This document shows, in pieces, positions 1 through 64,000 of a stretch of 64,000 nucleotides of DNA. The stretch is taken from the NCBI RefSeq assembly GCF_022637395.1, contig NZ_CP093339.1, positions 310,001-374,000 of the forward strand. Direction: 5' to 3'. Positions within the stretch are counted from its first letter, which is position 1. Each line of letters begins with the position of its first letter. Origin of the DNA: Shinella sp. H4-D48. Lineage in GTDB: Bacteria; Pseudomonadota; Alphaproteobacteria; Rhizobiales; Rhizobiaceae. The notes under the pieces were generated by a model. It did not search any database and was not told where the DNA came from. It saw nothing but the letters and a program-made list of their open reading frames with translations. A program made the translations under genes and the position numbers.

Positions 1-598
1 CGGCATGAAGCTTGGTTTTTGCCGAGGCCGCGAGGGCCGCGCGCAGGTGCTTGCGTCCATCGTCCAGACGGCCGCTTTCGAGCAGGCTATAGGCCGCGCG
101 CACCCGTGCATCGATGTCCTGCTCGCTGTTTGCGCCATGCGCCGTGCGGAGGCGCTTTTCATAGAACTTGACCAGCTCGTCCTGCCCGGCGCGATCCGAA
201 AGCCGGCCCTTGGCGTCCATCAGCAGCTCGATCAGGAGGTTGGCGCGGGTCTCCTCCACGGGATCGAGTGTCGCGAGCAATTCGCGCATGCGCGGATAGT
301 ATTCGGCGTTCACCCGCGCGGCGTCGCCCATGCGCATGGCGTAGTCGGCGGCCGATACCATGTAGCTTGCCGAAAGCCATGCCTCACCTTCGGCCTTGAA
401 GTGCGCGCTCGCCTCTTCCGCGATACGGCGCGCGCCTTCGTGGTCCCCTCGGGCGGACCGCGCCTTCATTTCCGGGGCAATCTGGTCGGATCGCTTGATC
501 GCTTCCTGTGTCGGTGCCTGCGCGAAACCGGGCGCGGCAGAAAGCGTGACGATGAGGGCGGTAGCGACGATGCGGAGGATCTTGATAGAGAGCAGCAT
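1..598 (-). CDS. Exported helical-repeat protein, function unknown (C-terminus beyond window edge)
   Basis: The frame opens with ATG at 598 and stays open to the window edge, giving 199 residues of an incomplete protein. Residues 1-28 form a Sec signal peptide: a basic start, a hydrophobic stretch (IVATALIVTLSAAPGF) and an AQA cleavage site. The rest is Ala/Arg/Glu-rich and helical, and the last visible segment (AAYSLLESGRLDDGRKHLRAAL) resembles a TPR repeat. It is therefore probably a periplasmic protein-interaction protein. CHAT/TPR-type proteins are one possibility, but no catalytic domain is visible. It diverges from the TetR gene. The opposite strand has a long open frame, but only this strand gives a signal peptide and coherent helices. 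Confidence 0.7.
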   Translation of the reverse strand, partial: MLLSIKILRIVATALIVTLSAAPGFAQAPTQEAIKRSDQIAPEMKARSARGDHEGARRIAEEASAHFKAEGEAWLSASYMVSAADYAMRMGDAARVNAEYYPRMRELLATLDPVEETRANLLIELLMDAKGRLSDRAGQDELVKFYEKRLRTAHGANSEQDIDARVRAAYSLLESGRLDDGRKHLRAALAASAKTKLHA

Positions 599-824
599 GA
601 ACCCACGATCTGGTATTGATATCGGATGGCGTGCGGCGTGGCTGAAGGCCCCTGCCATATCAAAGACGGTCAACATAAAGGCTTTATTTCAAATTCAAGG
701 CGGAACATGCTTGCCCTTAGCTCTAGCCGGCCCCTGCGCGTGATCTTTTCTGCCCTGCGGTTGACCCGCCGGCGGATGTGACGATATCCATCCGTTCGCT
801 TCATCAGCAACGAGGATACAGGCA
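599..824. other. Divergent intergenic region upstream of the TetR gene
   Basis: These 226 bases separate the divergent exported-protein and TetR genes and should hold promoters for both. An AT-richer patch lies at about 655-695. I see no confident promoter pair or long palindrome. An AGGA-containing ribosome-binding site at about 812-817 precedes the TTG start of the TetR gene. Confidence 0.4.
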
Positions 825-1466
825 TTGGCTTCGGCCCAGCTCCGCCCTTCGCGAAAAAACGACCCGGACGCAACCCGCGAAAATATCCTGGAGGTTGCGA
901 CGCGGGAATTCGTCGATGCCGGCTTTTCCGGCGCGCGGGTGGATGCGATCGCGGAGAAGACGCGCACCTCCAAGCGCATGCTGTATTACTATTTCGGCAG
1001 CAAGGAAGGGCTCTATCTCGCCGTTCTCGAACGGGCCTATATCAAGATCCGCTCGCGCGAGAACGGGCTGAATTTGAACCATCTCGCGCCCGATCTGGCC
1101 ATGCGCAGCCTGATTACCAATACATTCGACCATGATGACGCCAATCCGGATTTCGTTCAGCTCGTGAGTATAGAAAACATCCATCGCGCCGAGCATCTCA
1201 AGAGTTCGGATGTGCTGCGCGTGGCGAATTCCGGGGTCATCGGTCTCATCTCTGATATCCTGAAGCGCGGCGAGCAGGACGGGACCTTCAGACGGAAGGT
1301 CGACCCGGTCGACCTGCACCAGATGATCAGCGCCCAGTGCTTCTTCCGCGTCTCGAACCGCCACACGTTCGGCGCGATCTTCGGCCGCGACCTGATGGAC
1401 GACGAGATCAAGGCGCGGCATCGGGAGATGGTCGCGGACATGATTCTCGCCTATCTGCAATCCTGA
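825..1466 (+). CDS. TetR/AcrR-family transcriptional regulator
   Basis: This 213-residue protein has the TetR plan: an N-terminal helix-turn-helix at about residues 18-65, with FVDAGFSGARVDAIAEKTRT followed by the hallmark LYYYFGSKEGLY segment, and a helical C-terminal effector domain. TTG at 825 is the best start because it sits just after an AGGA motif and the family N-terminus begins here. The gene lies upstream of, and on the same strand as, the shikimate-dehydrogenase/ABC/cyclase genes, so it is a candidate ligand-responsive repressor of that operon. Its ligand cannot be read from the sequence. An inverted repeat at 1582-1616 is a candidate operator. Confidence 0.9.
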   Translation: MASAQLRPSRKNDPDATRENILEVATREFVDAGFSGARVDAIAEKTRTSKRMLYYYFGSKEGLYLAVLERAYIKIRSRENGLNLNHLAPDLAMRSLITNTFDHDDANPDFVQLVSIENIHRAEHLKSSDVLRVANSGVIGLISDILKRGEQDGTFRRKVDPVDLHQMISAQCFFRVSNRHTFGAIFGRDLMDDEIKARHREMVADMILAYLQS

Positions 1467-1581
1467 CTGAACATGCCTGCCTGCAACACGATGCAGGCGT
1501 GCAGGCCCCGGAAACGCGGCATTCCTTCATCTCGAATTTTCTCTATGTTCGCGTCCGGAAAGCAGAATCTGCCAATTGACT

Positions 1582-1616
1582 TCACTAACCAGTTCGTACA
1601 TTTCATGGGTCAGTGA
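1582..1616. promoter_or_regulatory. Imperfect inverted repeat upstream of the shikimate-dehydrogenase-like gene
   Basis: TCACTAACC (1582-1590) and GGTCAGTGA (1608-1616) are inverted copies differing at one position and separated by 17 bases. A TTGACT (1576-1581) lies immediately upstream and could be a -35 element, although the best -10-like sequence is spaced only 15 bases away. The position between the TetR gene and the operon suggests an operator; this is inference. Confidence 0.35.
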
Positions 1617-1621
1617 GGTGG

Positions 1622-1641
1622 CGGGCATGACGGCATGCCCG
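1622..1641 (+). promoter_or_regulatory. 5'-leader stem-loop
   Basis: CGGGCATG (1622-1629), loop ACGG, CATGCCCG (1634-1641) form a perfect 8-bp stem 22 bases before the TTG start at 1664. There is no T-run, so it is unlikely to be a terminator. It may protect the mRNA or affect translation. Confidence 0.4.
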
Positions 1642-1663
1642 TGAAATGGCATAGGGGCGGAGA

Positions 1664-2545
1664 TTGGTTTCACTTACGCAAACGGCCGTCCGGACGGTGC
1701 ATGCCGGCCTGATCGGAAGCGGAATCCAGCGGTCGCGCACCCCTGCCATGCATGTCGAGGAAGCTCGCTGCAACGGCATCGCGTGCCGATACGATCTCAT
1801 CGATCTCGATGTGCTGGGCGTGGGCGCGGATGCGCTGCCCGTGCTCATTCAGCGCGCGCAGGAAGACGGTTTCGCCGGACTGAACATCACCCATCCCTGC
1901 AAGCAGGCCGCGACCCACGAAGTCGACGAACTGTCGGAGCATGCCGAGGCGTTGGGCGCGATCAATACGATCGTGTTCCGCAATGGTCGCCGCATCGGCC
2001 ACAATACCGACTGGTGGGGCTTTGCGTCCGGATTTCGCAGGGGGCTGCCCGAGGCTAACGTCGGCGATGTCGTGCTGATTGGTGCGGGCGGTGCCGGTGT
2101 CGCCGTAGCCCATGCGCTTGCGACGCTCGGTGCGCAGGCCATCCGGGTTTTCGATATCGATCCGCAGCGCACCGCAAGGCTCGTCGCGCAGCTTGCGCCG
2201 CATCATGCCGCCTGCCGGTTCGAGGCGGGTGAAGACATGGCGCAGGCCTTGCGGCAGGCCGACGGCCTCGCCCATGCGACGCCCACGGGCATGGCGGGCC
2301 ATCCCGGCCTGCCGATCGATCCCGATCTTCTCGAGCAACGGCACTGGGTCGCCGAGGTCGTGTATTTCCCGCTTGAGACCGCGCTGCTTCAGGCTGCCGC
2401 GCAGCGTGGCTGCCGCGTCGTCAACGGCGGCGGCATGGCGGTCTATCAGGCCGTCGGAGCATTCGAGTTGTTCACAGGCGTTGCCCCCGACGTCGAGCGG
2501 ATGATCCGGCATTTCGGATCGCTTGGCGAGGGTGGGGGAATCTGA
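1664..2545 (+). CDS. Shikimate/quinate dehydrogenase homologue (NAD-type, probably catabolic)
   Basis: This 293-residue protein has the AroE-family plan. The substrate domain has GSGIQRSRTPAMH near residue 18, NITHPCK with catalytic Lys80, and NTDWWGF with Asp116; the nucleotide domain has GAGGAG at 140-145. The second strand of the Rossmann fold ends in FDIDPQR instead of the NRT(x)xR signature that binds the NADP phosphate in biosynthetic AroE. That favours NAD and a catabolic quinate/shikimate-dehydrogenase-type enzyme. Its place at the head of an ABC-importer operon also points to catabolism. The TTG start follows a GGGCGGAG ribosome-binding site. The substrate could be another cyclic polyol acid. 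Confidence 0.85.
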   Translation: MVSLTQTAVRTVHAGLIGSGIQRSRTPAMHVEEARCNGIACRYDLIDLDVLGVGADALPVLIQRAQEDGFAGLNITHPCKQAATHEVDELSEHAEALGAINTIVFRNGRRIGHNTDWWGFASGFRRGLPEANVGDVVLIGAGGAGVAVAHALATLGAQAIRVFDIDPQRTARLVAQLAPHHAACRFEAGEDMAQALRQADGLAHATPTGMAGHPGLPIDPDLLEQRHWVAEVVYFPLETALLQAAAQRGCRVVNGGGMAVYQAVGAFELFTGVAPDVERMIRHFGSLGEGGGI

Positions 2546-2548
2546 ATT

Positions 2549-2599
2549 CACGGGTTGGGAAACCCGTGGAGACATGACTTTCCGTCGGTTGCGACGGAA
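2549..2599 (+). promoter_or_regulatory. Two tandem stem-loops before the binding-protein gene
   Basis: The first hairpin is CACGGGTT (2549-2556), loop GGGA, AACCCGTG (2561-2568). The second is CTTCCGTCG (2578-2586), loop GTTG, CGACGGAAG (2591-2599). Both stems are perfect (8 and 9 bp) and neither is followed by a T-run. They separate the dehydrogenase from the much more highly expressed class of gene that follows (the binding protein). Processing or stabilisation of the transporter mRNA is plausible. Confidence 0.5.
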
Positions 2600-2656
2600 G
2601 GTGAATGAGGAAGGACCGCGAGGCGGTCGCTACGGCTTATGCCGAGGGAGGGTACT

Positions 2657-3709
2657 ATGAAATTGCGTATTTCGATGACGCTGGCGGCTTCCATGCTCGC
2701 CGGCCTGATGGCGACGGCCGCGTACGCCGACAGCAAGGGCACGGTCGTGGTTTTCGTGCCGTCCAGCACGAATCCTTATATTGGGCAGTTCCAGCTTGGT
2801 GCCAAGGAAAAGGCCGCGGAACTCGGCTATGACATCAAGGTGATCGAGAACAACTTCAACCAGTCCGAACAGGACAGCCAGGTGCAGCAGCAGCTCGCAT
2901 CCGGCGAGACGGTCGCCGGCTATATCTGGTGGCCCTTCGAGAATGCGGCCGGCGTCGGTTCGCTGCGCGCGCTCTCGCAGTCCGGCGCGCCGGTCATCGT
3001 CTCCAACCAGTATCCCATCAAGGGCACGGAAGCGTACTGGACGGCCTATGCCGGCGCAAACGATTTCCTGAGTGGCAAGACCGCGGCCGAAATCCTGCTG
3101 GACGCCTGCGCCAAGGCCGACGCAAAATGCGACAAGGGTGCCATCATCCGCTTCCCGGCCGGCGTCTCGGCTGGCGATGACCGCGCAACCGGTTTCGAGG
3201 ATGCGGTCAAGGGCAAGCTCGACGTGGTCGATGTCGTGCCGACGGCAGGTTTCCTCGAGGACGAGGGCTACAAGGTTGCGGCGCAGATCATCCCGGCTCG
3301 CAAGGGCGAGCTGACCTGGCTCTACACCCAGAACGACTCGCTTGCCGGTGCCGCCGCGCAGGCCGCACGCGAGAACGGCCTGACGCCGGGCAAGGACATC
3401 TTCATCGTCGGCGGAACCTGCCATGGCGATTCCAAGCATGTGAAGAGCGGCGAGATCGCCGGCACGGCGATCCAGTCCGGTTACTGGGAAGGCTGGATGG
3501 CCATGCAGGCGCTCGGCAAGTTCGTCGTGCAGGGCAAGGTCGTGGACGGTGAGAGCTACCTGGAAGGCACGCCGGATGCACCGCCCTCCGACGCCGATCC
3601 GCTTTACAAGTACAACTTCCTGCCCAACCCTGCGGTTGCCAACAGCCAGGCCGCCTATGACGCAGCGAAGCTCTGGGGCAAGACGGCAGACCAGCTCTGC
3701 AATTTCTGA
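2657..3709 (+). CDS. ABC transporter periplasmic substrate-binding protein (ribose/sugar type)
   Basis: ATG at 2657 follows GGGAGGG at 2646-2652 and gives a 350-residue protein. Residues 1-24 are a signal peptide ending in ATAAYA. The mature protein follows the Peripla_BP_4/RbsB plan, with a first strand TVVVFVPSSTNPY and a QQQLASGETVAGYIWWPFE segment typical of type I sugar-binding folds. It would capture the ligand for the ATPase at 3761 and permeases at 5257 and 6227. The ligand is unknown; the flanking NAD-type shikimate dehydrogenase and cyclase suggest a hydroaromatic or other cyclic compound rather than ribose. A start 18 bases earlier is in frame but lacks a ribosome-binding site. Confidence 0.9.
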   Translation: MKLRISMTLAASMLAGLMATAAYADSKGTVVVFVPSSTNPYIGQFQLGAKEKAAELGYDIKVIENNFNQSEQDSQVQQQLASGETVAGYIWWPFENAAGVGSLRALSQSGAPVIVSNQYPIKGTEAYWTAYAGANDFLSGKTAAEILLDACAKADAKCDKGAIIRFPAGVSAGDDRATGFEDAVKGKLDVVDVVPTAGFLEDEGYKVAAQIIPARKGELTWLYTQNDSLAGAAAQAARENGLTPGKDIFIVGGTCHGDSKHVKSGEIAGTAIQSGYWEGWMAMQALGKFVVQGKVVDGESYLEGTPDAPPSDADPLYKYNFLPNPAVANSQAAYDAAKLWGKTADQLCNF

Positions 3710-3717
3710 TGCAGACA

Positions 3718-3741
3718 GCGCCGCGTCTTGTGACGCGGCGC
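3718..3741 (+). terminator. Intercistronic stem-loop after the binding-protein gene
   Basis: GCGCCGCGTC (3718-3727), loop TTGT, GACGCGGCGC (3732-3741) form a perfect 10-bp stem between the binding-protein stop and the ATPase ribosome-binding site. There is no T-run, so it is more likely an mRNA stabiliser or partial attenuator that raises binding-protein levels than a full terminator. Confidence 0.6.
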
Positions 3742-3760
3742 TTCCCGGGAGGAGAACGCG

Positions 3761-5245
3761 ATGCTCAGAATGAGCGGGATTGTTAAGAGCTATGGCCCGA
3801 CGCGGGTGCTCGAGGACGTGGACCTTGCCGTCGAGGCGGGCGAGGTCATGGCGCTGATGGGCGAAAACGGCGCGGGCAAGAGCACGCTCGTGAAGATACT
3901 CGCCGGCATCGAGCCCGCCGACGGCGGGACGATTTCCATCGATGGCGCGACGGTCTCCATCCGCTCGCCGGGCCATGCCCAGGCGGCGGGCATCGGCTAT
4001 GTGGCGCAGGAGCTTTCCATCGTCGAAAGCCTCAGCGTTGCCGAGAATGTGTTCCTGGGTGACGAAACCCTCGGCTTCTTCCGCTCCGCCGCCTCGCTGG
4101 CACGTCGGGCGAAGCCCTATCTGGCGCGGGTCGGCCTCGACCATATCGATCCGCTGTCGCTTGCCGAGGAGCACTCGGTGGCCGAGCGCCAGCTGGTCGA
4201 AATCGCGCGCCTTCTGTCGCGCAAGGCGCGCATCGCTATCCTCGACGAGCCGACGGCCGCGCTCTCCGAGACGGAAATCGTGCGTGTTAAGGCCGCGGTC
4301 CGCACCCTGGCGGCAGAAGGCTGCGCCATCATCTATGTCACGCACCGCATGCCTGAGGTCTTCGACCTCACCCAGAAGGTCACGGTGCTGCGCAACGGAA
4401 AGAGTTTTCCCGCCGTCGAAACCGCGGGACTGTCCATCGGCGACCTCATCGAAGCCATGCTCGGTCGCCAGCTCGGCCAGATGTTTCCGCCGCGGGCCGC
4501 CCATGCCGGAGAGGAAATCCTTCGCCTGGATGCATGCCGGGCAAGCGGTCTCAAGGCACCCGTTTCCCTGTCGCTGCGCAGAGGCGAGATCCTCGCTCTG
4601 GCCGGGCAGGTCGGCAGCGGTGCCGGGGCGGTTCTCAGAATGCTGGCTGGCGTAACGCCCATCCAATCTGGCTCGGTGACGCTCGAGGGCAGTGCCTACG
4701 CGCCCTCCGGCATCGCCGGCAGCATTGCGCGCAAGGTGCTCTATTGCTCCGATGACCGAAAGCGCGATGGCATCTTCGCCGTCCGCTCCGTACCGGAAAA
4801 CCTCTCGGCGCCCGCGCTTTCGGCCGTCAGCCGCTTCGGCTTGCTGTCGCCGGCGCTCGAAGGCGAGCACGTGACGCGCATCGCGCGGCAGTTCGGCCTT
4901 GGCGAGCGCTTTCTCGGTCGCCTCGCCGGCAATCTCAGCGGCGGCAACCAGCAGAAAGTTGCGCTCGGCAAATGGATCGGGCTCGACCCGAAAATCCTCC
5001 TTGTCGAGGAGCCGACGCGCGGCGTGGACGTGGGCGCACGCTCCGAAATCTACAACAATCTTCGCAATCTTGCCGACGAAGGCCTGTCGATCATCTTCGC
5101 CTCCTCCGATACGCAGGAGGTCCTTGGCCTCGCCGACCGGATCGCCTCCTTCTTCCATGGCGAACTGGTGCGCATCTGCAATGCGGACGATGTCACCGCC
5201 GAAAGCCTTACGCGCGATGTGACGCGCGCCAGCGAAGCTGCCTGA
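3761..5245 (+). CDS. Sugar-type ABC transporter ATPase, two nucleotide-binding domains (RbsA/MglA-like)
   Basis: This 494-residue cytoplasmic ATPase carries duplicated ABC domains. The first has Walker A GENGAGKST and Walker B RIAILDEPTAAL. The second has a degenerate Walker A region (GQVGSGAGAV), an intact LSGGNQQKVALGKW signature and LLVEEPTRGVDVGA. Asymmetry of the two sites is normal for the RbsA group. The ATG at 3761 is preceded by GGGAGGAG. It would energise the two following permeases and take ligand from the preceding binding protein. Confidence 0.93.
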   Translation: MLRMSGIVKSYGPTRVLEDVDLAVEAGEVMALMGENGAGKSTLVKILAGIEPADGGTISIDGATVSIRSPGHAQAAGIGYVAQELSIVESLSVAENVFLGDETLGFFRSAASLARRAKPYLARVGLDHIDPLSLAEEHSVAERQLVEIARLLSRKARIAILDEPTAALSETEIVRVKAAVRTLAAEGCAIIYVTHRMPEVFDLTQKVTVLRNGKSFPAVETAGLSIGDLIEAMLGRQLGQMFPPRAAHAGEEILRLDACRASGLKAPVSLSLRRGEILALAGQVGSGAGAVLRMLAGVTPIQSGSVTLEGSAYAPSGIAGSIARKVLYCSDDRKRDGIFAVRSVPENLSAPALSAVSRFGLLSPALEGEHVTRIARQFGLGERFLGRLAGNLSGGNQQKVALGKWIGLDPKILLVEEPTRGVDVGARSEIYNNLRNLADEGLSIIFASSDTQEVLGLADRIASFFHGELVRICNADDVTAESLTRDVTRASEAA

Positions 5246-5256
5246 CGGGCACAAGC

Positions 5257-6225
5257 ATGAGAACCGCCATGACAAGCCAGGACGCGTCGCAACGCGCGAA
5301 ATTCACCATCCCCAAGACGGCCTACGGGCTTATCGCCATTCTCGTTCTGCTTGTGGTCGCGAGCGTGACGACACCGAGTTTCGCGCGGGTCGACAATATC
5401 TTCGTGGTGATCCGCGCCGCTTCTCTCACCGGCATCGTCGCGATCGGCATGAGCTACATCACGATTTCCGGTAATCTGTTCGCCCTGTCGGCAAGTGCGC
5501 TTGGCGCCCTGCTCGCTGTGCTGTTCGCGCTTCTGACGGCCGCCTTCGGCTTCGCAGCCGGCCTTGTCCTGACGCTGGGCCTTGCGGTGTTTTGCGGGCT
5601 TGCACAGAGCCTGGCGATCTCGCTCATCGGCAATCCGATCATCACGACGCTCGCCTTCGGAACCGTCTTTCGCGGCTTGGCGGCGCTTTTCAGCGGCAAC
5701 TCCATCCTGCGCATCGAAAGCGAAGCGGCGCTCTGGCTCGGCACGGCGCGGCCCCTGGGTATCCCCACGCAGAGCTGGGCCTTCATCATCGCTGCGCTCC
5801 TCAGTTGGTTCGTCATCCGCCACTTCAAGATCGGTCGTGAAATCGTGCTCTGCGGGGCAAATCCCAAGGCGGCGGTAGCAAGCGGCCTTCGCGTCGGCCT
5901 CGTCACCGCCATCGCCTGTGCCGCGTTGTCAATCGGCGTGGCGATCATGGCGATCATGACGGTGTCCCAGTTCTCGCAGGCCAAGGCGGATCTCTTCATG
6001 GGATACGACTTCGACTATATCGCCGCGGTGCTGGTGGGTGGCATCGCGCTTCGCGGCGGCAAGGGAACGCCGCTCCAGGCCGCGCTCGGCGCCGTGCTGA
6101 TCGCGCTCCTGCAGAACTTCATGTTGCTGCATGGCTTGAGTGCCGGCGTTCGCATGACGATCGTCGGCCTGCTGGTGATCGCCTCCATCAGCCTTTTCCA
6201 CATTCTTCAGGGACGGGGACGCTGA
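5257..6225 (+). CDS. Ribose-type ABC transporter permease, first subunit
   Basis: From ATG at 5257 the product is 322 residues; an ATG at 5269 is an alternative and neither has a strong ribosome-binding site. Multiple hydrophobic segments begin at AYGLIAILVLLVVASV, and the C-terminal half has the family GYDFDYIAAVLVGGIALRGG motif (BPD_transp_2, RbsC-like). It lies 11 bases after the ATPase stop and overlaps nothing. It pairs with the next gene to form a heterodimeric inner-membrane channel. Confidence 0.9.
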   Translation: MRTAMTSQDASQRAKFTIPKTAYGLIAILVLLVVASVTTPSFARVDNIFVVIRAASLTGIVAIGMSYITISGNLFALSASALGALLAVLFALLTAAFGFAAGLVLTLGLAVFCGLAQSLAISLIGNPIITTLAFGTVFRGLAALFSGNSILRIESEAALWLGTARPLGIPTQSWAFIIAALLSWFVIRHFKIGREIVLCGANPKAAVASGLRVGLVTAIACAALSIGVAIMAIMTVSQFSQAKADLFMGYDFDYIAAVLVGGIALRGGKGTPLQAALGAVLIALLQNFMLLHGLSAGVRMTIVGLLVIASISLFHILQGRGR

Positions 6226-6226
6226 G

Positions 6227-7189
6227 ATGACGTCGGAAACGAAAAGCAACCTCGCCCGCCTAGGGCTCATGATCGCGGTCTACCTCATCCTCGCGGCGCG
6301 CATTCCGAGCTATTACTCGCAACCCGGTATCGCCGCGCTTCTCGACAGTGCGGTCCTCGCCGGCATCATCGCCATCGGCGTGGGACTGACGATGATCGCA
6401 GGCGAGATGGATCTTTCCGTCGGTTCGATGGCGGCCTTTGCCGGCATCCTGTCGATCCAGCTTTTCCCCTACGGCATGGTGCCGGCGCTTGTGATCGTGG
6501 TCCTGTTCTGCGGCCTGCTCGGTGCGCTTCAGGGGTATTGCATCTACAAGCTCAACATCAGCTCGATGGTCTTCACGATCGGCACGCTGATCGCTTTGCG
6601 CGGCCTCACCCTCGTCGTCTCGAACGAGAAGACCGTTCTCATCCCCTTCGAAAACATTGCCGAGACGGATTTCCTGTCGGCGAAGTTCTTCGTCTTTTCC
6701 ATCCCCTCGGCGACACTTCTGGTCCTGGTGCTGCTGGTCGACTTTTTCAGCCGGCGCACGCTGTGGGGGCGCGAGATTTTCGCAATCGGTGGCGGCAGGG
6801 GCGAGGCCCGCGCGGCCGGCGTCTCGATCCGTCGCCCCATTATCGTGGCCTTTTCGATTTCCGCGGCGCTTGCGGGCCTCGCCGGCGCGCTGCTTTCCTT
6901 CCGTACCGGCAGCGCCAGCCCGCTTGGTTTCGAAGCTGTCCTGCTTGAAGCGGTCACCGCCTGCCTTATCGGCGGCATCGCGCTTGCGGGCGGGCGCGGC
7001 AGCATCCTGGGCGTGCTGATCGGCCTTTTCACGATCCGCTTTCTCGTGAGCGGCATCGCCGCGCTCGGCGCACCCTTCTGGATGCAGAGCCTCGCGACGG
7101 GCGCGCTGCTCATCTTCGTCATCATCGCCGAAGCTGCTATCGGTTACGTGACCCGGCGCAGGCGCATGGCACGCGCCCTAACAGCATGA
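6227..7189 (+). CDS. Ribose-type ABC transporter permease, second subunit
   Basis: This 320-residue polytopic protein belongs to the same RbsC family, with SAVLAGIIAIGVGLTMIAGE and the MDLSVGS motif in its N-terminal half and LLEAVTACLIGGIALAGGRG in the C-terminal half. The ATG lies one base after the preceding TGA, so translation is probably coupled. Two different permease genes indicate a heterodimeric transporter. It is followed after 10 bases by the cyclase gene. Confidence 0.9.
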   Translation: MTSETKSNLARLGLMIAVYLILAARIPSYYSQPGIAALLDSAVLAGIIAIGVGLTMIAGEMDLSVGSMAAFAGILSIQLFPYGMVPALVIVVLFCGLLGALQGYCIYKLNISSMVFTIGTLIALRGLTLVVSNEKTVLIPFENIAETDFLSAKFFVFSIPSATLLVLVLLVDFFSRRTLWGREIFAIGGGRGEARAAGVSIRRPIIVAFSISAALAGLAGALLSFRTGSASPLGFEAVLLEAVTACLIGGIALAGGRGSILGVLIGLFTIRFLVSGIAALGAPFWMQSLATGALLIFVIIAEAAIGYVTRRRRMARALTA

Positions 7190-7199
7190 GGCCGAGACG

Positions 7200-8138
7200 A
7201 TGACGGACAAGATCAATCCCGCCCTCGGGACCGAATGGTTCCCCTCCCGCTGGGGCCCCGACGACGAGCGAGGCGCCGGCAACCTGCTCGGGCCGCACAA
7301 GGTGTTGCAGGCGCGGGACCTGATCCGCACCGGTGAGACGATTTCCCTCGGCTTTCCCTACCGCGTCGGCATGCCGCTTTCGCCCGGCCGCACCTTCGGG
7401 CTCAAAATGCCAGGTGGTCCGACCGGCGGCCCGGAAGGCGCAGTAAGCCGCACCGTATGGAACGACGATTTCATCTGCACGGAAATCGGCCAGATCGGCA
7501 CGCATATGGATGCGCTCGGCCATCTCGGTCACCAGGTGACCTATCCGTGCGGCCATTGCGATACGCTGGTCTATAACGGCAACAAGCTCTCCGAGATCTG
7601 GTCGCCCTACGGCCTGAAGAAGCTCGGGATCGAGAAGGCGCCGATCTTCTTCACCCGGGCGGTCCTGCTCGATGTGCAGGGGCTTTTCGGTCGGCCGCTC
7701 GAAAACGGCTTCGTGATCACTCCGGACCATCTGCGCCAATGCCTTGTGCGACAGGGCATGAACCCCGACGACTGGCTGTCGCCGGGCGATGTAGTCCTGA
7801 TCCGCACCGGCCACGGCTCGCGTTTCTTTTCGGAGGCCGAAACGTGGTACGATGGCGAGCCCGGTCTCGGGCTCGAGGCAGCGGAATACCTGTCCGCGCT
7901 CCAGCCGGTCATCGTCGGCGCCGACAATTTCGCAATCGACGTGGTGCCGCCGGTTGATCCCGATATCGTGCTGCCGTGCCACCAGCATCTCATCATGCGG
8001 CACGGGATTTATCTTCATGAGGGCATGAACCTCGACCCGATCGCCGAGGCCGGGCGCTATGAGTTCGTCTACGGCTTCGCGCCGCTTGCCATCGAGGGCG
8101 CAACCGGCTCACCCGGAACGCCCTTCGCGATCCTGTAG
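7200..8138 (+). CDS. Cyclase-family metal-dependent hydrolase (kynurenine formamidase/isatin hydrolase superfamily)
   Basis: This 312-residue protein carries the family metal-binding motif IGTHMDALGH (His102, Asp104, His108) and further conserved His residues in the C-terminal part (LPCHQHLIMRHG). Characterised relatives use a divalent metal to open amide or lactone-like rings, as in N-formylkynurenine formamidase and isatin hydrolase. The length is above KynB (about 210) and nearer the larger cyclase proteins. It is the last gene of the ABC operon and would act on the imported compound or on the product of the shikimate-dehydrogenase homologue. The exact reaction cannot be assigned. Confidence 0.85.
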   Translation: MTDKINPALGTEWFPSRWGPDDERGAGNLLGPHKVLQARDLIRTGETISLGFPYRVGMPLSPGRTFGLKMPGGPTGGPEGAVSRTVWNDDFICTEIGQIGTHMDALGHLGHQVTYPCGHCDTLVYNGNKLSEIWSPYGLKKLGIEKAPIFFTRAVLLDVQGLFGRPLENGFVITPDHLRQCLVRQGMNPDDWLSPGDVVLIRTGHGSRFFSEAETWYDGEPGLGLEAAEYLSALQPVIVGADNFAIDVVPPVDPDIVLPCHQHLIMRHGIYLHEGMNLDPIAEAGRYEFVYGFAPLAIEGATGSPGTPFAIL

Positions 8139-8147
8139 AGCGTCCGC

Positions 8148-9212
8148 CTAACCCGCGCGTCTTTCAAGGCTTGCGCCGTCCGCTCCGAAGAGCGACGCAC
8201 GGTCGGCATCGATGGCGATGCCGACTGTTTCGCCGATGCGCACAGGCGTATCGGCGGGTGCGTTGATGTTGACCAGTCCGAGACGGTCGTTGCGCACGAA
8301 GACGCTGGTGCTTGCGCCGAGATATTCGGCGACCTCGACCGTGCCCCGGCAATGCCCGGCTTCGGGTGAAACGAGCTGCAGGTGTTCCGGGCGTGCGCCG
8401 AGGCGGGTCGGCGCGCCCGAGAAGGCAAGGTCGATGCGGCCTTCACCGGCAAGATCGAGCGTGCCGTCGCCTGCGGCTTTGCAGTCGAGCACGTTCATTT
8501 TGGGACTGCCGATGAATTGCGCGACGAAGAGATTGGCCGGCCGCTCGTAGAGTTCGTGCGGGCTGCCATGCTGCATGATGTGCCCGTCTTTCAGCACGAC
8601 GATGCGGTCTGCGAGCGTCATCGCCTCCACCTGGTCATGGGTGACATAGACCATGGTTGCGCCCAACGTGCGGTGAAGTCTCGCGATCTCAAGCCGCATA
8701 TCGACGCGCAAGGCCGCGTCGAGGTTGGAGAGCGGCTCGTCGAACAGGAATGCGGTGGGCTGGCGCACAATGGCGCGGCCGATGGCAACGCGTTGGCGCT
8801 GGCCACCGGAAAGCTGCCTGGGATAGCGGTCGAGGAGGGGTGTGAGCTTCAGCGCCTCGGCGGCCGCGTCCACCTTGGCCTTGATGGACGCGGCGGGCAG
8901 CTTGGCGAGCTTGAGGCCGAAGCCCATGTTCTGGCGCACAGTCATGTGCGGATAGAGCGCATAGGACTGGAACACCATGGCGAGCTCGCGTTCCACCGGC
9001 GGCGCCTTCGTCACGTCGCGGCCGTCGATGAGGATTCTGCCGGAAGTGGTTTCCTCGATGCCGGCGATCATGCGAAGCAGCGTGGACTTGCCGCAGCCCG
9101 ATGGCCCGACGATGACGACGAATTCCCCGTCGGCGATGGCAAGGTCGAGATCGCGCATGATCTCCACGCCGCCATAGCGCTTTCCGGCCTTTTCCAGCAG
9201 AATCGTACCCAT
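8148..9212 (-). CDS. CUT1-type sugar ABC transporter ATPase (UgpC/MalK-like)
   Basis: This 354-residue protein has Walker A GPSGCGKST, signature [15 protein letters not shown], Walker B AFLFDEPLSNLDA and a switch His in VYVTHDQVEA. A C-terminal OB-type domain (about 235-350, including GARPEHLQLV) is typical of UgpC/MalK ATPases. GGAGG precedes the ATG at 9212. It is the last gene of the N-acetylmannosamine-type operon and is convergent with the cyclase gene, with only 9 bases between the stops. Confidence 0.93.
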   Translation of the reverse strand: MGTILLEKAGKRYGGVEIMRDLDLAIADGEFVVIVGPSGCGKSTLLRMIAGIEETTSGRILIDGRDVTKAPPVERELAMVFQSYALYPHMTVRQNMGFGLKLAKLPAASIKAKVDAAAEALKLTPLLDRYPRQLSGGQRQRVAIGRAIVRQPTAFLFDEPLSNLDAALRVDMRLEIARLHRTLGATMVYVTHDQVEAMTLADRIVVLKDGHIMQHGSPHELYERPANLFVAQFIGSPKMNVLDCKAAGDGTLDLAGEGRIDLAFSGAPTRLGARPEHLQLVSPEAGHCRGTVEVAEYLGASTSVFVRNDRLGLVNINAPADTPVRIGETVGIAIDADRASLFGADGASLERRAG

Positions 9213-9234
9213 TTGAACCTCCGGGGAACCTGTT

Positions 9235-10056
9235 TCAGCCCTTGACCGCGCCCGCCGTCATCGAGCCGCTGATCTGACGATACATGAGAAGGCCGAGCAG
9301 CATGGGCGGCAGGGCGCCCACGATCATAACGGCCGAGGCGACGCCCCACTGCACGCCGCCGCCGCTGGCGGCGAAGAAGAACGACGCGCCGACGGTGATC
9401 GGCACAGCATTGGATGTCGTCAGCATCAGGCCGAAGAGGAACTCGTTCCAGGCGGTGATGAAGCCGAAGATTACGCCTGTCACGATAGCCGGACGGCAGA
9501 GCGGGGCGATGACCCGCAAAAGGATCTGCGTGCGCGTCGCGCCGTCCATCAAGGCAGCCTCGTCGAGTTCACCCGGCAGGTCTCTGATGGCGTTGACGAG
9601 GATGACGAGCGCGAGCGGCAGGTTGACGATGGTAAGGATGAGGCCGAGGCCCAGCCGCGTATCGAGCAACGAGAGCCACTGGAACATCATGTAAAGCGGG
9701 ATAGCGAAGATAACGAGCGGCACGGCGCGCAAGTTGACGATGAGCGGCAGCAGCGTGCGTTCACCGACTTTGCCCCGCGCGATGGCATAGGCGGCGGGAA
9801 GCGCCAGCGCTACGGCAAGCAGCGTGCCGAGAGCAGCAACGGCAAGGCTGTTGACGAGATAGAGGAAGATGTTCAGCCGGTCGGAAACGGTGAAAACAGT
9901 CGCATAGTTGTCAAGCGTCGGCGCCTGAACCCAGAGACCCGGATTGGACGTGAGTTCGCGTGGGCTCTTGAAGGAGGTGACGAGGGTCACGATGATCGGG
10001 AAGTTCATCGCGATGGCGGCGATGGCAAAGACGATCCAGCGCAGGATGTTGATCAT
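9235..10056 (-). CDS. CUT1-type ABC transporter permease (UgpE/MalG-like)
   Basis: This 273-residue inner-membrane protein has about six hydrophobic segments and the cytoplasmic EAA loop (EAALMDGATRTQILLRVIAP) that docks on the ATPase. Its start overlaps the stop of the upstream permease by 4 bases, implying translational coupling. Its partner is encoded at 10053-10940. Confidence 0.92.
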   Translation of the reverse strand: MINILRWIVFAIAAIAMNFPIIVTLVTSFKSPRELTSNPGLWVQAPTLDNYATVFTVSDRLNIFLYLVNSLAVAALGTLLAVALALPAAYAIARGKVGERTLLPLIVNLRAVPLVIFAIPLYMMFQWLSLLDTRLGLGLILTIVNLPLALVILVNAIRDLPGELDEAALMDGATRTQILLRVIAPLCRPAIVTGVIFGFITAWNEFLFGLMLTTSNAVPITVGASFFFAASGGGVQWGVASAVMIVGALPPMLLGLLMYRQISGSMTAGAVKG

Positions 10057-10940
10057 CGGGCAGCTCCCTTGCGGCGGGCGGCGATGGTGTTGAGGCCGTA
10101 AAGCACGACAAACGAGGCGATGAACAGAACGACGGATGCGGCGACGGCCTTGCCGATAGCGCCCTGCTTGAAGAAGGCCTCATAGATATAGATGGAGAGC
10201 GAGGCGGTGGACCCGCCGGGACCGCTGCCGGTCAGGACATAGACATTGTCGAACACGCGGAAGCCATCGATGAAGCGGATGAGCAGGGCCACGACGATGG
10301 TCGGCGCCATCAGCGGCAGCTCGATATACCAGAGCCGGTGGCGGTAGCGTGCACCATCCATCGCCGAAGCCTCGATGATCTCGCGGGGGATTGCCTGATA
10401 GGCCATGTAGAACAGGAGGAACGCGAAGGGCGTCCACTGCAGCGTCTCGACGGTCACCAGCGTCCAGAAGGCCGAACCGGGCCCGAGGAAGGAGAGGCTC
10501 GCGCCGAACCACGTCCACAGGTAATAGGGTACCGGGCCGGCGAATTCGTGCAGCACCAGCCGGTACATCAGGCCGACCAGCGCTGGCGCCACCATCAGAG
10601 GCAGCATGAGGATCGCCATCAGCCAGCTGCGTCTTTCAATGAGCGGTGCCAGGAAGATGGCAAGGAACAGGCCGAGCCCGCATTCCAGTAGTGCGGTGAG
10701 CAGGCCGAAGCGGAAGGAAAACCAGCTCGCTTGCCAGAAGGCACCATCGTTCCAGACTGCAACGAAGTTGCTAAAGCCGGTGATTTCAGGGCTGCGCAAC
10801 GTCTCGAAGCTGACCGAGGAGACCGAATAGACAAGGTTGACGATGGCCGGAAAGCCCAGGAAGACGAGCAGGAACACGACCAGCGGCATCGTCAGCAGGC
10901 GGAATTCGGATGCGGGGCTGCGATGCGTTTTCGTTGTCAT
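10053..10940 (-). CDS. CUT1-type ABC transporter permease (UgpA/MalF-like)
   Basis: This 295-residue polytopic protein has an EAA-loop motif (ASAMDGARYRHRLWYIELPL) and the first-permease position of CUT1 operons. It follows the binding-protein gene after a 101-base gap that contains a GC-rich stem-loop, so it may be expressed below the binding protein. It forms the transport channel with the UgpE-like subunit. Confidence 0.92.
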   Translation of the reverse strand: MTTKTHRSPASEFRLLTMPLVVFLLVFLGFPAIVNLVYSVSSVSFETLRSPEITGFSNFVAVWNDGAFWQASWFSFRFGLLTALLECGLGLFLAIFLAPLIERRSWLMAILMLPLMVAPALVGLMYRLVLHEFAGPVPYYLWTWFGASLSFLGPGSAFWTLVTVETLQWTPFAFLLFYMAYQAIPREIIEASAMDGARYRHRLWYIELPLMAPTIVVALLIRFIDGFRVFDNVYVLTGSGPGGSTASLSIYIYEAFFKQGAIGKAVAASVVLFIASFVVLYGLNTIAARRKGAAR

Positions 10941-11004
10941 CGATCGATCCTGGTTCGGTCTTTCCGGAACCCAACGATGGCCTCATCGCCATCGCCACGA
11001 TAAA

Positions 11005-11034
11005 ACCGGCGGCCGCCGAAGGGCCACCGCCGGT
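11005..11034 (-). terminator. Stem-loop with short T-run between binding-protein and permease genes
   Basis: ACCGGCGG (11005-11012) pairs with CCGCCGGT (11027-11034). Read on the minus strand the stem is followed by TTTTA, so this is a partial rho-independent terminator/attenuator just after the binding-protein stop at 11042. Confidence 0.6.
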
Positions 11035-11041
11035 AATGGCC

Positions 11042-12370
11042 TTACTTGAGCAGTTCAGCCATGCCTTTTTCGGTGTTCTTCAGCGCGTCGTCGAGCGACT
11101 GCTGGCCCGACCAGTAGCCGGTGAACTCCTTGGCCTGGAGCTCATAGACCGAGAGCGCCTTGGCCGAGGTGCCGCCGTTCATGACATAGCCGTACTTGCC
11201 GGCGAACTCGCCGAGCTTGACGAGGTCCGGCCGCTCGGCTGCAACGTCCTTGACGACTTCCGGTGTCAAAGCGGGTGCACCGCTGTTCCTGGCATAGACG
11301 AGTGCCGCCTCCTTCGAAGACAGCCATGAAATGAAGGCCTTTGCACCTTCCTTGTTGGCGGCATTCTTGTTGAGGCCGAAACCGAGGCCGTGGATATGGG
11401 TGAAGCGGCCTTCGGGGCCAGCCGGCGGGGCGATGGCCTCCGTGACCTCGCCGACGGTGGGCGACTTGTCCTTCGACATCAGTTCGGACGCAGCCGCGTT
11501 CCACTGCATCATCGCCGCAACCTGGCCCGAGGCATAGGCCGCATTGGCTTCGGCAAACTCGTAGGAAAGCGAGTCACGCGGCGTCGCGCCGGCGTCGTAG
11601 AGCATCTTGTAGGTTTCGAGACCCTTGCGGTAAGCCTCCGAATCCACCGTGACCTTGCCGGCTTCATCCATCCAGTTGCCGCCATAGGCGCGCGGCAGCG
11701 ACTGGAACACCATCATGTTGAAGAGCAGGTTCTTAAGCTGCAGCACGGTGCCGTAGCGGGTCGGGCTGTCGGGGTTCACTGCCTGGGTGAAGTAGAGCGC
11801 GGTCGCGGCATAGTCGTCCCACGTCCACTCATCGGGGTTCTTCGGCTCAAGCTTCTTGCCGAGGTGCTTTTCAGCGATTTCCGCGTATTTCGCCTTGGCG
11901 CCATCGTCGTTCAGCAGCGCGTCGATCAGGTCCTTGCGGTAGTACATGAAATGCAGCGAAAGGTCTGTCGGCACACCGAACTGCTTGCCTTCATACTGCA
12001 TGGTGGTGAGAACCTGGTCGCCATAGACCACCTTGGCTTCGCCCGAGAGTTCCACTGGCTCCATGAACGGTGCGTAACGGCCGATGGAATAGGTGGCGAG
12101 CAGGTTGACGTCGAAGGCCGTTGAGCCGGCGGCAAGGTCGGCCTGCAGCTTGTCCCAGAAGCCGTCGCGGTTGAAGAACAGCAGCTCAACCTTGTTGTCG
12201 TCGCTCACATCGGGCTTGGCATTGTAGGTGTCGGCGGCGGCACGCAATGCGGCTTCTTCCGGGCCGCCCGGCCAGCCGAGCACGGTCACTTTCGCAAAGG
12301 CGGGGCCGGCCAGCAGGGTGGCGATCGCAGCGGCGATCAGGCCGCCTTTCTTCATTCTGGCAAAGGTCAT
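11042..12370 (-). CDS. CUT1-type ABC transporter extracellular sugar-binding protein
   Basis: This 442-residue protein starts with a signal peptide (KKGGLIAAAIATLLAGPAFA) and has the large SBP_bac_1 fold used by UgpB/MalE-like proteins. The ATG at 12370 follows GGGAG. The gene sits between nanK and the permeases, so the likely ligand is an N-acetylated amino sugar such as N-acetylmannosamine, possibly sialic acid or an oligosaccharide containing it. This ligand is inferred from context only. Confidence 0.92.
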   Translation of the reverse strand: MTFARMKKGGLIAAAIATLLAGPAFAKVTVLGWPGGPEEAALRAAADTYNAKPDVSDDNKVELLFFNRDGFWDKLQADLAAGSTAFDVNLLATYSIGRYAPFMEPVELSGEAKVVYGDQVLTTMQYEGKQFGVPTDLSLHFMYYRKDLIDALLNDDGAKAKYAEIAEKHLGKKLEPKNPDEWTWDDYAATALYFTQAVNPDSPTRYGTVLQLKNLLFNMMVFQSLPRAYGGNWMDEAGKVTVDSEAYRKGLETYKMLYDAGATPRDSLSYEFAEANAAYASGQVAAMMQWNAAASELMSKDKSPTVGEVTEAIAPPAGPEGRFTHIHGLGFGLNKNAANKEGAKAFISWLSSKEAALVYARNSGAPALTPEVVKDVAAERPDLVKLGEFAGKYGYVMNGGTSAKALSVYELQAKEFTGYWSGQQSLDDALKNTEKGMAELLK

Positions 12371-12389
12371 GTTCTGGTTCTCCCTCAGG

Positions 12390-13244
12390 TTAATTTTGAC
12401 GTCTTGCGAGATCCGCTACTCCAACGACGCCCGCCTTTTCGGCGAGTGCGGCGGGGTGAAGCTGCGGGGTGAGCCGTGGCGGCAGGCCTCCCAGGGCCTG
12501 ACGGACGGATTCGAGATAGCTGGGCGCAAGACCGATGCCGCCGCCGATGACGATGCGGACAGGGTCGAGCGCGAGCTGGATATTGCCGCACAAAAGCGCC
12601 GTCTGGCGCGCCGAGGCGTGGATAATGGCCTCAGCCCAGCCATGACCGGCTGCGGCAGCTTCGAACACATCGCGTGCGGTCGCGCCCGGCCGGTGGGGTG
12701 CAGCCTCCGTGGCGATCCAATGGCCGGAGACCTTGTCTTCCAGCGCGCGGCCTTCCTCGTCGAGGTTGCGGAACTGGCCGAAATGGCCGGCGAGCCCGCC
12801 GAGCAGACGGCCGTTCACGACGATGCCGCCGCCAATCCCGGTGGAGATGGTGAGGAAGACGAGGTCATGCCCCTGGCCGGCGCCGAAGGCATATTCGCCC
12901 CAGGCGGCGGCCTGCGCATCGTTGGCCGCGAACACGCTTGCGGCGCACGAAAGCCTTGATACGGTCTCGATGAGCGGAAAGCGATCCGGGATGTCGAGCG
13001 TCCGTCGGTTGAGCGGCGACCAGTGACCCGAATCGATGATCCCGGTAACGGCGACGCCGACGGTATCGTAAAGCCCGCGCCAGCTTTCAATTGCTTCAAA
13101 GAGCGCCGAAAGCCAGGCCTCCGGGTCGCCATTGCGTGGGGTGGCCATGGTGTGGGTTTCGCTCACGACATTCCCACGCACCAGCGCGGCGAGCATCTTG
13201 GTGCCGCCGATATCAAGGGCGAGGGTCGTGTCGGAGCGCGCCAT
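12390..13244 (-). CDS. nanK: ROK-family sugar kinase, probable N-acetylmannosamine kinase
   Basis: From ATG at 13244 the product is 284 residues. ROK motifs are visible: DIGGTK (11-16), the catalytic Asp109 in AANDA, and TISTGIGGGIVVNGRLLGG with GLAGHFGQ (His154). The cysteine-rich zinc motif (CxCGxxGCxE) normally following that His is missing; residues 158-175 contain no cysteine. It follows nanE by 4 bases, which supports phosphorylation of N-acetylmannosamine before NanE epimerises it. Starts further upstream are open but lie inside nanE. Confidence 0.85.
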   Translation of the reverse strand: MARSDTTLALDIGGTKMLAALVRGNVVSETHTMATPRNGDPEAWLSALFEAIESWRGLYDTVGVAVTGIIDSGHWSPLNRRTLDIPDRFPLIETVSRLSCAASVFAANDAQAAAWGEYAFGAGQGHDLVFLTISTGIGGGIVVNGRLLGGLAGHFGQFRNLDEEGRALEDKVSGHWIATEAAPHRPGATARDVFEAAAAGHGWAEAIIHASARQTALLCGNIQLALDPVRIVIGGGIGLAPSYLESVRQALGGLPPRLTPQLHPAALAEKAGVVGVADLARRQN

Positions 13245-13248
13245 GGAG

Positions 13249-13935
13249 TCAGACCTCCTGTCCGGCGAGCGCTGTGTCGAGCGCCGAGCGGAACCAAGAC
13301 GTGACATATTCCGGCCGCGTGATGGCCGAGCCGACGACGACCATGGCGGCGCCGGCGAGCAGTGCGTGCTGCGCCTGTGCTGGGGTGCGGATGTTGCCTT
13401 CCGCGACGACATGCGGTGTCAGGCGGCGCATGGCGGCAACCAGGGCGAGATCGGGTTCGGTGGGTTCGACCGGGCCGGTATAGCCCGCAAGCGTTGACCC
13501 CACCACGTCGGCGCCCTCTGCGAGCGCCTGTTCGGCATCCGCCAGGACCGAGCAGTCGGCCATGGCGATGCGCCCGTGCGCGTGGATGCGTTCGACGAGT
13601 GTGCGGGTCGCGACCGGGCGCAGGCGCTGTGTCGCATCATAGGCGATGATGTCGGCGCCGGCATTGGCCAGCGCATCGACGTCCTCGATCCACGGGGTGA
13701 TGCGGACGGGGCTGTCGTCAAGGTCACGCTTCACCAGCCCGATGATCGGGCGGTCGGTGGCCGCGCGGACCGCGGCAACATATTCCGCCGATTCGATGCG
13801 CAATGCCGCTGCACCCCCATCGAGCGCGGCCAGCGCGAAGCCGACGACCATCTCGGCCCGGTCCATGGCGCCGCCCTTCACGGGCTGGCAAGATACGATC
13901 AGACCCTTGTCGAGGGATTTGAAATCAAGTGGCAC
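13249..13935 (-). CDS. nanE: N-acetylmannosamine-6-phosphate 2-epimerase
   Basis: The TIM-barrel protein matches NanE: an N-terminal GLIVSCQPVKGGAMD, GLVKRDLDDSPVRITP, ADIIAYDATQR, MADCSVLADAEQA, VGSTLAGYTG and a C-terminal VVVGSAITRPE. It converts N-acetylmannosamine-6-phosphate to N-acetylglucosamine-6-phosphate. An ATG exists at 13953, but a GGAGAT motif lies between it and GTG at 13935 with ideal 7-base spacing, so the 228-residue product from GTG is preferred. It is the first catabolic gene after the GntR regulator, and a candidate operator lies directly upstream. Confidence 0.92.
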   Translation of the reverse strand: MPLDFKSLDKGLIVSCQPVKGGAMDRAEMVVGFALAALDGGAAALRIESAEYVAAVRAATDRPIIGLVKRDLDDSPVRITPWIEDVDALANAGADIIAYDATQRLRPVATRTLVERIHAHGRIAMADCSVLADAEQALAEGADVVGSTLAGYTGPVEPTEPDLALVAAMRRLTPHVVAEGNIRTPAQAQHALLAGAAMVVVGSAITRPEYVTSWFRSALDTALAGQEV

Positions 13936-13975
13936 GAGGCAATCTCCTGTCATTGCCCGGATGGTAGCAAAACAA

Positions 13976-14007
13976 GACCAGATGGCAACAGGATTTAAAC
14001 TGGTATT
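13976..14007 (-). promoter_or_regulatory. Candidate GntR operator upstream of nanE
   Basis: GACCAG (13976-13981) and CTGGTA (14000-14005) are inverted half-sites. The 13-base string TTAAACTGGTATT (13995-14007) is repeated exactly at 14801-14813 in front of the regulator gene. It overlaps the end of the regulator's coding sequence. The exact duplication beside a GntR gene supports an operator. Confidence 0.55.
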
Positions 14008-14752
14008 ATCGCATCAGTTCGATGACGAAATCGTAGACATCGCCGCGATATTTGGTCTGCGTGAACTCCACGATCTGACCGTCCGCCAGAAAGCAGCGGC
14101 GCTCCATGATAAGGAGGGAGGCATCGTCAGGGGCGGCGAGAAGCCGTCGTTCCTCGTCAGTGCCGGGCTTCGCCTGCATGCGTTGCAGCGCGCGCACGGG
14201 CAGGGCGCCTGCGGCCTCCAGATATTCGTAGAGTGAGTCTCCTATGGCCTGAGGCTCGGGAACGAAGCGCGCGGGCAGGGTTGCCATCTCGATGGCGATC
14301 GGCTGTCCGTCCGCGGTTCGCAGGCGGCGCAGCCGAACCACCTTTTCGCTTCCCGAAATCCCCAGTGCCATCATTTCCGCTGGAGAAGGCCGCGAAATTT
14401 CACGGGAAATCCAAGTGCATCCGGGCTCGAGGCCGCGTGAGCGCATATCCTCGGAAAAGCTGGTCATCGTCGCCAGCGATTTTTCCAGGCGGGAGGAGAC
14501 GATGGTTTTTGCGCCGTGGCGTCGATCGAGCACGCCATCCGATACGAGCCCGTCGATCGCCTTGCGTACGGTGACGCGCGACAGGCCGAGTTCCTGGCTG
14601 AGCACCCGCTCGCTCGGGATGACCCCGCCACGCTTGATCTGCGCGGAAGTAATCGCCTGCTTGAGGGCATTTTCCAGCTGCCGATAAAGGGGTTCGCGGC
14701 TGGCGGCCGCCAGCTCATTGGCAAGGAAGTCGAGGATCGGTCGGTCAGTCAT
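14006..14752 (-). CDS. GntR-family regulator with UTRA effector domain (HutC type)
   Basis: This 248-residue protein has an N-terminal winged HTH at about residues 18-85 (VIPSERVLSQELGLSRVTVR and DGVLDRRHGAKTIV) and a C-terminal UTRA ligand domain at about 95-245 (CTWISREISRPSPAEMMALG). UTRA regulators usually bind a phosphorylated or free sugar that is a pathway intermediate. It is the first gene of the nan-type run and is probably autoregulated, given matching motifs at 13995 and 14801. Functionally it would play the part of NanR or NagR. Confidence 0.92.
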   Translation of the reverse strand: MTDRPILDFLANELAAASREPLYRQLENALKQAITSAQIKRGGVIPSERVLSQELGLSRVTVRKAIDGLVSDGVLDRRHGAKTIVSSRLEKSLATMTSFSEDMRSRGLEPGCTWISREISRPSPAEMMALGISGSEKVVRLRRLRTADGQPIAIEMATLPARFVPEPQAIGDSLYEYLEAAGALPVRALQRMQAKPGTDEERRLLAAPDDASLLIMERRCFLADGQIVEFTQTKYRGDVYDFVIELMR

Positions 14753-14779
14753 GAAAAGCGCGCCTTCAAGGCGATTCCT

Positions 14780-14825
14780 TACCAGAATTTTTTTCTGATG
14801 TTAAACTGGTATTGATTTTGTGCAA
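14780..14825 (-). promoter_or_regulatory. Promoter and candidate operator for the GntR-nanEK-ABC operon
   Basis: Reading the minus strand, TTGCAC (14825-14820) and TAACAT (14803-14798) are spaced 16 bases. The spacer contains the half-site CTGGTA (14806-14811), and the inverted half-site TACCAG lies at 14780-14785. The exact 13-mer shared with the nanE site begins at 14801. Repressor binding here would cover the promoter. Confidence 0.5.
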
Positions 14826-14923
14826 CGGATTTCGCGTGCGGCGGGGCTTTGGCGCGAGAACTGCATCTTCCGGCCTGACACGCGGCGCCCGATCATCCGC
14901 GCCTCGCCCGCTCTCGCATGCGG

Positions 14924-15562
14924 TCAGGGCTGAAGGCTGGCGATGGCCTTTATGAGGGCTGCGGCGGAGACCGCGCCGGGATCGGCATGGCCGAGCGAGC
15001 GCTCGCGCAGGCGTGCGGCGCGGCCCTTGGTGGCGATCATGGTGGCGGTGGCGGCCGCGCCGTTTTCCGCAGCGGTCTCCACCGCCTTCCAGAATGCGGG
15101 CCGGGGCAGGTTGCTGGCGACCGCGACCGTCGCGGCTTCGGCGGCCGGCAGCCAGACATCGAGCATGGTCTTGTCGCCGCGCTGCGCCTTGCCGCGGTCT
15201 CGGATACCTTCTGAAATGGCTGTCAACATGTCGCGGCAGGCCGGTAGGTCGAGCATGTCACGGCCTGCAAGAGCCTGCGCGGCGCGGCGGAAACCCGTTG
15301 CATAAAGCGGGCCGGTGGAGGCGCCGACGGCGTCAAGAAAGCCGCTCGCCGCCGTCGACATCACGTCGGATGGGCTCGCCGTTTCGAGGTTCATGCCGGC
15401 CAGCGCCGTCGTCACAGCCTTGAAGCCGATCGACATGGTAATGCCGTGGTCGCCATCGCCGATGGCGCCGTCGAGTTCGGAAAGATGGTCCTTCTCCGCC
15501 TCGATCACCTCGGACATCCGTTCGAACATCCGGGCGAGGGTCCGCGCCGCAGTTTCAGACAT
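14924..15562 (-). CDS. Dihydroxyacetone kinase L-subunit homologue (DhaL), copy 1
   Basis: This 212-residue helical protein has the DhaL nucleotide-site motif DGAIGDGDHG; Asp31, Asp36 and Asp38 match the metal-chelating triad. ASTGPLYATG and GDKTMLDVWLPA are further family segments. DhaL supplies the nucleotide to the ketose bound on DhaK. In the PTS form its ADP is rephosphorylated by DhaM; no dhaM is present here, so an ATP-exchanging kinase or a distant DhaM is required. It is the last gene of the operon, 27 bases after the SorC-DhaK fusion, and a second DhaL is encoded at 17847-18488. Confidence 0.92.
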   Translation of the reverse strand: MSETAARTLARMFERMSEVIEAEKDHLSELDGAIGDGDHGITMSIGFKAVTTALAGMNLETASPSDVMSTAASGFLDAVGASTGPLYATGFRRAAQALAGRDMLDLPACRDMLTAISEGIRDRGKAQRGDKTMLDVWLPAAEAATVAVASNLPRPAFWKAVETAAENGAAATATMIATKGRAARLRERSLGHADPGAVSAAALIKAIASLQP

Positions 15563-15589
15563 GTCTTCCTCCCATTGGGCAAAACGGTC

Positions 15590-17707
15590 TCAGCCGCGCG
15601 CCGCTCCGTTCGTTTCACGCCCATCGATGGTCAGGATCGCCGTCCGGCACGGATGGTACAAAAGTTCTGTCAGCTGGCGGTCGAGATGCAGGATCGATAT
15701 GGAGGCGCCCACCATGTCCAGCGAGGTACAGTAGTGCCCGACCCAGTTGGCCTCGATCTCGATGTTCTTGGCAGCGAGCCGCTGCTCCACCCGGCGATAC
15801 AGGATATACAGTTCCATCAACGGCGTGGCGCCGAAGGAGTTGACGAGAACCGCCACCTTGTCGCCCGCTTCCGCCTTCATCTCCTTGAAGATGTTGTCCA
15901 TGATCGCATCGACGATCTCGTCGGCGGTGCGCAGCCGCTCGCGCGACACGCCGGGCTCGCCATGGATGCCCATGCCGAGCTCCATGTCGTCAGGGCCGAT
16001 CTCGAAATTGTGCCGCCGTGTCTGCGGCATCGAGCAGGATTCGAGCGCCACGCCCACCGTATAGGTACGGTCGTTCGCCTTGCGGGTGATTGCCTCGCAT
16101 TCGTCGAGCGTCAGGCCGCGGTCGCAGGCCGCGCCGGCGATCTTGAAAACGAAGAAGTTGCCGGCCACGCCGCGGCGTCCCTCCTTGTCCTCGACGGGCG
16201 AGGAGGCGATGTCGTCGGTCGTCAGCACGGTGCGGATCGGTATGCCCTGTTCTTCCGCAAGCTCGGCGGCCATCTCGAAATTCATCACGTCGCCGGCATA
16301 GTTGCCATAGACGAAAAGCACGCCCGCGCCGCCGGAAGCCGCGACCGCGCATTTGACGATGGGATCGGGTGGCGGCGAGGAGAAGATATTGCCGAGCGCC
16401 ACCGCATCCGCCAGCCCCTTGCCGACATAACCGACGAAGCAGGGCTCGTGCCCCGTGCCGCCGCCGATGACGAGGCCGACCTTTCCCGGACGCGGACCGT
16501 TGCGCGCGACGAGCGCCCGGCGGGATGTGCCCACCGTCTCAATGTAAGGCCTGTGCGCGGCGATCAGTCCGTCCAGCATTTCCTCGACAACATCGTTGGG
16601 ATTGTTGAGGAATTTCTTGACGTGGGTGCGGTAGCTGTTGGCGACCGGCACGCTTCTCTGCCGCTGCGAGAGCTTTCCGTCGAGGCTGGTGACGCCGTCG
16701 GCGCGCAGGATGCCGGCGCCGGTTGCCGCATCCGTCACCAGCACGTTGACATAACCGCCGCGCAGCGCGGCCAGCAGCGCCGGAACCTTGTCGAAACCGC
16801 CGGCAATGGCGATACGGGTGGGAATGTCGCGCAGCATGTCGAGCGAGATGCCGATGGTGCGGTCGTCCAGCGGGCCCGCGACGGGGCGGCCGCGCTCATC
16901 GATGAAGCGGCCGGCCAACACGCCCGCGGCGCCTTTGGCGAGGTAGTGCTGCAAGGGCACGGTTTCGAAGAAACCGCTGGTGTGGATGGTCGAGTTGGGA
17001 CGCAGCGATGCGATGCCGAAGACGACGCGGTTGGCGCGCGCCAGCGTTTCGAACTGTTCGCGGATCAGCGGTTCGGCCAGAAGCATGTCGTGCATCTGCG
17101 CGGAGCCGACGATGGCCGGTGCGGTAATGCTGACGCAGCGCGCGGAGATGGCGCGCGCAACGGCGGCGGCGGTGAGTTCGGGCGTGTAGGCGAAGCTTGC
17201 TGTGGTGCCGCCCGTTGCCTGCACGACGGTCACGTCCTGCAACGGGCCCGTCTGCAAATGCTCGCCGACCGAAAGAATGGTGCGGCCCCAGGCGACGGCG
17301 AGCGTGTCGCCGGACTTGATCATCTTGGAAAGCGCCTGCGCGCCGGCCGCGCCGAGCCTGCCGATCAGCGGGCGCGTATCGTCGTCATTGGGCACGACGA
17401 GGCAGTCGGCCAGACCGAAATGGCGTTTCAGTTCCTGCGCGATGGTGAGTGAGGCGAGACGCGCAGGCTCGATGGAAATGTTGACGATGCCCTTTTCGCG
17501 GGCCTCGGCGAGGTAGCTGTTGACGGTCGCGCGCGACACGCCCATCGCCTCGGCGATCTCGCCCTGCGTCATGCCGTCTTCGTAATAGAGCCAGCAGGCC
17601 CAGACATAGGGGTCGTCGCCGTAGCGCAGGGGTATCGCGTCGAGACCGTCCGCACCATTCGCGCGGCCGGCCACACCCTTGCGCGGCGCGGAAGTCTTCA
17701 ATGCCAT
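15590..17707 (-). CDS. SorC/DeoR-type sugar-binding regulator fused to a dihydroxyacetone-kinase K domain
   Basis: From ATG at 17707 the frame encodes 705 residues with no interruption. Residues 35-75 are a SorC-type HTH (DGMTQGEIAEAMGVSRATVN). Residues 80-345 are the SorC sugar-binding domain (GDTLAVAWGRTILSVGEHL, VVQATGG). Residues 355-700 are a complete DhaK: GGGTGHEP with His420, YGNYAGDVMNFEMA, and GMGIHGEPG with His582, the residue class that binds the ketose covalently. The protein could couple substrate phosphorylation to transcription. Flanking dhaL genes on both sides could each partner it. Similar fusions may be known in rhizobia, but the coupling mechanism is unstudied as far as I know. 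Confidence 0.92.
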   Translation of the reverse strand: MALKTSAPRKGVAGRANGADGLDAIPLRYGDDPYVWACWLYYEDGMTQGEIAEAMGVSRATVNSYLAEAREKGIVNISIEPARLASLTIAQELKRHFGLADCLVVPNDDDTRPLIGRLGAAGAQALSKMIKSGDTLAVAWGRTILSVGEHLQTGPLQDVTVVQATGGTTASFAYTPELTAAAVARAISARCVSITAPAIVGSAQMHDMLLAEPLIREQFETLARANRVVFGIASLRPNSTIHTSGFFETVPLQHYLAKGAAGVLAGRFIDERGRPVAGPLDDRTIGISLDMLRDIPTRIAIAGGFDKVPALLAALRGGYVNVLVTDAATGAGILRADGVTSLDGKLSQRQRSVPVANSYRTHVKKFLNNPNDVVEEMLDGLIAAHRPYIETVGTSRRALVARNGPRPGKVGLVIGGGTGHEPCFVGYVGKGLADAVALGNIFSSPPPDPIVKCAVAASGGAGVLFVYGNYAGDVMNFEMAAELAEEQGIPIRTVLTTDDIASSPVEDKEGRRGVAGNFFVFKIAGAACDRGLTLDECEAITRKANDRTYTVGVALESCSMPQTRRHNFEIGPDDMELGMGIHGEPGVSRERLRTADEIVDAIMDNIFKEMKAEAGDKVAVLVNSFGATPLMELYILYRRVEQRLAAKNIEIEANWVGHYCTSLDMVGASISILHLDRQLTELLYHPCRTAILTIDGRETNGAARG

Positions 17708-17846
17708 CGGTTTCGCCGGTCCCCCGTTATGGCGGCGAAGATGAAAGCAACGCCGCCGGTTTGCAACATGCCTCGGCAAAAAAGCGGTGCGCGACCCGCC
17801 ACGAAGGGCAGGCCGCGCATCCCGGGAGGAACTTCTGTGCCGTTTA

Positions 17847-18488
17847 TCAGGCGAGACGGGCGCGCGCGCCGTCGGACAATTCCTTGAGTAGGATGGCGCA
17901 GGACGTCGCGCCCGCATCCAGCACACCGCGGGAACGTTCGCCCAGCCGGCTGGCGCGGCCGATCTTCGCCACGAGATCGATCGTCGAATCACGGCCTCTT
18001 TCGGCGGCGGCGACGAGATCTTCCAGCGCAGCGCCGAACGATTTGCCCTCGGCCGTTGCCGCGTCGAAGGCTTCGACCGCGGGCACGAGCGTGTCGAGCA
18101 GCGTCTTGTCACCCACCTTGGCCGAGCCGATGGACTGGATACCGGCGAGGCCGGCATGTAGCATCTTGCTGTAGGTGGCTGCGTCGATCTTCTCCACGCT
18201 TTCGATCGTCTCGGCGAATTCCGTGAACATGACGCCATAGAGCGGGCCCATCGAGCCGCCGATCTCCGTCATCAGCACCGTGCCGAGCGTATCCAGCGAA
18301 CTGGCAAGCGAGGCGTCCGTGCCCTTCAGGCGCTCGGCCGCCATGCCAAAACCCTTGGCCATGTTCACACCGTGGTCGCCATCGCCGATCTTGCCGTCGA
18401 TTTCACTGAGATAGGCGCGGTTCTCGATGATCCGTTCGGCCATCGACAATACGATGGGGCCCGAAGAAGCGTTATCGAAAGTCTGCAT
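17847..18488 (-). CDS. Dihydroxyacetone kinase L-subunit homologue (DhaL), copy 2
   Basis: This 213-residue protein has DGKIGDGDHG (Asp31, Asp36, Asp38) and SMGPLYGVMF, both typical of DhaL. It lies 12 bases downstream of the stand-alone DhaK gene and so probably forms a DhaKL kinase with it. It resembles the other DhaL only moderately, suggesting an old duplication or two kinases of different specificity rather than a recent copy. A 139-base gap separates it from the SorC-DhaK fusion. Confidence 0.92.
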   Translation of the reverse strand: MQTFDNASSGPIVLSMAERIIENRAYLSEIDGKIGDGDHGVNMAKGFGMAAERLKGTDASLASSLDTLGTVLMTEIGGSMGPLYGVMFTEFAETIESVEKIDAATYSKMLHAGLAGIQSIGSAKVGDKTLLDTLVPAVEAFDAATAEGKSFGAALEDLVAAAERGRDSTIDLVAKIGRASRLGERSRGVLDAGATSCAILLKELSDGARARLA

Positions 18489-18500
18489 GGGCGTTCTCCG

Positions 18501-19493
18501 TTACAGGATGATCGTGCAACGCGTCTCGACATCGAGCAGCGTCTTCAGTTCATCGTCGAGCGCCATGACGGTCAGCGTCGCGCCGACCATTTCCAGCGAG
18601 GTGAAATAGTTGCCGATCCAGGTCTTGCGGATCTTCAGCCCGCGGGCGGAAATCTCGCTCTCGATCGTGTCGTTGAGGATGTAGAGCTCGTTCAGCGGCG
18701 TGGCGCCAAGGCCAGAGACCAGCACGGCCACCTCGGTGCCCGCCGGCAGATTGTGATCGTCGAGCACGATCTTCACCATGTCCTTGGCGACCTCTTCAGC
18801 CGTCTTCAGCTTTTCGACGCGCACACCCGGTTCGCCGTGGTGTCCGATCCCGACCTCCATCGTGCCTGGCTCGATCTGGAAATTCGGATGGCCGACGGCG
18901 GGCAGGGTGCAGGGACCGAGGCCGACGCCGATCGAACGGCAATTGTCGATGGCCTTCTGCGCGGTGGCGCGGACCTCTTCGAGGCTAGCGCCGGTCGCGG
19001 CCTTCGCGCCGCCGATCTTCCACATGAAGATCTCGCCCGCCACACCGCGGCGCTTCTCGCGCTCTTCCGGTGGGGCCGAGCAGACGTCGTCGTTGGCAAC
19101 GACGGTCGCGACCTCGATGCCGTCCTTGGCGGCGAGCTTCATCGCCATCTTCACGTTCATGTTGTCGCCGGCATAGTTGCCGTAGAGCACGACGACACCC
19201 TTGCCCGCATTGGCTTCGCGGATGGCGTCATGGAAGCTCTTGGCGGTCGGCGAGGAGAAGAGTTCACCGACGGCAACGGCATCCAGCATGTTCTTGCCGG
19301 TATAGCCTATGAAGGCCGGCTCGTGGCCCGAACCGCCGCCCGTGACAACGCCGACCTTGCCGGCAACGGGAGCATCCCTGGCCACCACGACGCGCGGGTT
19401 TTCGGCGAGGCGAACGATGTCGGAATGGGCTTTTACAAAACCCTTGACGGTATCCTCGACCACCAGATCCGGATCATTGATGAAACGCTGCAT
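18501..19493 (-). CDS. Dihydroxyacetone kinase K-subunit homologue (DhaK)
   Basis: From ATG at 19493 the product is 330 residues, the normal DhaK length. TGGGSGHEP contains His57, and MEVGIGHHGEPG contains the His expected to form the hemiaminal with the ketose. FMWKIGGAKAA and GLGATPLNELYI are conserved family segments. DhaK-family enzymes phosphorylate dihydroxyacetone, and relatives act on erythrulose or apulose. Its neighbours (SDR, ribose-type importer) favour a ketose formed from a polyol; the actual substrate is not determined by the sequence. Confidence 0.92.
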   Translation of the reverse strand: MQRFINDPDLVVEDTVKGFVKAHSDIVRLAENPRVVVARDAPVAGKVGVVTGGGSGHEPAFIGYTGKNMLDAVAVGELFSSPTAKSFHDAIREANAGKGVVVLYGNYAGDNMNVKMAMKLAAKDGIEVATVVANDDVCSAPPEEREKRRGVAGEIFMWKIGGAKAATGASLEEVRATAQKAIDNCRSIGVGLGPCTLPAVGHPNFQIEPGTMEVGIGHHGEPGVRVEKLKTAEEVAKDMVKIVLDDHNLPAGTEVAVLVSGLGATPLNELYILNDTIESEISARGLKIRKTWIGNYFTSLEMVGATLTVMALDDELKTLLDVETRCTIIL

Positions 19494-19504
19494 GACAAAT
19501 CCTC

Positions 19505-20278
19505 TTACAGAATGGTGTAGCCGCCGTCGATCAGGAGATCGGCGCCATTGATCATGTCGGCGCCGGGCGAGGCAAGGAACACGGCGGCGGCGGCAATCTC
19601 CTCGGGGAAGGCGAAACGGCCGTTCGGGATACGCTTCTTGGCGTTCTCGCCCTTCTCGCCGGCCCAGGCCTGCTTGCCGAGTTCGGTCAGGACGATGGTG
19701 GGGGAAATCGTGTTGACGGTGATGCCGTGCTTGCCCCATTCGGCGGCGAAGGTCTTGGACATGCCGATGACGCCGAACTTGGAGGCGCAATAGGCGACAT
19801 GCTCCTCGATGGCGACCGTCCCTGCCTGGGAGGCGAGGTTGACGATCTTGCCGCCCTTGCCGGCGGCGATCATGGCGCGGCCGACAGCCTGCGTGATCAG
19901 GAAGGAGCCCTTGAGATTGATGTCGATCGTCCGGTCCCACTGGGCAAGCGTCAGGTCTTCGGCGGGCGCGAGCGCCACGATGCCTGCACTGTTGACCGCG
20001 ATGTCGATGCCGCCGAAGGCAGCGACCACGTCGGAAACGGCCTTCTCGACGGAGGCGGGGTTGGACACGTCGCAAACGAAGGCTTTCGCCGCGCCGCCCA
20101 GCTCTTCCGCCTTCTTCTGTGCGACATCGGCATTGATGTCGAGCACGGCGACCTTCGCACCCTTGGCGGCGAAGGCAGAGGCGATGGCGGAGCCGATGCC
20201 GGAAGCGCCGCCGGTGACAAGTGCGACCTTGCCGTCGAGCGGGAAGTTGAGATCGATCCTGGGAGGTGTGTCGGTCAT
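19505..20278 (-). CDS. SDR-family dehydrogenase, probable polyol dehydrogenase
   Basis: From ATG at 20278 the product is 257 residues. It has the NAD(P)-binding TGGASGIGSAIA, an Asp after the second strand (VAVLDIN) that favours NAD, NSAG in place of NNAG, and catalytic AYCASK (YxxxK). The C-terminus (LIDGGYTIL) fits classical SDRs such as threitol, sorbitol or ribitol dehydrogenases. Placed between a sugar binding protein and DhaK, it probably oxidises an imported polyol to the ketose that DhaKL phosphorylates. Confidence 0.9.
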   Translation of the reverse strand: MTDTPPRIDLNFPLDGKVALVTGGASGIGSAIASAFAAKGAKVAVLDINADVAQKKAEELGGAAKAFVCDVSNPASVEKAVSDVVAAFGGIDIAVNSAGIVALAPAEDLTLAQWDRTIDINLKGSFLITQAVGRAMIAAGKGGKIVNLASQAGTVAIEEHVAYCASKFGVIGMSKTFAAEWGKHGITVNTISPTIVLTELGKQAWAGEKGENAKKRIPNGRFAFPEEIAAAAVFLASPGADMINGADLLIDGGYTIL

Positions 20279-20305
20279 CGGTTCAGCCTTCGAGAGATTT
20301 GGAGG

Positions 20306-20331
20306 GCGGGGCGGCGAGTTGGCCGCCCCGC
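20306..20331 (-). terminator. Intercistronic stem-loop after the binding-protein gene
   Basis: GCGGGGCGGC (20306-20315) pairs perfectly with GCCGCCCCGC (20322-20331) around a 6-base loop, 9 bases after the binding-protein stop on the minus strand. No T-run follows. It probably stabilises or attenuates the message, as at the other binding-protein genes. Confidence 0.55.
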
Positions 20332-20339
20332 AGATCAAT

Positions 20340-21326
20340 TTACTTGCGCATTTCCAGGAGCTTGTCGACGTTATCCGCCGTGACCGGCGTCCACGGAACA
20401 TTGTATTCCTTGTCCTTGCCGTCGTTGAACGGCATATCCGGATACTGTGCCCAGATATCGGATTCCGGCTTGTAGTCACCCTTCTTGGCGTGGAAGATGG
20501 CGAGGTCGAGCGCGCCCTGTGCCTGCGCGCGGGCGTCCTGGAGGATCGAGGTCATCGTGCCTTCCTTGACGGCCGTCAGTGCGTCGGTGATGCCGTCGAT
20601 ACCGGCAATCGCGAAGTCGTCCGTCTTGAGGCCAGCCGACTTGATCGCCTCGATTGCGCCCAGCGCCATCTCGTCGTTCTGACCGATGACGCCGTTGATC
20701 TGGCCGGAATGCGAGGTTAGCCAGTTTTCCATCAGTGTCTGGGCTTCGGCGCGCGACCAGTTGGCGGTCTGCTGCTCCAGCACCTTCACGTCCGGGCACT
20801 CGGCAAGGGCCTTCTTGTTGCCTTCCAGGCGCGAGATCTGCGCCGACTGGCCGATCGGGCCTTCCAGGATCACGACATTGCCCTTGCAGCCGATCTTGTC
20901 GAGCACGGCCTTGGCTTCCATGTAGCCCGAGATCGTGTCGTCGGAGCCGACATAGGAGGCGAGAAGATCGGAGTTCACGCGGGTGTTGGAACCGACCACC
21001 GGAATGCCGGCATCATGCGCGGCCTGGACGGCGGTGGCGCCGGCCTCGATGTCGATGGGCACGAAGATGATGGCATTGAACTTCTGCGTGATCATCGTGT
21101 TGAACTGTTCCTGCTGGACCAGTGCGTCGTAGCGGCCGTCGAAGACGGTCAGTTCGACTTCGCCGCTCTTGACGGCCGGGTGCTGTTCGAGCGCTGCCGA
21201 CCAGATCTGCATGAATTCAGCATTGAGGCCGTAGGGCGCCGCACCGATCTTCAGCTTCTCCTGAGCCATGGCGGACGACGCGAGCAGTACCGTCGCCGAG
21301 GCGAGTGCGATCATCAGTTTCTTCAT
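20340..21326 (-). CDS. ABC transporter periplasmic sugar/polyol-binding protein (RbsB type)
   Basis: ATG at 21326 follows a GGAGGAGAA ribosome-binding site and gives 328 residues. A signal peptide (KKLMIALASATVLLASSAMA) precedes a type I periplasmic-binding fold: NAIIFVPIDIEAG, DAGIPVVGSNTRVN, GVIGQNDEMALGAIEA and AIAGIDGITDAL are typical RbsB segments. It is third in its operon, after the ATPase and permease. The likely ligand is a short polyol or ketose handled by the SDR and DhaKL enzymes downstream. Confidence 0.93.
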   Translation of the reverse strand: MKKLMIALASATVLLASSAMAQEKLKIGAAPYGLNAEFMQIWSAALEQHPAVKSGEVELTVFDGRYDALVQQEQFNTMITQKFNAIIFVPIDIEAGATAVQAAHDAGIPVVGSNTRVNSDLLASYVGSDDTISGYMEAKAVLDKIGCKGNVVILEGPIGQSAQISRLEGNKKALAECPDVKVLEQQTANWSRAEAQTLMENWLTSHSGQINGVIGQNDEMALGAIEAIKSAGLKTDDFAIAGIDGITDALTAVKEGTMTSILQDARAQAQGALDLAIFHAKKGDYKPESDIWAQYPDMPFNDGKDKEYNVPWTPVTADNVDKLLEMRK

Positions 21327-21406
21327 GTCATTCTCCTCCTTTGAGAATTGCGGCCGCCCTCCGGCGTGCCGTTCTGTCCACGGGCACCGGGCCCGGTTCC
21401 TTGGGG

Positions 21407-22411
21407 CTAGAGGCCCTGATTTCGCTTCTGGTCGAGCATGACGGCGCCGACGATGAGGGCGCCCTTGAGGACCTGCTGGTAGTAGGACTGGATGCCCATC
21501 AGATCGAGGCCGTTGTTCATGACGCCGATGATGAGGGCACCGATCAGCGTGCCCGTCACCCGGCCGACGCCGCCCGAAAGGCTGGTACCGCCGATGACGA
21601 CGGCCGCGATGGCGTCGAGCTCGTAGGCGATCCCGGCCTGCGGCAGGGCCGAGCCCGTTCGCGCCGACAGGATCATGCCGGCAAGGCCCGACAGCGCGCC
21701 CGAGATGACATAGACCATGAAGCGGATGCGGCTGACATTGAGGCCCGAGGTCTTGGCCGCGTGCGGATTGCCGCCGACGGCGTAGATGTAGCGGCCGAAG
21801 CGCGTGCGGGTCAGCACCCACCAGGAAATGCCGAAGACCAGCGCGAGCAGGATGACCGGCATGGGAATGCCGAGGATGTTGCCCGTGCCGATCCAGCGGA
21901 ACTCGGCGCTCAAGCCCGGCACCGGCCGGCCGCCGCCATAGATCAGCGTGGCGCCGCGTGCGGCCGAGAGCATGCCGAGCGTCGCCACGAAGGCGGGAAC
22001 GGAGAAGCGCGAGACGATGAGGCCGACCACCGCGCCGCAGGCGACGCCGACGAGGATACCGGCCGCCAGCGCCAGGACCATCGGGTAGGGCGCTCCGGCG
22101 ATGCCGGCGGTGGCCGAGCTTGTGACGAAGCTCGCGCTGACCATGCCCGCCAGCGCCACGACGGAGCCAACCGACAAGTCGATGCCGCGTGTCAGGATGA
22201 CGAAGGTCATGCCGATGGCCAGGATGCCGTTGATCGATGTCTGGAGCAGCACGTTGGAAATGTTGCCGGGCGTCAGGAAGAACTCGTTCGAGACGGAGAG
22301 AATGGCCACCAGCAGCAGGAAGGCGAGGAAAATGCCGTATTCCTGCACGATCAGCCTGCGGCGATCGGAGTTCAGCCAGTTTCCGGCGGACTTGTTTTCG
22401 ATGCTGGACAC
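21407..22411 (-). CDS. Ribose-type ABC transporter permease (RbsC-like)
   Basis: GTG at 22411 is preceded by AAGAGGT at good spacing and gives 334 residues; another GTG at 22456, four bases after the ATPase stop, is an in-frame alternative giving 349. The membrane protein has the RbsC signature TRGIDLSVGSVVALAGM and AYELDAIAAVVIGGTSLSGG. Only one permease gene is present, so the channel is a homodimer. It follows the ATPase and precedes the binding protein. Confidence 0.9.
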   Translation of the reverse strand: MSSIENKSAGNWLNSDRRRLIVQEYGIFLAFLLLVAILSVSNEFFLTPGNISNVLLQTSINGILAIGMTFVILTRGIDLSVGSVVALAGMVSASFVTSSATAGIAGAPYPMVLALAAGILVGVACGAVVGLIVSRFSVPAFVATLGMLSAARGATLIYGGGRPVPGLSAEFRWIGTGNILGIPMPVILLALVFGISWWVLTRTRFGRYIYAVGGNPHAAKTSGLNVSRIRFMVYVISGALSGLAGMILSARTGSALPQAGIAYELDAIAAVVIGGTSLSGGVGRVTGTLIGALIIGVMNNGLDLMGIQSYYQQVLKGALIVGAVMLDQKRNQGL

Positions 22412-22459
22412 GGTCTTACCTCTTGTCACGCGGTTCTTGTTGAGGCCCTTCGGCACGTC

Positions 22460-23938
22460 TCAGGTCGACAGGTGCACGAGCGTCTGGGCGTCGGTTTCCT
22501 GCCTGTTACGGATGCCGGCGGACCGGCCCGCGCGCATCACGAGGATGCGGTCGGACATGCCCAGGATTTCGTCGATTTCGGAGGAGATCATCACGACCGT
22601 GCCGCCGGCGGCGGCGAAGTCGCAGATGATGCGATAGATTTCACGCTTGGCACCGACATCCACGCCGCGAGTCGGCTCGTCGAGCAGTAGCACGCGCGGT
22701 TGGCGAAGGAACCACTTGCCGAGCACGACCTTCTGCTGGTTGCCGCCAGACAGGCCTGAGACAGGCATGGTGTCGCGCGCCGCCTTGATGGCGAAGCGGT
22801 CGATCATGTCGGCGCTGGCCGCCTGTTCCTGGCTCCTGCGCATCACGAAGGCGGGGCTCATTTCCGGCAGGCTGGCAAGGCAGATATTGTTGCGCACGCT
22901 GTCCGAAAGATTGAGGCCCGTGACCTTGCGATCCTCCGTAACAAAGGCGATGCCTTCGGCCATCGCGTCGGATGGCTGGCGAATGGTGACGGACTTGCCC
23001 TCGATGCGGATATCGCCCGCCGAAGGATTGTCCATGCCGAACAGGCAGTTGAAGATTTCCGTGCGCCCGGAGCCCATCAGGCCATAGATGCCGAAAATCT
23101 CGCCCTTGCGTGCCGTAAACGAGATGTCTTCGATCTTGCCCGGCGCCGACAGGCCGGACACTTCCAGGCCGGAAATATCGGTTGGCGTGTTGGTCTTGAT
23201 ATATTCCTCGCCGAGTTCGCGGCCGACGATCATGCGAATGAGACCGGGCCGGTCGATATCGGCAAGCTTGCCTGCGCCGACGAAGCCGCCATCGCGGAAG
23301 ACGGTGTAGCTGTCGGCGATCTGGAAGATTTCCGAGAGGCGGTGCGAGACGTAGACGATACCCTTGCCTTCGGCTTTCAGGCGTTCGATGGCGGAAAAGA
23401 GATGCTGGGCCTCTTTCTCGCCGATGGCCGATGTCGGTTCGTCCATGAAGATGACATCGGCCTCGTGGCTCAGCGCCTTGGCGATCTCGACCAGCTGCAT
23501 CTGCGCCACCGACAGGTTCATCATGTATTGCGTGGCGGAGATGCTGAATTCCAGGCGGTCGAGCAGCGCCTGCGCATTGCGGTTCATCGTCTTGAAGTCG
23601 ATGCCGCCGAAGCGGGCGGAGGGCTCACGACCGAGATAGATGTTTTCGGCCACGGTCATGTGCGGGACCGGGCTCAATTCCTGTTCGATGATGGCGATGC
23701 CGGAGCGCAACGCTTCGGCGGGGCTGCCGAATTCCACCGGATTGCCACGATGCAGGATCGTGCCGCCGTCGCGCTTGTGGATGCCCATGAGAATGGAGAG
23801 GAAGGTCGACTTGCCGGCGCCGTTGCCGCCGCACAATGCATGGACCGAGCCGGCTTCCAGTTCGAACTGGCCGTCGCGAAGCGCCGCAACACCGCCAAAG
23901 GACTTTTTCAGTCCCTCCACTTTCAGAAGTGGCTGCAT
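22460..23938 (-). CDS. Sugar-type ABC transporter ATPase, two domains (RbsA-like)
   Basis: ATG at 23938 follows GGGAGGAA and gives 492 residues. Domain 1 has GGNGAGKST and VIFMDEPTSAI; domain 2 has GLMGSGRTE as its degenerate Walker A, LSGGNQQKVVLGKW and LLDEPTRGVDVGA. It is the promoter-proximal gene of an eight-gene minus-strand operon running to 14924 and ending in the kinase genes. Placing the ATPase ahead of the binding protein is less common than the reverse. Confidence 0.93.
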   Translation of the reverse strand: MQPLLKVEGLKKSFGGVAALRDGQFELEAGSVHALCGGNGAGKSTFLSILMGIHKRDGGTILHRGNPVEFGSPAEALRSGIAIIEQELSPVPHMTVAENIYLGREPSARFGGIDFKTMNRNAQALLDRLEFSISATQYMMNLSVAQMQLVEIAKALSHEADVIFMDEPTSAIGEKEAQHLFSAIERLKAEGKGIVYVSHRLSEIFQIADSYTVFRDGGFVGAGKLADIDRPGLIRMIVGRELGEEYIKTNTPTDISGLEVSGLSAPGKIEDISFTARKGEIFGIYGLMGSGRTEIFNCLFGMDNPSAGDIRIEGKSVTIRQPSDAMAEGIAFVTEDRKVTGLNLSDSVRNNICLASLPEMSPAFVMRRSQEQAASADMIDRFAIKAARDTMPVSGLSGGNQQKVVLGKWFLRQPRVLLLDEPTRGVDVGAKREIYRIICDFAAAGGTVVMISSEIDEILGMSDRILVMRAGRSAGIRNRQETDAQTLVHLST

Positions 23939-23984
23939 GCATTCCTCCCGGCATTTCGGACGATGCTCTCCCATCGATTTTTAC

Positions 23985-24057
23985 AAAATAAGGCCGAAGG
24001 TCGACAAATGTCAACGAAGCTTTTGACAAATTTCTAACAGCTGCTGTCATTTGTAAG
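23985..24057 (-). promoter_or_regulatory. Promoter and repeated ACAAAT-type motifs for the polyol/DhaK operon
   Basis: On the minus strand TTGACA (24014-24009) and TTATTT (23991-23986) are spaced 17 bases, a good sigma70-type promoter. Copies of a (T/G)ACAAA(A/T) motif occur at 23982-23989, 24003-24009 and 24024-24031, and inverted at 24046-24053. Two of them overlap the promoter. They are the natural candidate sites for the SorC domain of the fusion protein. Confidence 0.5.
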
Positions 24058-24100
24058 ATTTGCGACGAAAGTGCGCGTGAAAAGCCTAGGAAAAAGCAGA

Positions 24101-24131
24101 CGAACCCGCCGCTGAGTTAGCGGCGGGTTCG
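24101..24131 (-). terminator. Rho-independent terminator of the urt operon
   Basis: CGAACCCGCCGCT (24101-24113), loop GAGTT, AGCGGCGGGTTCG (24119-24131) form a 13-bp perfect stem 30 bases beyond the urtE stop. Read on the minus strand it is followed by TCTGCTTTTTCC, which supplies a T-run. This is the clearest terminator in the window and separates the urt operon from the polyol operon. Confidence 0.85.
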
Positions 24132-24161
24132 GACGTGAGGGCTGTGGATTGATGGTCTGCG

Positions 24162-24857
24162 TCAGACTGTGAGGTGCTGGCGTGCCTCTTTCGTATCGAG
24201 CGTTTCGGCCGCGCCTTCATGCACGATCTCACCGCGATCCATGATGTAGACGTGGTCGGCGAGCTCGCGGCAGAAATCGAGATATTGCTCGACAAGCAGG
24301 ATGGCCATGCCGGTGGAATCGCGCAGGTAGCGGATCGCCCGGCCGATATCCTTGATGATCGAGGGCTGGATGCCTTCGGTCGGTTCATCGAGAACGAGGA
24401 TTTTCGGCCGTGTCACCAGGGCCCGGCCGATGGCAAGCTGCTGCTGCTGGCCGCCCGAGAGATCGCCGCCGCGCCGACCGAGCATGGTGTGCAGCACCGG
24501 GAAAAGACTGAAGATCTCGTTGGGAACGAAGCGCTCCGAGCGCTTCAGTGGCGCATAGCCGGATTCGAGATTTTCCTTCACAGTCAGCAGCGGAAAGATT
24601 TCTCGGCCCTGCGGTACATAGCCGATGCCCTGCTTGGCACGGTTGTAGGGCGCCATGCCGTCCAGCTTGACGTCGTTGAACCCGATGGAGCCGCCCGAGA
24701 GCGGATGCTGGCCTGTAATGGCGCGCAACAGGCTCGATTTTCCCACACCGTTGCGGCCGAGCACGCAGGTGATCTTGCCCATCTCCGCGGTCAGCGAGAC
24801 CCCGCGCAGCGCCTGCGCCGCGCCATAGTGCAGATTGGCCTTTTCGACGGTCAGCAT
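24162..24857 (-). CDS. urtE: Urea ABC transporter ATPase UrtE
   Basis: This 231-residue LivF-type ATPase has Walker A GRNGVGKSS, signature LSGGQQQQLAIGRAL and the UrtE-typical LDEPTEGIQPSIIKDIG. It is the last gene of the complete urtABCDE order, 4 bases after urtD. Together with UrtD it energises high-affinity urea uptake through UrtBC. Confidence 0.96.
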   Translation of the reverse strand: MLTVEKANLHYGAAQALRGVSLTAEMGKITCVLGRNGVGKSSLLRAITGQHPLSGGSIGFNDVKLDGMAPYNRAKQGIGYVPQGREIFPLLTVKENLESGYAPLKRSERFVPNEIFSLFPVLHTMLGRRGGDLSGGQQQQLAIGRALVTRPKILVLDEPTEGIQPSIIKDIGRAIRYLRDSTGMAILLVEQYLDFCRELADHVYIMDRGEIVHEGAAETLDTKEARQHLTV

Positions 24858-24861
24858 GGCC

Positions 24862-25626
24862 TCATCTCCCCAGATAGTTCTCGATCACCTTAGGATCGGC
24901 GCTGACGAAATCGATCGAGCCTTCAGCCAGGACAGAGCCTTCGGCCAGGCACGTCACCTTCACGCCAAGATCCCGGATGAAACCCATGTCATGCTCGACC
25001 ACCACCACCGAGCGTGTCTTGGCGATTTCCTTCAGAAGGAGCGCCGTTTCCGTCGTTTCCGCATCTGTCATGCCCGCAACGGGCTCGTCGACCAGAAGCA
25101 GTTCGGGCTCCTGCGCCAGCAGCATGCCGATCTCCAGCCATTGCTTCTGGCCGTGGCTGAGATTGGCGGCGTAGTCGTCCTTGCGGTTGGTGAGACGCAC
25201 GGTGGAAAGGATCTCTTCGATGCGTGCCTTGTCCTCGGCGGTCAGGCGATAGAACAGCGTGGAGAACACGCCGCGCTTGCGGTTGAGCGCCAGTTCCAGA
25301 TTGTCCCAGACCGTATGGCTTTCGAACACCGTCGGCTTTTGGAACTTGCGGCCGATGCCGAGTTGGGCGATCTCCGCCTCGTCCTTCTGGGTGAGGTCGA
25401 CCGCGCCCTTGAAAAAGACCTCGCCCTCGTCGGGACGCGTCTTGCCGGTGATGATGTCCATCATCGTCGTCTTGCCCGCGCCGTTCGGGCCGATGATGGC
25501 GCGCAGTTCGCCGGGCTCGATGACAAAAGAGAGCGAATTGAGCGCCTTGAAGCCATCGAAGGAAACGGAGACGCCGTCGAGATAGAGGATGCTGGTGGGC
25601 TTGGCATTACTTGCGAGCGTGTTCAT
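24862..25626 (-). CDS. urtD: Urea ABC transporter ATPase UrtD
   Basis: This LivG-type ATPase has GPNGAGKTTMMDIITG, the UrtD-typical LSHGQKQWLEIGMLL in place of LSGGQ, and LLLVDEPVAGMTDAET. ATG at 25626 follows GGAG with 8-base spacing and gives 254 residues; a GTG at 25635 is possible. It overlaps or abuts urtC, indicating coupled translation. Confidence 0.95.
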   Translation of the reverse strand: MNTLASNAKPTSILYLDGVSVSFDGFKALNSLSFVIEPGELRAIIGPNGAGKTTMMDIITGKTRPDEGEVFFKGAVDLTQKDEAEIAQLGIGRKFQKPTVFESHTVWDNLELALNRKRGVFSTLFYRLTAEDKARIEEILSTVRLTNRKDDYAANLSHGQKQWLEIGMLLAQEPELLLVDEPVAGMTDAETTETALLLKEIAKTRSVVVVEHDMGFIRDLGVKVTCLAEGSVLAEGSIDFVSADPKVIENYLGR

Positions 25627-25631
25627 GGTCG

Positions 25632-26792
25632 TCACTCCGCCGCCTGGGGTTCTGCTGCAAGGGCTCGTGCCGCCTCGGCCTGCCGGGCCTTGTGGTAGTC
25701 CCGCCGGCGCTCGATGACCTGCCGGGCGGTGCCGACGATGCCCTTGGGCAGGAACAGCGTGACGAGAACGAACAGGCCCCCGAGCGCGAAGAGCCAGAAT
25801 TCCGGGAAGGCGGCGGTGAAGATGCTCTTTCCGCCGTTGACGAGGATCGCACCGACGATCGGGCCGATCAGCGTGCCGCGTCCCCCGACCGCCGTCCAGA
25901 TGACGACCTCGATGGAATTTGCCGGCTCGAACTCGCCCGGATTGATGATACCGACCTGCGGAACATAGAGCGCGCCGGCGACACCTGCCATCATGGCCGA
26001 GACCGTGAAGGCGAAAAGCTTCATGTGCTCCACACGGTAGCCGAGGAAGCGGGTCCGGCTTTCGGCATCGCGCACACCGATAAGGACCTTGCCGTATTTC
26101 GAGCGCACGATGCCGGACGTGATGACCAGCGAGAGGGCGAGAGCGATGGCCGAGGCCGCGAAGAGCGCCGAGCGCGTACCGTTCGACTGGATGCTGTAGC
26201 CGAGGATATCCTTGAAGTCCGTGAGGCCGTTATTGCCGCCGAAGCCCATGTCGTTGCGGAAGAAGGCAAGCAGGAGGGCAAACGTCATCGCCTGCGTGAT
26301 GATGGAGAGATAGACGCCGTTGACGCGCGAGCGGAAGGCGAACCAGCCGAAGACGAAGGCGAGCAGGCCCGGAACAAGAACCGCCATCAGCGCGGCAAAC
26401 CAGAACATGTCGAAGCCATGCCAGAACAACGGAAGTTCCTTCCAGTTGAGGAAGACCATGAAATCCGGCAGCAACGGGTTTCCGTAGGAGCCGCGCGCGC
26501 CGATCTGGCGCATCAGATACATGCCCATGGCATAACCGCCGAGCGCGAAGAAGGCGGCGTGGCCGAGCGAAAGGATGCCGCAGAAACCCCAGACCAGATC
26601 GAGCGCCAGCGCCAGCAGCGCATAGGTGAGATACTTGCCGAACAGCGAGACGATATAGGTGGGGATGTGCAGCGGGTGGTCCGGCGCCGTCATGAGGTTG
26701 AGGGCGGGAACAAGGGCCGCGATCACCAGCAGCAGTGCCGTGACCCAGACGATATTGCGGTCTAGCGCCTTGAGGACAAATGAGGTGATCAT
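25632..26792 (-). CDS. urtC: Urea ABC transporter permease UrtC
   Basis: This 386-residue LivM-type membrane protein includes CGILSLGHAAFFALGGYAMG and the FGGNNGLTDFKDILGY segment typical of UrtC. The start overlaps the urtB stop by 4 bases. It forms the urea channel with UrtB. Confidence 0.95.
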   Translation of the reverse strand: MITSFVLKALDRNIVWVTALLLVIAALVPALNLMTAPDHPLHIPTYIVSLFGKYLTYALLALALDLVWGFCGILSLGHAAFFALGGYAMGMYLMRQIGARGSYGNPLLPDFMVFLNWKELPLFWHGFDMFWFAALMAVLVPGLLAFVFGWFAFRSRVNGVYLSIITQAMTFALLLAFFRNDMGFGGNNGLTDFKDILGYSIQSNGTRSALFAASAIALALSLVITSGIVRSKYGKVLIGVRDAESRTRFLGYRVEHMKLFAFTVSAMMAGVAGALYVPQVGIINPGEFEPANSIEVVIWTAVGGRGTLIGPIVGAILVNGGKSIFTAAFPEFWLFALGGLFVLVTLFLPKGIVGTARQVIERRRDYHKARQAEAARALAAEPQAAE

Positions 26793-28420
26793 GCTTCCAC
26801 CGCCCTTCCCTTGAGTGCGAAGAGCCCCCGTGGCCGCTTCTGGATGAAGAGGATGATCAACACGAGCACGAGGATCTTGCCGAGCACCGCGCCCGCATAG
26901 GGCTCAAGGAACTTGTTGAGGATGCCGAGTGTGAAGGCACCGACGAGCGTTCCCCAGAGATTGCCCACGCCGCCGAAGACCACGACTATGAAACTGTCGA
27001 TGATGTAGCCCTGGCCGAGATTGGGCGAGACATTGTCGATCTGGCTGAGCGCGACACCGGCAATGCCTGCGATGCCGGAGCCGAGCGCGAAGGTGAGGGC
27101 ATCCACCCAGGGCGTCTTGATGCCCATGGAAGAGGCCATGCGGCGGTTCTGGGTGACGGCGCGCATCTGCAGCCCCATTGGCGTCTTTTTGAGCAGGAAC
27201 AGCAGAAAGGCGAAGACCGCGAGGGAGAAGACGATGATCCACATTCGGTTCCAGGTGATCGTCATGCCGCCGAGATCGAACGCCCCGGACATCCAGGATG
27301 GGTTGCCGACTTCCTGGTTGGTCGGCCCGAAGATCGAGCGCACGGCCTGCTGGAGGATGAGCGACACGCCCCAGGTGGCGAGAAGGGTTTCGAGCGGCCG
27401 ACCGTAGAGAAAGCGGATGATGCCGCGCTCGATGGCGAGGCCCACCACGCCGGTCACGATAAAGGCGAGCGGCAGCGCGATGGCCAGCGACCAGTCGAAC
27501 AGGCCGGGGAAGGACGTGCGGATGATCTGCTGGACCACGAAAGTGGTGTAGGCGCCGAGCATCACCATCTCGCCATGCGCCATGTTGATGATGCCCATCA
27601 CGCCGAAGGTGATTGCAAGGCCGATGGCAGCCAGCAGCAGAACGGAGCCGAGCGACAGGCCGTACCAGATGTTCTGTCCGGCGGCCCACAGCGCCTGCCG
27701 GTCCTCGATCTGCTTAATGCCGGCCTCGATATCGGGCCGCAGGCTCTCATCGGCGGTGGCAAGAGCCGACGACAGCAGCGAAAGCGAGTCACGGCCGCCG
27801 GTCTCGACCACCGTCGCGACCGCCGCCTTCTTCTCGTCGACCGGAAGGTCCGAAACGAGTACGGACGCTGCACGGGCCTTTTCGAGCACAGCCCGAACGG
27901 CGCCGTCGGTCTCGGCAGCGAGGACGGTATCGAGGCCATCGAGTGCGTCGGCCGAAGGGGTGCGCAGGATCGTGTTTGCCGCCTGAAGACGCACGCCTGT
28001 CTCGGGGCTCATCAGCGTCAGGCCGCCGAGCGCGGCGCGAATGGTACGGCGCAGGCCGTTGTTGACCTTGATTTTCTCCAGCGCTGCCTTGGCCTCTTCG
28101 CCGGCCGTGTCACCCGTCAAAGCGTCGATCAGCATGAAATTGGAACCGGCCGGCTTGACGATGAAGACGGTGCCATCGGTCTTGCGCTGGTACAGATCGC
28201 CCTCCGAGAGCGCTTCCAGAGCCGGGACGATCTTCGGATCGCCGGTCTTCGCCAGTGCTTCCACCTGCTTCTGGCTCTGCTGAAAATTGCCGCCGCCGAG
28301 CGCGTTGACCATGGCGCGCAGGTCGTCGGCCGCCCTCAGATCGGTCGCAAGCATCGTCACCATCACGCAGAATGCGACGAGCAGGCATTGCAGGAATCGG
28401 TGGATGAGCCGCGCGTGCAT
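26789..28420 (-). CDS. urtB: Urea ABC transporter permease UrtB with periplasmic N-terminal extension
   Basis: This 543-residue protein starts with a signal/anchor segment (residues about 9-30), followed by about 220 helical, repeat-like residues (KVEALAKTGDPKIVPALEAL) that should be periplasmic. The LivH-type permease occupies about 255-535 (ITFGVMGIINMAHGEMVMLG, GSGIAGIAGVALSQ). The extension is characteristic of proteobacterial UrtB compared with plain LivH. It lies downstream of urtA across a 109-base gap with a stem-loop. Confidence 0.95.
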   Translation of the reverse strand: MHARLIHRFLQCLLVAFCVMVTMLATDLRAADDLRAMVNALGGGNFQQSQKQVEALAKTGDPKIVPALEALSEGDLYQRKTDGTVFIVKPAGSNFMLIDALTGDTAGEEAKAALEKIKVNNGLRRTIRAALGGLTLMSPETGVRLQAANTILRTPSADALDGLDTVLAAETDGAVRAVLEKARAASVLVSDLPVDEKKAAVATVVETGGRDSLSLLSSALATADESLRPDIEAGIKQIEDRQALWAAGQNIWYGLSLGSVLLLAAIGLAITFGVMGIINMAHGEMVMLGAYTTFVVQQIIRTSFPGLFDWSLAIALPLAFIVTGVVGLAIERGIIRFLYGRPLETLLATWGVSLILQQAVRSIFGPTNQEVGNPSWMSGAFDLGGMTITWNRMWIIVFSLAVFAFLLFLLKKTPMGLQMRAVTQNRRMASSMGIKTPWVDALTFALGSGIAGIAGVALSQIDNVSPNLGQGYIIDSFIVVVFGGVGNLWGTLVGAFTLGILNKFLEPYAGAVLGKILVLVLIILFIQKRPRGLFALKGRAVEA

Positions 28421-28456
28421 GTCACGTCCTCAAGCAGTCAGACTGAAAGGGTTACG

Positions 28457-28478
28457 TCCCGGCGGCCCAACGCCGGGA
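28457..28478 (-). terminator. Intercistronic stem-loop between urtA and urtB
   Basis: TCCCGGCG (28457-28464) pairs with CGCCGGGA (28471-28478) around a 6-base loop. It follows the urtA stop on the minus strand without a T-run and fits the pattern of stem-loops after binding-protein genes in this window. Confidence 0.5.
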
Positions 28479-28529
28479 TGCAGAGTGGGGCCGCCGCGAG
28501 GAGAGACGCAGCGGCCGTGACCAGACGGA

Positions 28530-29822
28530 TCAGGAGCCCTTGCCGCCGCACTTGCCGGTGGCGACGTTGAAGTTGCCGCATTCCATGGGCTTGCGCCAAT
28601 CGGCGATCAGGTCCTTGGAATCAGGCAGGAAGTCCGACCACTCGTCGCCGACGACGAGGCCGGGCGTTTCCCAGACGGTCTCGAACTGGCCGTCGGTCTG
28701 GATTTCGCCGATCAGCACCGGCTTGGTGATGTGGTGGTTCGGCATCATGGTAGAATAGCCGCCCGAAAGGTTCGGCACGGAAACGCCGATCATCGCGTCG
28801 AGCACGGCGTCCGTATCGGTGGTGCCTGCCTTCTCGACGGCCTTCAGCCACATGTTGAAGCCGATATAATGGGCTTCCATCGGGTCGTTGGTGACGCGCT
28901 TGTCGTTCTTCGTGAAGGCCTGCCACGTCTTGATGAACTCGGCATTCGCCGGGTTGTCGACGGACTGGAAGTAATTCCAGGCGGCGAGATGACCGACGAG
29001 CGGGCCGGTGTCGAGGCCGGCAAGTTCTTCCTCACCCACGGAGAAGGCGACGACAGGGATATCCTCAGCCTTGACGCCCTGGTTGCCGAGTTCCTTGTAG
29101 AAGGGAACATTGGCGTCACCGTTTATGGTCGAAACCACGGCGGTCTTCTTGCCCGCCGAGCCGAACTTCTTGATGTCGGAGACGATCGTCTGCCAGTCGG
29201 AATGACCGAAGGGCGTGTAGTTGATCATGATGTCCTCGGCGGCGACGCCCTTGGACTTCAGGTAGGCTTCGAGGATCTTGTTGGTCGTGCGCGGATAGAC
29301 ATAGTCGGTGCCGGCAAGCACCCAGCGCTCGACGCCTTCGTTCGCCATCAGGTAGTCGACGGCGGGAATGGCCTGCTGGTTCGGTGCCGCACCCGTGTAG
29401 AACACGTTGCGCTGGCTTTCCTCGCCCTCGTACTGGACGGGGTAGAAGAGGATCGAGTTCAGTTCTTCGAACACCGGAAGCACGGACTTGCGCGACACCG
29501 ACGTCCAGCACCCGAAGACGGCCGAAACCTTGTCGACCGAGACCAGCTCACGGGCCTTTTCAGCGAAAAGCGGCCAGTCGGAAGCCGGGTCGACCACGAC
29601 GGCTTCGAGCTTCTTGCCCAGAAGGCCGCCCTTCTTGTTCTGCTCTTCGATGAGCATCAGCATGGCATCCTTGAGCGTCGTCTCGGAAATCGCCATGGTG
29701 CCGGAAAGCGAATGCAGGATGCCGACCTTGATGGTGTCGTCGGCAGCGAATGCGCCGTGGAAGGCTGTCGTGGAAAGAATGGCTGCAAGCAATGCGCCGG
29801 TGGCGCGCCTCTTGATGGACAT
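28530..29822 (-). CDS. urtA: Urea ABC transporter substrate-binding protein UrtA
   Basis: This 430-residue protein has a signal peptide (residues 1-27, ending GAFA) and UrtA hallmarks: KVGILHSLSGTMAISE, FGCWTSVSRKSVLPVFEE, LFYPVQYEGEE and YFQSVDNPANAEF. It binds urea (or short amides in relatives) in the periplasm. GAGGGG precedes the ATG. It is the first gene of the urt operon and diverges from the NCS1-like histidine kinase gene, which probably senses a related nitrogen compound. Confidence 0.97.
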   Translation of the reverse strand: MSIKRRATGALLAAILSTTAFHGAFAADDTIKVGILHSLSGTMAISETTLKDAMLMLIEEQNKKGGLLGKKLEAVVVDPASDWPLFAEKARELVSVDKVSAVFGCWTSVSRKSVLPVFEELNSILFYPVQYEGEESQRNVFYTGAAPNQQAIPAVDYLMANEGVERWVLAGTDYVYPRTTNKILEAYLKSKGVAAEDIMINYTPFGHSDWQTIVSDIKKFGSAGKKTAVVSTINGDANVPFYKELGNQGVKAEDIPVVAFSVGEEELAGLDTGPLVGHLAAWNYFQSVDNPANAEFIKTWQAFTKNDKRVTNDPMEAHYIGFNMWLKAVEKAGTTDTDAVLDAMIGVSVPNLSGGYSTMMPNHHITKPVLIGEIQTDGQFETVWETPGLVVGDEWSDFLPDSKDLIADWRKPMECGNFNVATGKCGGKGS

Positions 29823-29920
29823 GGTCTGAACCCCTCTGTTCGTTTGACCGCAACGGGGCGGATTGGTTGTTTTTGGCCGTTGCTGCGGGAACTATCCGAC
29901 AGGCATGCTGCGCTGCACAT

Positions 29921-29936
29921 ACGTCATATTGCGTAG
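29921..29936. promoter_or_regulatory. TACG...CGTA near-palindrome between urtA and the histidine kinase gene
   Basis: TACGTCATATTGCGTA is symmetric at 12 of 16 positions (6 of 8 pairs). TAC/GTA-type inverted sites are common for NarL/LuxR-type response regulators, and such a regulator is encoded at 33419. The site lies 99 bases upstream of urtA and 116 bases upstream of the kinase gene, so it could serve both promoters. Confidence 0.4.
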
Positions 29937-30051
29937 AAGGCAGGGGTAAGCGGGAAGCTTTTGCGGCGGCGCACCAATTTCGGGGGCGGCGCTTCTGTGT
30001 TAGGAACACTGACAGACGGCCGGCAAACGGCCCAGGGAACAGCAGGACACG

Positions 30052-33000
30052 ATGGCCGCACGCCAGCGCATCATACCGATCCGCCGCGAATACAATCGCT
30101 GGGTCGCCAACCAGACGCTGGAAGACTACGCTCTGCGTTTCACCGCAAAGAGTGCGCGCCGGTTCTCGTCCGACCGCATCTCCCAGACCGCCATCGGCGC
30201 GATTTCCTTCCTGGCGCTGGAGGCAATCGGCGGTGCGATCACAATGTCCTATGGCACCACCAACGCCATCGTGGCGATCCTCGTCGCCAGCCTGATGATC
30301 CTCGTGGTCGGCCTGCCGATCAGCCGCTACGCCATCCGCCACGGCGTCGATATCGATCTTCTGACGCGCGGTGCAAGCTTCGGCTATATCGGCTCCACCT
30401 TGACCTCGCTGATCTATGCGAGCTTCACCTTCATCCTGTTTGCCATCGAAGCGTCGATCATGTCCGGCGCGCTCGAGCTCGCGCTCGGCCTGCCGCTGTG
30501 GATCGGCTACATCATATCGTCCATCGTGGTGATACCGCTTGTCACCCACGGCGTGCAGCTCATATCGCGCTTCCAGCTGGTCACCCAGCCTTTCTGGATC
30601 GTGCTCAACGTCCTGCCCTTCGTGTTCATCGCCTTTGCGGACTGGCAGAAGGTGGGCGAATGGCTTGCCTATTCGGGCCTGCATCATCCCTCCGGACCGC
30701 CTGGAACCTATGCGCCCTTCAACCTCGTGGAGTTCGGCGCGGCCTCGGCCGTGATATTCGCTCTGATGGCGCAGATCGGCGAGCAAGTCGATTTTCTGCG
30801 CTTCCTGCCGCCGGACGGGCAGCGCAAGCTGCATCACCGCATCGCCGTCTTCCTTGCCGGTTCCGGCTGGGTCATCGTTGGCGCGCCGAAGCTCATCGCG
30901 GGCTCCTTCCTCGTCGTGCTGGCGCTGTCATCGGGCGTGCCTTCGACCCGGGCAGCAGATCCTGCACAGATGTACTACACGGCCTTCGGCTACATGCTAC
31001 CGTGGGACATGGCGGCGCTCCTGCTGATGGTCGCCTTCGTGGTGGTGTCGCAGCTCAAGATCAACGTGATGAACGCCTATGCCGGGTCGCTCGCCTGGTC
31101 GAACTTCTTCTCGCGCCTCACCCACAGCCATCCCGGCCGCGTTGTCTGGCTGGTCTTCAACGTCGCGATCGCTCTGCTCCTGATGGAGCTCGGCATCTAC
31201 CGGCTGCTGGAGGAAACGCTCGGGGTGTTCTCCATCATTGCCATGGCGTGGCTTTGCACCATTTCGGCGGACCTCTTCCTCAACAAGCCGCTTGGACTGT
31301 CGCCGCCCGGAATCGAGTTCAAGCGGGCGCATCTTTACGACATCAATCCTGTCGGCCTCGGCGCCATGACGCTGTCGGCGGTGATCGCGCTGACCGCCCA
31401 TTTCGGCACGTTCGGCGAGATCGCGGCCTCGCTCGCGCCCTATATCGCCGCCATCGTCGCCTTCATTGCCTCGCCGCTTATCGCCTGGGCGACGGGTGGA
31501 AAATACTACCTCGCCCGCAAGCCGCGCCGAAGCTGGGCGCTTGAACAGTCCATTACCTGCTCGATCTGCGAACATCCCTTCGAGCCCGAGGACATGGCCT
31601 GGTGCCCGGCCTATGCAGCGCCGATCTGTTCGCTCTGCTGCTCGCTCGACAGCCGCTGCCACGACCTGTGCAAGCCGAAGGCACGGTTCAATGCTCAGAT
31701 TGCGGGCGTTGCGAAAACCATCTTGCCCGAGACGGCGGTGCGCGCTCTCGGCACGAGGCTCGGCCGCTACGGCATCGCCGCCGTTCTTTCCATCGCGGGC
31801 ATGGGCGTCATCCTTGCCATGATCGCCCATCAGGTCGGGACCCACTCCCCGGAAACAGCGGCCGTGGTGGAGCGCACCATTGCCGTCGTCTTCTTTGTCT
31901 TTGCAGTAGTCGCTGGCGTGGTCTGCTGGTTCTACGTGCTTGCCCATGACAGCCGGGTGGTGGCGGAGGAGGAGTCCTCCCGTCAGACCACGCTTCTTCT
32001 CAAGGAAATCGCGGCACACAAGAAGACGGACGCCGCCCTCCAGCAGGCGAAGGAAGCGGCCGAGTCGGCCAATCGCGCCAAGAGCCGCTATGTCGTGGGC
32101 CTGAGCCACGAGCTGCGCACGCCGCTCAATGCCGTGCTCGGCTATGCGCAGGTGCTGGAACGCGACGAAAGCATCCCGCCGCAGCGCCAGAACGCCATCC
32201 GCGTCATCAAACGCAGTGCCGATCACCTTTCCGGCCTCATCGACGGCCTGCTCGATATCTCCAAGATCGAGGCCGGCAAGCTGCAGGTCTATTCCAACGA
32301 GATCCATCTGCCCGATTTTCTCGACCAGATCGTCGAGATGTTCCGACCGCAGGCGCAGGCCAAGGGTGTGGCCTTCGAACACACGCGCCCGCCGAACCTT
32401 CCGCGCTATGTGCGCACGGATGACAAGCGGCTGCGCCAGATCCTCGTCAACCTTGTTTCCAATGCGCTGAAGTTTACCGATCAGGGCGCAATCCGCCTCG
32501 ATGTCGCCTATCGCAGCCAGGTCGCGACCTTCACCGTCAGCGACAGCGGCCAGGGCATTCAGGAAAAGGACCTGTCGCGCATCTTCGAGCCGTTCCAGCG
32601 CGGCGGCGCCGAGCACGGCCGCATGCCTGGCCTTGGTCTCGGCCTCACCATCACGCGCCTCCTAACCCAGACGCTCGGCGGGGAAATCTCCGTCACGAGC
32701 GAATGGGGCAGGGGCACGGAATTCCGCGTCCGCCTGATGCTGTCGGCCATCGATCGCCCGGCGGCCCCGAAGGACGCCGTGCAGCGCATCAAGGGTTACA
32801 GGGGCCCGCGCCGCACCATTGTTGTCGTCGATGATAATACGGACCACCGCAACCTCATGGAGGAGGTCTTGCGCCCGCTCGATTTCACGGTGCTCACCGC
32901 AAAGAGCGGCGAGGAATGCCTGTCGCTCGTCGAGGGGCTGAAGCCCGATATGTTCCTCGTTGATATCTCCATGCCCGGCATGAACGGCTGGGAGCTGGTC

Positions 33001-33426
33001 GAGCGCCTGCGCGCGCAGGCCCAGTCCGCTCCTGTCATCATGCTTTCCGCCAATATCGGTGATGGCTCGACGGCCCATTCAGGCCACAACGACATGCTGG
33101 CAAAACCCTTCAATCTGCGGGAGCTCACCGACAAGCTCGCCCTCCAGATGGGCCTCGACTGGATCTATCACGACGATGCGGCGGCGGACGATCGCTCGAA
33201 AACCAGCATCGTCATTCCGGAGGAAGACCATGTGCGCGAGCTGATCCGCCTTGGCGAGATCGGCTATATCAGAGGCATCGAGGCCAAGCTCGCCGAAATC
33301 GCCGGCGTGCCGGAACATCAGCCCTTTGCGGAAGCCGTACGCGCCTATGTTCAGGTTTTCGACCTCGCCGGCTATGATGCCTTCCTGAAAACCATGGATC
33401 GGAAAGACGCCGCTGCCCGTGACTGA
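30052..33426 (+). CDS. Hybrid histidine kinase with NCS1-like transporter sensor domain and cysteine-rich linker
   Basis: The continuous 1124-residue protein has an N-terminal polytopic domain (about 40-490) resembling NCS1 purine/cytosine/allantoin permeases (GAISFLALEAIGGAITMSYG, VVSQLKINVMNAYAGSLAWS). Residues 503-540 contain eight cysteines (503, 506, 518, 526, 529, 530, 536, 540), likely a metal site. Two more membrane segments (about 570-595, 608-632) lead into HisKA with His686 (LSHELRTPLN), an ATPase domain (N-box 800-804, GLGLGLTITRLL) and a receiver with Asp971 and Lys1018. The layout parallels CbrA, whose sensor is an SSS transporter, but the transporter family differs. Position beside urtA suggests sensing of urea, allantoin, purine or hydantoin. 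Confidence 0.9.
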   Translation: MAARQRIIPIRREYNRWVANQTLEDYALRFTAKSARRFSSDRISQTAIGAISFLALEAIGGAITMSYGTTNAIVAILVASLMILVVGLPISRYAIRHGVDIDLLTRGASFGYIGSTLTSLIYASFTFILFAIEASIMSGALELALGLPLWIGYIISSIVVIPLVTHGVQLISRFQLVTQPFWIVLNVLPFVFIAFADWQKVGEWLAYSGLHHPSGPPGTYAPFNLVEFGAASAVIFALMAQIGEQVDFLRFLPPDGQRKLHHRIAVFLAGSGWVIVGAPKLIAGSFLVVLALSSGVPSTRAADPAQMYYTAFGYMLPWDMAALLLMVAFVVVSQLKINVMNAYAGSLAWSNFFSRLTHSHPGRVVWLVFNVAIALLLMELGIYRLLEETLGVFSIIAMAWLCTISADLFLNKPLGLSPPGIEFKRAHLYDINPVGLGAMTLSAVIALTAHFGTFGEIAASLAPYIAAIVAFIASPLIAWATGGKYYLARKPRRSWALEQSITCSICEHPFEPEDMAWCPAYAAPICSLCCSLDSRCHDLCKPKARFNAQIAGVAKTILPETAVRALGTRLGRYGIAAVLSIAGMGVILAMIAHQVGTHSPETAAVVERTIAVVFFVFAVVAGVVCWFYVLAHDSRVVAEEESSRQTTLLLKEIAAHKKTDAALQQAKEAAESANRAKSRYVVGLSHELRTPLNAVLGYAQVLERDESIPPQRQNAIRVIKRSADHLSGLIDGLLDISKIEAGKLQVYSNEIHLPDFLDQIVEMFRPQAQAKGVAFEHTRPPNLPRYVRTDDKRLRQILVNLVSNALKFTDQGAIRLDVAYRSQVATFTVSDSGQGIQEKDLSRIFEPFQRGGAEHGRMPGLGLGLTITRLLTQTLGGEISVTSEWGRGTEFRVRLMLSAIDRPAAPKDAVQRIKGYRGPRRTIVVVDDNTDHRNLMEEVLRPLDFTVLTAKSGEECLSLVEGLKPDMFLVDISMPGMNGWELVERLRAQAQSAPVIMLSANIGDGSTAHSGHNDMLAKPFNLRELTDKLALQMGLDWIYHDDAAADDRSKTSIVIPEEDHVRELIRLGEIGYIRGIEAKLAEIAGVPEHQPFAEAVRAYVQVFDLAGYDAFLKTMDRKDAAARD

Positions 33427-34333
33427 GACAGCCATCCCCCGCGACATCGTCCTTCTCGTCGACGATTCCCCCGAGGCCCTGGGCTTCCTGACGGAGGCGC
33501 TGGAGCAATCCGGCTTCTCCGTGCTGATCGCTACATCCGGCGCGTCGGCACTCAACATCGTCAGCCGCATCACCCCCAACATCATCCTGCTCGACGCCGT
33601 GATGCCTGGCATGGATGGCTTCGAGACCTGCCTGAAGCTGAAGGCCGACCCCGCCATCAGCCCCGTTCCCGTCGTCTTCATGACCGGCCTGACGGAGACC
33701 GAGCATGTGGTGCGGGCGCTGGAATCGGGCGGCGTCGATTACCTGACCAAACCGATCAATATCGACGAGCTGCGGGCGCGCATCCGCGTGCATCTCACCA
33801 ATGCCCGCTCCGCCCAGAGCGCGCGCGTGGCGCTTGATGCCGCAGGGCGACACCTCCTGGCAGTCAGCAGCGAGGGCAAGATCCGCTGGTCGACACCGCA
33901 GGCGACCCGGCTGGTCAATGCCGCGACGGGCAGCGACGAGGGGCTCGACGTCGTCTCGGACCATATCCGCAACTGGATGAAGATGCGCGGCACGAACCGC
34001 GAAACCACTTTCGTCATCCGCCAGCCAGGGCAGGCAAGCCTGCAACTATCCTTCCTCGGCAGGATCGATGCGGATGAGTTCCTCTTCCGCCTGACGGCAG
34101 AAAGCCGTCTGTCCGACGATGAGATCCTGCGCCAGCACTTCTCGCTCACGCACCGCGAATCCGAGGTCCTGTTGTGGATCGCGAAGGGCAAGTCGAACCG
34201 CGACATCGCCGAAATCCTGGGCCTCAGCGCCCGCACGGTCACCAAGCACCTGGAGCAGATTTACGTGAAGCTCGGCGTCGAAAACCGTGCTTCCGCCGCC
34301 GTGAAGGCCGCGAACGTTTTGCACGAAATTTAG
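33419..34333 (+). CDS. Response regulator with LuxR/NarL-type DNA-binding domain
   Basis: This 304-residue protein has an N-terminal receiver (DDSPEALG, phospho-acceptor Asp59 in IILLDAVMPGMDG, Lys in YLTKPI) and a C-terminal LuxR HTH at about 235-300 (LTHRESEVLLWIAKGKSNRD, LSARTVTKHLEQIYVKL). The roughly 100-residue middle segment is not a family I recognise and may be a degenerate PAS fold. The GTG start overlaps the kinase stop by 8 bases, so they are a coupled pair. Probable targets include urtA and the following porin-like gene. Confidence 0.93.
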   Translation: MTETAIPRDIVLLVDDSPEALGFLTEALEQSGFSVLIATSGASALNIVSRITPNIILLDAVMPGMDGFETCLKLKADPAISPVPVVFMTGLTETEHVVRALESGGVDYLTKPINIDELRARIRVHLTNARSAQSARVALDAAGRHLLAVSSEGKIRWSTPQATRLVNAATGSDEGLDVVSDHIRNWMKMRGTNRETTFVIRQPGQASLQLSFLGRIDADEFLFRLTAESRLSDDEILRQHFSLTHRESEVLLWIAKGKSNRDIAEILGLSARTVTKHLEQIYVKLGVENRASAAVKAANVLHEI

Positions 34334-34481
34334 CATCGGTGCTGGTGACGCTCGGCGTTTGCAGAGACGCCGGGGGGAACCCGCTTGGCGGCGTCGGTCA
34401 AATCGGCTTAAACTTGCAAAAACCGGTGGTTGATGACAGTGCGGCGGCATCAGAACTCGCTGCGGCGAGGGAGACGACGCG

Positions 34482-35321
34482 ATGAAGAGATATGCGGCTT
34501 CCGCCATTCTGGTGCTGTGTGCCGCCGGCCTCGCTCATGCTGCCGACGGTGCCGTCGCCGTCGAGGCAGACCCGGCCGCAGGACTGCATTCCGACTGGGC
34601 CTTGCAGATCACGCCCTATATGTGGGCAACCGGTCTCGATGGCGATATCTCGCCTTTCCGCCGCGCTCCGACGCTTTCTGTCGAAAAGTCGTTCTCCGAT
34701 GTGATTGACGACCTCAACTTCGGCGGCTTCGTCAATATCTGGGGGCGTTATGACCGCTTCGTGCTGTCGGGCGATGTCATGTATGTCAACACAACCGTCA
34801 GCAAGGCAACGGGTCCGCTGCCGGCGTTGCAGATCCCCGGGATTGCGGCGATCCCTGCTGGCGCGCGCATCGATGCCGATGTCGATACGCGTGAATTCAT
34901 GGCGACCCTGCAGGGCGGTTATCGTGTCATCGACACGCCGGAACTCTCGCTGGATGCCCTTGGGGGCGCGCGGTTCTGGTATATTTCCAACGATGTCTCG
35001 GTTACCGCGAGCTATCCCGGTCTGGGCCGGATTTCCGCCAGTCACGAGGAGAGCTTCGGCTGGGTGGATCCGGTCATCGGCGCCCGGCTGTTCGTAAACC
35101 TGACCGATAAGCTTTCCATACAGGGGCAGATCGATATCGGCGGTTTTGGCGTCGGGTCCGACCTGACCTGGTCGGCGCTGGCGACGGTAAACTATACCTT
35201 CACCGACAACCTGTCCGTCTCGGCCGGATACAAGGTGCTGGATGTCGACTACGAGCATGACGGCCATGTCTTCGACACGCGCCTTTCCGGCCCGGTGCTC
35301 GGTCTGACATATCGGTTCTGA
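34482..35321 (+). CDS. Outer-membrane beta-barrel protein
   Basis: This 279-residue protein has a signal peptide (KRYAASAILVLCAAGLAHA), then alternating aromatic/polar strands (WALQITPYMWATGLDGDIS, WGRYDRFVLSGDVMYVNTTV) and a terminal Phe (LGLTYRF) as the barrel assembly signal. It resembles small porin/outer-membrane proteins annotated in proteobacteria but has no defined substrate. Being 148 bases after the response regulator, it may belong to that regulon and provide outer-membrane passage. It is convergent with the AraC gene. Confidence 0.85.
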   Translation: MKRYAASAILVLCAAGLAHAADGAVAVEADPAAGLHSDWALQITPYMWATGLDGDISPFRRAPTLSVEKSFSDVIDDLNFGGFVNIWGRYDRFVLSGDVMYVNTTVSKATGPLPALQIPGIAAIPAGARIDADVDTREFMATLQGGYRVIDTPELSLDALGGARFWYISNDVSVTASYPGLGRISASHEESFGWVDPVIGARLFVNLTDKLSIQGQIDIGGFGVGSDLTWSALATVNYTFTDNLSVSAGYKVLDVDYEHDGHVFDTRLSGPVLGLTYRF

Positions 35322-35334
35322 ACGCGTGAACGCC

Positions 35335-36300
35335 CTAGTCGTCCGCCCGGGCTTCGAAGGCCCTCGCTCGATATTCTCCCGGCGGTAGGCCGAAATGGGA
35401 CTTGAAGGCACGGGAGAACTGGGTCTGGTCGCTGAAGCCCCAGCTGTAGGCGATCTCGGCGGCAGTCTGCACATTGCCGGGATCCGCCAGCGCCTCGCTG
35501 CACGCAGAAAGCCGCTGGATGCGTATCCAGTTGCGGACCGTGTCACCCGTATCTCTGAAAAGCTCGTGCATGTAGCGGGTGGAGATGCCGCAGGCGCGGG
35601 CGATACGCTCTGGGTCGAGGCGGAAATCCTGGAGATGGGCGCGAACATAGGTCTCGACGCGGGCGAGATGGGCGCTGCGCACCGTCGAGTTGCCTGATGT
35701 CAACACGCGGTCATCCGCCTTGATCGCAAGAACAAGCAGATCGACAAGCTGGCGGCCGACCGTCGTGCGCGCTTCCTGGGTCATGCCATCGAAGCGCGCG
35801 GGCAGGAGGTGCAGCATATCGGTAAACAGGCCGCCGGCACCATTGTTGGCCTCGAATTGCAGGGTACAGAAGCGGTCCGGCGCGCGCATGCGTCCGCCAA
35901 GCGCCTCCGCCTCGACCTCGAGCACCCACATGTCGGCCGCCTCCGAATGGCTGAACTGGTAGGGCTCGCTGCTGCGCTCCAAGAAGAAGCCGCCAGGCCG
36001 GCACGTCATCTCGCGGCCGCCTTGGGAAAAGAACACTTCCGCATTCGCAGGCACCGTCACGAGGAATTCCTCGTCCCTCGCGGCGCGGAAGTGATGCGGG
36101 AGGCGCAGATATTGCAGGGCATCGCAGGTCAGCCGCGAAATCGAGACGTCGCCAAACTGCCATGTCGTCAGGTCGCCTGAAAAACGGTCGGCCTCGCGAA
36201 AGCGCAGGTCGAGCGGGAAGTAGGCCGAGGCGATGGCCTCGTGCCAGTGGCGGCTGCGGTCCGGTGCGCGTGTCGCGCTTGTGGTAATGCTCGTCTTCAT
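35335..36300 (-). CDS. AraC-family transcriptional regulator
   Basis: From ATG at 36300, preceded by GAGGGAAA, the product is 321 residues. The N-terminal half is an AraC_binding_2-like cupin region (PANAEVFFSQGGREMTCRPG). The C-terminal 100 residues hold two HTH motifs (RIARACGISTRYMHELFRDT and AAEIAYSWGFSDQTQFSRAF). FeaR-like activators share this plan. It diverges from hyuB and is the likely activator of hyuBA. An in-frame upstream extension lacks a ribosome-binding site. Confidence 0.9.
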   Translation of the reverse strand: MKTSITTSATRAPDRSRHWHEAIASAYFPLDLRFREADRFSGDLTTWQFGDVSISRLTCDALQYLRLPHHFRAARDEEFLVTVPANAEVFFSQGGREMTCRPGGFFLERSSEPYQFSHSEAADMWVLEVEAEALGGRMRAPDRFCTLQFEANNGAGGLFTDMLHLLPARFDGMTQEARTTVGRQLVDLLVLAIKADDRVLTSGNSTVRSAHLARVETYVRAHLQDFRLDPERIARACGISTRYMHELFRDTGDTVRNWIRIQRLSACSEALADPGNVQTAAEIAYSWGFSDQTQFSRAFKSHFGLPPGEYRARAFEARADD

Positions 36301-36366
36301 GCGGCTTTCCCTCTTCGTTAAAAGGTATGCACATGATGTCTGCCAGGCAACGAAAATGGCAGCTTG

Positions 36367-36380
36367 TGCGCTCGAGCGCA
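36367..36380. promoter_or_regulatory. 14-bp perfect palindrome in the AraC-hyuB divergent region
   Basis: TGCGCTCGAGCGCA is a perfect palindrome in the 241-base divergent region, 67 bases from the AraC start and 162 from the hyuB start. AraC proteins often bind direct repeats rather than palindromes, so its owner is uncertain. I see nothing else distinctive in 36301-36541. Confidence 0.35.
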
Positions 36381-36541
36381 AACCGTTGTTCGCCTCCTGC
36401 AAAGACCGGACCGGAAATCTCTGCCTAGATTGAGCCCGGCTTCAACGGTGCGACAGACACCGGCGGCCCAGGGAACAGACATTTCAGCTACGCGAACGGT
36501 TTCCAGGCCGTCGGTTCTCGCCCTCAACCAGCGTGAACACG

Positions 36542-38302
36542 ATGCTCCATACCCAGACTTCCAAGGTGGACCCGATCACCCTTTCGGTGGTGCGCGGCAT
36601 GCTCGAGACGACACAGCGCGAAATGACGCTTGCGCTGGAGAAAACGGCCCGCTCGTCGGTCTTCAACCTGGCGCACGATTATTCGACGGCGCTGTTCAAT
36701 GCCCGGCCGGAGATGATCCTCCAGGGGCAGGACATTCCGATCCATCTCGGCTCGCTCATTCCCGCCATGAAGGCGGTTGCGGCCTTCTTCGGCGACGATA
36801 TCCACGATGGCGACCTGATCCTGCACAACGATCCGGCCTTCGGCGGCAGCCACGCCATCGATACCTGCATGTACAAGCCGGTCTTCTACAAGGGTGAACT
36901 GGTCTACTGGACCGTCTGCAAGGGTCACCTTACCGATATCGGCGGGCCGGTGCCGGCGGGATACAACCCCAATGCCACGGAAATCTACGCAGAATGCCTG
37001 CGCATTCCGCCGGTGAAGATCTGGGATCGCGGCAAGCCGCGCCATGACGTGCTGAACATGATCCTGACCAACATGCGCGCCCGCCGCGATCAGGAAGGGG
37101 ACTTCCGCGCCCTGATCGGCGCCTGCCAGGTGGGGGAACGCAACCTTCTCGCCATGCTCGAAAAATATGGCAAGGAGCAGGTCGATGCCTGCGTCGATAC
37201 CCTGCTCGACATGGCCGACAAGCATATGCGCGCGCTGATCGCCACGGTGCCGGACGGCACCTATGAGGGGGCCGCCATTCTGGAGGATGCCGGCCACGGT
37301 TTCGGCGATTTCGAGATCAAGGCGACGGTGACGATCGATGGCGACGCTTGCCATATCGCCATCGATAGCCCGCCACAGATTCCGTATTTCATCAATTCCT
37401 ACGAGGGCAATTCCCATTCCGGCGTCTATCTGGGCCTGATGATGTTTGCGGCTCTGCCGCCGCCCTACAATGAAGGGCTTTATCGCTGCGTCAGCCTCGA
37501 TTTCGGGCCGAAAGGCACGCTCTGCAATGCGCAGGAGCCCGCACCGCACATGAACTGCACGACGACGCCGATGGAAACGCTGACGGACGCCGTGCGTCTC
37601 GCCTTCGAGAAGGCGGTGCCGTCGCGCGTCTCGGCCTCATGGGGACATGCCAACGGCCTCAACATCGCCGGCCGCGATTCCCGCACCAACGAGGAGTTCG
37701 TGACGATGGTGCTGGCCACCATCATTTCCGGCGGCGGCGCGACACCCAAGCAGGATGGCTGGCACGCTGTCGGCCCGGAATGCTGCTTCGGCGCCTTGAC
37801 CTCCGGCGACGTGGAACTGCTTGAATATTCCTATCCCATCGTCATCCATCGCTATTCGCTGATGACCGATTCCGGCGGCGCCGGTAAATTCCGCGGCGGC
37901 TCCGGCACGGCCTGGGAAGTCGAGCCCCTCAATGGCGATATGCTGTGCATCGGCTTCGGTGAAGGGCGGCGCATTCCGGCGATGGGTGCTGCGGGCGCGA
38001 CATCCGCCATGGTCGATACCAAGGTCGGCCGGGTGGAGCTGCGCCGTGACGGCGCGGTGCAGGTCGAGCGCAAGAACATCATCGAGACCATCAAGCCCGG
38101 CCAGACGATCACCAATCTCAATCCGGGCGGCGGGGGCTTCGGCAACCCGTTCGAGCGGCCGGTAGAGAAGGTCGTTTCCGATGTGCGCAACGGCCTCGTT
38201 TCTCTCGAAGGCGCGCGGCTCGACTATGGCGTGGCCATCGTGAGCCTCGAGACTCTGGACGTCGACGCCGCCGAGACCGAACGGCTCAGAACCGCTGTTT
38301 AA
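36542..38302 (+). CDS. hyuB: Hydantoinase B/oxoprolinase-family subunit
   Basis: This 586-residue product (589 from a GTG at 36533; neither start has a clear ribosome-binding site) has the HyuB plan: DPITLSVVRGMLETTQREMT at the start, LILHNDPAFGGSHAIDTCMY, and SGGAGKFRGGSGTAWEVEP. HyuA/HyuB pairs carry out ATP-dependent opening of hydantoins, 5-oxoproline, caprolactam or related lactams and also occur in acetophenone carboxylase. Substrate specificity cannot be read out. It precedes hyuA by 11 bases. Confidence 0.93.
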   Translation: MLHTQTSKVDPITLSVVRGMLETTQREMTLALEKTARSSVFNLAHDYSTALFNARPEMILQGQDIPIHLGSLIPAMKAVAAFFGDDIHDGDLILHNDPAFGGSHAIDTCMYKPVFYKGELVYWTVCKGHLTDIGGPVPAGYNPNATEIYAECLRIPPVKIWDRGKPRHDVLNMILTNMRARRDQEGDFRALIGACQVGERNLLAMLEKYGKEQVDACVDTLLDMADKHMRALIATVPDGTYEGAAILEDAGHGFGDFEIKATVTIDGDACHIAIDSPPQIPYFINSYEGNSHSGVYLGLMMFAALPPPYNEGLYRCVSLDFGPKGTLCNAQEPAPHMNCTTTPMETLTDAVRLAFEKAVPSRVSASWGHANGLNIAGRDSRTNEEFVTMVLATIISGGGATPKQDGWHAVGPECCFGALTSGDVELLEYSYPIVIHRYSLMTDSGGAGKFRGGSGTAWEVEPLNGDMLCIGFGEGRRIPAMGAAGATSAMVDTKVGRVELRRDGAVQVERKNIIETIKPGQTITNLNPGGGGFGNPFERPVEKVVSDVRNGLVSLEGARLDYGVAIVSLETLDVDAAETERLRTAV

Positions 38303-38313
38303 GGAACACAGAC

Positions 38314-40395
38314 ATGACCATGCATTCCTACCGTCTCGGCATCGATGCCGGCGGCACCTTCACCGACTTCGTCATTGCCGACCGTGCGACCGGTGAGGTC
38401 AAGCTGTTCAAGGCGCTCTCCACACCCTCCGACCCCACCAAGGCCATCGAGAACGGTCTTGGCCTGATCGCCGCCGATCTCCAGCGGCCGATCGAGGAGA
38501 TCATCGCCAATTGCGACCTGTGCATCAACGGCACGACGGTCGGCCTCAATGCGCTGATCACCCATCGCGGCGGTCGCACGGGTCTGATCTGCACGGCCGG
38601 GCACGAGGACTCCATCGAGATCCGCAACGGCCACAAGGAAGACGGCTTCCGCTACGACCCCGATTATCCCGCCGCCACGATGCTCGTCCCGCGCTATCTG
38701 CGCCGCGGCATTCGCGAACGTGTGCTGTCGGACGGTTCCGTGCGCACGCCGCTGCATGAGGAGGATGTGCGCGAGGCCTGCCGGCTCTTCCTGAAGGAGG
38801 GGGTCGAGACCGTCGCCATCTCCTTCGTGTGGTCGGTGCTGGACCCATCACATGAGCGGCGCGCGGCCGAAATCGTGCGCGAGATGATGCCGGATGTCGT
38901 GCTGACCGTCGGCAGCGAGCTTTACCCGCAGGTGCGCGAATACACCCGCACGTCGACGGCGGTCACGAACGCCTATCTCGCTCCCGTCATGCGCCGGTAC
39001 ATCACCGCGGTCGATGCCTATTTCCGTTCGCTCGGCGCCAGACAGCCGGTGCGCTACTTCCAGTCCAATGGGGGGCTTGCCATCGGGCAGGTCATGAGCG
39101 ACCGCTCCGTCTACGCCATCAATTCCGGCCCGGCTTCCGCGCCGCAGGCGGGGCTCTATGCCGGCGCGCCGTTCGGCCACAAGAACGTCATCACCGTCGA
39201 TATGGGCGGCACGTCCTTCGACATCACGCTCACCCGCAACGGCCAGACCAACCTCAACAAGAACATCGACTTCCTGCGCTACCGCATCGGCGTGCCGATG
39301 ATCCAGGTCGAGACGCTCGGCGCCGGTGGCGGGTCGATCGGCTGGGTGGACCCGCTCGGCCTTCTCCAGGTCGGCCCCCAATCGGCCGGTTCCGAGCCGG
39401 GTCCGGCCTGCTATGGCCGGGGCGGAGCGGAACCCACGACTTCGGACGCCAATCTCGTGCTCGGCTATCTCAACCCCGCAGGCCTGCTTGGCGGCAAATT
39501 GCCGCTCGACGTGGAGAAGGCGCGGGCGGCCGTGGCGCGGGTCGCAGAACCGCTCGGCATCTCCACCGAGCAGGCGGCCTATGGCATGTTCGCCATCGTC
39601 AACAACAACATGGTCAACGGCATCAGGCGCGTTTCTGTCGAGCGCGGCTACGACCCGCGCGATTTCGTCCTCGTCGGGGCAGGGGGCGCGACGGCCGCCC
39701 ATATCACGGCGCTGGCGCGTGAAATGGGTATCGACACGATCATCCTGCCCAAGCTCGCCTCCGGTCTCTGCGCCTTCGGCCAGATCATCTCCGACGTGAA
39801 ATACAACTACATGGCCCCGGCCCCGGTAAGGCTCGACAACCCAGCGAGCTACGCGCGTATCGACGCCCTGTTCAAGGAGATCGAGGCAAAGGGTGTCGCC
39901 CATCTCGAGGCCGACGGTTTCGCCGCCGACGCGATCGACATCCGCCGTTCGCTCGACATGCGCTATGTCGGCCAGGTGCATGAATGCACCGTGGATATCG
40001 GCACGTTCCCGATCGACGAAAACACCATCGAAAAGGTCAAGGACGCTTTCCACGCGCGGCATGAGGAGCTTTATACCTATGCCGAACGGCACAGCACGGT
40101 GGAGGTGGTGAACATCGAATCTACCATCTACGGCCGTATCGAGAAGGTACGGCCGCCGACGCTGGTGACGGGCGGCGACGCTGCGGCCGCGCTGAAGGGG
40201 CATCGCGACGCGATCTTCGAGCAATCTGGAAAGGTCACGTCCACGCCTGTTTACGATGGTGCAAAGTTCGGCGCCGGCGCCCGCATCCAGGGCCCCGCCA
40301 TCATCGAGGAGGTGACGACGACCATCGTCATCGAGCCGGGCTGGACGAGTGTGCTGCACGAAAGCGGCAGTTACCTGCTGACACGCGAACAGTGA
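38314..40395 (+). CDS. hyuA: Hydantoinase A/oxoprolinase-family ATP-binding subunit
   Basis: This 693-residue protein has the ASKHA-type phosphate-binding LGIDAGGTFTDFVIAD, INGTTVGLNALI, ITVDMGGTSFDITL and LVGAGGATAAHITALAREMG. It supplies the ATPase half of the HyuAB lactam/hydantoin hydrolase. Length is normal for HyuA. It is convergent with the LysR gene, with a GC-rich hairpin between them. Confidence 0.94.
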   Translation: MTMHSYRLGIDAGGTFTDFVIADRATGEVKLFKALSTPSDPTKAIENGLGLIAADLQRPIEEIIANCDLCINGTTVGLNALITHRGGRTGLICTAGHEDSIEIRNGHKEDGFRYDPDYPAATMLVPRYLRRGIRERVLSDGSVRTPLHEEDVREACRLFLKEGVETVAISFVWSVLDPSHERRAAEIVREMMPDVVLTVGSELYPQVREYTRTSTAVTNAYLAPVMRRYITAVDAYFRSLGARQPVRYFQSNGGLAIGQVMSDRSVYAINSGPASAPQAGLYAGAPFGHKNVITVDMGGTSFDITLTRNGQTNLNKNIDFLRYRIGVPMIQVETLGAGGGSIGWVDPLGLLQVGPQSAGSEPGPACYGRGGAEPTTSDANLVLGYLNPAGLLGGKLPLDVEKARAAVARVAEPLGISTEQAAYGMFAIVNNNMVNGIRRVSVERGYDPRDFVLVGAGGATAAHITALAREMGIDTIILPKLASGLCAFGQIISDVKYNYMAPAPVRLDNPASYARIDALFKEIEAKGVAHLEADGFAADAIDIRRSLDMRYVGQVHECTVDIGTFPIDENTIEKVKDAFHARHEELYTYAERHSTVEVVNIESTIYGRIEKVRPPTLVTGGDAAAALKGHRDAIFEQSGKVTSTPVYDGAKFGAGARIQGPAIIEEVTTTIVIEPGWTSVLHESGSYLLTREQ

Positions 40396-40400
40396 GAATT

Positions 40401-40422
40401 CGCTCCGCTGGCGGGCGGAGCG
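40401..40422. terminator. Hairpin between convergent hyuA and LysR genes
   Basis: CGCTCCGC (40401-40408) and GCGGAGCG (40415-40422) form a perfect 8-bp stem with a 6-base loop, 6 bases after the hyuA stop. It lacks a T-run but its position suggests a bidirectional end signal. Confidence 0.5.
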
Positions 40423-40498
40423 GTGCCTCGCAACAGGGAGAACCGGAATGGCAGGCAGCATATCGGCGCCGGCGGCCGCGGTCCCTGCGGTTATCCGC

Positions 40499-41416
40499 TC
40501 AACGTTCCGGCAGGTGAAAGGCCTGCTGGAAGTAAGAACGGAAGGCGAGCATGGGGGGCGTCAGCTCCATGTTTCGCCGCCAGGCGAGGCCCACATCCAT
40601 GGCGGGAACGGTGTCGCTGATGTTCACCGTCTCGATGCGCCGGCCCTCGAGCGACCAGGGCCGGTGCACCATGTCGGAGAGAATGGCCACGCCCTGACCG
40701 TTGGCGACCAGCGAGCGCACGGCCTCAACCGAGGAGGTGCGCAGGATGACACGGGGCTGGTAAGGCGTTGCGCTCCAGTATTTCAGCGCGGAATGCGCGG
40801 CCTCGTCCACGGTCAGCATGATGTAGGGCTCGTCGGCGATGTCCCGCAGTCCCACGGTCTCGGCCTGCAGGAGTGGATGCTGGGCCGGCAGCCAGAGCCG
40901 GCGCGTCGAGCTCAGCACCTTCTCCGTGATCAGGGCCGGGTTCAGGATGTTGGAGGTGAGCAGAACCGACATGTCGTAGCGGTTGCTCAGCAGCCCTTCC
41001 TCGATGGATTCTCGATTGAGCTCAAAGAGCTGGATTTCCAGCCTGGGAAAGAGCCGCCGAAGCCGCTCGATGTGAAGCGGCAGGAAGTAGCCGATGACGG
41101 TGTAGGTCGCCGCGACCGTCAGCGTGCCTTCGATCTCGTTGCTGACGACATTGAGATGCGTCGCCTCATCGACCTTCTTCAGGATCTCGTAGGCATGCGA
41201 CAGAAATTGCCGTCCGGCGGGCGTAAGGTCCATGCCATGCGGCGTACGCAGGAAGAGGCTTACGCCGACCGTGCGCTCCAGCTCCTTGATCGCCGTCGTC
41301 ACCGCGGACTGGGATATCGAGAGATCGACCGCGGCTTGCGAAATCTGGCCGAGTTCCGCGGTCGCGACGAAGTAGCGGATCTGCCGGAGGCTCAGCGTCA
41401 TGGCGGTCATTCCCAT
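40499..41416 (-). CDS. LysR-family transcriptional regulator
   Basis: This 305-residue protein has an N-terminal winged HTH (LRQIRYFVATAELGQISQAA, LSISQSAVTTAIKELERTVG) and a LysR substrate-binding domain (about 95-300). Met1, Met3 and Met6 are all possible starts. It diverges from pxpA, and TTCTGATTT motifs in the shared 239-base region suggest that it controls the pxpA-biotin-carboxylase-pxpBC operon and itself. Confidence 0.92.
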   Translation of the reverse strand: MGMTAMTLSLRQIRYFVATAELGQISQAAVDLSISQSAVTTAIKELERTVGVSLFLRTPHGMDLTPAGRQFLSHAYEILKKVDEATHLNVVSNEIEGTLTVAATYTVIGYFLPLHIERLRRLFPRLEIQLFELNRESIEEGLLSNRYDMSVLLTSNILNPALITEKVLSSTRRLWLPAQHPLLQAETVGLRDIADEPYIMLTVDEAAHSALKYWSATPYQPRVILRTSSVEAVRSLVANGQGVAILSDMVHRPWSLEGRRIETVNISDTVPAMDVGLAWRRNMELTPPMLAFRSYFQQAFHLPER

Positions 41417-41570
41417 TCTGATTTGTTGCGAGCAGGTATCGAAAAATCAGAACAGACGGCGCCGAAATGAGCATCAGTCCGCCCTGTTCGGGGCATAACC
41501 GGGTTACCAGTTTGTTTTTTATGGTTTTTGCGGCGCAGCAAAACGAGGCATCGAGTTCTGATTTTCAGAA
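41416..41570. promoter_or_regulatory. TTCTGATTT repeats in the LysR-pxpA divergent region
   Basis: TTCTGATTT (41416-41424) and its exact inverse AAATCAGAA (41444-41452) lie at the LysR start. A third copy forms the near-palindrome TTCTGATTTTCAGAA (41556-41570) 86 bases before pxpA. LysR proteins typically bind an autoregulatory site and an activation site in such divergent regions, which this arrangement matches. Confidence 0.5.
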
Positions 41571-41655
41571 TTGATATATGGAAAAATAGAATTTTTCAAA
41601 GGGCTCTAAAGGGCCTAGCGTTCACTCCATTCAGGAATGCTGCGAGGTTGAGACG

Positions 41656-42432
41656 GTGCGTGAGGTGGTCGACATCAATTGCGACATGGGCGAGGCCTTC
41701 GGCCGCTGGCGCGTCGGCGACACGGAAGACACCTCATTGATGCCGCTGATCAGCTCGGCGAACATCGCCGCGGGTTTCCATGCCGGTGATCCCAACCTGA
41801 TGGACGAAACGGTGCGGCTCGCCGCCGAACACGGTGTCGGCATCGGCGCCCATCCCGGCTACAACGATCTCCAGGGCTTTGGTCGTCGAAAGATCGCGGG
41901 CACCGCAAAGGAACTTGTCAACGACCTCGTCTATCAGGTCGGCGCCATCAGGGAATTCGCCCATCGCCACGGCGGGCGGCTCCAGCATGTGAAGCCGCAT
42001 GGCGCTCTCTACATGGAGATGGCGGTCAATCCGGAACTGTCCCAGAGCTTCGTGCAGTATATGCGCACCGTCGAGCCGAACGCCTTTATCTTCTGCATGG
42101 GCGGTTCGGCGACGTTTCGCGCCGCGACCGAAGTGGGCCAGCCCGTGGTGCGCGAATTCTACGCCGATCGCGACTACGACGACAGCGGCTCCATCGTGTT
42201 CACCCGCGATGCCGGCCGTCCCGATCCCGCCGCCATCGCGCGCAAGGTTCTGCGCGCCTGTAAGGAGGGCAAGGTCAGGACCGTCACGGGCCGCGACATC
42301 GACATCGATTTCGAATCCATCTGCTTCCATTCCGACACGCTCGGCGCATTCGACATCGTGCGCCAGATGCGTGATGCGCTGGTGGGAGCAGGTATACGTA
42401 TTGCGCCCGTTTCGGCCTCGGCCGGGCGCTGA
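41656..42432 (+). CDS. pxpA: LamB/YcsF-family 5-oxoprolinase subunit A
   Basis: This 258-residue protein has [14 protein letters not shown] at the start, the GFHAGDP motif, [14 protein letters not shown] and [10 protein letters not shown], all diagnostic of PxpA/YcsF. PxpA acts with PxpB and PxpC to hydrolyse 5-oxoproline to glutamate using ATP. Here the operon also contains a biotin carrier and carboxylase between pxpA and pxpBC, so the substrate may be a different lactam or may be carboxylated first. Start at 41656 is GTG. Confidence 0.94.
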
Positions 42433-42452
42433 CTTCTGGAGTGGAGAGAGAC

Positions 42453-42695
42453 ATGAGCAAGATCGAGATCAGATCGCCCCTGCCGGGCACCTTCTACCGC
42501 GCGTCGTCGCCGGATGTGCCGCCTTTCAAGGCTGACGGCGATAGCGTGGCGTCAAGCGACGCAATCGGCCTGATCGAGGTCATGAAGACCTTCCAGGAGG
42601 TGCCCGCCGGCGTCGATGGCAAGAACATCACCTTCCTCGTCGAGAACGAGGAGCCTGTCATGGCCGGTCAGGTCATCGCCGAGGTGGAGGCATGA
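42453..42695 (+). CDS. Short biotin carboxyl carrier protein
   Basis: From ATG at 42453, with GGAGAGAG upstream, the product is only 80 residues: one lipoyl/biotinyl domain with biotin attachment Lys45 in IEVMKTFQEV. It lacks the Ala/Pro-rich N-terminal extension of fatty-acid AccB (about 155 residues). It overlaps the biotin carboxylase start by 4 bases. Carriers of this size are typical of pxp-linked carboxylase clusters. Confidence 0.92.
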   Translation: MSKIEIRSPLPGTFYRASSPDVPPFKADGDSVASSDAIGLIEVMKTFQEVPAGVDGKNITFLVENEEPVMAGQVIAEVEA

Positions 42696-44077
42696 CCATC
42701 CGCTCGATCCTCGTTGCCAACCGCGGCGAGATCGCGGTGCGCATCATCAAGGCGGCGAAGGCGCTCGGCATCCGCACCGTGCAGGTCCACAGTGCAGCCG
42801 ATGCCGACATGCTCGCGGTGAAGCTCGCCGACGAAGCGATCGATATCGGATCGCCGGCGCCGAAGAAATCCTACCTGAACATCGAGGCCGTGGTGAATGC
42901 GGCCAAGGCCGCAGGCGTGGATGCCGTGCATCCGGGTTACGGCTTCCTGTCTGAAAACGCCGATTTTGCCGACGCCGTCGAAGCCGCGGGCCTCATCTTC
43001 ATTGGCCCGAAGGGCGATGCGATCCGCCTGCTGGGCGACAAGGTCGCCGCCCGTGCGGTTGCGGCTAAGGCCGGAGTTCCGACGGTTCCGGGCAGTGCCG
43101 GGCGCCTTGCCACGATCGAGGAAGCGCGGGGTGTGGCGGCGAAGACCGGCTTCCCGATCATGATCAAGGCGGCAGCCGGCGGCGGCGGTCGCGGTATCCG
43201 TATCGCCGCCGACCTGGCGGATCTCGAGCGGCATTTCCCACAGGCCTCCGCCGAGGCGCTCGCCGCCTTCGGCGATGGTGGGCTCTATCTCGAGAAAGTC
43301 ATCACCAAGGCGCGGCATGTCGAGGTGCAGATCCTCGGCGACGGCCAGAACTTTATCCATTGCTTCGAACGGGAATGCTCGCTGCAGCGCCGCCGCCAGA
43401 AAGTCTGGGAAGAGGCGCCGTCCTTCCTTCTTCCGGCCGAAGTGCGCGCCAAGCTCTGCGACAGTGCCGTCGCCCTGGCGCGCGAGGTTGCCTATCGTGG
43501 CGCCGGAACCGTCGAATATCTCTATGACGAGACGACACGTGAATTCTACTTCATCGAGGTGAACACCCGCATTCAGGTCGAACATCCGGTGACGGAAATG
43601 ATCACTGGCATCGATCTTGTCGCGGAAATGATCCGCGTCGCCGGCGGCGCGCCGCTTTCAATCCACCAGGCCGATGTCGAGGCGTTCGGCCATGCCATCG
43701 AATGCAGGATCAATGCCGAAGACCCGGCCAAAGGCTTCATGCCGGCGCCCGGTACGATTTCCCGCCTCGTCGTACCGCAGGGCGAGGGCATCCGGTTCGA
43801 TACCATGCTTTACGAAGGTTACACGATCCCGCCGTTCTACGATTCACTCGTTGGCAAGCTCATCGTCTGGGCCGAGACGCGCGAAGCGTGCCTGGAGCGG
43901 CTGCGGCATGCGCTCAGCGGCCTCGTTATCGAAGGCATTCCCACCACGATTTCACTTCACCTGGCGCTTGCCGGCGATGCAAGCGTGGCGCGTGGCGACT
44001 TCGATACCCGCTTCCTTGAACGATGGCTTGAAACGGAATTCGCCGCAAAGACCGGCGCGACGGCGGAGGTTGCCTGA
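42692..44077 (+). CDS. Biotin carboxylase (AccC-like) of the pxp cluster
   Basis: This 461-residue ATP-grasp enzyme has MTIRSILVANRGEIAVRIIK, MIKAAAGGGGRGIRIA and FIEVNTRIQVEHPVTE, all classic biotin carboxylase motifs. It carboxylates biotin on the preceding short carrier. The carboxyl group is probably passed to the PxpB/PxpC pair, whose folds correspond to the carboxyltransferase part of urea carboxylase. It is likely a dedicated paralogue rather than the fatty-acid enzyme. Confidence 0.94.
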   Translation: MTIRSILVANRGEIAVRIIKAAKALGIRTVQVHSAADADMLAVKLADEAIDIGSPAPKKSYLNIEAVVNAAKAAGVDAVHPGYGFLSENADFADAVEAAGLIFIGPKGDAIRLLGDKVAARAVAAKAGVPTVPGSAGRLATIEEARGVAAKTGFPIMIKAAAGGGGRGIRIAADLADLERHFPQASAEALAAFGDGGLYLEKVITKARHVEVQILGDGQNFIHCFERECSLQRRRQKVWEEAPSFLLPAEVRAKLCDSAVALAREVAYRGAGTVEYLYDETTREFYFIEVNTRIQVEHPVTEMITGIDLVAEMIRVAGGAPLSIHQADVEAFGHAIECRINAEDPAKGFMPAPGTISRLVVPQGEGIRFDTMLYEGYTIPPFYDSLVGKLIVWAETREACLERLRHALSGLVIEGIPTTISLHLALAGDASVARGDFDTRFLERWLETEFAAKTGATAEVA

Positions 44078-44952
44078 TGACGACCAGATATTCATTCGGA
44101 GGCGACGAGCACCTGTTCGTCGAATGCAGCGAGGAAATGTCGCTTGAGGCCTTCTTCAAGAGCCTTTCCATGGCCAAAGGCGTGCGCGAAAGCGGCATCA
44201 AGGGCGTAACAGAAATATGCCCGGCAAACGCCTCGTTCCAGATCAAGTTCGACCCTGACATCATCCATCCGGACGATGTCCTGAAGGAGGTCAAGGCCAT
44301 CGAGGGCGCGGCGGCCAAGGCCGAGCCCGTGCTGAAGACCCGCATCGTCGAAATCCCCGTCTTCTACAATGATCCCTGGACACATGAGACGCTGATGCGC
44401 TTTCGCGAGCGCCATCAGGACCCGACGGGAACGGACCTGGACTACGGCGCCCGCATCAACGGCTACGGCTCGGTGGACGATTTCGTCGGTGCCCATTCCG
44501 GCTCGCCGTGGTTCGTCTCCATGGTGGGTTTCGTCGCGGGCCTTCCCTTCATGTATCAGATGGTCGAGCGCCAGCGGCAGATACAGGTGCCGAAATACCT
44601 CAGGCCGCGCACGGATACGCCACGGCTCACTGTCGGCCATGGCGGCTGCTTCGGCTGCATCTATTCGGTGCGCGGTGCAGGCGGCTACCAGATGTTCGGC
44701 ATCACGCCCATGCCGATCTTCGATCCGACCCAGACGACCAGCTACCTGCGCGATTTCATGGTGTTCTTCCGCCCCGGCGACATCGTGAAGTTCAAGCCGA
44801 TCGATCGCGACGCCTATGACCAAGCGGTGGAAGATGTCGACAAGGGGCTGTTTGCCCCGCCAATCCGCGAGGTGACGTTCGATCTGCGCGAATACCAGAA
44901 GGATATCGACGGTACCAACGCCAAGCTGGAGGGTGTGCTCCATGGCCATTAA
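44077..44952 (+). CDS. pxpB: KipI-family 5-oxoprolinase subunit B / carboxyltransferase-like
   Basis: This 291-residue protein has the CT_C_D (KipI) fold: ARINGYGSVDDFV, GSPWFVSMVGFVAGLPFM, KYLRPRTDTPRLTV and YSVRGAGGYQMFGITPMPI. Its ATG overlaps the carboxylase stop by one base. It forms a complex with PxpC. KipI proteins were first described as kinase inhibitors in Bacillus, but the cluster context favours the metabolic role. An N-terminal segment of about 80 residues precedes the core. Confidence 0.92.
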   Translation: MTTRYSFGGDEHLFVECSEEMSLEAFFKSLSMAKGVRESGIKGVTEICPANASFQIKFDPDIIHPDDVLKEVKAIEGAAAKAEPVLKTRIVEIPVFYNDPWTHETLMRFRERHQDPTGTDLDYGARINGYGSVDDFVGAHSGSPWFVSMVGFVAGLPFMYQMVERQRQIQVPKYLRPRTDTPRLTVGHGGCFGCIYSVRGAGGYQMFGITPMPIFDPTQTTSYLRDFMVFFRPGDIVKFKPIDRDAYDQAVEDVDKGLFAPPIREVTFDLREYQKDIDGTNAKLEGVLHGH

Positions 44953-45913
44953 GGTTCTCCACCACGGTCTTGCGACCACCGTTCAGGATCTCGGTCGTCC
45001 CGGCTACTTTCACCTCGGCATTCCGGTCGGCGGTGCGATGGATCGTTACGCAATGCGCGCGGCGAACCTTCTCGTCGGCAATGACGAAGGCGCGGCAGGG
45101 CTCGAAGCCGTGTTCATCGGCCCGAAGCTTGAATTCACCGAGGATGCGCTTGTCGCCGTCACGGGCGCCGACATGCCGGCCAAGGTTGATGGCGTCGCCC
45201 AGCCAGGTTGGACCGCCTTCGAGGTCAAGGCCGGCCAGACGCTGACCTTCGATTTCCTGAAATCCGGTGCGCGCATCTGCATCGCCGTCTCGGGCGGCAT
45301 CGATGTGCCTGAGGCGCTCGGAAGCCGCTCCACGTATCCGATCGGTGCGCTGGGCGGTTTCAACGGCCGTCCCCTGGCCGCTGGCGATGAACTGCCGGTC
45401 GGCAGCGGTAGTCTTGCAAGCGAGGGCAAGAGCGTTCCCGAAGCGATGCGCCGCAAGCCGGGCATGCCCGCGGAGCTGCGCGTTCTGCCCGGCCTCTACT
45501 GGCATCGCGTGACAGAGCAGTCGCAGGAGAACTTTTTCGCCGACGAATGGAAGGTCGCAAACGAGGCGGATCGCATGGGTTACCGTTTCAAGGGCGGCCG
45601 GAAACTCGATTTCGTCGAGCGCGAGCAGCCCTTCGGCGCCGGTTCGGACCCGTCGAACATCGTCGACAGCTGCTACCCCTATGGCTCGATCCAGGTCCCG
45701 GGCGGCACGGAGCCGATCATCCTGCATCGGGATGCCGTATCCGGCGGCGGCTATTTCATGGTGGGCACGGTCATCTCCGCCGACATGGACCTGATCGGCC
45801 AGCTCCAGCCGCACACGCCGACGCGCTTCGTCAAGGTGACGATGGAAGAGGCACTGGCCGCGCGCGGTGACCGCCGGGCAGCGCTGACCCGGTTGCGCGA
45901 AGCGCTGGCATAG
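44942..45913 (+). CDS. pxpC: KipA-family 5-oxoprolinase subunit C / carboxyltransferase-like
   Basis: ATG at 44942 lies inside the pxpB end and gives 323 residues. LATTVQDLGRPGYFHLGIPV, GGAMDRYAMRAANLLVGND and the C-terminal VPGGTEPIILHRDAVSGGGY are the CT_A_B (KipA) signatures. With PxpB it makes the catalytic pair homologous to domains of urea carboxylase/allophanate-type enzymes. It is the last gene of this operon. Confidence 0.93.
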   Translation: MAIKVLHHGLATTVQDLGRPGYFHLGIPVGGAMDRYAMRAANLLVGNDEGAAGLEAVFIGPKLEFTEDALVAVTGADMPAKVDGVAQPGWTAFEVKAGQTLTFDFLKSGARICIAVSGGIDVPEALGSRSTYPIGALGGFNGRPLAAGDELPVGSGSLASEGKSVPEAMRRKPGMPAELRVLPGLYWHRVTEQSQENFFADEWKVANEADRMGYRFKGGRKLDFVEREQPFGAGSDPSNIVDSCYPYGSIQVPGGTEPIILHRDAVSGGGYFMVGTVISADMDLIGQLQPHTPTRFVKVTMEEALAARGDRRAALTRLREALA

Positions 45914-45957
45914 GAGAGGACGATGCGCACCGCCGCTGCACCCGCTTCAAGACAGGG

Positions 45958-45973
45958 CCCGCCACAAGGCGGG
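45958..45973. terminator. Hairpin between convergent pxpC and GntR genes
   Basis: CCCGCC (45958-45963), loop ACAA, GGCGGG (45968-45973) form a 6-bp GC stem directly after the GntR stop on the minus strand and 44 bases after pxpC. There is no T-run; a shared end signal is plausible but unproven. Confidence 0.4.
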
Positions 45974-46990
45974 TCAGTCGAGAACGGGCGTCAGATAGGC
46001 GGCCGTCACGCCCGGGCCGGGAATGATCGCCACGATCTTCATCTGCGCGATGGTGCGGTTGAGGGAGGCTTCCAGATGGGTCGCCATCATGGACACCGCC
46101 GATTCCGTCGCTCCGCGCAGCAGAAGTTCGGCAACCAATCGAAGTTCCGTGATGATCGCGGGATCGCCGGGCAGGCCGAGCCGGCGCAGCAGCCGGTCGG
46201 TCGCCGTCACCGGCAGCAGGTTGTTGCGCACGAGGTCCCTCAGCCGCTCGTTCGGTGCGGCAAGGACGCAGCATTCGATGAACTCGATCTGGATCGCCTC
46301 GCTGTTGCCAAGACCACCAGCGCTGTCTTCCGCAGCGCGCAGCCGCTTCAGAAGAGTCTCCAGCCGCGCCCGGTTCACTGCCGGCGCGCCGAGGCGTATG
46401 GCCGGCGGTTCCAGCATGGTGCGCAACACGAAATGATCCTTCACCGTCTGTGCGGTGAGGGGGCCGGCAATCCAGTGCGAACTCTGGTTCTTGCGCACGA
46501 GCCCGCGCTCGCGCAGGCGCGTCAGCACGTCGCGAACGACGGTGCGGCTGACATTGAAATGGTTGGCGAGTTCCATCTCGACGATGCGATAGCGGCCGAA
46601 GACCACGCAGCCGGCAACATCCGCCTCCACGGTATTGTAGATGCGCTCCCAGGACGAGCGGCTTTGCAGCGCCTCGTCTGCATGACGAGGCACGACGAGG
46701 CCGAGCGCCTTGATATCCGTGCGGATCGGCTCGACACCATCGCCGGGCGGTCCCACCAGGAAGCCGCGGCCGGCGAAGCGATGCACCAGCCCGTCGGCCT
46801 CCAGCGTCTGAAGCGCGCGCTGAACCGGCGCGCGCGACGTCTGCAGAATGTCGGCGATGGGACCTTCCAGCAGCACGAGGCCAGCCGGCAGCGTGCCGGC
46901 TTCGATGTTGCTGCGCAGCACCTCCTCGGCGATTTCGTACCGCTTCTGGCTGCCCGTGGCGGCCTGCTCTTCCTTCATGGATTCCGTCAT
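45974..46990 (-). CDS. GntR-family regulator with two tandem winged-HTH domains
   Basis: This 338-residue protein carries two GntR-type DNA-binding domains. The first is at about 15-80 (LLEGPIADILQTSRAPVQRA and GLVHRFAGRGFLV), the second at about 113-177 (VEMELANHFNVSRTVVRDVL and ERGLVRKNQSSHWI). A helical C-terminal region (about 180-330) resembles an FCD effector domain. Ordinary GntR proteins have one such domain. It diverges from the polyamine-type transporter/imidase cluster and probably represses it. Two copies of TATTGAATACAAA in the divergent region are likely binding sites. Confidence 0.9.
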   Translation of the reverse strand: MTESMKEEQAATGSQKRYEIAEEVLRSNIEAGTLPAGLVLLEGPIADILQTSRAPVQRALQTLEADGLVHRFAGRGFLVGPPGDGVEPIRTDIKALGLVVPRHADEALQSRSSWERIYNTVEADVAGCVVFGRYRIVEMELANHFNVSRTVVRDVLTRLRERGLVRKNQSSHWIAGPLTAQTVKDHFVLRTMLEPPAIRLGAPAVNRARLETLLKRLRAAEDSAGGLGNSEAIQIEFIECCVLAAPNERLRDLVRNNLLPVTATDRLLRRLGLPGDPAIITELRLVAELLLRGATESAVSMMATHLEASLNRTIAQMKIVAIIPGPGVTAAYLTPVLD

Positions 46991-47504
46991 CGCTGGATTT
47001 TCATAACGGGTGCACTGTGCCGCATTCTCCGTCGGAAGAAAAGGATGGCATAAATGATTATTGAATACAAAGTTTGAAATTAGGAAGATCCGCAGAGGCG
47101 CTGTCGTCCCAAGGTCTCGACTGTCGCGCCATCGCGGGTTTCTTCCTCCTGGCTTGCGAATATTGTGCGCAACGGGCGTGTTTCCGCCGTTGCGCGCAGG
47201 CGTGAGCGCTACGTAAACGATATGTCCGCTCGGCCGTTCTGTTGGTTTTCACGCATCAGCACGATGAAACGGAAAATTATAAAAAGTCTATTGAATACAA
47301 AAACCATTCATGGCATGGTTTTGAAATCAAGGTGCCCGTAAGAGGCACCGTAAGCGGAACGAAGTGAAATGTTCAGGAATATCGCTGCGCCACGTATCTG
47401 ACGATGCGTGAACGATGGCTCTTGCTCCTTCGGATGCGTGTCGCATCCGGCGGCGTGCGGAGCTTTGCGCAGAGACATTCCTGGCTCAAACTGGTGGGAA
47501 CAGA
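46991..47504. promoter_or_regulatory. 514-base divergent regulatory region with duplicated TATTGAATACAAA
   Basis: No convincing gene lies here. The 13-mer TATTGAATACAAA occurs exactly at 47059-47071 and 47289-47301, 230 bases apart; its core TTGAATACAA resembles the TTG(T)ATACAA-type sites of FadR-subfamily GntR proteins. The first copy is 69 bases from the GntR start and the second 204 bases from the ATPase start. ACCAT (47303-47307) and ATGGT (47315-47319) form a further inverted pair. AT-rich patches at 47041-47085 and 47270-47305 are probable promoters. Confidence 0.6.
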
Positions 47505-48578
47505 GTGTCATCCGTCCTCCAACTGAAGAATGTGCACAAGGCCTTTGCAGGCGTTCCGGCGCTCGCCGGCATCGATGCATCCCTTGCGAATGATACCTAC
47601 GTCTCGTTGCTTGGCCCCAGCGGCTCCGGCAAGACGACGCTGCTGCGCGTCATCGCCGGCTTCGAGCAGCCGGACAGCGGTGAAATCCTGTTTTCCGGCC
47701 GGCGCATCGATGGCGTTCCGCCGCATGAACGCGGTATCGGCTTCGTCTTCCAGAACTTCGCGCTCTTCCCGCATCTGAGTGTTGCCGAAAACATCGCCTT
47801 CGGCCTGACCAACCGCGCCGTCGATCCGGTGACGGACGCGAAGGTCGTGGCCGGCCGTGTGCGCGATATCATCGGCCTCGTCGGGCTTTCAGGATTGGAA
47901 GACCGCGCCACCACCCAGATTTCCGGCGGCCAGAAGCAGCGCGTGGCGCTTGCCCGCACGCTCGTGACCGAACCGAGCATGGTTCTGCTCGACGAGCCGC
48001 TCGGTGCGCTCGATGCCAACCTGCGCATGCGCATGCGCGGCGAGCTTCGCACCATCCGAGAGCGCTGCGGTGTCACCTTTCTGCATGTCACCGGCTCGGA
48101 AACCGAGGCGCTTGCGATGGGCGACACGGTGCTGGTGCTCGACGCCGGACGTATCGCGCAGTCCACCGATGCCGACACGCTCTACAGCCGTCCGGCCTCG
48201 GCCGATGTCGCGCGCTTTCTCAATTGCTACAACATCTTCCCCGGTGCCGTTTCCGGCGATGCCTTCGCCAGCCCGGTTGGCGCGCTCGCGCTGGGCGGTG
48301 TGAAGCAGACGTCGGGCAATCCGGCATACGCCATCCGCTACGATCGCGTTGCGATCCGCCCCACGGACGCTGCGACAGCGGATGACGAGGTTCGCATCGA
48401 GGCGAGCTTCGTGGCCAGCGAATATTCCGGCGCCGCGATCAACTCCTTCTTCACGCTCGACGACGGCCGCGTCTTCGAGGTGGAAACCCATCTGAGCCAT
48501 GCCGCGCCGGCAACCTATGAGGAGAAGGGCCGCTATGCCCTTGTGTGGAAGCGGGAGGACGCCCTTGTGTTCGTTTGA
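47505..48578 (+). CDS. Polyamine/iron-type ABC transporter ATPase, copy 1 (PotA-like)
   Basis: This ATPase has Walker A GPSGSGKTT, FVFQNFALFPHLSV, signature ISGGQKQRVALARTL and [13 protein letters not shown], then a TOBE-type C-terminal domain. GTG at 47505 is the preferred start (357 residues) because homology begins there; an ATG at 47415 would add 30 residues with no family match. The H-loop reads FLHVTGSETEA, so the usual switch His (TH) is replaced by Gly. It is the first gene of a 12-gene run and duplicates the ATPase at 53268. Confidence 0.87.
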   Translation: MSSVLQLKNVHKAFAGVPALAGIDASLANDTYVSLLGPSGSGKTTLLRVIAGFEQPDSGEILFSGRRIDGVPPHERGIGFVFQNFALFPHLSVAENIAFGLTNRAVDPVTDAKVVAGRVRDIIGLVGLSGLEDRATTQISGGQKQRVALARTLVTEPSMVLLDEPLGALDANLRMRMRGELRTIRERCGVTFLHVTGSETEALAMGDTVLVLDAGRIAQSTDADTLYSRPASADVARFLNCYNIFPGAVSGDAFASPVGALALGGVKQTSGNPAYAIRYDRVAIRPTDAATADDEVRIEASFVASEYSGAAINSFFTLDDGRVFEVETHLSHAAPATYEEKGRYALVWKREDALVFV

Positions 48579-48623
48579 GACCGCCATCGCAGGTCCTGTC
48601 CCCACCCACCCGGAGAATGAGAG

Positions 48624-49529
48624 ATGACGATGGCCGCCACCAGCCATGACACGCCCGTCGAAACGGCGGAGCGTCCCACCCGCAAACAACCCGACCGCAC
48701 CTTTTGGCTGCTCGCCCCCGGTGCGCTCTGGATGTTGCTCTTCCTCGTCGCGCCCATTCTGATGATGGTCTACGTTTCCTTCTGGACGCAGACCACCTTC
48801 AAGATCGAGCCCACGCTGACGCTGAAGAGCTGGATCACCTTCTTCACGTCCGACACCTATCTCGGGGCGCTGTGGACCACGGTGCGCATCTGGCTCATCG
48901 TGCTCGTCTCCACGCTGCTCGTCGGCTATCCGGCGGCGCTGTTCGTCGGACTGTTCGTCAAGAACAAGACCCTGTCGACCGCGCTGCTCGTTCTGTGCGT
49001 CATTCCCTTCTGGACCTCCTTTCTCATCCGTGTGCTGGCCTGGCGGCCGATGCTCGGCAAGGAGGGCGCGATCAACATGATCCTCATGAAGATCGGCGTG
49101 ATCACCCAGCCGATCGAGGTGCTCTTGTTCTCGGAGCTTTCCGTCATCATCGGTATGACGCAGATCTATTGCGTCTTCATGGTCGGTCCCATCGCCTTCA
49201 TGCTGGGCCGCATCGATCCCTCGGTGATCGAGGCTGCGCAGGATCTCGGCGCCGGCTTCTGGCGCATCTTCCGCACCATCATCCTGCCGCTTTCCATGCC
49301 GGGCGTGGTGGTGGGCGCCATTTTCGTCTCCGTCATGGTGCTCGGTGAGTTCGCGACATCCGCCGCGCTTTCCGGCCGCAAGGTCAACCTGCTCGGCAAC
49401 ATCATCGTCACCCAGGTCGGGTCGCTGAAATGGGCCTTCGCCGCCGTCGCCGGCGTGGTGCTGACGATCCTGATGGGCGCCGTCGTCGCCGCCCTGCTGC
49501 GGGTCGTCGATCTCAGGAAGGAACTCTGA
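48624..49529 (+). CDS. ABC transporter permease (PotB-like)
   Basis: This 301-residue inner-membrane protein has a hydrophilic N-terminus of about 30 residues, about six membrane segments and an EAA loop (AQDLGAGFWRIFRTIILPLS). PotB-like permeases import polyamines, amino-acid-like or organic acid compounds. It lies 45 bases after the ATPase and 2 bases before the second permease. Confidence 0.92.
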   Translation: MTMAATSHDTPVETAERPTRKQPDRTFWLLAPGALWMLLFLVAPILMMVYVSFWTQTTFKIEPTLTLKSWITFFTSDTYLGALWTTVRIWLIVLVSTLLVGYPAALFVGLFVKNKTLSTALLVLCVIPFWTSFLIRVLAWRPMLGKEGAINMILMKIGVITQPIEVLLFSELSVIIGMTQIYCVFMVGPIAFMLGRIDPSVIEAAQDLGAGFWRIFRTIILPLSMPGVVVGAIFVSVMVLGEFATSAALSGRKVNLLGNIIVTQVGSLKWAFAAVAGVVLTILMGAVVAALLRVVDLRKEL

Positions 49530-49531
49530 TC

Positions 49532-50377
49532 ATGAACGCTTCCGGCATCAAGTTCGGCCTCGGCGTCTATACCGCGCTGTTCATCGTCTTCCTGTACGGC
49601 CCGCTCGTGGTTCTTGCCATCCTGTCCTTCCAGACCGGACCGGAGGGCGGGCCGCAGTTCCCGATCATCGAATGGTCGACCTACTGGTACAAGCATCTCT
49701 TCGGCCTGACACCACCCTCGCGCATCGCGCCGCTGCCCATCGACCAGGCGCTGTTCCGTTCGCTGGCACTGGCCGTCATGACCATGATCGTCTCCACCGT
49801 GCTAGGCGTCACCGCCGCCCAGGCGTTCCGCAAGAAGTTCCGCGGCTCGGGCGTGATCTTCTATCTTATCGTGCTCGGCATGATGGTTCCGGGCGTGCTC
49901 GTCGGCCTCGGCATGGCGCTGGTCGCCAACACGCTCGGCATCGACCGTCACTGGTGGGGCACGGCCTTCGTGCTTCACGTCGTCTACACGTTCCCCTTTG
50001 CCTTCCTCGTCATGCTCGCAATCTTCAACCGCTTCGATCCGAGCGTGGAGGAGGCTGCGTGGTCGCTCGGCGTTCCCCCGGCCCGAACCTTCCGCAAAAT
50101 CACCTTTCCGCTGATCTTCCCGGGCGTGCTTTCGGCAATGCTGTTCGCCTTCACGCTGTCCTATGACGAGTTCTCGCGCACGCTGTTCGCCTCAGGCCGC
50201 GACCTGACGCTGCCGCTCGCCATCTACGGCACGTTCTCTGTGGAAGTGCATCCGAACGTCTTCGCTTTCGGTGTTCTCACCACGCTGTTCTCCTTCGCGC
50301 TGCTCGGCACCTATGCCGTGCTGATGGGCCTGTCCGTGCGCCGCGCCAAGCGCATGGCCATCCAGGAGGAGGCGTGA
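49532..50377 (+). CDS. ABC transporter permease (PotC-like)
   Basis: From ATG at 49532 the product is 281 residues with about six membrane segments and an EAA loop (AAWSLGVPPARTFRKITFPL). It pairs with the PotB-like subunit. The stop overlaps the next gene's start region (ATG at 50377). Confidence 0.92.
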   Translation: MNASGIKFGLGVYTALFIVFLYGPLVVLAILSFQTGPEGGPQFPIIEWSTYWYKHLFGLTPPSRIAPLPIDQALFRSLALAVMTMIVSTVLGVTAAQAFRKKFRGSGVIFYLIVLGMMVPGVLVGLGMALVANTLGIDRHWWGTAFVLHVVYTFPFAFLVMLAIFNRFDPSVEEAAWSLGVPPARTFRKITFPLIFPGVLSAMLFAFTLSYDEFSRTLFASGRDLTLPLAIYGTFSVEVHPNVFAFGVLTTLFSFALLGTYAVLMGLSVRRAKRMAIQEEA

Positions 50378-51111
50378 TGGCGGGTTCTGCTCTCGTCACC
50401 GGCGCGGGTTCCGGCATCGGCCGCGCCATCGCCCTGAAACTCGCCGCGGAAGGTTATGCGGTCACGGTCAACGACCTCTCTCGCGAACGCGCAGAGTCGG
50501 TCGCCGTCGAAATCCGCGGCTCCGGCGGCAAGGCCGTTGGCGTCGCAGGCGACGTGTCCAGCGAAGCGGATGCCGCCGATATCCATCATGCCGCGGTCGC
50601 CGCGCATGGCGCTGTCGCGCTGCTGGTCAACAATGCCGGCATCGCGCATCAGGCTCTGTTCGAACACCTCGAGGTGGCCGATTTCGATCGCATGTTCGCG
50701 GTCCATGTGCGCGGCACCTTCCTGATGACCAAGGCCGTGCTGCCCGCGATGCTGGCGGCCGGTGAAGGCGTCATCGTCAACGTCGCCTCGCAGCTCGGCC
50801 AGATCGGCGGCGTCGAGCTGGTGCACTATTCCGGCGCCAAGGCTGCGATCATCGGCATGACCAAGGCGCTTGCCCGCGAGGTTTCCGCCCGCGGGGTGCG
50901 CGTGAATGCCGTCGCGCCCGGGCCGATCAACACGCCGCTCGTCATGCAGCTTTCGCAGGAATGGCGCGATGCCAAACGCGCCGGCCTGCCGCTCGGTCGC
51001 TTCGGCGAGCCGGAAGAGGTGGCCCAGACCGTCGCCTTCCTCGCATCCCCCGCCGCCAGCCTTTTCGTCGGACAGACGCTCGGACCGAATTCCGGCGACG
51101 TGATGCTTTGA
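50377..51111 (+). CDS. SDR-family oxidoreductase, copy 1 of the imide cluster
   Basis: This protein of about 244 residues has VTGAGSGIGRAIA, NNAGIAH and catalytic HYSGAK (YxxxK), typical of classical SDRs, with C-terminal GQTLGPNSGDVML. ATG at 50377 follows GGAGGAGG; a GTG at 50374 is possible. Asn after the second strand (VTVNDLSRERA) gives no firm cofactor call. Location inside an importer operon suggests oxidation or reduction of the imported compound. Confidence 0.9.
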   Translation: MAGSALVTGAGSGIGRAIALKLAAEGYAVTVNDLSRERAESVAVEIRGSGGKAVGVAGDVSSEADAADIHHAAVAAHGAVALLVNNAGIAHQALFEHLEVADFDRMFAVHVRGTFLMTKAVLPAMLAAGEGVIVNVASQLGQIGGVELVHYSGAKAAIIGMTKALAREVSARGVRVNAVAPGPINTPLVMQLSQEWRDAKRAGLPLGRFGEPEEVAQTVAFLASPAASLFVGQTLGPNSGDVML

Positions 51112-51125
51112 TACCGGAGAAAACA

Positions 51126-51893
51126 ATGCCTGCAGAAAACAAACGCATCGTCATCGTCACCGGCGCCGGTATCGGCATCGGCGCAGCCACCGCGAAAGCC
51201 TTCGGCGCGCTCGGCGATCACGTCGTCGTCACCGATATCCTGGAAAAGGAAGGCCGCGAGACCGTCGAGACGATTGTCGCTGCCGGTGGATCGGCGGAAT
51301 TCCACAGCTACGATGTCAGATCCACCGCCGCGACGGATGCGCTGGTGTCCGATATCGAGGCGCGGCATGGCCGCATCGACGTGATCGTCGCCAACGCCGG
51401 CATTGCGCATCGCACGCCGCTTGCCGATCTCACCGATGAAAAGTGGGACCTGACCTTCGATATCGATCTGAAGGGCATCTTCCGGCTCGTCCGCGCGGCC
51501 GCACCCGGTATGCGGGCCAGCCGCTCCGGTGCGGTCATCGCGCTCTCCTCCATCATGGGTGTCGCCTATGGCTGGGATGAGCATGTGCACTATTCCGCCG
51601 CCAAATCGGGCGTCGTCGGCCTCGTGCGCGGTCTGGCGGTGGAAATGGCGCGCGACGGCGTGCGCGTGAACGGCATCGCGCCGGGCTACATCCGCACCGC
51701 CCAGCTTCTCTCCGAAGAGAATTCTCTCGGGCCGGCGGGTGCTGAGAAAGCGGCCGAATTCATACCGATGGGACGGCTGGGCACGGGCGAGGACATCGCC
51801 GATGTCGCCGCATTCCTCGCCTCCGACAATGCGAGATACATGACCGGCCAGGTGCTGGTCGTGGATGGTGGCCTGCTGGTGGGCCGGTACTAG
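51126..51893 (+). CDS. SDR-family oxidoreductase, copy 2 of the imide cluster
   Basis: From ATG at 51126, preceded by GGAGA, the product is 255 residues. VTGAGIGIGAATA binds the nucleotide, VVVTDILEKEG places an Asp that favours NAD, NAGIAH follows, and HYSAAK is the catalytic motif. It is only moderately similar to the preceding SDR, so they may catalyse successive steps. Confidence 0.9.
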   Translation: MPAENKRIVIVTGAGIGIGAATAKAFGALGDHVVVTDILEKEGRETVETIVAAGGSAEFHSYDVRSTAATDALVSDIEARHGRIDVIVANAGIAHRTPLADLTDEKWDLTFDIDLKGIFRLVRAAAPGMRASRSGAVIALSSIMGVAYGWDEHVHYSAAKSGVVGLVRGLAVEMARDGVRVNGIAPGYIRTAQLLSEENSLGPAGAEKAAEFIPMGRLGTGEDIADVAAFLASDNARYMTGQVLVVDGGLLVGRY

Positions 51894-51935
51894 CCGCCCC
51901 GAAAGGGCGGGGAACAGGGGCCGCAAAACGGCTCC
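51894..51935 (+). promoter_or_regulatory. Two tandem stem-loops before the binding-protein gene
   Basis: CCGCCC (51894-51899), loop CGAAA, GGGCGG (51905-51910), then GGGGCCG (51917-51923), loop CAAAA, CGGCTCC (51929-51935) with one G-T pair. They lie between the second SDR and the binding protein. This mirrors the double hairpin before the binding protein at 2657. Confidence 0.5.
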
Positions 51936-51965
51936 GGGGAACGACAAACAAACTGGAGAAGAGAT

Positions 51966-53198
51966 ATGTTCAAGTCGGAAATAAATCGCCGCTCGCTCCT
52001 CAAGCGCTCGGCCGGGGTAATGGCGCTGGCAATGGGCGGCGGCACGCCGTTCCTGTCCTCGCGCATGGCCTTTGCACAGGCCGCCGACCTCGCCGGCCAG
52101 CAGCTGCGCACCATCGGCCTGTCGGTCACGGTGCAGGAGCGCATCCTCGAGGAGTTCAAGAAGGAATCGGGCGTCGGCGGCACCTCGGGTACGGCCGCGA
52201 CCTTCCCGGACGCCCAGACAAAGATCCTTTCGGGTTCGAAGGATTATGACTGCTGGGAGATCATCGCCGAGCGTCTGCCGTCCATCGTCATGACCGACAA
52301 TGTCGAGACGATCCCGGCTGCATCGCTGAAAAACTGGGCCAATATCCGCGACACCTTCACCACGGCCAGCGACAAGTGGGACCGTTCCGCGCAGATCGTC
52401 GGCCAGATCTGGGCTGACGAGGCGCAGACCGTGCTCAACATGGTCCCGGCCGTCTACAACTACGACTCCATCGGCTACAATCCGGATGTGGTTTCCGAGG
52501 AAGAGGCCAATACCTGGGCCTGCATTTTCGATCCGAAGTGGAAGGGCAAGTCGGGCCTGAACACCGATCCGCTGATTGCATTCGGTCAGGCGATCATGGC
52601 CATGAACTCGCTCGGCCTGTCCGACGTGAAGAACCCCGGCAATCCGACCACGGCGGAAATCGACGAGGCGGCCGCCTTCCTTATTTCCAAGAAGAAGGAA
52701 GGCCAGTTCCGCGCTCTCTGGGGTGATTTCGGTGAGCTCGTCAACCTCATGGCATCTGGCGAAATGGTTGTCTCCGACGCCTGGCAGCCGGCCGTCATGG
52801 CCGTCAAGGCGCAGGGCAAGCCGGCCAAGTATGCCGTTCCGAAGGAAGGCTATCGCGGCTGGGCCATCGGTCCGTCGATGATCGCGGGCACCACCAACCG
52901 GGACGCCGTCATCGCCTATGCCGACTACTGGCTGTCGGGCGAGCCGGGCATCACGGTTTCCGAGCAGGGCTACTACTCTCCGTCCACCAACATCAAGGAT
53001 GTCATGGCGCCGGAGAAATATGCCTTCTGGTACGAGGGCAAGCCTTGGGTCGGCGCGGAAGAGCGCGGCATCAAGGAAGGCGACCTGCGCGACGGCGGCT
53101 CGCTGGAGGAGCGCTCCAAGAACGTCGCCTACTGGCACCAGTGGCCGGAAGAATACGACCACCTCATCCAGAAGTGGGACGAATTCCTCAACGCCTGA
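51966..53198 (+). CDS. ABC transporter substrate-binding protein (PotD-like), exported
   Basis: This 410-residue protein starts with a twin-arginine-like signal (NRRSLLKRSAGVMALAMGGG ending near AFAQA), so Tat export is possible. The mature protein has the SBP_bac_8/PotD-type fold, with C-terminal SGEPGITVSEQGYYSPSTN and WYEGKPW. It supplies the PotBC-like permeases. A signal-less paralogue is encoded at 56739. The ligand is inferred to be an amide- or imide-like compound from neighbouring hydrolases. Confidence 0.92.
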   Translation: MFKSEINRRSLLKRSAGVMALAMGGGTPFLSSRMAFAQAADLAGQQLRTIGLSVTVQERILEEFKKESGVGGTSGTAATFPDAQTKILSGSKDYDCWEIIAERLPSIVMTDNVETIPAASLKNWANIRDTFTTASDKWDRSAQIVGQIWADEAQTVLNMVPAVYNYDSIGYNPDVVSEEEANTWACIFDPKWKGKSGLNTDPLIAFGQAIMAMNSLGLSDVKNPGNPTTAEIDEAAAFLISKKKEGQFRALWGDFGELVNLMASGEMVVSDAWQPAVMAVKAQGKPAKYAVPKEGYRGWAIGPSMIAGTTNRDAVIAYADYWLSGEPGITVSEQGYYSPSTNIKDVMAPEKYAFWYEGKPWVGAEERGIKEGDLRDGGSLEERSKNVAYWHQWPEEYDHLIQKWDEFLNA

Positions 53199-53209
53199 TC
53201 CCAAGACGA

Positions 53210-53240
53210 GTGGACCGGGGCGCGCGTGGCCCCGGTCCAC
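53210..53240 (+). terminator. Intercistronic stem-loop after the binding-protein gene
   Basis: GTGGACCGGGGC (53210-53221) pairs perfectly over 12 bp with GCCCCGGTCCAC (53229-53240) around a 7-base loop. It lies 11 bases after the binding-protein stop and lacks a T-run, matching the pattern at other binding-protein genes. Confidence 0.6.
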
Positions 53241-53267
53241 GGACCGACAATTCGCGAGATTTCCCTT

Positions 53268-54362
53268 ATGATTTTCGACCTGGAACTCAAATCCGTCGGC
53301 AAGGTCTATGACAACGGAACGCCCGCCGTCATCGATTTCAACCTGTCCGTCACCAAGGGCGAGTTCATTGCCTTTCTCGGCCCCTCGGGCTGCGGCAAGA
53401 CGACGACATTGCGCATGATCGCGGGCTTCGAAGGCATATCTTCCGGCGACATGCTGATCCGCGGCGAGCGCATGAACGATGTGCCGCCGCAGCGCCGCCC
53501 CACGTCGATGATCTTCCAGAACTATGCGCTCTTCCCGCACATGACCGTGCGCCAGAATGTCGGTTACGGGCTTGATGTGAAGGGCATGGCCAGGAGCGAG
53601 CGTGACGCCAAGGTGGATCGCATCCTCGCGACGCTCGGCCTCGAGGACATTGCAAGCCGCAAGCCCGACAAGCTGTCCGGCGGCCAAAGGCAGCGCATCG
53701 CGCTGGCGCGCGGCCTCGTCGTCGAGCCTGATATCCTGCTCCTGGACGAACCGCTCGGCGCGCTCGACGCGAACCTGCGCAAGGCCATCCAGAACGAGCT
53801 GAAGCTTTTGCAGAAGAGCCTCGGCGTCACCTTCATCTTCGTTACCCACGCCCAGTCGGAAGCACTGGCGCTGTCAGACCGCATCGTGGTGATGAACCAG
53901 GGTCGGGTCGAGCAGGTGAGCCCGCCGCATCAGCTCTACACCCGGCCGAACACCCCCTTCGTCGCCCAGTTCATCGGCCGCAACACCGTGCTTTCGGGCG
54001 AAGTGGCCGGAAACGAGGGTGAGGATGTGGTCGTGACGACGGGCATCGGCACGCTGTCCGGCCGCGCCAATGGCGCCGTTGCCCACAAGGGCCGCGTCAA
54101 CCTCGTCGTGCCGGCGGAAGCGATCGAGGTCCATGTGGCGGACGAGGTGACGGCTCCGGGCGCCAAGAACCGCGTCGACGCCCGTATCGAGCGCTCCGAG
54201 GTTGTCGGTCATATCGCGCACCTGACGGCGCGCCTGGACGATGGACGATCCGTTTCACTGGAAGCCCATGTCGACAAGTACCGCCCGGGTACCTTCCCGG
54301 CAGGCACGCCCGTCTTTCTGAGCTGGAACCCCGCCGAAGCGACGGTCATTCCAGCCAATTGA
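53268..54362 (+). CDS. Polyamine-type ABC transporter ATPase, copy 2 (PotA-like)
   Basis: From ATG at 53268 the product is 364 residues: [53 protein letters not shown], switch His in [11 protein letters not shown], and a C-terminal TOBE domain. Unlike the first ATPase it keeps the switch His, suggesting an asymmetric heterodimer of one full and one altered subunit. An in-frame ATG 42 bases upstream falls just after the stem-loop and is less likely. Confidence 0.9.
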
Positions 54363-54399
54363 ACCTCCGAAAACACGTAGGGAACCAAGGAGATACCCA

Positions 54400-55281
54400 A
54401 TGGCGAAAGAGATTTTTTGTAGTTTCGGCATCGACGTCGATGCCGTGGCCGGATGGCTCGGCTCCTATGGCGGCGAGGATTCGCCGGACGATATTTCGCG
54501 CGGCCTTTTCGCCGGCGAGGTCGGCAGCCCGCGGCTTCTGAAGCTGTTCGAACGCTTCGGCATCAAGACGACCTGGTTCATCCCGGGCCACTCCATCGAA
54601 ACCTTCCCCGAGCAGATGCAGGCCGTCGCCGATGCCGGCCACGAGATCGGCATCCATGGCTATACCCATGAAAACCCGATCGCGATGACCCGCGAGCAGG
54701 AGACCGAAGTGCTCGATAAATGTATCGAGCTCGTCACCAAGCTGTCCGGCAAGCGTCCGACCGGCTATGTGGCGCCGTGGTGGGAGTTCTCCAACGTCAC
54801 CAACGAACTGCTGCTCGAGCGCGGCATCAAGTACGATCACTCGCTGATGCACAACGACTTCACGCCCTATTATGTGCGTGTCGGCGACAGCTGGACGAAG
54901 ATCGACTATTCCAAGAAGCCGTCCGACTGGATGGTGCCCTTGAAGCGCGGTCACGAAACCGACCTCATCGAAATCCCGGCCTCCTGGTATCTCGATGACC
55001 TGCCGCCGATGATGTTCATCAAGAAGTCGCCCAACAGCCACGGCTTCGTGAACCCGCACGATATCGAGCAGATGTGGCGCGACCAGTTCGACTGGGTGTA
55101 TCGCGAGATGGATTATGCGGTCTTCCCGATCACCATCCACCCGGACGTCGCCGGCCGCCCGCAGGTGCTGATGATGCTGGAACGCCTTTATGCCCATATG
55201 ATCAAGCATCCGGGCGTGAAGTTCGTGACCATGAACGAGATCGCGGACGATTTCGCCAAGCGCTTCCCGCGCAAGAAGTAA
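54400..55281 (+). CDS. NodB-fold polysaccharide-deacetylase-family hydrolase, probable cyclic imide hydrolase
   Basis: This 293-residue protein has the NodB metal motifs SFGIDVDA (Asp12, Asp14) and [11 protein letters not shown] (His86, His90), plus [13 protein letters not shown] and [11 protein letters not shown]. No signal peptide or membrane anchor is present, so it is cytoplasmic, unlike cell-wall deacetylases. Size and motifs match the PgdA/cyclic-imide-hydrolase (imidase) subgroup, and neighbours (amidase, importer, nearby hydantoinase/oxoprolinase) support ring opening of an imide to a half-amide. Allantoinase-like PuuE is a more distant alternative. Confidence 0.8.
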
Positions 55282-55287
55282 ACATCG

Positions 55288-55311
55288 AGGGAGCGGGTTT
55301 GCCCGCTCCCT
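55288..55311 (+). terminator. Intercistronic stem-loop after the imidase-like gene
   Basis: AGGGAGCGGG (55288-55297), loop TTTG, CCCGCTCCCT (55302-55311) form a perfect 10-bp stem just after the stop at 55281. Only TTG follows, so read-through into the next genes is expected. Confidence 0.5.
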
Positions 55312-55337
55312 TGCCCGGCAGGGAAAGGAACGGCGTC

Positions 55338-55670
55338 ATGTGTTCGCTGTGCGGCGTCATCGGCGGAAACGAACATTGGACGGATGCGGTCGCCCGGCCC
55401 GGCGTCTTCACGCGCAATGTCGAACGGCTCGACCGTCGCCGCGAGCGTGCGCGGCGCGTCTCGGCGGCAAACAGCGTGCTATCGGCCTTCGGCATGAGCC
55501 TTTCCGACTGGCAGGGCTCCGCATTCGTGCTGGCAACGCGCACCGGCAAGAGCGAGATGATCGAGGATCTCGGTCACCTCTGGCCGGCAGCGGAACGGCT
55601 CTCCGGGCGGTTATGCGATCCGCTCGACCCGCAGCTGATCGCGCGCATGGAAGAGACCGACCATGGCTGA
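55338..55670 (+). CDS. Small CxxC protein of unknown function, coupled to a CobW-type GTPase
   Basis: From ATG at 55338 the product is 110 residues. It opens with MCSLCGVIGGNEHWTD, a CxxC with a following His, then an Arg-rich stretch and a compact WQGSAFVLATRTGKSEM segment; a third Cys lies near residue 93. I do not recognise a defined family. Its end overlaps the CobW gene by 8 bases, suggesting coupled translation and a joint role. The CxxC is consistent with metal binding, perhaps as a partner of the GTPase. Confidence 0.75.
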   Translation: MCSLCGVIGGNEHWTDAVARPGVFTRNVERLDRRRERARRVSAANSVLSAFGMSLSDWQGSAFVLATRTGKSEMIEDLGHLWPAAERLSGRLCDPLDPQLIARMEETDHG

Positions 55671-56730
55671 GATGCCCGCATTCACGCCCGTCCACCTGCT
55701 TACCGGTTTTCTCGGCTCCGGCAAGACAACGCTGCTCAAGCGGCTGCTGGCCGATCCCGCGCTTGCCGATACCGCCGTGCTGATCAACGAATTTGGCGAG
55801 ATCGGCCTCGACCACCATCTTGTCGAGCGCATCGACGATACGATGGTGCTGCTGCAATCAGGCTGCGTGTGCTGCACGGTGCGCGGCGAGCTTGCCGACG
55901 CTTTGCGCGATCTTCATTCCAAGCGCGACCGGGGTCTCGTACCCTCCTTCACGCGTGTGATCATCGAAAGCACCGGTCTGGCGGACCCTTTTCCGGTGCT
56001 TTCCACGCTGAAATCCGATCCCGTTCTGCGTCACCATTTCCGCGCCGGCACCGTCGTGACGACGGTGGATGCGGTTAACGGCCTGGCGCAGCTCGATACT
56101 TACGTGGAATCCACCCGGCAGGCGGCCATTGCGGACCGGATTGTCATCACAAAGGCCGATCTGTGCAAGGGTGACGCCGGCCTGACCCGGCTCCTCTCGC
56201 GACTGACGGAGTTCAACCCGGATGCCCGGCGCATCATTGCCGGCAGTAACAGTCCGGATGCCGATGCGCTTTTTGGCGACGATGCCGCCCAGCGCGCGAC
56301 GAAGCTGCAGTCGCCGAGCGGTTTCTACTGCGATACGCCGACATTGCGGGTGACGGCCGAGGGTGTGGCGCTGCACACGGCGATCTCCTCCTTCGTGATC
56401 ACCGTCGACAGGCCGATCGACTGGACCGGCTTCGGCATCTGGCTCACCATGCTGCTTAACCGCCACGGCGAGCGTGTTCTGCGGGTCAAGGGAATCCTCG
56501 ACCTCGCCGGGGAAGACCGCCCGGTTGCCGTGCACGGCGTGCAGCATCTCGTGCACCCGCCGGTGCATCTCGATGCGTGGCCTTCTGGGGAGCGTATCTC
56601 GCGCCTCGTCTTTATTGTTGACGGTCTCGATGCGAACCTGTTGAAACGGTCGTTCAACGCCTTCGCGCTTGCCGGGAACAGCGATGCCCGTCCACAGCCA
56701 GAGGCCGCAGCGCAGATCCGGAACGCCTAG
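55663..56730 (+). CDS. CobW/P47K-family GTPase, putative metallochaperone
   Basis: This 355-residue protein has Walker A GFLGSGKTT (15-23), INEFGEIGLDHHLVE, the metal-binding CVCC motif (Cys68, Cys70, Cys71), IIESTGLADP and VITKADL, then a CobW_C domain (about 225-335). Family members deliver Zn or Co to client enzymes. In this operon the metal-dependent NodB-fold hydrolase is a natural client, alongside the CxxC protein encoded just upstream. It is not in a cobalamin cluster. Confidence 0.9.
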   Translation: MAEMPAFTPVHLLTGFLGSGKTTLLKRLLADPALADTAVLINEFGEIGLDHHLVERIDDTMVLLQSGCVCCTVRGELADALRDLHSKRDRGLVPSFTRVIIESTGLADPFPVLSTLKSDPVLRHHFRAGTVVTTVDAVNGLAQLDTYVESTRQAAIADRIVITKADLCKGDAGLTRLLSRLTEFNPDARRIIAGSNSPDADALFGDDAAQRATKLQSPSGFYCDTPTLRVTAEGVALHTAISSFVITVDRPIDWTGFGIWLTMLLNRHGERVLRVKGILDLAGEDRPVAVHGVQHLVHPPVHLDAWPSGERISRLVFIVDGLDANLLKRSFNAFALAGNSDARPQPEAAAQIRNA

Positions 56731-56738
56731 AGCCCTTC

Positions 56739-57971
56739 ATGAACAAGCATTCCCCGAAAGCGGTTCCAGCAGCCCCGGCCGTCCACACCGCAGGGCGCCC
56801 GAAGCTGCGCGTGCTGGGAACCGCCATCTCCCTTCTCGAGGAATTGCGCGTGAAGGCGGAGGCCGATCTCGGCATCGACATCTGCTTCGACAACAACGAT
56901 TTCATCGTGACCCAGCACAAGGCCGCGCAGGAGCCGGACAGTTACGACATCTACGATCAGTGCTTCCACAATCTTGATATCGTCTGGTACTGGCGGGCCA
57001 TCCAGCCTATCGAGACCGCGCGCATCACGCTCTGGGGCGAGATCAACGATCTGACGAAGACAGGGCAGATCGGCCCAAGCGCCCGCATGGGCCTGGGCGA
57101 TGTGCCGGCGCGCAAGCTCTATGTGCAGCCAAGCCTTGCGCTCGGCGATGCGCCGACCGGACGCATTTCCATGCTGCCGACGACCCACAATTTCGACAGT
57201 TTCGCCTATCGCAGCGATGCGGTCGAGCACCGGCCGGCGATGGCGAGCTGGGCGGCTCTTCTGGACGAGCGCTGGAGCGGCCGCGCGGCGCTGGTCGACG
57301 AGCCGGCCATCGGCATCTTCGATGCGGCGCTCGCAGCCCAGGCCGCCGGCCTCATGACCTTCGGCGATATCGGCAACATGACAATCGCGGAGATCGATCA
57401 GCTGGTGGATATCCTGGAGGCGCGCCGCAAGGCGGGCTTCTTCCGCAGTTTCTGGCGCACTGCGGAGGATGCGGCGCGGCTGATGATCGACGGTGACACC
57501 GATATCCAGAGCATGTGGTCGACGGGCATCGGCATTCTCAACAGCCAGGGCCTGCCCGTCGAGCAGGCCGCGCCGGCGGAGGGATACCGGGCCTGGCATG
57601 GCGGTCTGTGCCTGTCGCGGCATCTGTCAGGCCGCATGCTGGACGTCGCCTACGAGTATCTCAACTGGTGGATTTCCGGCTGGCCGGGCGCGGTGGTGGC
57701 GCGCCAGGGCTATTATATCTCGACGCCGGAGCGGTCACGCGGCTACATGACGTCAGCGGAATGGGACTACTGGTACGAAGGGCTTCCCGCGCGCGAAGAC
57801 CTTCCCGGCCCGGATGGAACCATCCGCATCAGGCGCGGCGCCTTGCGCAGCGGCGGTTCCTACTGGCAGCGTGCCAACAGCATTGCCGTCTGGAACACCA
57901 CGATGGATGAACACAACTACCTCGTCCGACGCTGGATGCAGCTGGTCGGCCGCGCAGACAAGGATATTTGA
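56739..57971 (+). CDS. PotD-like binding-protein paralogue without a signal peptide
   Basis: This 410-residue protein is a paralogue of the exported binding protein at 51966, sharing the C-terminal pattern SGxPGxxVxxQGYY, WYEGxP and LRxGGSxxxR. Its N-terminus (MNKHSPKAVPAAPAVHTAGR) has no hydrophobic core, so it should stay in the cytoplasm unless the start is misplaced. The ATG lies 8 bases after the CobW stop. It may bind the imported ligand or its product inside the cell, for sensing, channelling or enzyme partnership. Confidence 0.85.
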   Translation: MNKHSPKAVPAAPAVHTAGRPKLRVLGTAISLLEELRVKAEADLGIDICFDNNDFIVTQHKAAQEPDSYDIYDQCFHNLDIVWYWRAIQPIETARITLWGEINDLTKTGQIGPSARMGLGDVPARKLYVQPSLALGDAPTGRISMLPTTHNFDSFAYRSDAVEHRPAMASWAALLDERWSGRAALVDEPAIGIFDAALAAQAAGLMTFGDIGNMTIAEIDQLVDILEARRKAGFFRSFWRTAEDAARLMIDGDTDIQSMWSTGIGILNSQGLPVEQAAPAEGYRAWHGGLCLSRHLSGRMLDVAYEYLNWWISGWPGAVVARQGYYISTPERSRGYMTSAEWDYWYEGLPAREDLPGPDGTIRIRRGALRSGGSYWQRANSIAVWNTTMDEHNYLVRRWMQLVGRADKDI

Positions 57972-57973
57972 GC

Positions 57974-59329
57974 ATGACGCCCCGCTCGATCGCCCAGCTT
58001 TCCGTGCTTCTCCAGTCGGGTGCGCTCGACCCGGTCGATCTCGTCGAGGAAACGCTCGCCGCCATTGCCGGACACGCGGACCAGACCATCTTTACCACCG
58101 TGCTGGCGCAGCGCGCGCGGTCGGAGGCGTCGGCCTCCCGCAAGCGGCTGGCGGAAGGCCGGTCGCGCGGCGTCCTCGAAGGCATCCCTCTCGCCTGGAA
58201 GGATCTCTTCGATATCGAGGGTCTGCCGACCACCGCAGGTTCCCGCGTCCTGAAGGACAACGCGCCTGCTAGGCAGGACGCGGCCGTGGTGCGTGCGCTC
58301 GCCGGTGCCGGCATGGTGAGCGTCGGTCGGGTCAACATGAGCGAGTTCGCCTTTTCAGGCCTCGGCATCAATCCGAGTTTCGGCACGCCGCGCAATCCGG
58401 CCTCGCCGCAGGGCGAGCACCGTATCCCGGGCGGTTCCTCGTCCGGCTCGGGCGTTGCGGTGGCGGCCGGCCTCGTACCCGTCTCCATCGGCACGGATAC
58501 GGGTGGGTCCGTGCGCATTCCCGCCGCCTTCAACGGCGTTGTCGGCTACAAGGCGACACGCGGCCGCTATTCGATGGACGGGGTCTTCCCGTTGGCAAAG
58601 AGCCTGGATTCGCTGGGGCCACTCTGCCATACCGTACAGGATGCGGTCTGGATCGATGCGGCGATGCGCGGTGCCCCGGCTGCGGGCCTTACGAGGCGCG
58701 TCGAAGCTTCCGGCCTCTCCTTCGTCGTCCCCGAGACCGTGGTTTTCGACGGGGCGGAACCCGAAGTCGTTGCCGCCTTCGAGGCCGCTGTCGAACGGCT
58801 GGCGAGAGCAGGAGCCCGCATCCGCCGTGAGGCCTTCCCGGAATTCTCCGCGATCTTCGATCTGATGGCCAAACACGGCGCGCTGGTGACAGCCGAAGCT
58901 TTCGTGCTCCATCGCGAGCGCATCACAGGCGCGACGGCGGCTGAAATGGACCCGCGCGTCGTCAAGCGCACGCTGCTGGGCGAAAAAATCTCTCTTTCCG
59001 ACTATATCGCGACGCTTGAAGCGCGCGAAAGGCTGATGGCGTCCTTCGCGGCTCGCCTCGGTCCCGGCGAATTCCTTATCAGCCCGACGCTTCCGCATGT
59101 CGCGCCGCCCGCTCAGCCCCTGCTCGACGATGAAGACCTGTTCTTCGCCACGAATGCCAAGACATTGCGCAACACCCTGATCGGCAATTTCCTCGACTTC
59201 TGCGGCGTTTCCCTGCCTTGTGGCACGGGCGCCGCCGGTATGCCGGTTGGTCTTCTGGTGTCCGGGCCGAAGGACAGCGATGACGCTCTTCTGGCCGTGG
59301 CGGGCGCGGTGGAAGGTCTGCTCGGCTGA
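57974..59329 (+). CDS. Amidase-signature-family amidase
   Basis: From ATG at 57974 the product is 451 residues. It has the Ser-cisSer-Lys triad segments: LAWKDLFD (Lys), PGGSSSGSGVAVAAG (cisSer) and GTDTGGSVRIPA (nucleophile Ser). Amidases of this family hydrolyse small amides to acid and ammonia. As the last gene of the cluster it could hydrolyse the half-amide produced by the imidase-like enzyme. Precise substrate is unknown. Confidence 0.92.
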   Translation: MTPRSIAQLSVLLQSGALDPVDLVEETLAAIAGHADQTIFTTVLAQRARSEASASRKRLAEGRSRGVLEGIPLAWKDLFDIEGLPTTAGSRVLKDNAPARQDAAVVRALAGAGMVSVGRVNMSEFAFSGLGINPSFGTPRNPASPQGEHRIPGGSSSGSGVAVAAGLVPVSIGTDTGGSVRIPAAFNGVVGYKATRGRYSMDGVFPLAKSLDSLGPLCHTVQDAVWIDAAMRGAPAAGLTRRVEASGLSFVVPETVVFDGAEPEVVAAFEAAVERLARAGARIRREAFPEFSAIFDLMAKHGALVTAEAFVLHRERITGATAAEMDPRVVKRTLLGEKISLSDYIATLEARERLMASFAARLGPGEFLISPTLPHVAPPAQPLLDDEDLFFATNAKTLRNTLIGNFLDFCGVSLPCGTGAAGMPVGLLVSGPKDSDDALLAVAGAVEGLLG

Positions 59330-59584
59330 GAATAAACCCGTCGTTTCGGGTAAAGCCTGTTGATTCAGCAGGTTCGCGCAATCGGTTGTAAAAATCCACG
59401 ATCGGGCCTTTCCCTTACGTGAGGGATGTGCCCTTTTGACCTTTCCAAACACACTTTGAGCCTTACATTGTGCAATGGACGGCCATCGCGCCGTCAAGGG
59501 CTTGAATGCCGACCCGTTGCGACGGTCCGGCTGTGATGTGAGGCGCATCTGGGTGTTGTTTGCGTTTTGCCAAAGGAGGATTTG
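59330..59584 (+). promoter_or_regulatory. Leader region of the bacteriophytochrome gene, with a 16-base near-palindrome
   Basis: TCCCTTACGTGAGGGA (59411-59426) is symmetric at 14 of 16 positions and is the main candidate operator. Small hairpins lie at 59336-59351 (ACCCG/CGGGT) and around CCTGTTG/CAGCAGG (59355-59372), just after the amidase stop, and could be weak end signals. AAAGGAGGA at 59572-59580 is an excellent ribosome-binding site for ATG at 59585. I could not fix a promoter. Confidence 0.4.
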
Positions 59585-61753
59585 ATGCACGCAAACGATG
59601 TTGACCTCGACAGTTGCGCGCGCGAACCCATCCATGTTCCCGGATCCGTCCAGCCGCATGGCGCGTTGCTGGTGCTCGATCCCGGTGATTTCCGCATTCT
59701 GCAGGTGTCCGCGAACGTTGCCGATATAGCCGGTGCCGACGCGCGCACCATTGCCACGGCGCTTTCGCCTCAGCTTGCGGCTTGGAAAGCGTCGGGCGCC
59801 GCGCCCGCGCGTCTCGTCGCGGAAGGTTACGCGCTCGATGTCGCCGTCCATCGTCATGACGGCCGCGTCATCGTGGAGCTGGAGCGGGCCGCATCGGAAA
59901 CGATAGACGACCCGCTTGCGCGATTGACGGCCTTTGCGCAGCAGATGGCCGGCAACATCGAACTGGAGGATGCGCTTTCGGCGGCTGCCCGCCTGATCGT
60001 CCGGCTCTCGAATTTCGACCGCGCGCTCGTCTACCGGTTCGATCCGGACTGGAACGGCCACGTCGTGGCGGAAGCGGGGAATGGTGCGCTTCCGTCCTAT
60101 CTCGATCTTCGGTTCCCGGCCGGCGACATTCCCGCCCAGGCGCGTGACCTCTATCGACTCAATCCCCTTCGCCTCATCCCGAATGCCGACTACCGGCCCG
60201 TGCCGTTGCTTGCGCAGGACGAGGAGGAGGGCCGGGCGCCCGTCGACATGACGTTTACCCAGATCCGCAGCGTGTCGCCCGTCCATCTCGAATACATGCG
60301 CAACATGGGCACGCTGTCGTCCATGTCCATATCGATCCTGATCGACGGCCGCCTGTGGGGCCTTGTGGCCTGTCACAGCAGCAAGCCGCATATCGTTCCG
60401 GTGCGGGTGCGCGACGCCTGCAACTTCATCGTCCAAAGCCTCGCCATGCAGATCGGTGCTTCCTCGCGCGCGCAAACGGCAGCCATCGGCATGGAGCTCG
60501 GGCGTCTGCATGCGAAGCTCCTCGCGTCAATGGCCGATGCCGATCGCTGGGATGAAGGCCTGGCGAATGCACCCGATACCCTGCTTGCCCTGACGCGCGC
60601 ATCCGGCGCAGCGATCCTCTCGCAGAACGGTTTCTCGCGGGTGGGGGATGTGCCGGATGAAGATGCCGTGCGCCGGCTGACGCAATGGCTGTCCGAAAAT
60701 GGCCTCGCGACCGATATCTATGCGACGGACTGCCTTGCCGCGGCCGGTTTCGACGACGGTAGCGTGGCGGAAACGGCCTGCGGCATTATCGCCTGTCGCA
60801 TCTCCGAAAGCGATGACAACTGGCTTGTCTGGTTCCGCCCGGAAGTCATCAGGACGGTCACCTGGGGCGGGGATCCGCACAAGGTGGTGCAGGAGAGCGG
60901 CAGAATCCATCCGCGGAAATCCTTCGAGGCGTGGCGGGAAAGCGTGCGCGAAAGAAGTGCGCCCTGGCACGAGGCGGAAATCGGAGCGGCCCATGATCTT
61001 CGGGCCTCCATTGTCGAGATCGTGCTGAAAAAGGCCGAGCAACTGGCGCGCCTTGCCGCCGATCTGCAGAAATCCAACAAGGAGCTGGAGGCGTTCTCCT
61101 ATTCGATCTCCCATGATCTTCGCGCGCCTTTCCGTCATATCGTTGGCTTCTCACAGCTCTTGACCGAGCGCGAAAAAAATCTCGACGAACGCTCGCGCCA
61201 TTATCTCCAGATGATATCGGACTCGGCGTTGGCCGCCGGGGAACTGGTCGACGACCTCCTGACGTTCTCCCATCTCGGACGGGCGACACTGGCGAGCGGC
61301 AAGGTCGATATGAACAAGCTTGTCGAGGAGGTGCGGCTCGGCCTTGCCGAAGAGACCAGGGACCGCACCATCGAATGGCGGATCGGTGATCTGCCGATGG
61401 CGCGGGGCGACGGCGCTCTGCTGCGTCAGGTATGGCACAACATGATCGAAAATGCCGTGAAATACACACGTCCCCGCGAGGTCGCGCGGATCGATATCTC
61501 GGGCGAGCATGTCCAAGGCGGCCTGCTTTACCGGGTGAGGGACAATGGCGTCGGTTTCGACATGGCCTATCAGGCAAAGCTCTTCGGTGTATTTCAGCGC
61601 CTTCAGCGCAGCGAGGATTTCGAGGGAACCGGTATAGGGCTTGCGCTTATCAAACGCATCGTGGAAAGGCATGGCGGCAGCGTGGATGCCACTGGCGCGG
61701 TTGATGGCGGTGCCTGCTTCACTTTTTTCCTACCCGTTCTAACTGAGGAATGA
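59585..61753 (+). CDS. bphP: Bacteriophytochrome histidine kinase
   Basis: This 722-residue protein has the PAS-GAF-PHY-kinase plan. Cys11 in DSCAREPIHVPG is the biliverdin attachment residue, followed by SVQPHG. The GAF domain (about 125-290) carries the DIP motif at 181-183 and His234 in SPVHLEYMRNMG. The PHY tongue motif is PRKSF near 443. The kinase has His510 in ISHDLRAPF, the N-box near 619-623 and GTGIGLALIKR. It is a red/far-red light sensor whose phosphate would go to the regulator encoded 3 bases downstream. No heme oxygenase (bphO) is in the window. Confidence 0.95.
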   Translation: MHANDVDLDSCAREPIHVPGSVQPHGALLVLDPGDFRILQVSANVADIAGADARTIATALSPQLAAWKASGAAPARLVAEGYALDVAVHRHDGRVIVELERAASETIDDPLARLTAFAQQMAGNIELEDALSAAARLIVRLSNFDRALVYRFDPDWNGHVVAEAGNGALPSYLDLRFPAGDIPAQARDLYRLNPLRLIPNADYRPVPLLAQDEEEGRAPVDMTFTQIRSVSPVHLEYMRNMGTLSSMSISILIDGRLWGLVACHSSKPHIVPVRVRDACNFIVQSLAMQIGASSRAQTAAIGMELGRLHAKLLASMADADRWDEGLANAPDTLLALTRASGAAILSQNGFSRVGDVPDEDAVRRLTQWLSENGLATDIYATDCLAAAGFDDGSVAETACGIIACRISESDDNWLVWFRPEVIRTVTWGGDPHKVVQESGRIHPRKSFEAWRESVRERSAPWHEAEIGAAHDLRASIVEIVLKKAEQLARLAADLQKSNKELEAFSYSISHDLRAPFRHIVGFSQLLTEREKNLDERSRHYLQMISDSALAAGELVDDLLTFSHLGRATLASGKVDMNKLVEEVRLGLAEETRDRTIEWRIGDLPMARGDGALLRQVWHNMIENAVKYTRPREVARIDISGEHVQGGLLYRVRDNGVGFDMAYQAKLFGVFQRLQRSEDFEGTGIGLALIKRIVERHGGSVDATGAVDGGACFTFFLPVLTEE

Positions 61754-61756
61754 TCC

Positions 61757-62215
61757 GTGTCCGACCTGAGGCCCATCTTGCTGGTTGAAGACAATCCCCG
61801 AGATCTGGAATTGACATTGACGGCACTGGAGAAGTGTCAGATCGCCAACGATGTCATCGTTGCACGCGACGGTGCCGAGGCGCTGGATTTCCTGAACCTC
61901 GAAGGCGCATTTGCCACGCGCGAACCGGGTGATCCGGCCGTCGTGCTGCTGGACCTGAAACTGCCGAAGGTCGATGGACTGGAGGTGCTCGCCAAGGTGA
62001 AGGGCGACACGAACCTGCGCCATATTCCCATCGTCATGTTGACATCCTCCCGCGAGGAGCAGGATCTCGTCAACAGTTACGAACTCGGGGTCAACGCCTT
62101 CGTTGTGAAGCCGGTCGAGTTCAGCCAGTTTTTCAAGGCGATCCAGGACCTTGGCGTGTTCTGGGCGCTGCTCAACGAGCCGCCGCCTAAGTCCCGGCAG
62201 CGTGGCGGGAGCTGA
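61757..62215 (+). CDS. Single-domain response regulator (Rcp1-like)
   Basis: This 152-residue receiver has Glu11/Asp12, phospho-acceptor Asp66 in VVLLDLKLPKVDG and Lys in FVVKPVEF. Its extended C-terminus and position immediately after bphP match phytochrome-associated Rcp1-type regulators. With no output domain it probably acts through protein contacts or phosphotransfer. GTG at 61757 is the start, 3 bases after the bphP stop. Confidence 0.94.
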   Translation: MSDLRPILLVEDNPRDLELTLTALEKCQIANDVIVARDGAEALDFLNLEGAFATREPGDPAVVLLDLKLPKVDGLEVLAKVKGDTNLRHIPIVMLTSSREEQDLVNSYELGVNAFVVKPVEFSQFFKAIQDLGVFWALLNEPPPKSRQRGGS

Positions 62216-62216
62216 T

Positions 62217-63215
62217 ATGGATTGCATGCCCAAGATTCTTCTTCTCGAAGACAGTGCCGTCGATGCCGAACTGATCGAAGCCCAGCTGGAAAGCCTGGAA
62301 GGGACCGTGACGTTGACCCGGGTCGCCACCCGGGCGGCGTACGAGGCTGCACTGGCGCGCGAGAGCTTCGATATCATCCTCTCCGATTTCTCCCTGCCGG
62401 ACTTTGACGGCATGGCCGCCTTGGATGTGGCGCTGTCTACGGCGCCGGATGCGCCGTTCATCTTCGTTTCCGGGGTGCTGGGCGAAGAGGCTGCGATTGC
62501 GGCCTTCCGCAAGGGGGCGACCGACTATGTCCTCAAGCAGCGGCTGGTGCGTCTGCCGGCCGCCGTCACCCGTGCGCTGAACGAGGCGCGCGAAAGGGCC
62601 ACGCGCAAGCGGATCGAACAGCAGAAGGATCTGCTGGTCCGTGAGCTCAGTCACCGCGTCAAGAACAACCTCGCCGTCGTTCTGTCACTGATCCGCCGCA
62701 CCGGCCGCAACTGCGCGACCGTTGCCGAATTCGAGGCGAAGCTCGTCGCCCGTGTTCGTGCCATGGCGGATGCACATGAGCTTCTCTTCGAAGGCAACTG
62801 GGACGAGACCGAGCTTTTGAACGTCTTCCGCAGGGCGGTGCGCCCGTACAACGCCGATCTGTCACGCTTCGATTTCGGCCGTCACGATCTCGTTAGCCTC
62901 GACCCGAAGGCCGCGCTTTCGATCGGCATGGTGATAAACGAGCTTGTCACCAACGCCGCCAAATACGGGGCGCTGGCAAATGACCAGGGGCGTATCGCGA
63001 TCGAATGGTTCATCCAGGAGGATGCCGCTTCAGCGGTGCTGCATTTCACATGGTCGGAAAACGGCGGACCGGCCGTTGCCCTGCCGGATGGGGAGGGCTT
63101 CGGCACGCAGCTGATCAAGACCAATATCGAATATGAGCTCGAGGGTCAGGTCAGGCTCGACTATAACGCCGAGGGCTTTGCAGCGGAGATCCGCATTCCG
63201 CTTCCGGTGGCCTAG
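62217..63215 (+). CDS. Receiver domain fused to HWE-type histidine kinase
   Basis: This 332-residue protein begins with a receiver (Asp57 in IILSDFSLPDFDG, Lys in YVLKQRL) followed by an HWE/HisKA_2 kinase: His146 in ELSHRVKNNLAVVLSLIRR, MVINELVTNAAKYGAL and the Trp of NWDE. The receiver-first order means it can be phosphorylated by another kinase, perhaps the phytochrome. GGGAG precedes ATG at 62217; ATG at 62226 is also possible. Its stop overlaps that of the convergent next gene. Confidence 0.92.
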   Translation: MDCMPKILLLEDSAVDAELIEAQLESLEGTVTLTRVATRAAYEAALARESFDIILSDFSLPDFDGMAALDVALSTAPDAPFIFVSGVLGEEAAIAAFRKGATDYVLKQRLVRLPAAVTRALNEARERATRKRIEQQKDLLVRELSHRVKNNLAVVLSLIRRTGRNCATVAEFEAKLVARVRAMADAHELLFEGNWDETELLNVFRRAVRPYNADLSRFDFGRHDLVSLDPKAALSIGMVINELVTNAAKYGALANDQGRIAIEWFIQEDAASAVLHFTWSENGGPAVALPDGEGFGTQLIKTNIEYELEGQVRLDYNAEGFAAEIRIPLPVA

Positions 63216-63583
63216 GACGCCTTGTCGATCTGTTCCAGCAGGCGGCGCTGCAGGAGGCCGAGATCGCAGGGCTTGGGGAGGAGCACGACATTGCTGAGAT
63301 CGGCCTGCGTTTCAGGCAGCTCTGCATAGCCGGAGCACACGACGAGCGGCGTGCCGGCCTTATCGAGCCGTTCGATGACGGGATAGGAATAGACCCCGCG
63401 CAGGTTGAGATCGAGCACCGCGGCGTCGATCCCTTCAGAAACCGCGCGCATTGCCTGCTCTACGCTGGAAACAGGACCGATCACCCTCGCGCCGAGGTCG
63501 GTGAAGAAATCCTCCAGATCGAGAGCCAGGAGAGGATCGTCCTCCAGAATGAGGACGCGCTTGTTTTCAAATCCGTTGTTCAC
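63212..63583 (-). CDS. Single-domain response regulator, antiparallel to the phytochrome genes
   Basis: This 123-residue receiver has Asp15/Asp16, phospho-acceptor Asp58 in AAVLDLNLRG and Lys104 in LLPKPCD. Such stand-alone receivers are common partners of HWE kinases in alphaproteobacteria. It ends tail-to-tail with the kinase gene: CTAG at 63212-63215 supplies a TAG stop on each strand. Confidence 0.92.
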   Translation of the reverse strand: MNNGFENKRVLILEDDPLLALDLEDFFTDLGARVIGPVSSVEQAMRAVSEGIDAAVLDLNLRGVYSYPVIERLDKAGTPLVVCSGYAELPETQADLSNVVLLPKPCDLGLLQRRLLEQIDKAS

Positions 63584-63748
63584 TTGATATTCCGATATTT
63601 CCTGTTAGCGAGCGCCCGCTGTAACTAGAGCCTTGGCGAGCTTGTTCAATATCGCCAGCGAAGTTGTTTCGGTGATTGCCGAATACCGTTGGCAATTTGC
63701 GGACGGCTCCTATGTTATGCATGCGGTGCACCGAAGGCGGATTTCTGA

Positions 63749-64000
63749 ATGGATTTGAAAGCTTTGTCCCGAGACGAACTTGAACGGGAGATCGTTCGTC
63801 TTCGCGCGATGGGGACGGAGGCCGATGCCGATACCACTGAGGGCGCCATGCTGCGCGCGCAAGCGCGATACCGCGCGCTGTTCGAGGCGATTGACGACGG
63901 CTTCTGCATCATCGGCTTCATCGACGGGCCGGAAGGTCCCCTGAGCGACTACGTGCATGTGGAGGCCAATTCCGGCTACGAGCGCCATACCGGTATCTCC
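63749..64000 (+). CDS. PAS-domain sensor protein (truncated by the window end)
   Basis: ATG at 63749 opens a frame to the window edge (84 residues). A short coiled N-terminus (LSRDELEREIVRLRAM) leads into a PAS domain (YRALFEAIDDGFCIIGFIDG). Proteobacterial proteins with this beginning are mostly HWE-type histidine kinases, which fits the neighbourhood, but the kinase part lies outside the window. GAAGGCGG upstream may serve as the ribosome-binding site. The 165 bases before it show nothing distinctive. Confidence 0.8.
   Translation, partial: MDLKALSRDELEREIVRLRAMGTEADADTTEGAMLRAQARYRALFEAIDDGFCIIGFIDGPEGPLSDYVHVEANSGYERHTGIS

Follow-up and report, generated by a model that had tools for sequence, protein, structure and literature searches.

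The window, i.e. the complete stretch of 64,000 nucleotides analysed here, harbours a gene for a hybrid histidine kinase in which a diverged permease domain of the NCS1 family (LeuT superfamily) is likely to act as the sensor. In this same, jointly assessed reading, binding of urea or formamide to the NCS1 domain would drive a phosphorelay to an adjacent LuxR-type response regulator controlling urtABCDE or a formamide gene set. Since the kinase gene adjoins genes for urea or formamide uptake or breakdown in many Proteobacteria, such a permease-fused kinase is probably how many of them detect these compounds. The chances appear to us evenly balanced that it represents an unrecognised, widespread proteobacterial family of urea/formamide receptors, derived from an NCS1 permease that came to serve as the input of a kinase, with lysine fixed in the Na2 site, glutamate at the position that binds amides, about six switches between urea and formamide and a dedicated TACG-N8-CGTA regulon.

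Architecture and integrity of the kinase gene

The initial annotation had described a frame of 1124 residues joining a polytopic membrane domain to HisKA, ATPase and receiver domains, and this description agrees with both the reading frame, which runs unbroken between the ATG and the stop codon at the ends of the interval given in Table 1, and the Pfam matches. HisKA, HATPase_c and Response_reg each exceed their curated cut-offs, while upstream of HisKA no Pfam domain does so. The phospho-acceptors His686 and Asp971 are present and kept in 40 aligned full-length relatives; the protein thus possesses all the elements of a hybrid histidine kinase. The hydropathy profile suggests about 12 hydrophobic segments between residues 43 and 485 and two further ones at about 570-637 (overlapping peaks merged by eye).

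Table 1. Features in and around the kinase gene (window positions)
Feature	Position	Strand	Evidence
urtE	24162..24857	-	97% match to gene annotated urtE in L083
urtD	24862..25635	-	98% match to gene annotated urtD in L083
urtC	25632..26792	-	98% match to gene annotated urtC in L083
urtB	26789..28420	-	TIGR03409 above cut-off
urtA, urea ABC transporter binding protein	28530..29822	-	TIGR03407 above cut-off
Palindrome TACGTCATATTGCGTA, proposed operator between urtA and kinase	29920..29935	.	motif scan of loci
NCS1-fused hybrid histidine kinase, 1124 aa	30052..33426	+	ORF, Pfam, 83 close loci
NCS1-like membrane domain, residues 41-490	30172..31521	+	profile-profile match, hydropathy
8-cysteine module, residues 498-546	31543..31689	+	8 invariant Cys
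Extra transmembrane helix pair, residues ~570-637	31759..31962	+	hydropathy
HisKA, residues 677-742, His686	32080..32277	+	PF00512
HATPase_c, residues 790-897	32419..32742	+	PF02518
Receiver domain, residues 923-1029, Asp971	32818..33138	+	PF00072
Likely cognate response regulator, receiver + LuxR-type HTH	33419..34333	+	PF00072, PF00196

The frame is unbroken in all 83 close loci (1121-1136 residues), which excludes a sequencing artefact; a search for the separate transporter and kinase genes named as a refuting outcome turned up none. The fusion also occurs in other orders and classes. All matches scoring at least 450 bits sit in open frames that span 730 residues or more (the shortest frame lies at a contig end), and a split transporter/kinase gene pair is absent among these matches. 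Mean identity to the window protein amounts to 86% (NCS1), 89% (HisKA), 78% (HATPase) and 68% (receiver) in close relatives and to 58%, 65%, 55% and 41%, respectively, in 40 distant ones, where the 8-cysteine module reaches 65%. As the identity of the NCS1 domain lies far above that of the receiver, this part of the protein appears to be no idle anchor. The Sinorhizobium meliloti orthologue, assigned by coordinates, is SMb20609, described as uncharacterised in the available part of PMC12542648.

Assignment of the membrane domain and its pocket

On the evidence of profile comparison the membrane domain is homologous to NCS1 permeases, if only remotely and below Pfam detection. Hhalign of a profile built from 52 relatives against an independent NCS1 profile, whose proteins had been picked by Pfam and not by resemblance to the kinase, yields a probability of 98.9 and an E-value of 2.8e-17 over 389 columns, whereas the same profile scores a probability of 6 and an E-value of 0.006 against SSS. 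The NCS1-like character proposed at the outset hence stands as remote homology, and neither of the competing outcomes, an SSS domain or a generic sensor, was encountered. PF02133 (Transp_cyt_pur) matches neither the window protein nor any of 21 N-domains, and nothing in the window genome exceeds its cut-off; likewise, there is no PF00474 (SSS) match in the window protein and no Pfam or NCBIfam match, TIGR00800 included, in residues 1-573. The family profile, however, recovers free-standing proteins two of which pass PF02133; one of them, in L155, reaches 35.9 bits with this model and aligns to the kinase family at E 4.3e-33. Family profiles were used because single-sequence hhalign against CodB (probability 12.8, N-terminal half only), AllW, PutP and ActP was uninformative. 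Hmmsearch against the PDB retrieved no transporter and no NCS1 structure; matches to mini-G proteins cover only about 50 residues and were taken as chance. An AlphaFold (AF2) model from 45 close sequences (pLDDT 46.2, pTM 0.39) is too poor for reading fold or pocket.

Glu57, Glu133, Lys336 and Asn341 are invariant in 52 of 52 relatives. In the alignment through L217, Lys336 falls on Ser312 of Mhp1, which, as with the other Na2-site residue numbers, we take to be an Na2 position. This invariant lysine at a position aligned with an Na2-site ligand argues against Na+ coupling of the NCS1 domain. Three free-standing relatives, read by eye, likewise have a basic residue (Lys or Arg) at 336 and share Glu133, so that these residues need not abolish transport. 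Mapping of the Mhp1 substrate pocket through the same alignment, with the roles of Trp117, Gln121 and Asn318 taken from the available part of PMC4195764, indicates that Asn318 is kept (Asn341), while Gln121 is replaced by Glu and Trp117 by Phe or Leu. A column-by-column search for differences between urea and formamide rows (62 rows, prior to addition of the last 48 places) brought up one suggestive column, 402, where 28 of the 29 formamide rows have Gly and five of the six urea clades do not; picked post hoc from about 600 columns, it is not claimed as a discriminator.

Gene neighbourhood, regulator and palindrome

As initially annotated, the kinase gene lies beside urtA, from which it diverges at a distance of 229 bp. 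At 94 of 100 strong-match places in other genomes the fetched stretch contains UrtA, FmdA, UreC or UreG, the context genes counted being those for urea transport, urease and formamide transport/formamidase; the setting is formamide-type at 55 and urea-type at 39 of these places, and the nearest urea/formamide gene starts at most 6.4 kb from the kinase (median 0.26 kb). L177 additionally possesses urea carboxylase and allophanate hydrolase. Of the six places where such genes are absent, L164, L168 and L291 are at contig ends and L174, L176 and L279 have full flanks; within a subset of 52 places, 48 show urea/formamide genes, two are at contig ends and two lack them. By chance, such a neighbourhood would be expected at a few percent per locus, a rough estimate (20-kb window, few relevant loci, 5-Mb genome) and not a run control. 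The context at these 94 places lends weight to the nitrogen ligand suspected from the window and narrows the choice to urea or formamide. Among the candidates originally listed, urea alone fits the context; allantoin, uracil and hydantoin find no contextual support, and formamide had been missing from the list. Mapped on a 62-row tree, the settings form clusters, with six changes for urea, a number as low in 0 of 500 shuffles. In this tree all nine close rows carry the label urea, although no urt gene is in view at L007; the two-state count leaves out four rows that have no setting; of the 59 inner branches 21 are weak; and the last 48 places were added later. Caprolactamase (hydantoinase-like) genes are situated 3 kb downstream in the window.

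The gene of the likely cognate regulator overlaps the end of the kinase gene by 8 bp, and a regulator match is present in the same stretch at all 80 close and at 92 of 100 other loci. A 16-bp palindrome, TACG-N8-CGTA, precedes urtA, the kinase gene or fmdA at 76 of the 80 close loci and at 69 of the 100 others, and 78 of 82 sites in the former and 78 of 85 in the latter lie between 60 bp inside and 450 bp upstream of the start of one of these genes. Replacing N8 by other spacings from 2 to 14 gives no enrichment (0 or 1 near site each in 100 loci). Ten of the 31 other loci missing the exact palindrome contain a one-mismatch version, a count that has no chance control. Genome-wide the relaxed pattern has little predictive value, as it occurs at three places in the window genome versus six for a reversed control pattern; the two additional sites look like chance, their surroundings having been read for L210 only. 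For RpuR, a regulator of related type, the available passages of PMC9100948 report that a direct repeat and not a palindrome is required. According to the part of PMC12542648 at hand, the S. meliloti kinase gene is under PhaR control, which indicates carbon/PHB status as well.

Proposed mechanism, alternatives and related systems

We propose that urea, in the window genome, or formamide, in other branches, would occupy the NCS1 substrate pocket, and that the bundle/hash movement which drives transport in Mhp1 would be relayed through the 8-cysteine module and the helix pair to the kinase. His686 would then hand its phosphate to Asp971, from which it would reach the REC-LuxR regulator encoded next to the kinase. 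This regulator may bind the palindrome and switch urtABCDE or the formamide genes, along with the genes for the kinase and for itself.

If the protein were an ordinary hybrid kinase carrying a multi-helix sensor of generic type, with a spurious likeness to NCS1, this would agree with the missing curated matches in residues 1-573 and the lack of a transporter match in the PDB, but the E-values against the independently picked NCS1 proteins and against the free-standing protein of L155 render this hardly credible. A classical NCS1 substrate such as hydantoin, allantoin, uracil or cytosine is, in our view, a very unlikely ligand. The NCS1 homology and the caprolactamase genes would be in line with it; yet among the loci scanned such genes adjoin the kinase in L083 only (L171 has a weak match of 26-32%). 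Urea/formamide genes, by contrast, are met again at nearly all places, and Trp117 and Gln121 of Mhp1 are exchanged.

The 8-cysteine module could itself be the true input, responding to cytoplasmic metal or redox state, with the NCS1 domain as anchor or flux partner and the urea genes as output. Its cysteines are invariant in 33 of 33 aligned sequences, the 42 matches to it, spread over 38 of 299 genomes, all fall into kinase-sized open frames (894-1247 aa), and the transporter domain of CbrA is reported, in the available part of PMC9100948, to be non-essential for signal perception. Against this, conservation of the NCS1 domain in distant relatives comes close to that of the module and the pocket-mapped Glu133, Asn341 and Lys336 never vary, which makes such an arrangement unlikely. 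Conceivable, if on balance doubtful, is a full transceptor, in which the NCS1 domain would, besides reporting on uptake, itself import urea or formamide in a proton-coupled manner. The NCS1-like core aligns almost end to end, the free-standing relatives share the residues at 336 and 133, and CbrA binds histidine and mediates its proton-driven uptake (PMC13022988, in the part available); at most places, however, a dedicated ABC importer already adjoins the kinase.

The preferred reading, an NCS1 domain sensing urea or formamide, has its closest parallel in the SLC5/STAC kinases CbrA, CrbS, RpuS and PrlS which, as far as the available text of PMC9100948 goes, also fuse a permease-type membrane domain to HisKA-HATPase, CrbS and RpuS being hybrid kinases with LuxR-type regulators. 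CbrA in addition shows a LeuT-type fold, which would be expected of the window kinase too, and its Na2 site contains lysine (PMC13022988, in part). In contrast, the permease there is SSS and not NCS1, the context histidine, acetate or pyruvate and not urea/formamide, and the window kinase carries an 8-cysteine module and a helix pair after the permease. A Kuenenia stuttgartiensis kinase likewise fuses a nitrogen-compound transporter domain to a histidine kinase (PMC5764959, in part), albeit of Amt type and for ammonium instead of urea or an amide. With the NCS1 permeases Mhp1, CodB and AllW the domain shares a remote sequence relationship that spans most of the membrane core, and the asparagine aligned with Asn318; it differs in being kinase-fused, in the exchanges aligned with Trp117, Gln121 and Ser312 and in escaping Pfam detection. 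Among the matches listed from the open-licence PMC literature there is no dedicated urea or formamide receptor kinase. If our reading holds, an orphan kinase/regulator pair of many Proteobacteria, among them S. meliloti (SMb20609/SMb20610), acquires a ligand together with an operator and a target operon, and one more permease family joins the few transporter-fused kinases. Five genomes (G383, G447, G468, G593 and G757) harbour one formamide-type and one urea-type copy each and thereby offer a natural experiment on the discrimination between urea and formamide by the permease pocket.

An outlying NCS1 branch as the probable sensor of a hybrid kinase

The kinase gene is a single open frame without any break, as the initial annotation had described it, in which Pfam locates HisKA, HATPase_c and Response_reg all within residues 677-1029 and finds no match above cut-off N-terminal to residue 677. 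Hydropathy reveals about 12 hydrophobic segments in residues 43-485, overlapping peaks having been merged by eye, followed by a Cys-rich stretch and two further helices. By its closest protein matches the genome belongs to Shinella or near it: they are 98% identical and stem from plasmid records of Shinella oryzae and S. sumterensis, the window genome's own records possibly being excluded. The transporter-kinase fusion is unbroken in 83/83 loci with extracted frames, 80 of them from the related-locus search (the best 80, i.e. the nearest, of 573 confirmed relatives, from Rhizobiaceae or near) and three from plasmid records. In two loci of other genomes, L149 and L153, the kinase ORFs are longer (1789 and 1901 aa) because they stay open for 500 residues or more ahead of the usual start; this stretch may represent an additional domain or merely open frame.

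Residues 1-573 alone yielded no Pfam or NCBIfam match and no credible match in the PDB. A profile of 21 close sensor domains (A1) finds matches in 14/240 genomes of the class, 55/398 of the phylum (a few weak or partial) and 45/199 of the order, these sets sharing members. It also picks up three free-standing proteins (E 4e-32, 8e-10 and 3e-9), two of which pass PF02133, the remaining one being TIGR00800-like below cut-off. We then compared a profile of 52 diverse sensor domains (A3) with an NCS1 profile (12 PF02133 proteins, CodB and AllW, both A1-found PF02133 proteins excluded) and an SSS profile (11 PF00474 proteins, PutP and ActP). Because A3 matches the former (probability 98.9, E 2.8e-17, 389 columns) and not the latter (probability 6, E 0.006), the sensor domain is, on sequence grounds, to be placed as an outlying NCS1 branch and not within SSS, which bears out the NCS1-like sensor proposed initially. 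The NCS1 and SSS control profiles match one another with a probability of 82.6 (E 9.6e-6).

Features of the window and of related loci (window positions unless a locus is named)
Feature	Coordinates	Strand	Remark
UrtB gene	26789-28420	-	~248 extra N-terminal residues ahead of the TIGR03409 match at 249-539
urtA	28530-29822	-	divergent from the kinase gene
Proposed operator	29920-29935		TACGTCATATTGCGTA; urtA-kinase gap, ~106 bp to urtA start, 124 bp to kinase start
Kinase gene	30052-33426	+	1124 residues
Response regulator gene	33419-34333	+
AraC/FeaR-like regulator	35335-36402		adjoins caprolactamase genes
Caprolactamase beta and alpha subunits	36533-40395		NCBIfam equivalogs above cut-off
Further hybrid-kinase match	~61037-62170 (G000:C3:371037-372170)		one internal TGA stop
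NCS1 relative, free-standing	L155:2784-7370		followed by a nitrilase-type protein, then a UrtA-like binding protein below UrtA cut-off; possibly an amide or nitrile uptake operon
Formamidase-linked kinases, 885-894 residues	L158:3346-7156; L159:3398-7347

Putative pocket residues and the cysteine linker

Residues were mapped onto the NCS1 permease Mhp1 by chaining the alignment of A3 to a bridging protein (L217) with that of L217 to Mhp1. K336 falls on Ser312, an Na2 ligand; one-residue register errors are possible, and K336 lies on Ser312 or Thr313 in both registers weighed. By the same alignment E133, N341 and L129 correspond to Gln121, Asn318 and Trp117, which touch the hydantoin ring according to the available part of PMC4195764. 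E133, K336, N338 and N341 are unchanged in 52/52 domains, of which 37 have Phe and 15 have Leu at position 129. Read by eye, the three free-standing relatives share the Glu of position 133 and have Arg or Lys where K336 aligns. In the cryo-EM structure of CbrA, Lys196 occupies the Na2 site, as stated in an excerpt of PMC13022988; since it sits elsewhere in the chain than K336, the likeness would be convergence.

Residues 498-546 harbour eight cysteines, invariant in 33/33 sequences. A profile of this module alone finds at least 42 places in at least 38 of 299 genomes (E up to 1e-4; in many genomes just 23 first-look candidates were scored), every listed match residing in an ORF of 894-1247 residues, i.e. 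of kinase-frame size. Among the matches listed in this 299-genome sample, the module is specific to the NCS1-fused kinase family.

Urea and formamide gene settings

Urea-type urtA is in view at 76/80 close loci, the exceptions being L007, L008, L010 and L018. One hundred other places, distinct matches of at least 450 bits outside the window genome from the class, phylum and order searches (five being close relatives, 74-81% identity), were fetched with whatever flank the contig permitted. UrtA, FmdA, UreC or UreG, named by NCBIfam matches of the query genes, occur at 94 of them (55 formamide-type, 39 urea-type); none of the four was found at L164, L168 and L291, where contigs end, or at L174, L176 and L279 despite full flanks. 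Formamide-type UrtA is also scored as UrtA by NCBIfam. For Pseudomonas, the available part of PMC13209695 notes fmdA-linked urtABCDE of such type and suggests formamide uptake. A urtABCDE operon accompanied by two-component genes and adjoining fmdA in locus-tag order is described in PMC13296017, the available part of which makes no mention of a permease domain. Five genomes (G383, G447, G468, G593, G757) possess two copies each, one formamide-linked and one urea-linked, and on a quick 62-domain tree the domains group by setting (6 changes over 58 labelled rows). One place, L177, additionally contains urea carboxylase and allophanate hydrolase.

The relay architecture at L158 is another one: the kinase frame has no receiver at its C-terminus, and next to it comes a receiver-HisKA-HATPase protein of 416 residues. 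By context, L323 and L324 are similar to L158 and L159. Caprolactamase genes beside the kinase recur, among the loci scanned, only at L083, plus a weak match at L171.

A candidate operator and the proposed signalling path

The pattern TACG-N8-CGTA occurs at 82 sites in the 80 close loci, 78 of which lie between 60 bp inside and 450 bp upstream of the urtA or kinase start, a range chosen after the first sites had been seen. It is present in range at 76/80 loci, and the four that lack it are those at which no urtA is in view. Only urtA is within range of 34 sites, as expected if the palindrome belongs to the urt promoter. Among the 100 other places it is in range at 69 (78/85 sites), namely at 39/55 formamide-type, 27/39 urea-type and 3/6 places without assigned setting; 10 of the 31 places lacking it in range carry a one-mismatch version, counted without chance control. 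Spacer length provides a cleaner control than the positional range: at these 100 places a spacer of 8 gives 78 near sites, any other spacer from 2 to 14 none or one. L177 has an additional site ~78 bp ahead of allophanate hydrolase. In the window genome, a relaxed palindrome matches at 3 places, one being the urtA-kinase promoter, versus 6 for a reversed control pattern. Excerpts of the respective reports state that an imperfect inverted repeat is required by CrbR, the LuxR-type partner of an SLC5 kinase (PMC5715377), whereas RpuR requires a direct repeat (PMC9100948).

In the most probable reading, urea would bind in the NCS1 pocket and thereby alter kinase output, the signal would pass from the kinase via the receiver to the adjacent REC-LuxR protein and thence to the palindrome, and this protein would there control urtABCDE and the kinase/regulator pair itself; the steps from ligand to DNA we infer. 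The available part of PMC12542648 reports that PhaR binds the promoter of SMb20609, termed functionally uncharacterised, at pSymB 1622073, 95 bp upstream; as this distance meets the start of the window-kinase match at 1622168, the S. meliloti orthologue is SMb20609 by coordinates. A purely urea-dedicated role leaves control by this PHB-linked regulator unexplained. That the NCS1 part might serve as a mere anchor is disfavoured by sequence conservation: its mean identity to the window kinase (86% in close, 58% in distant relatives) lies between the values for HisKA (89% and 65%) and HATPase (78% and 55%), which speaks against such a role.
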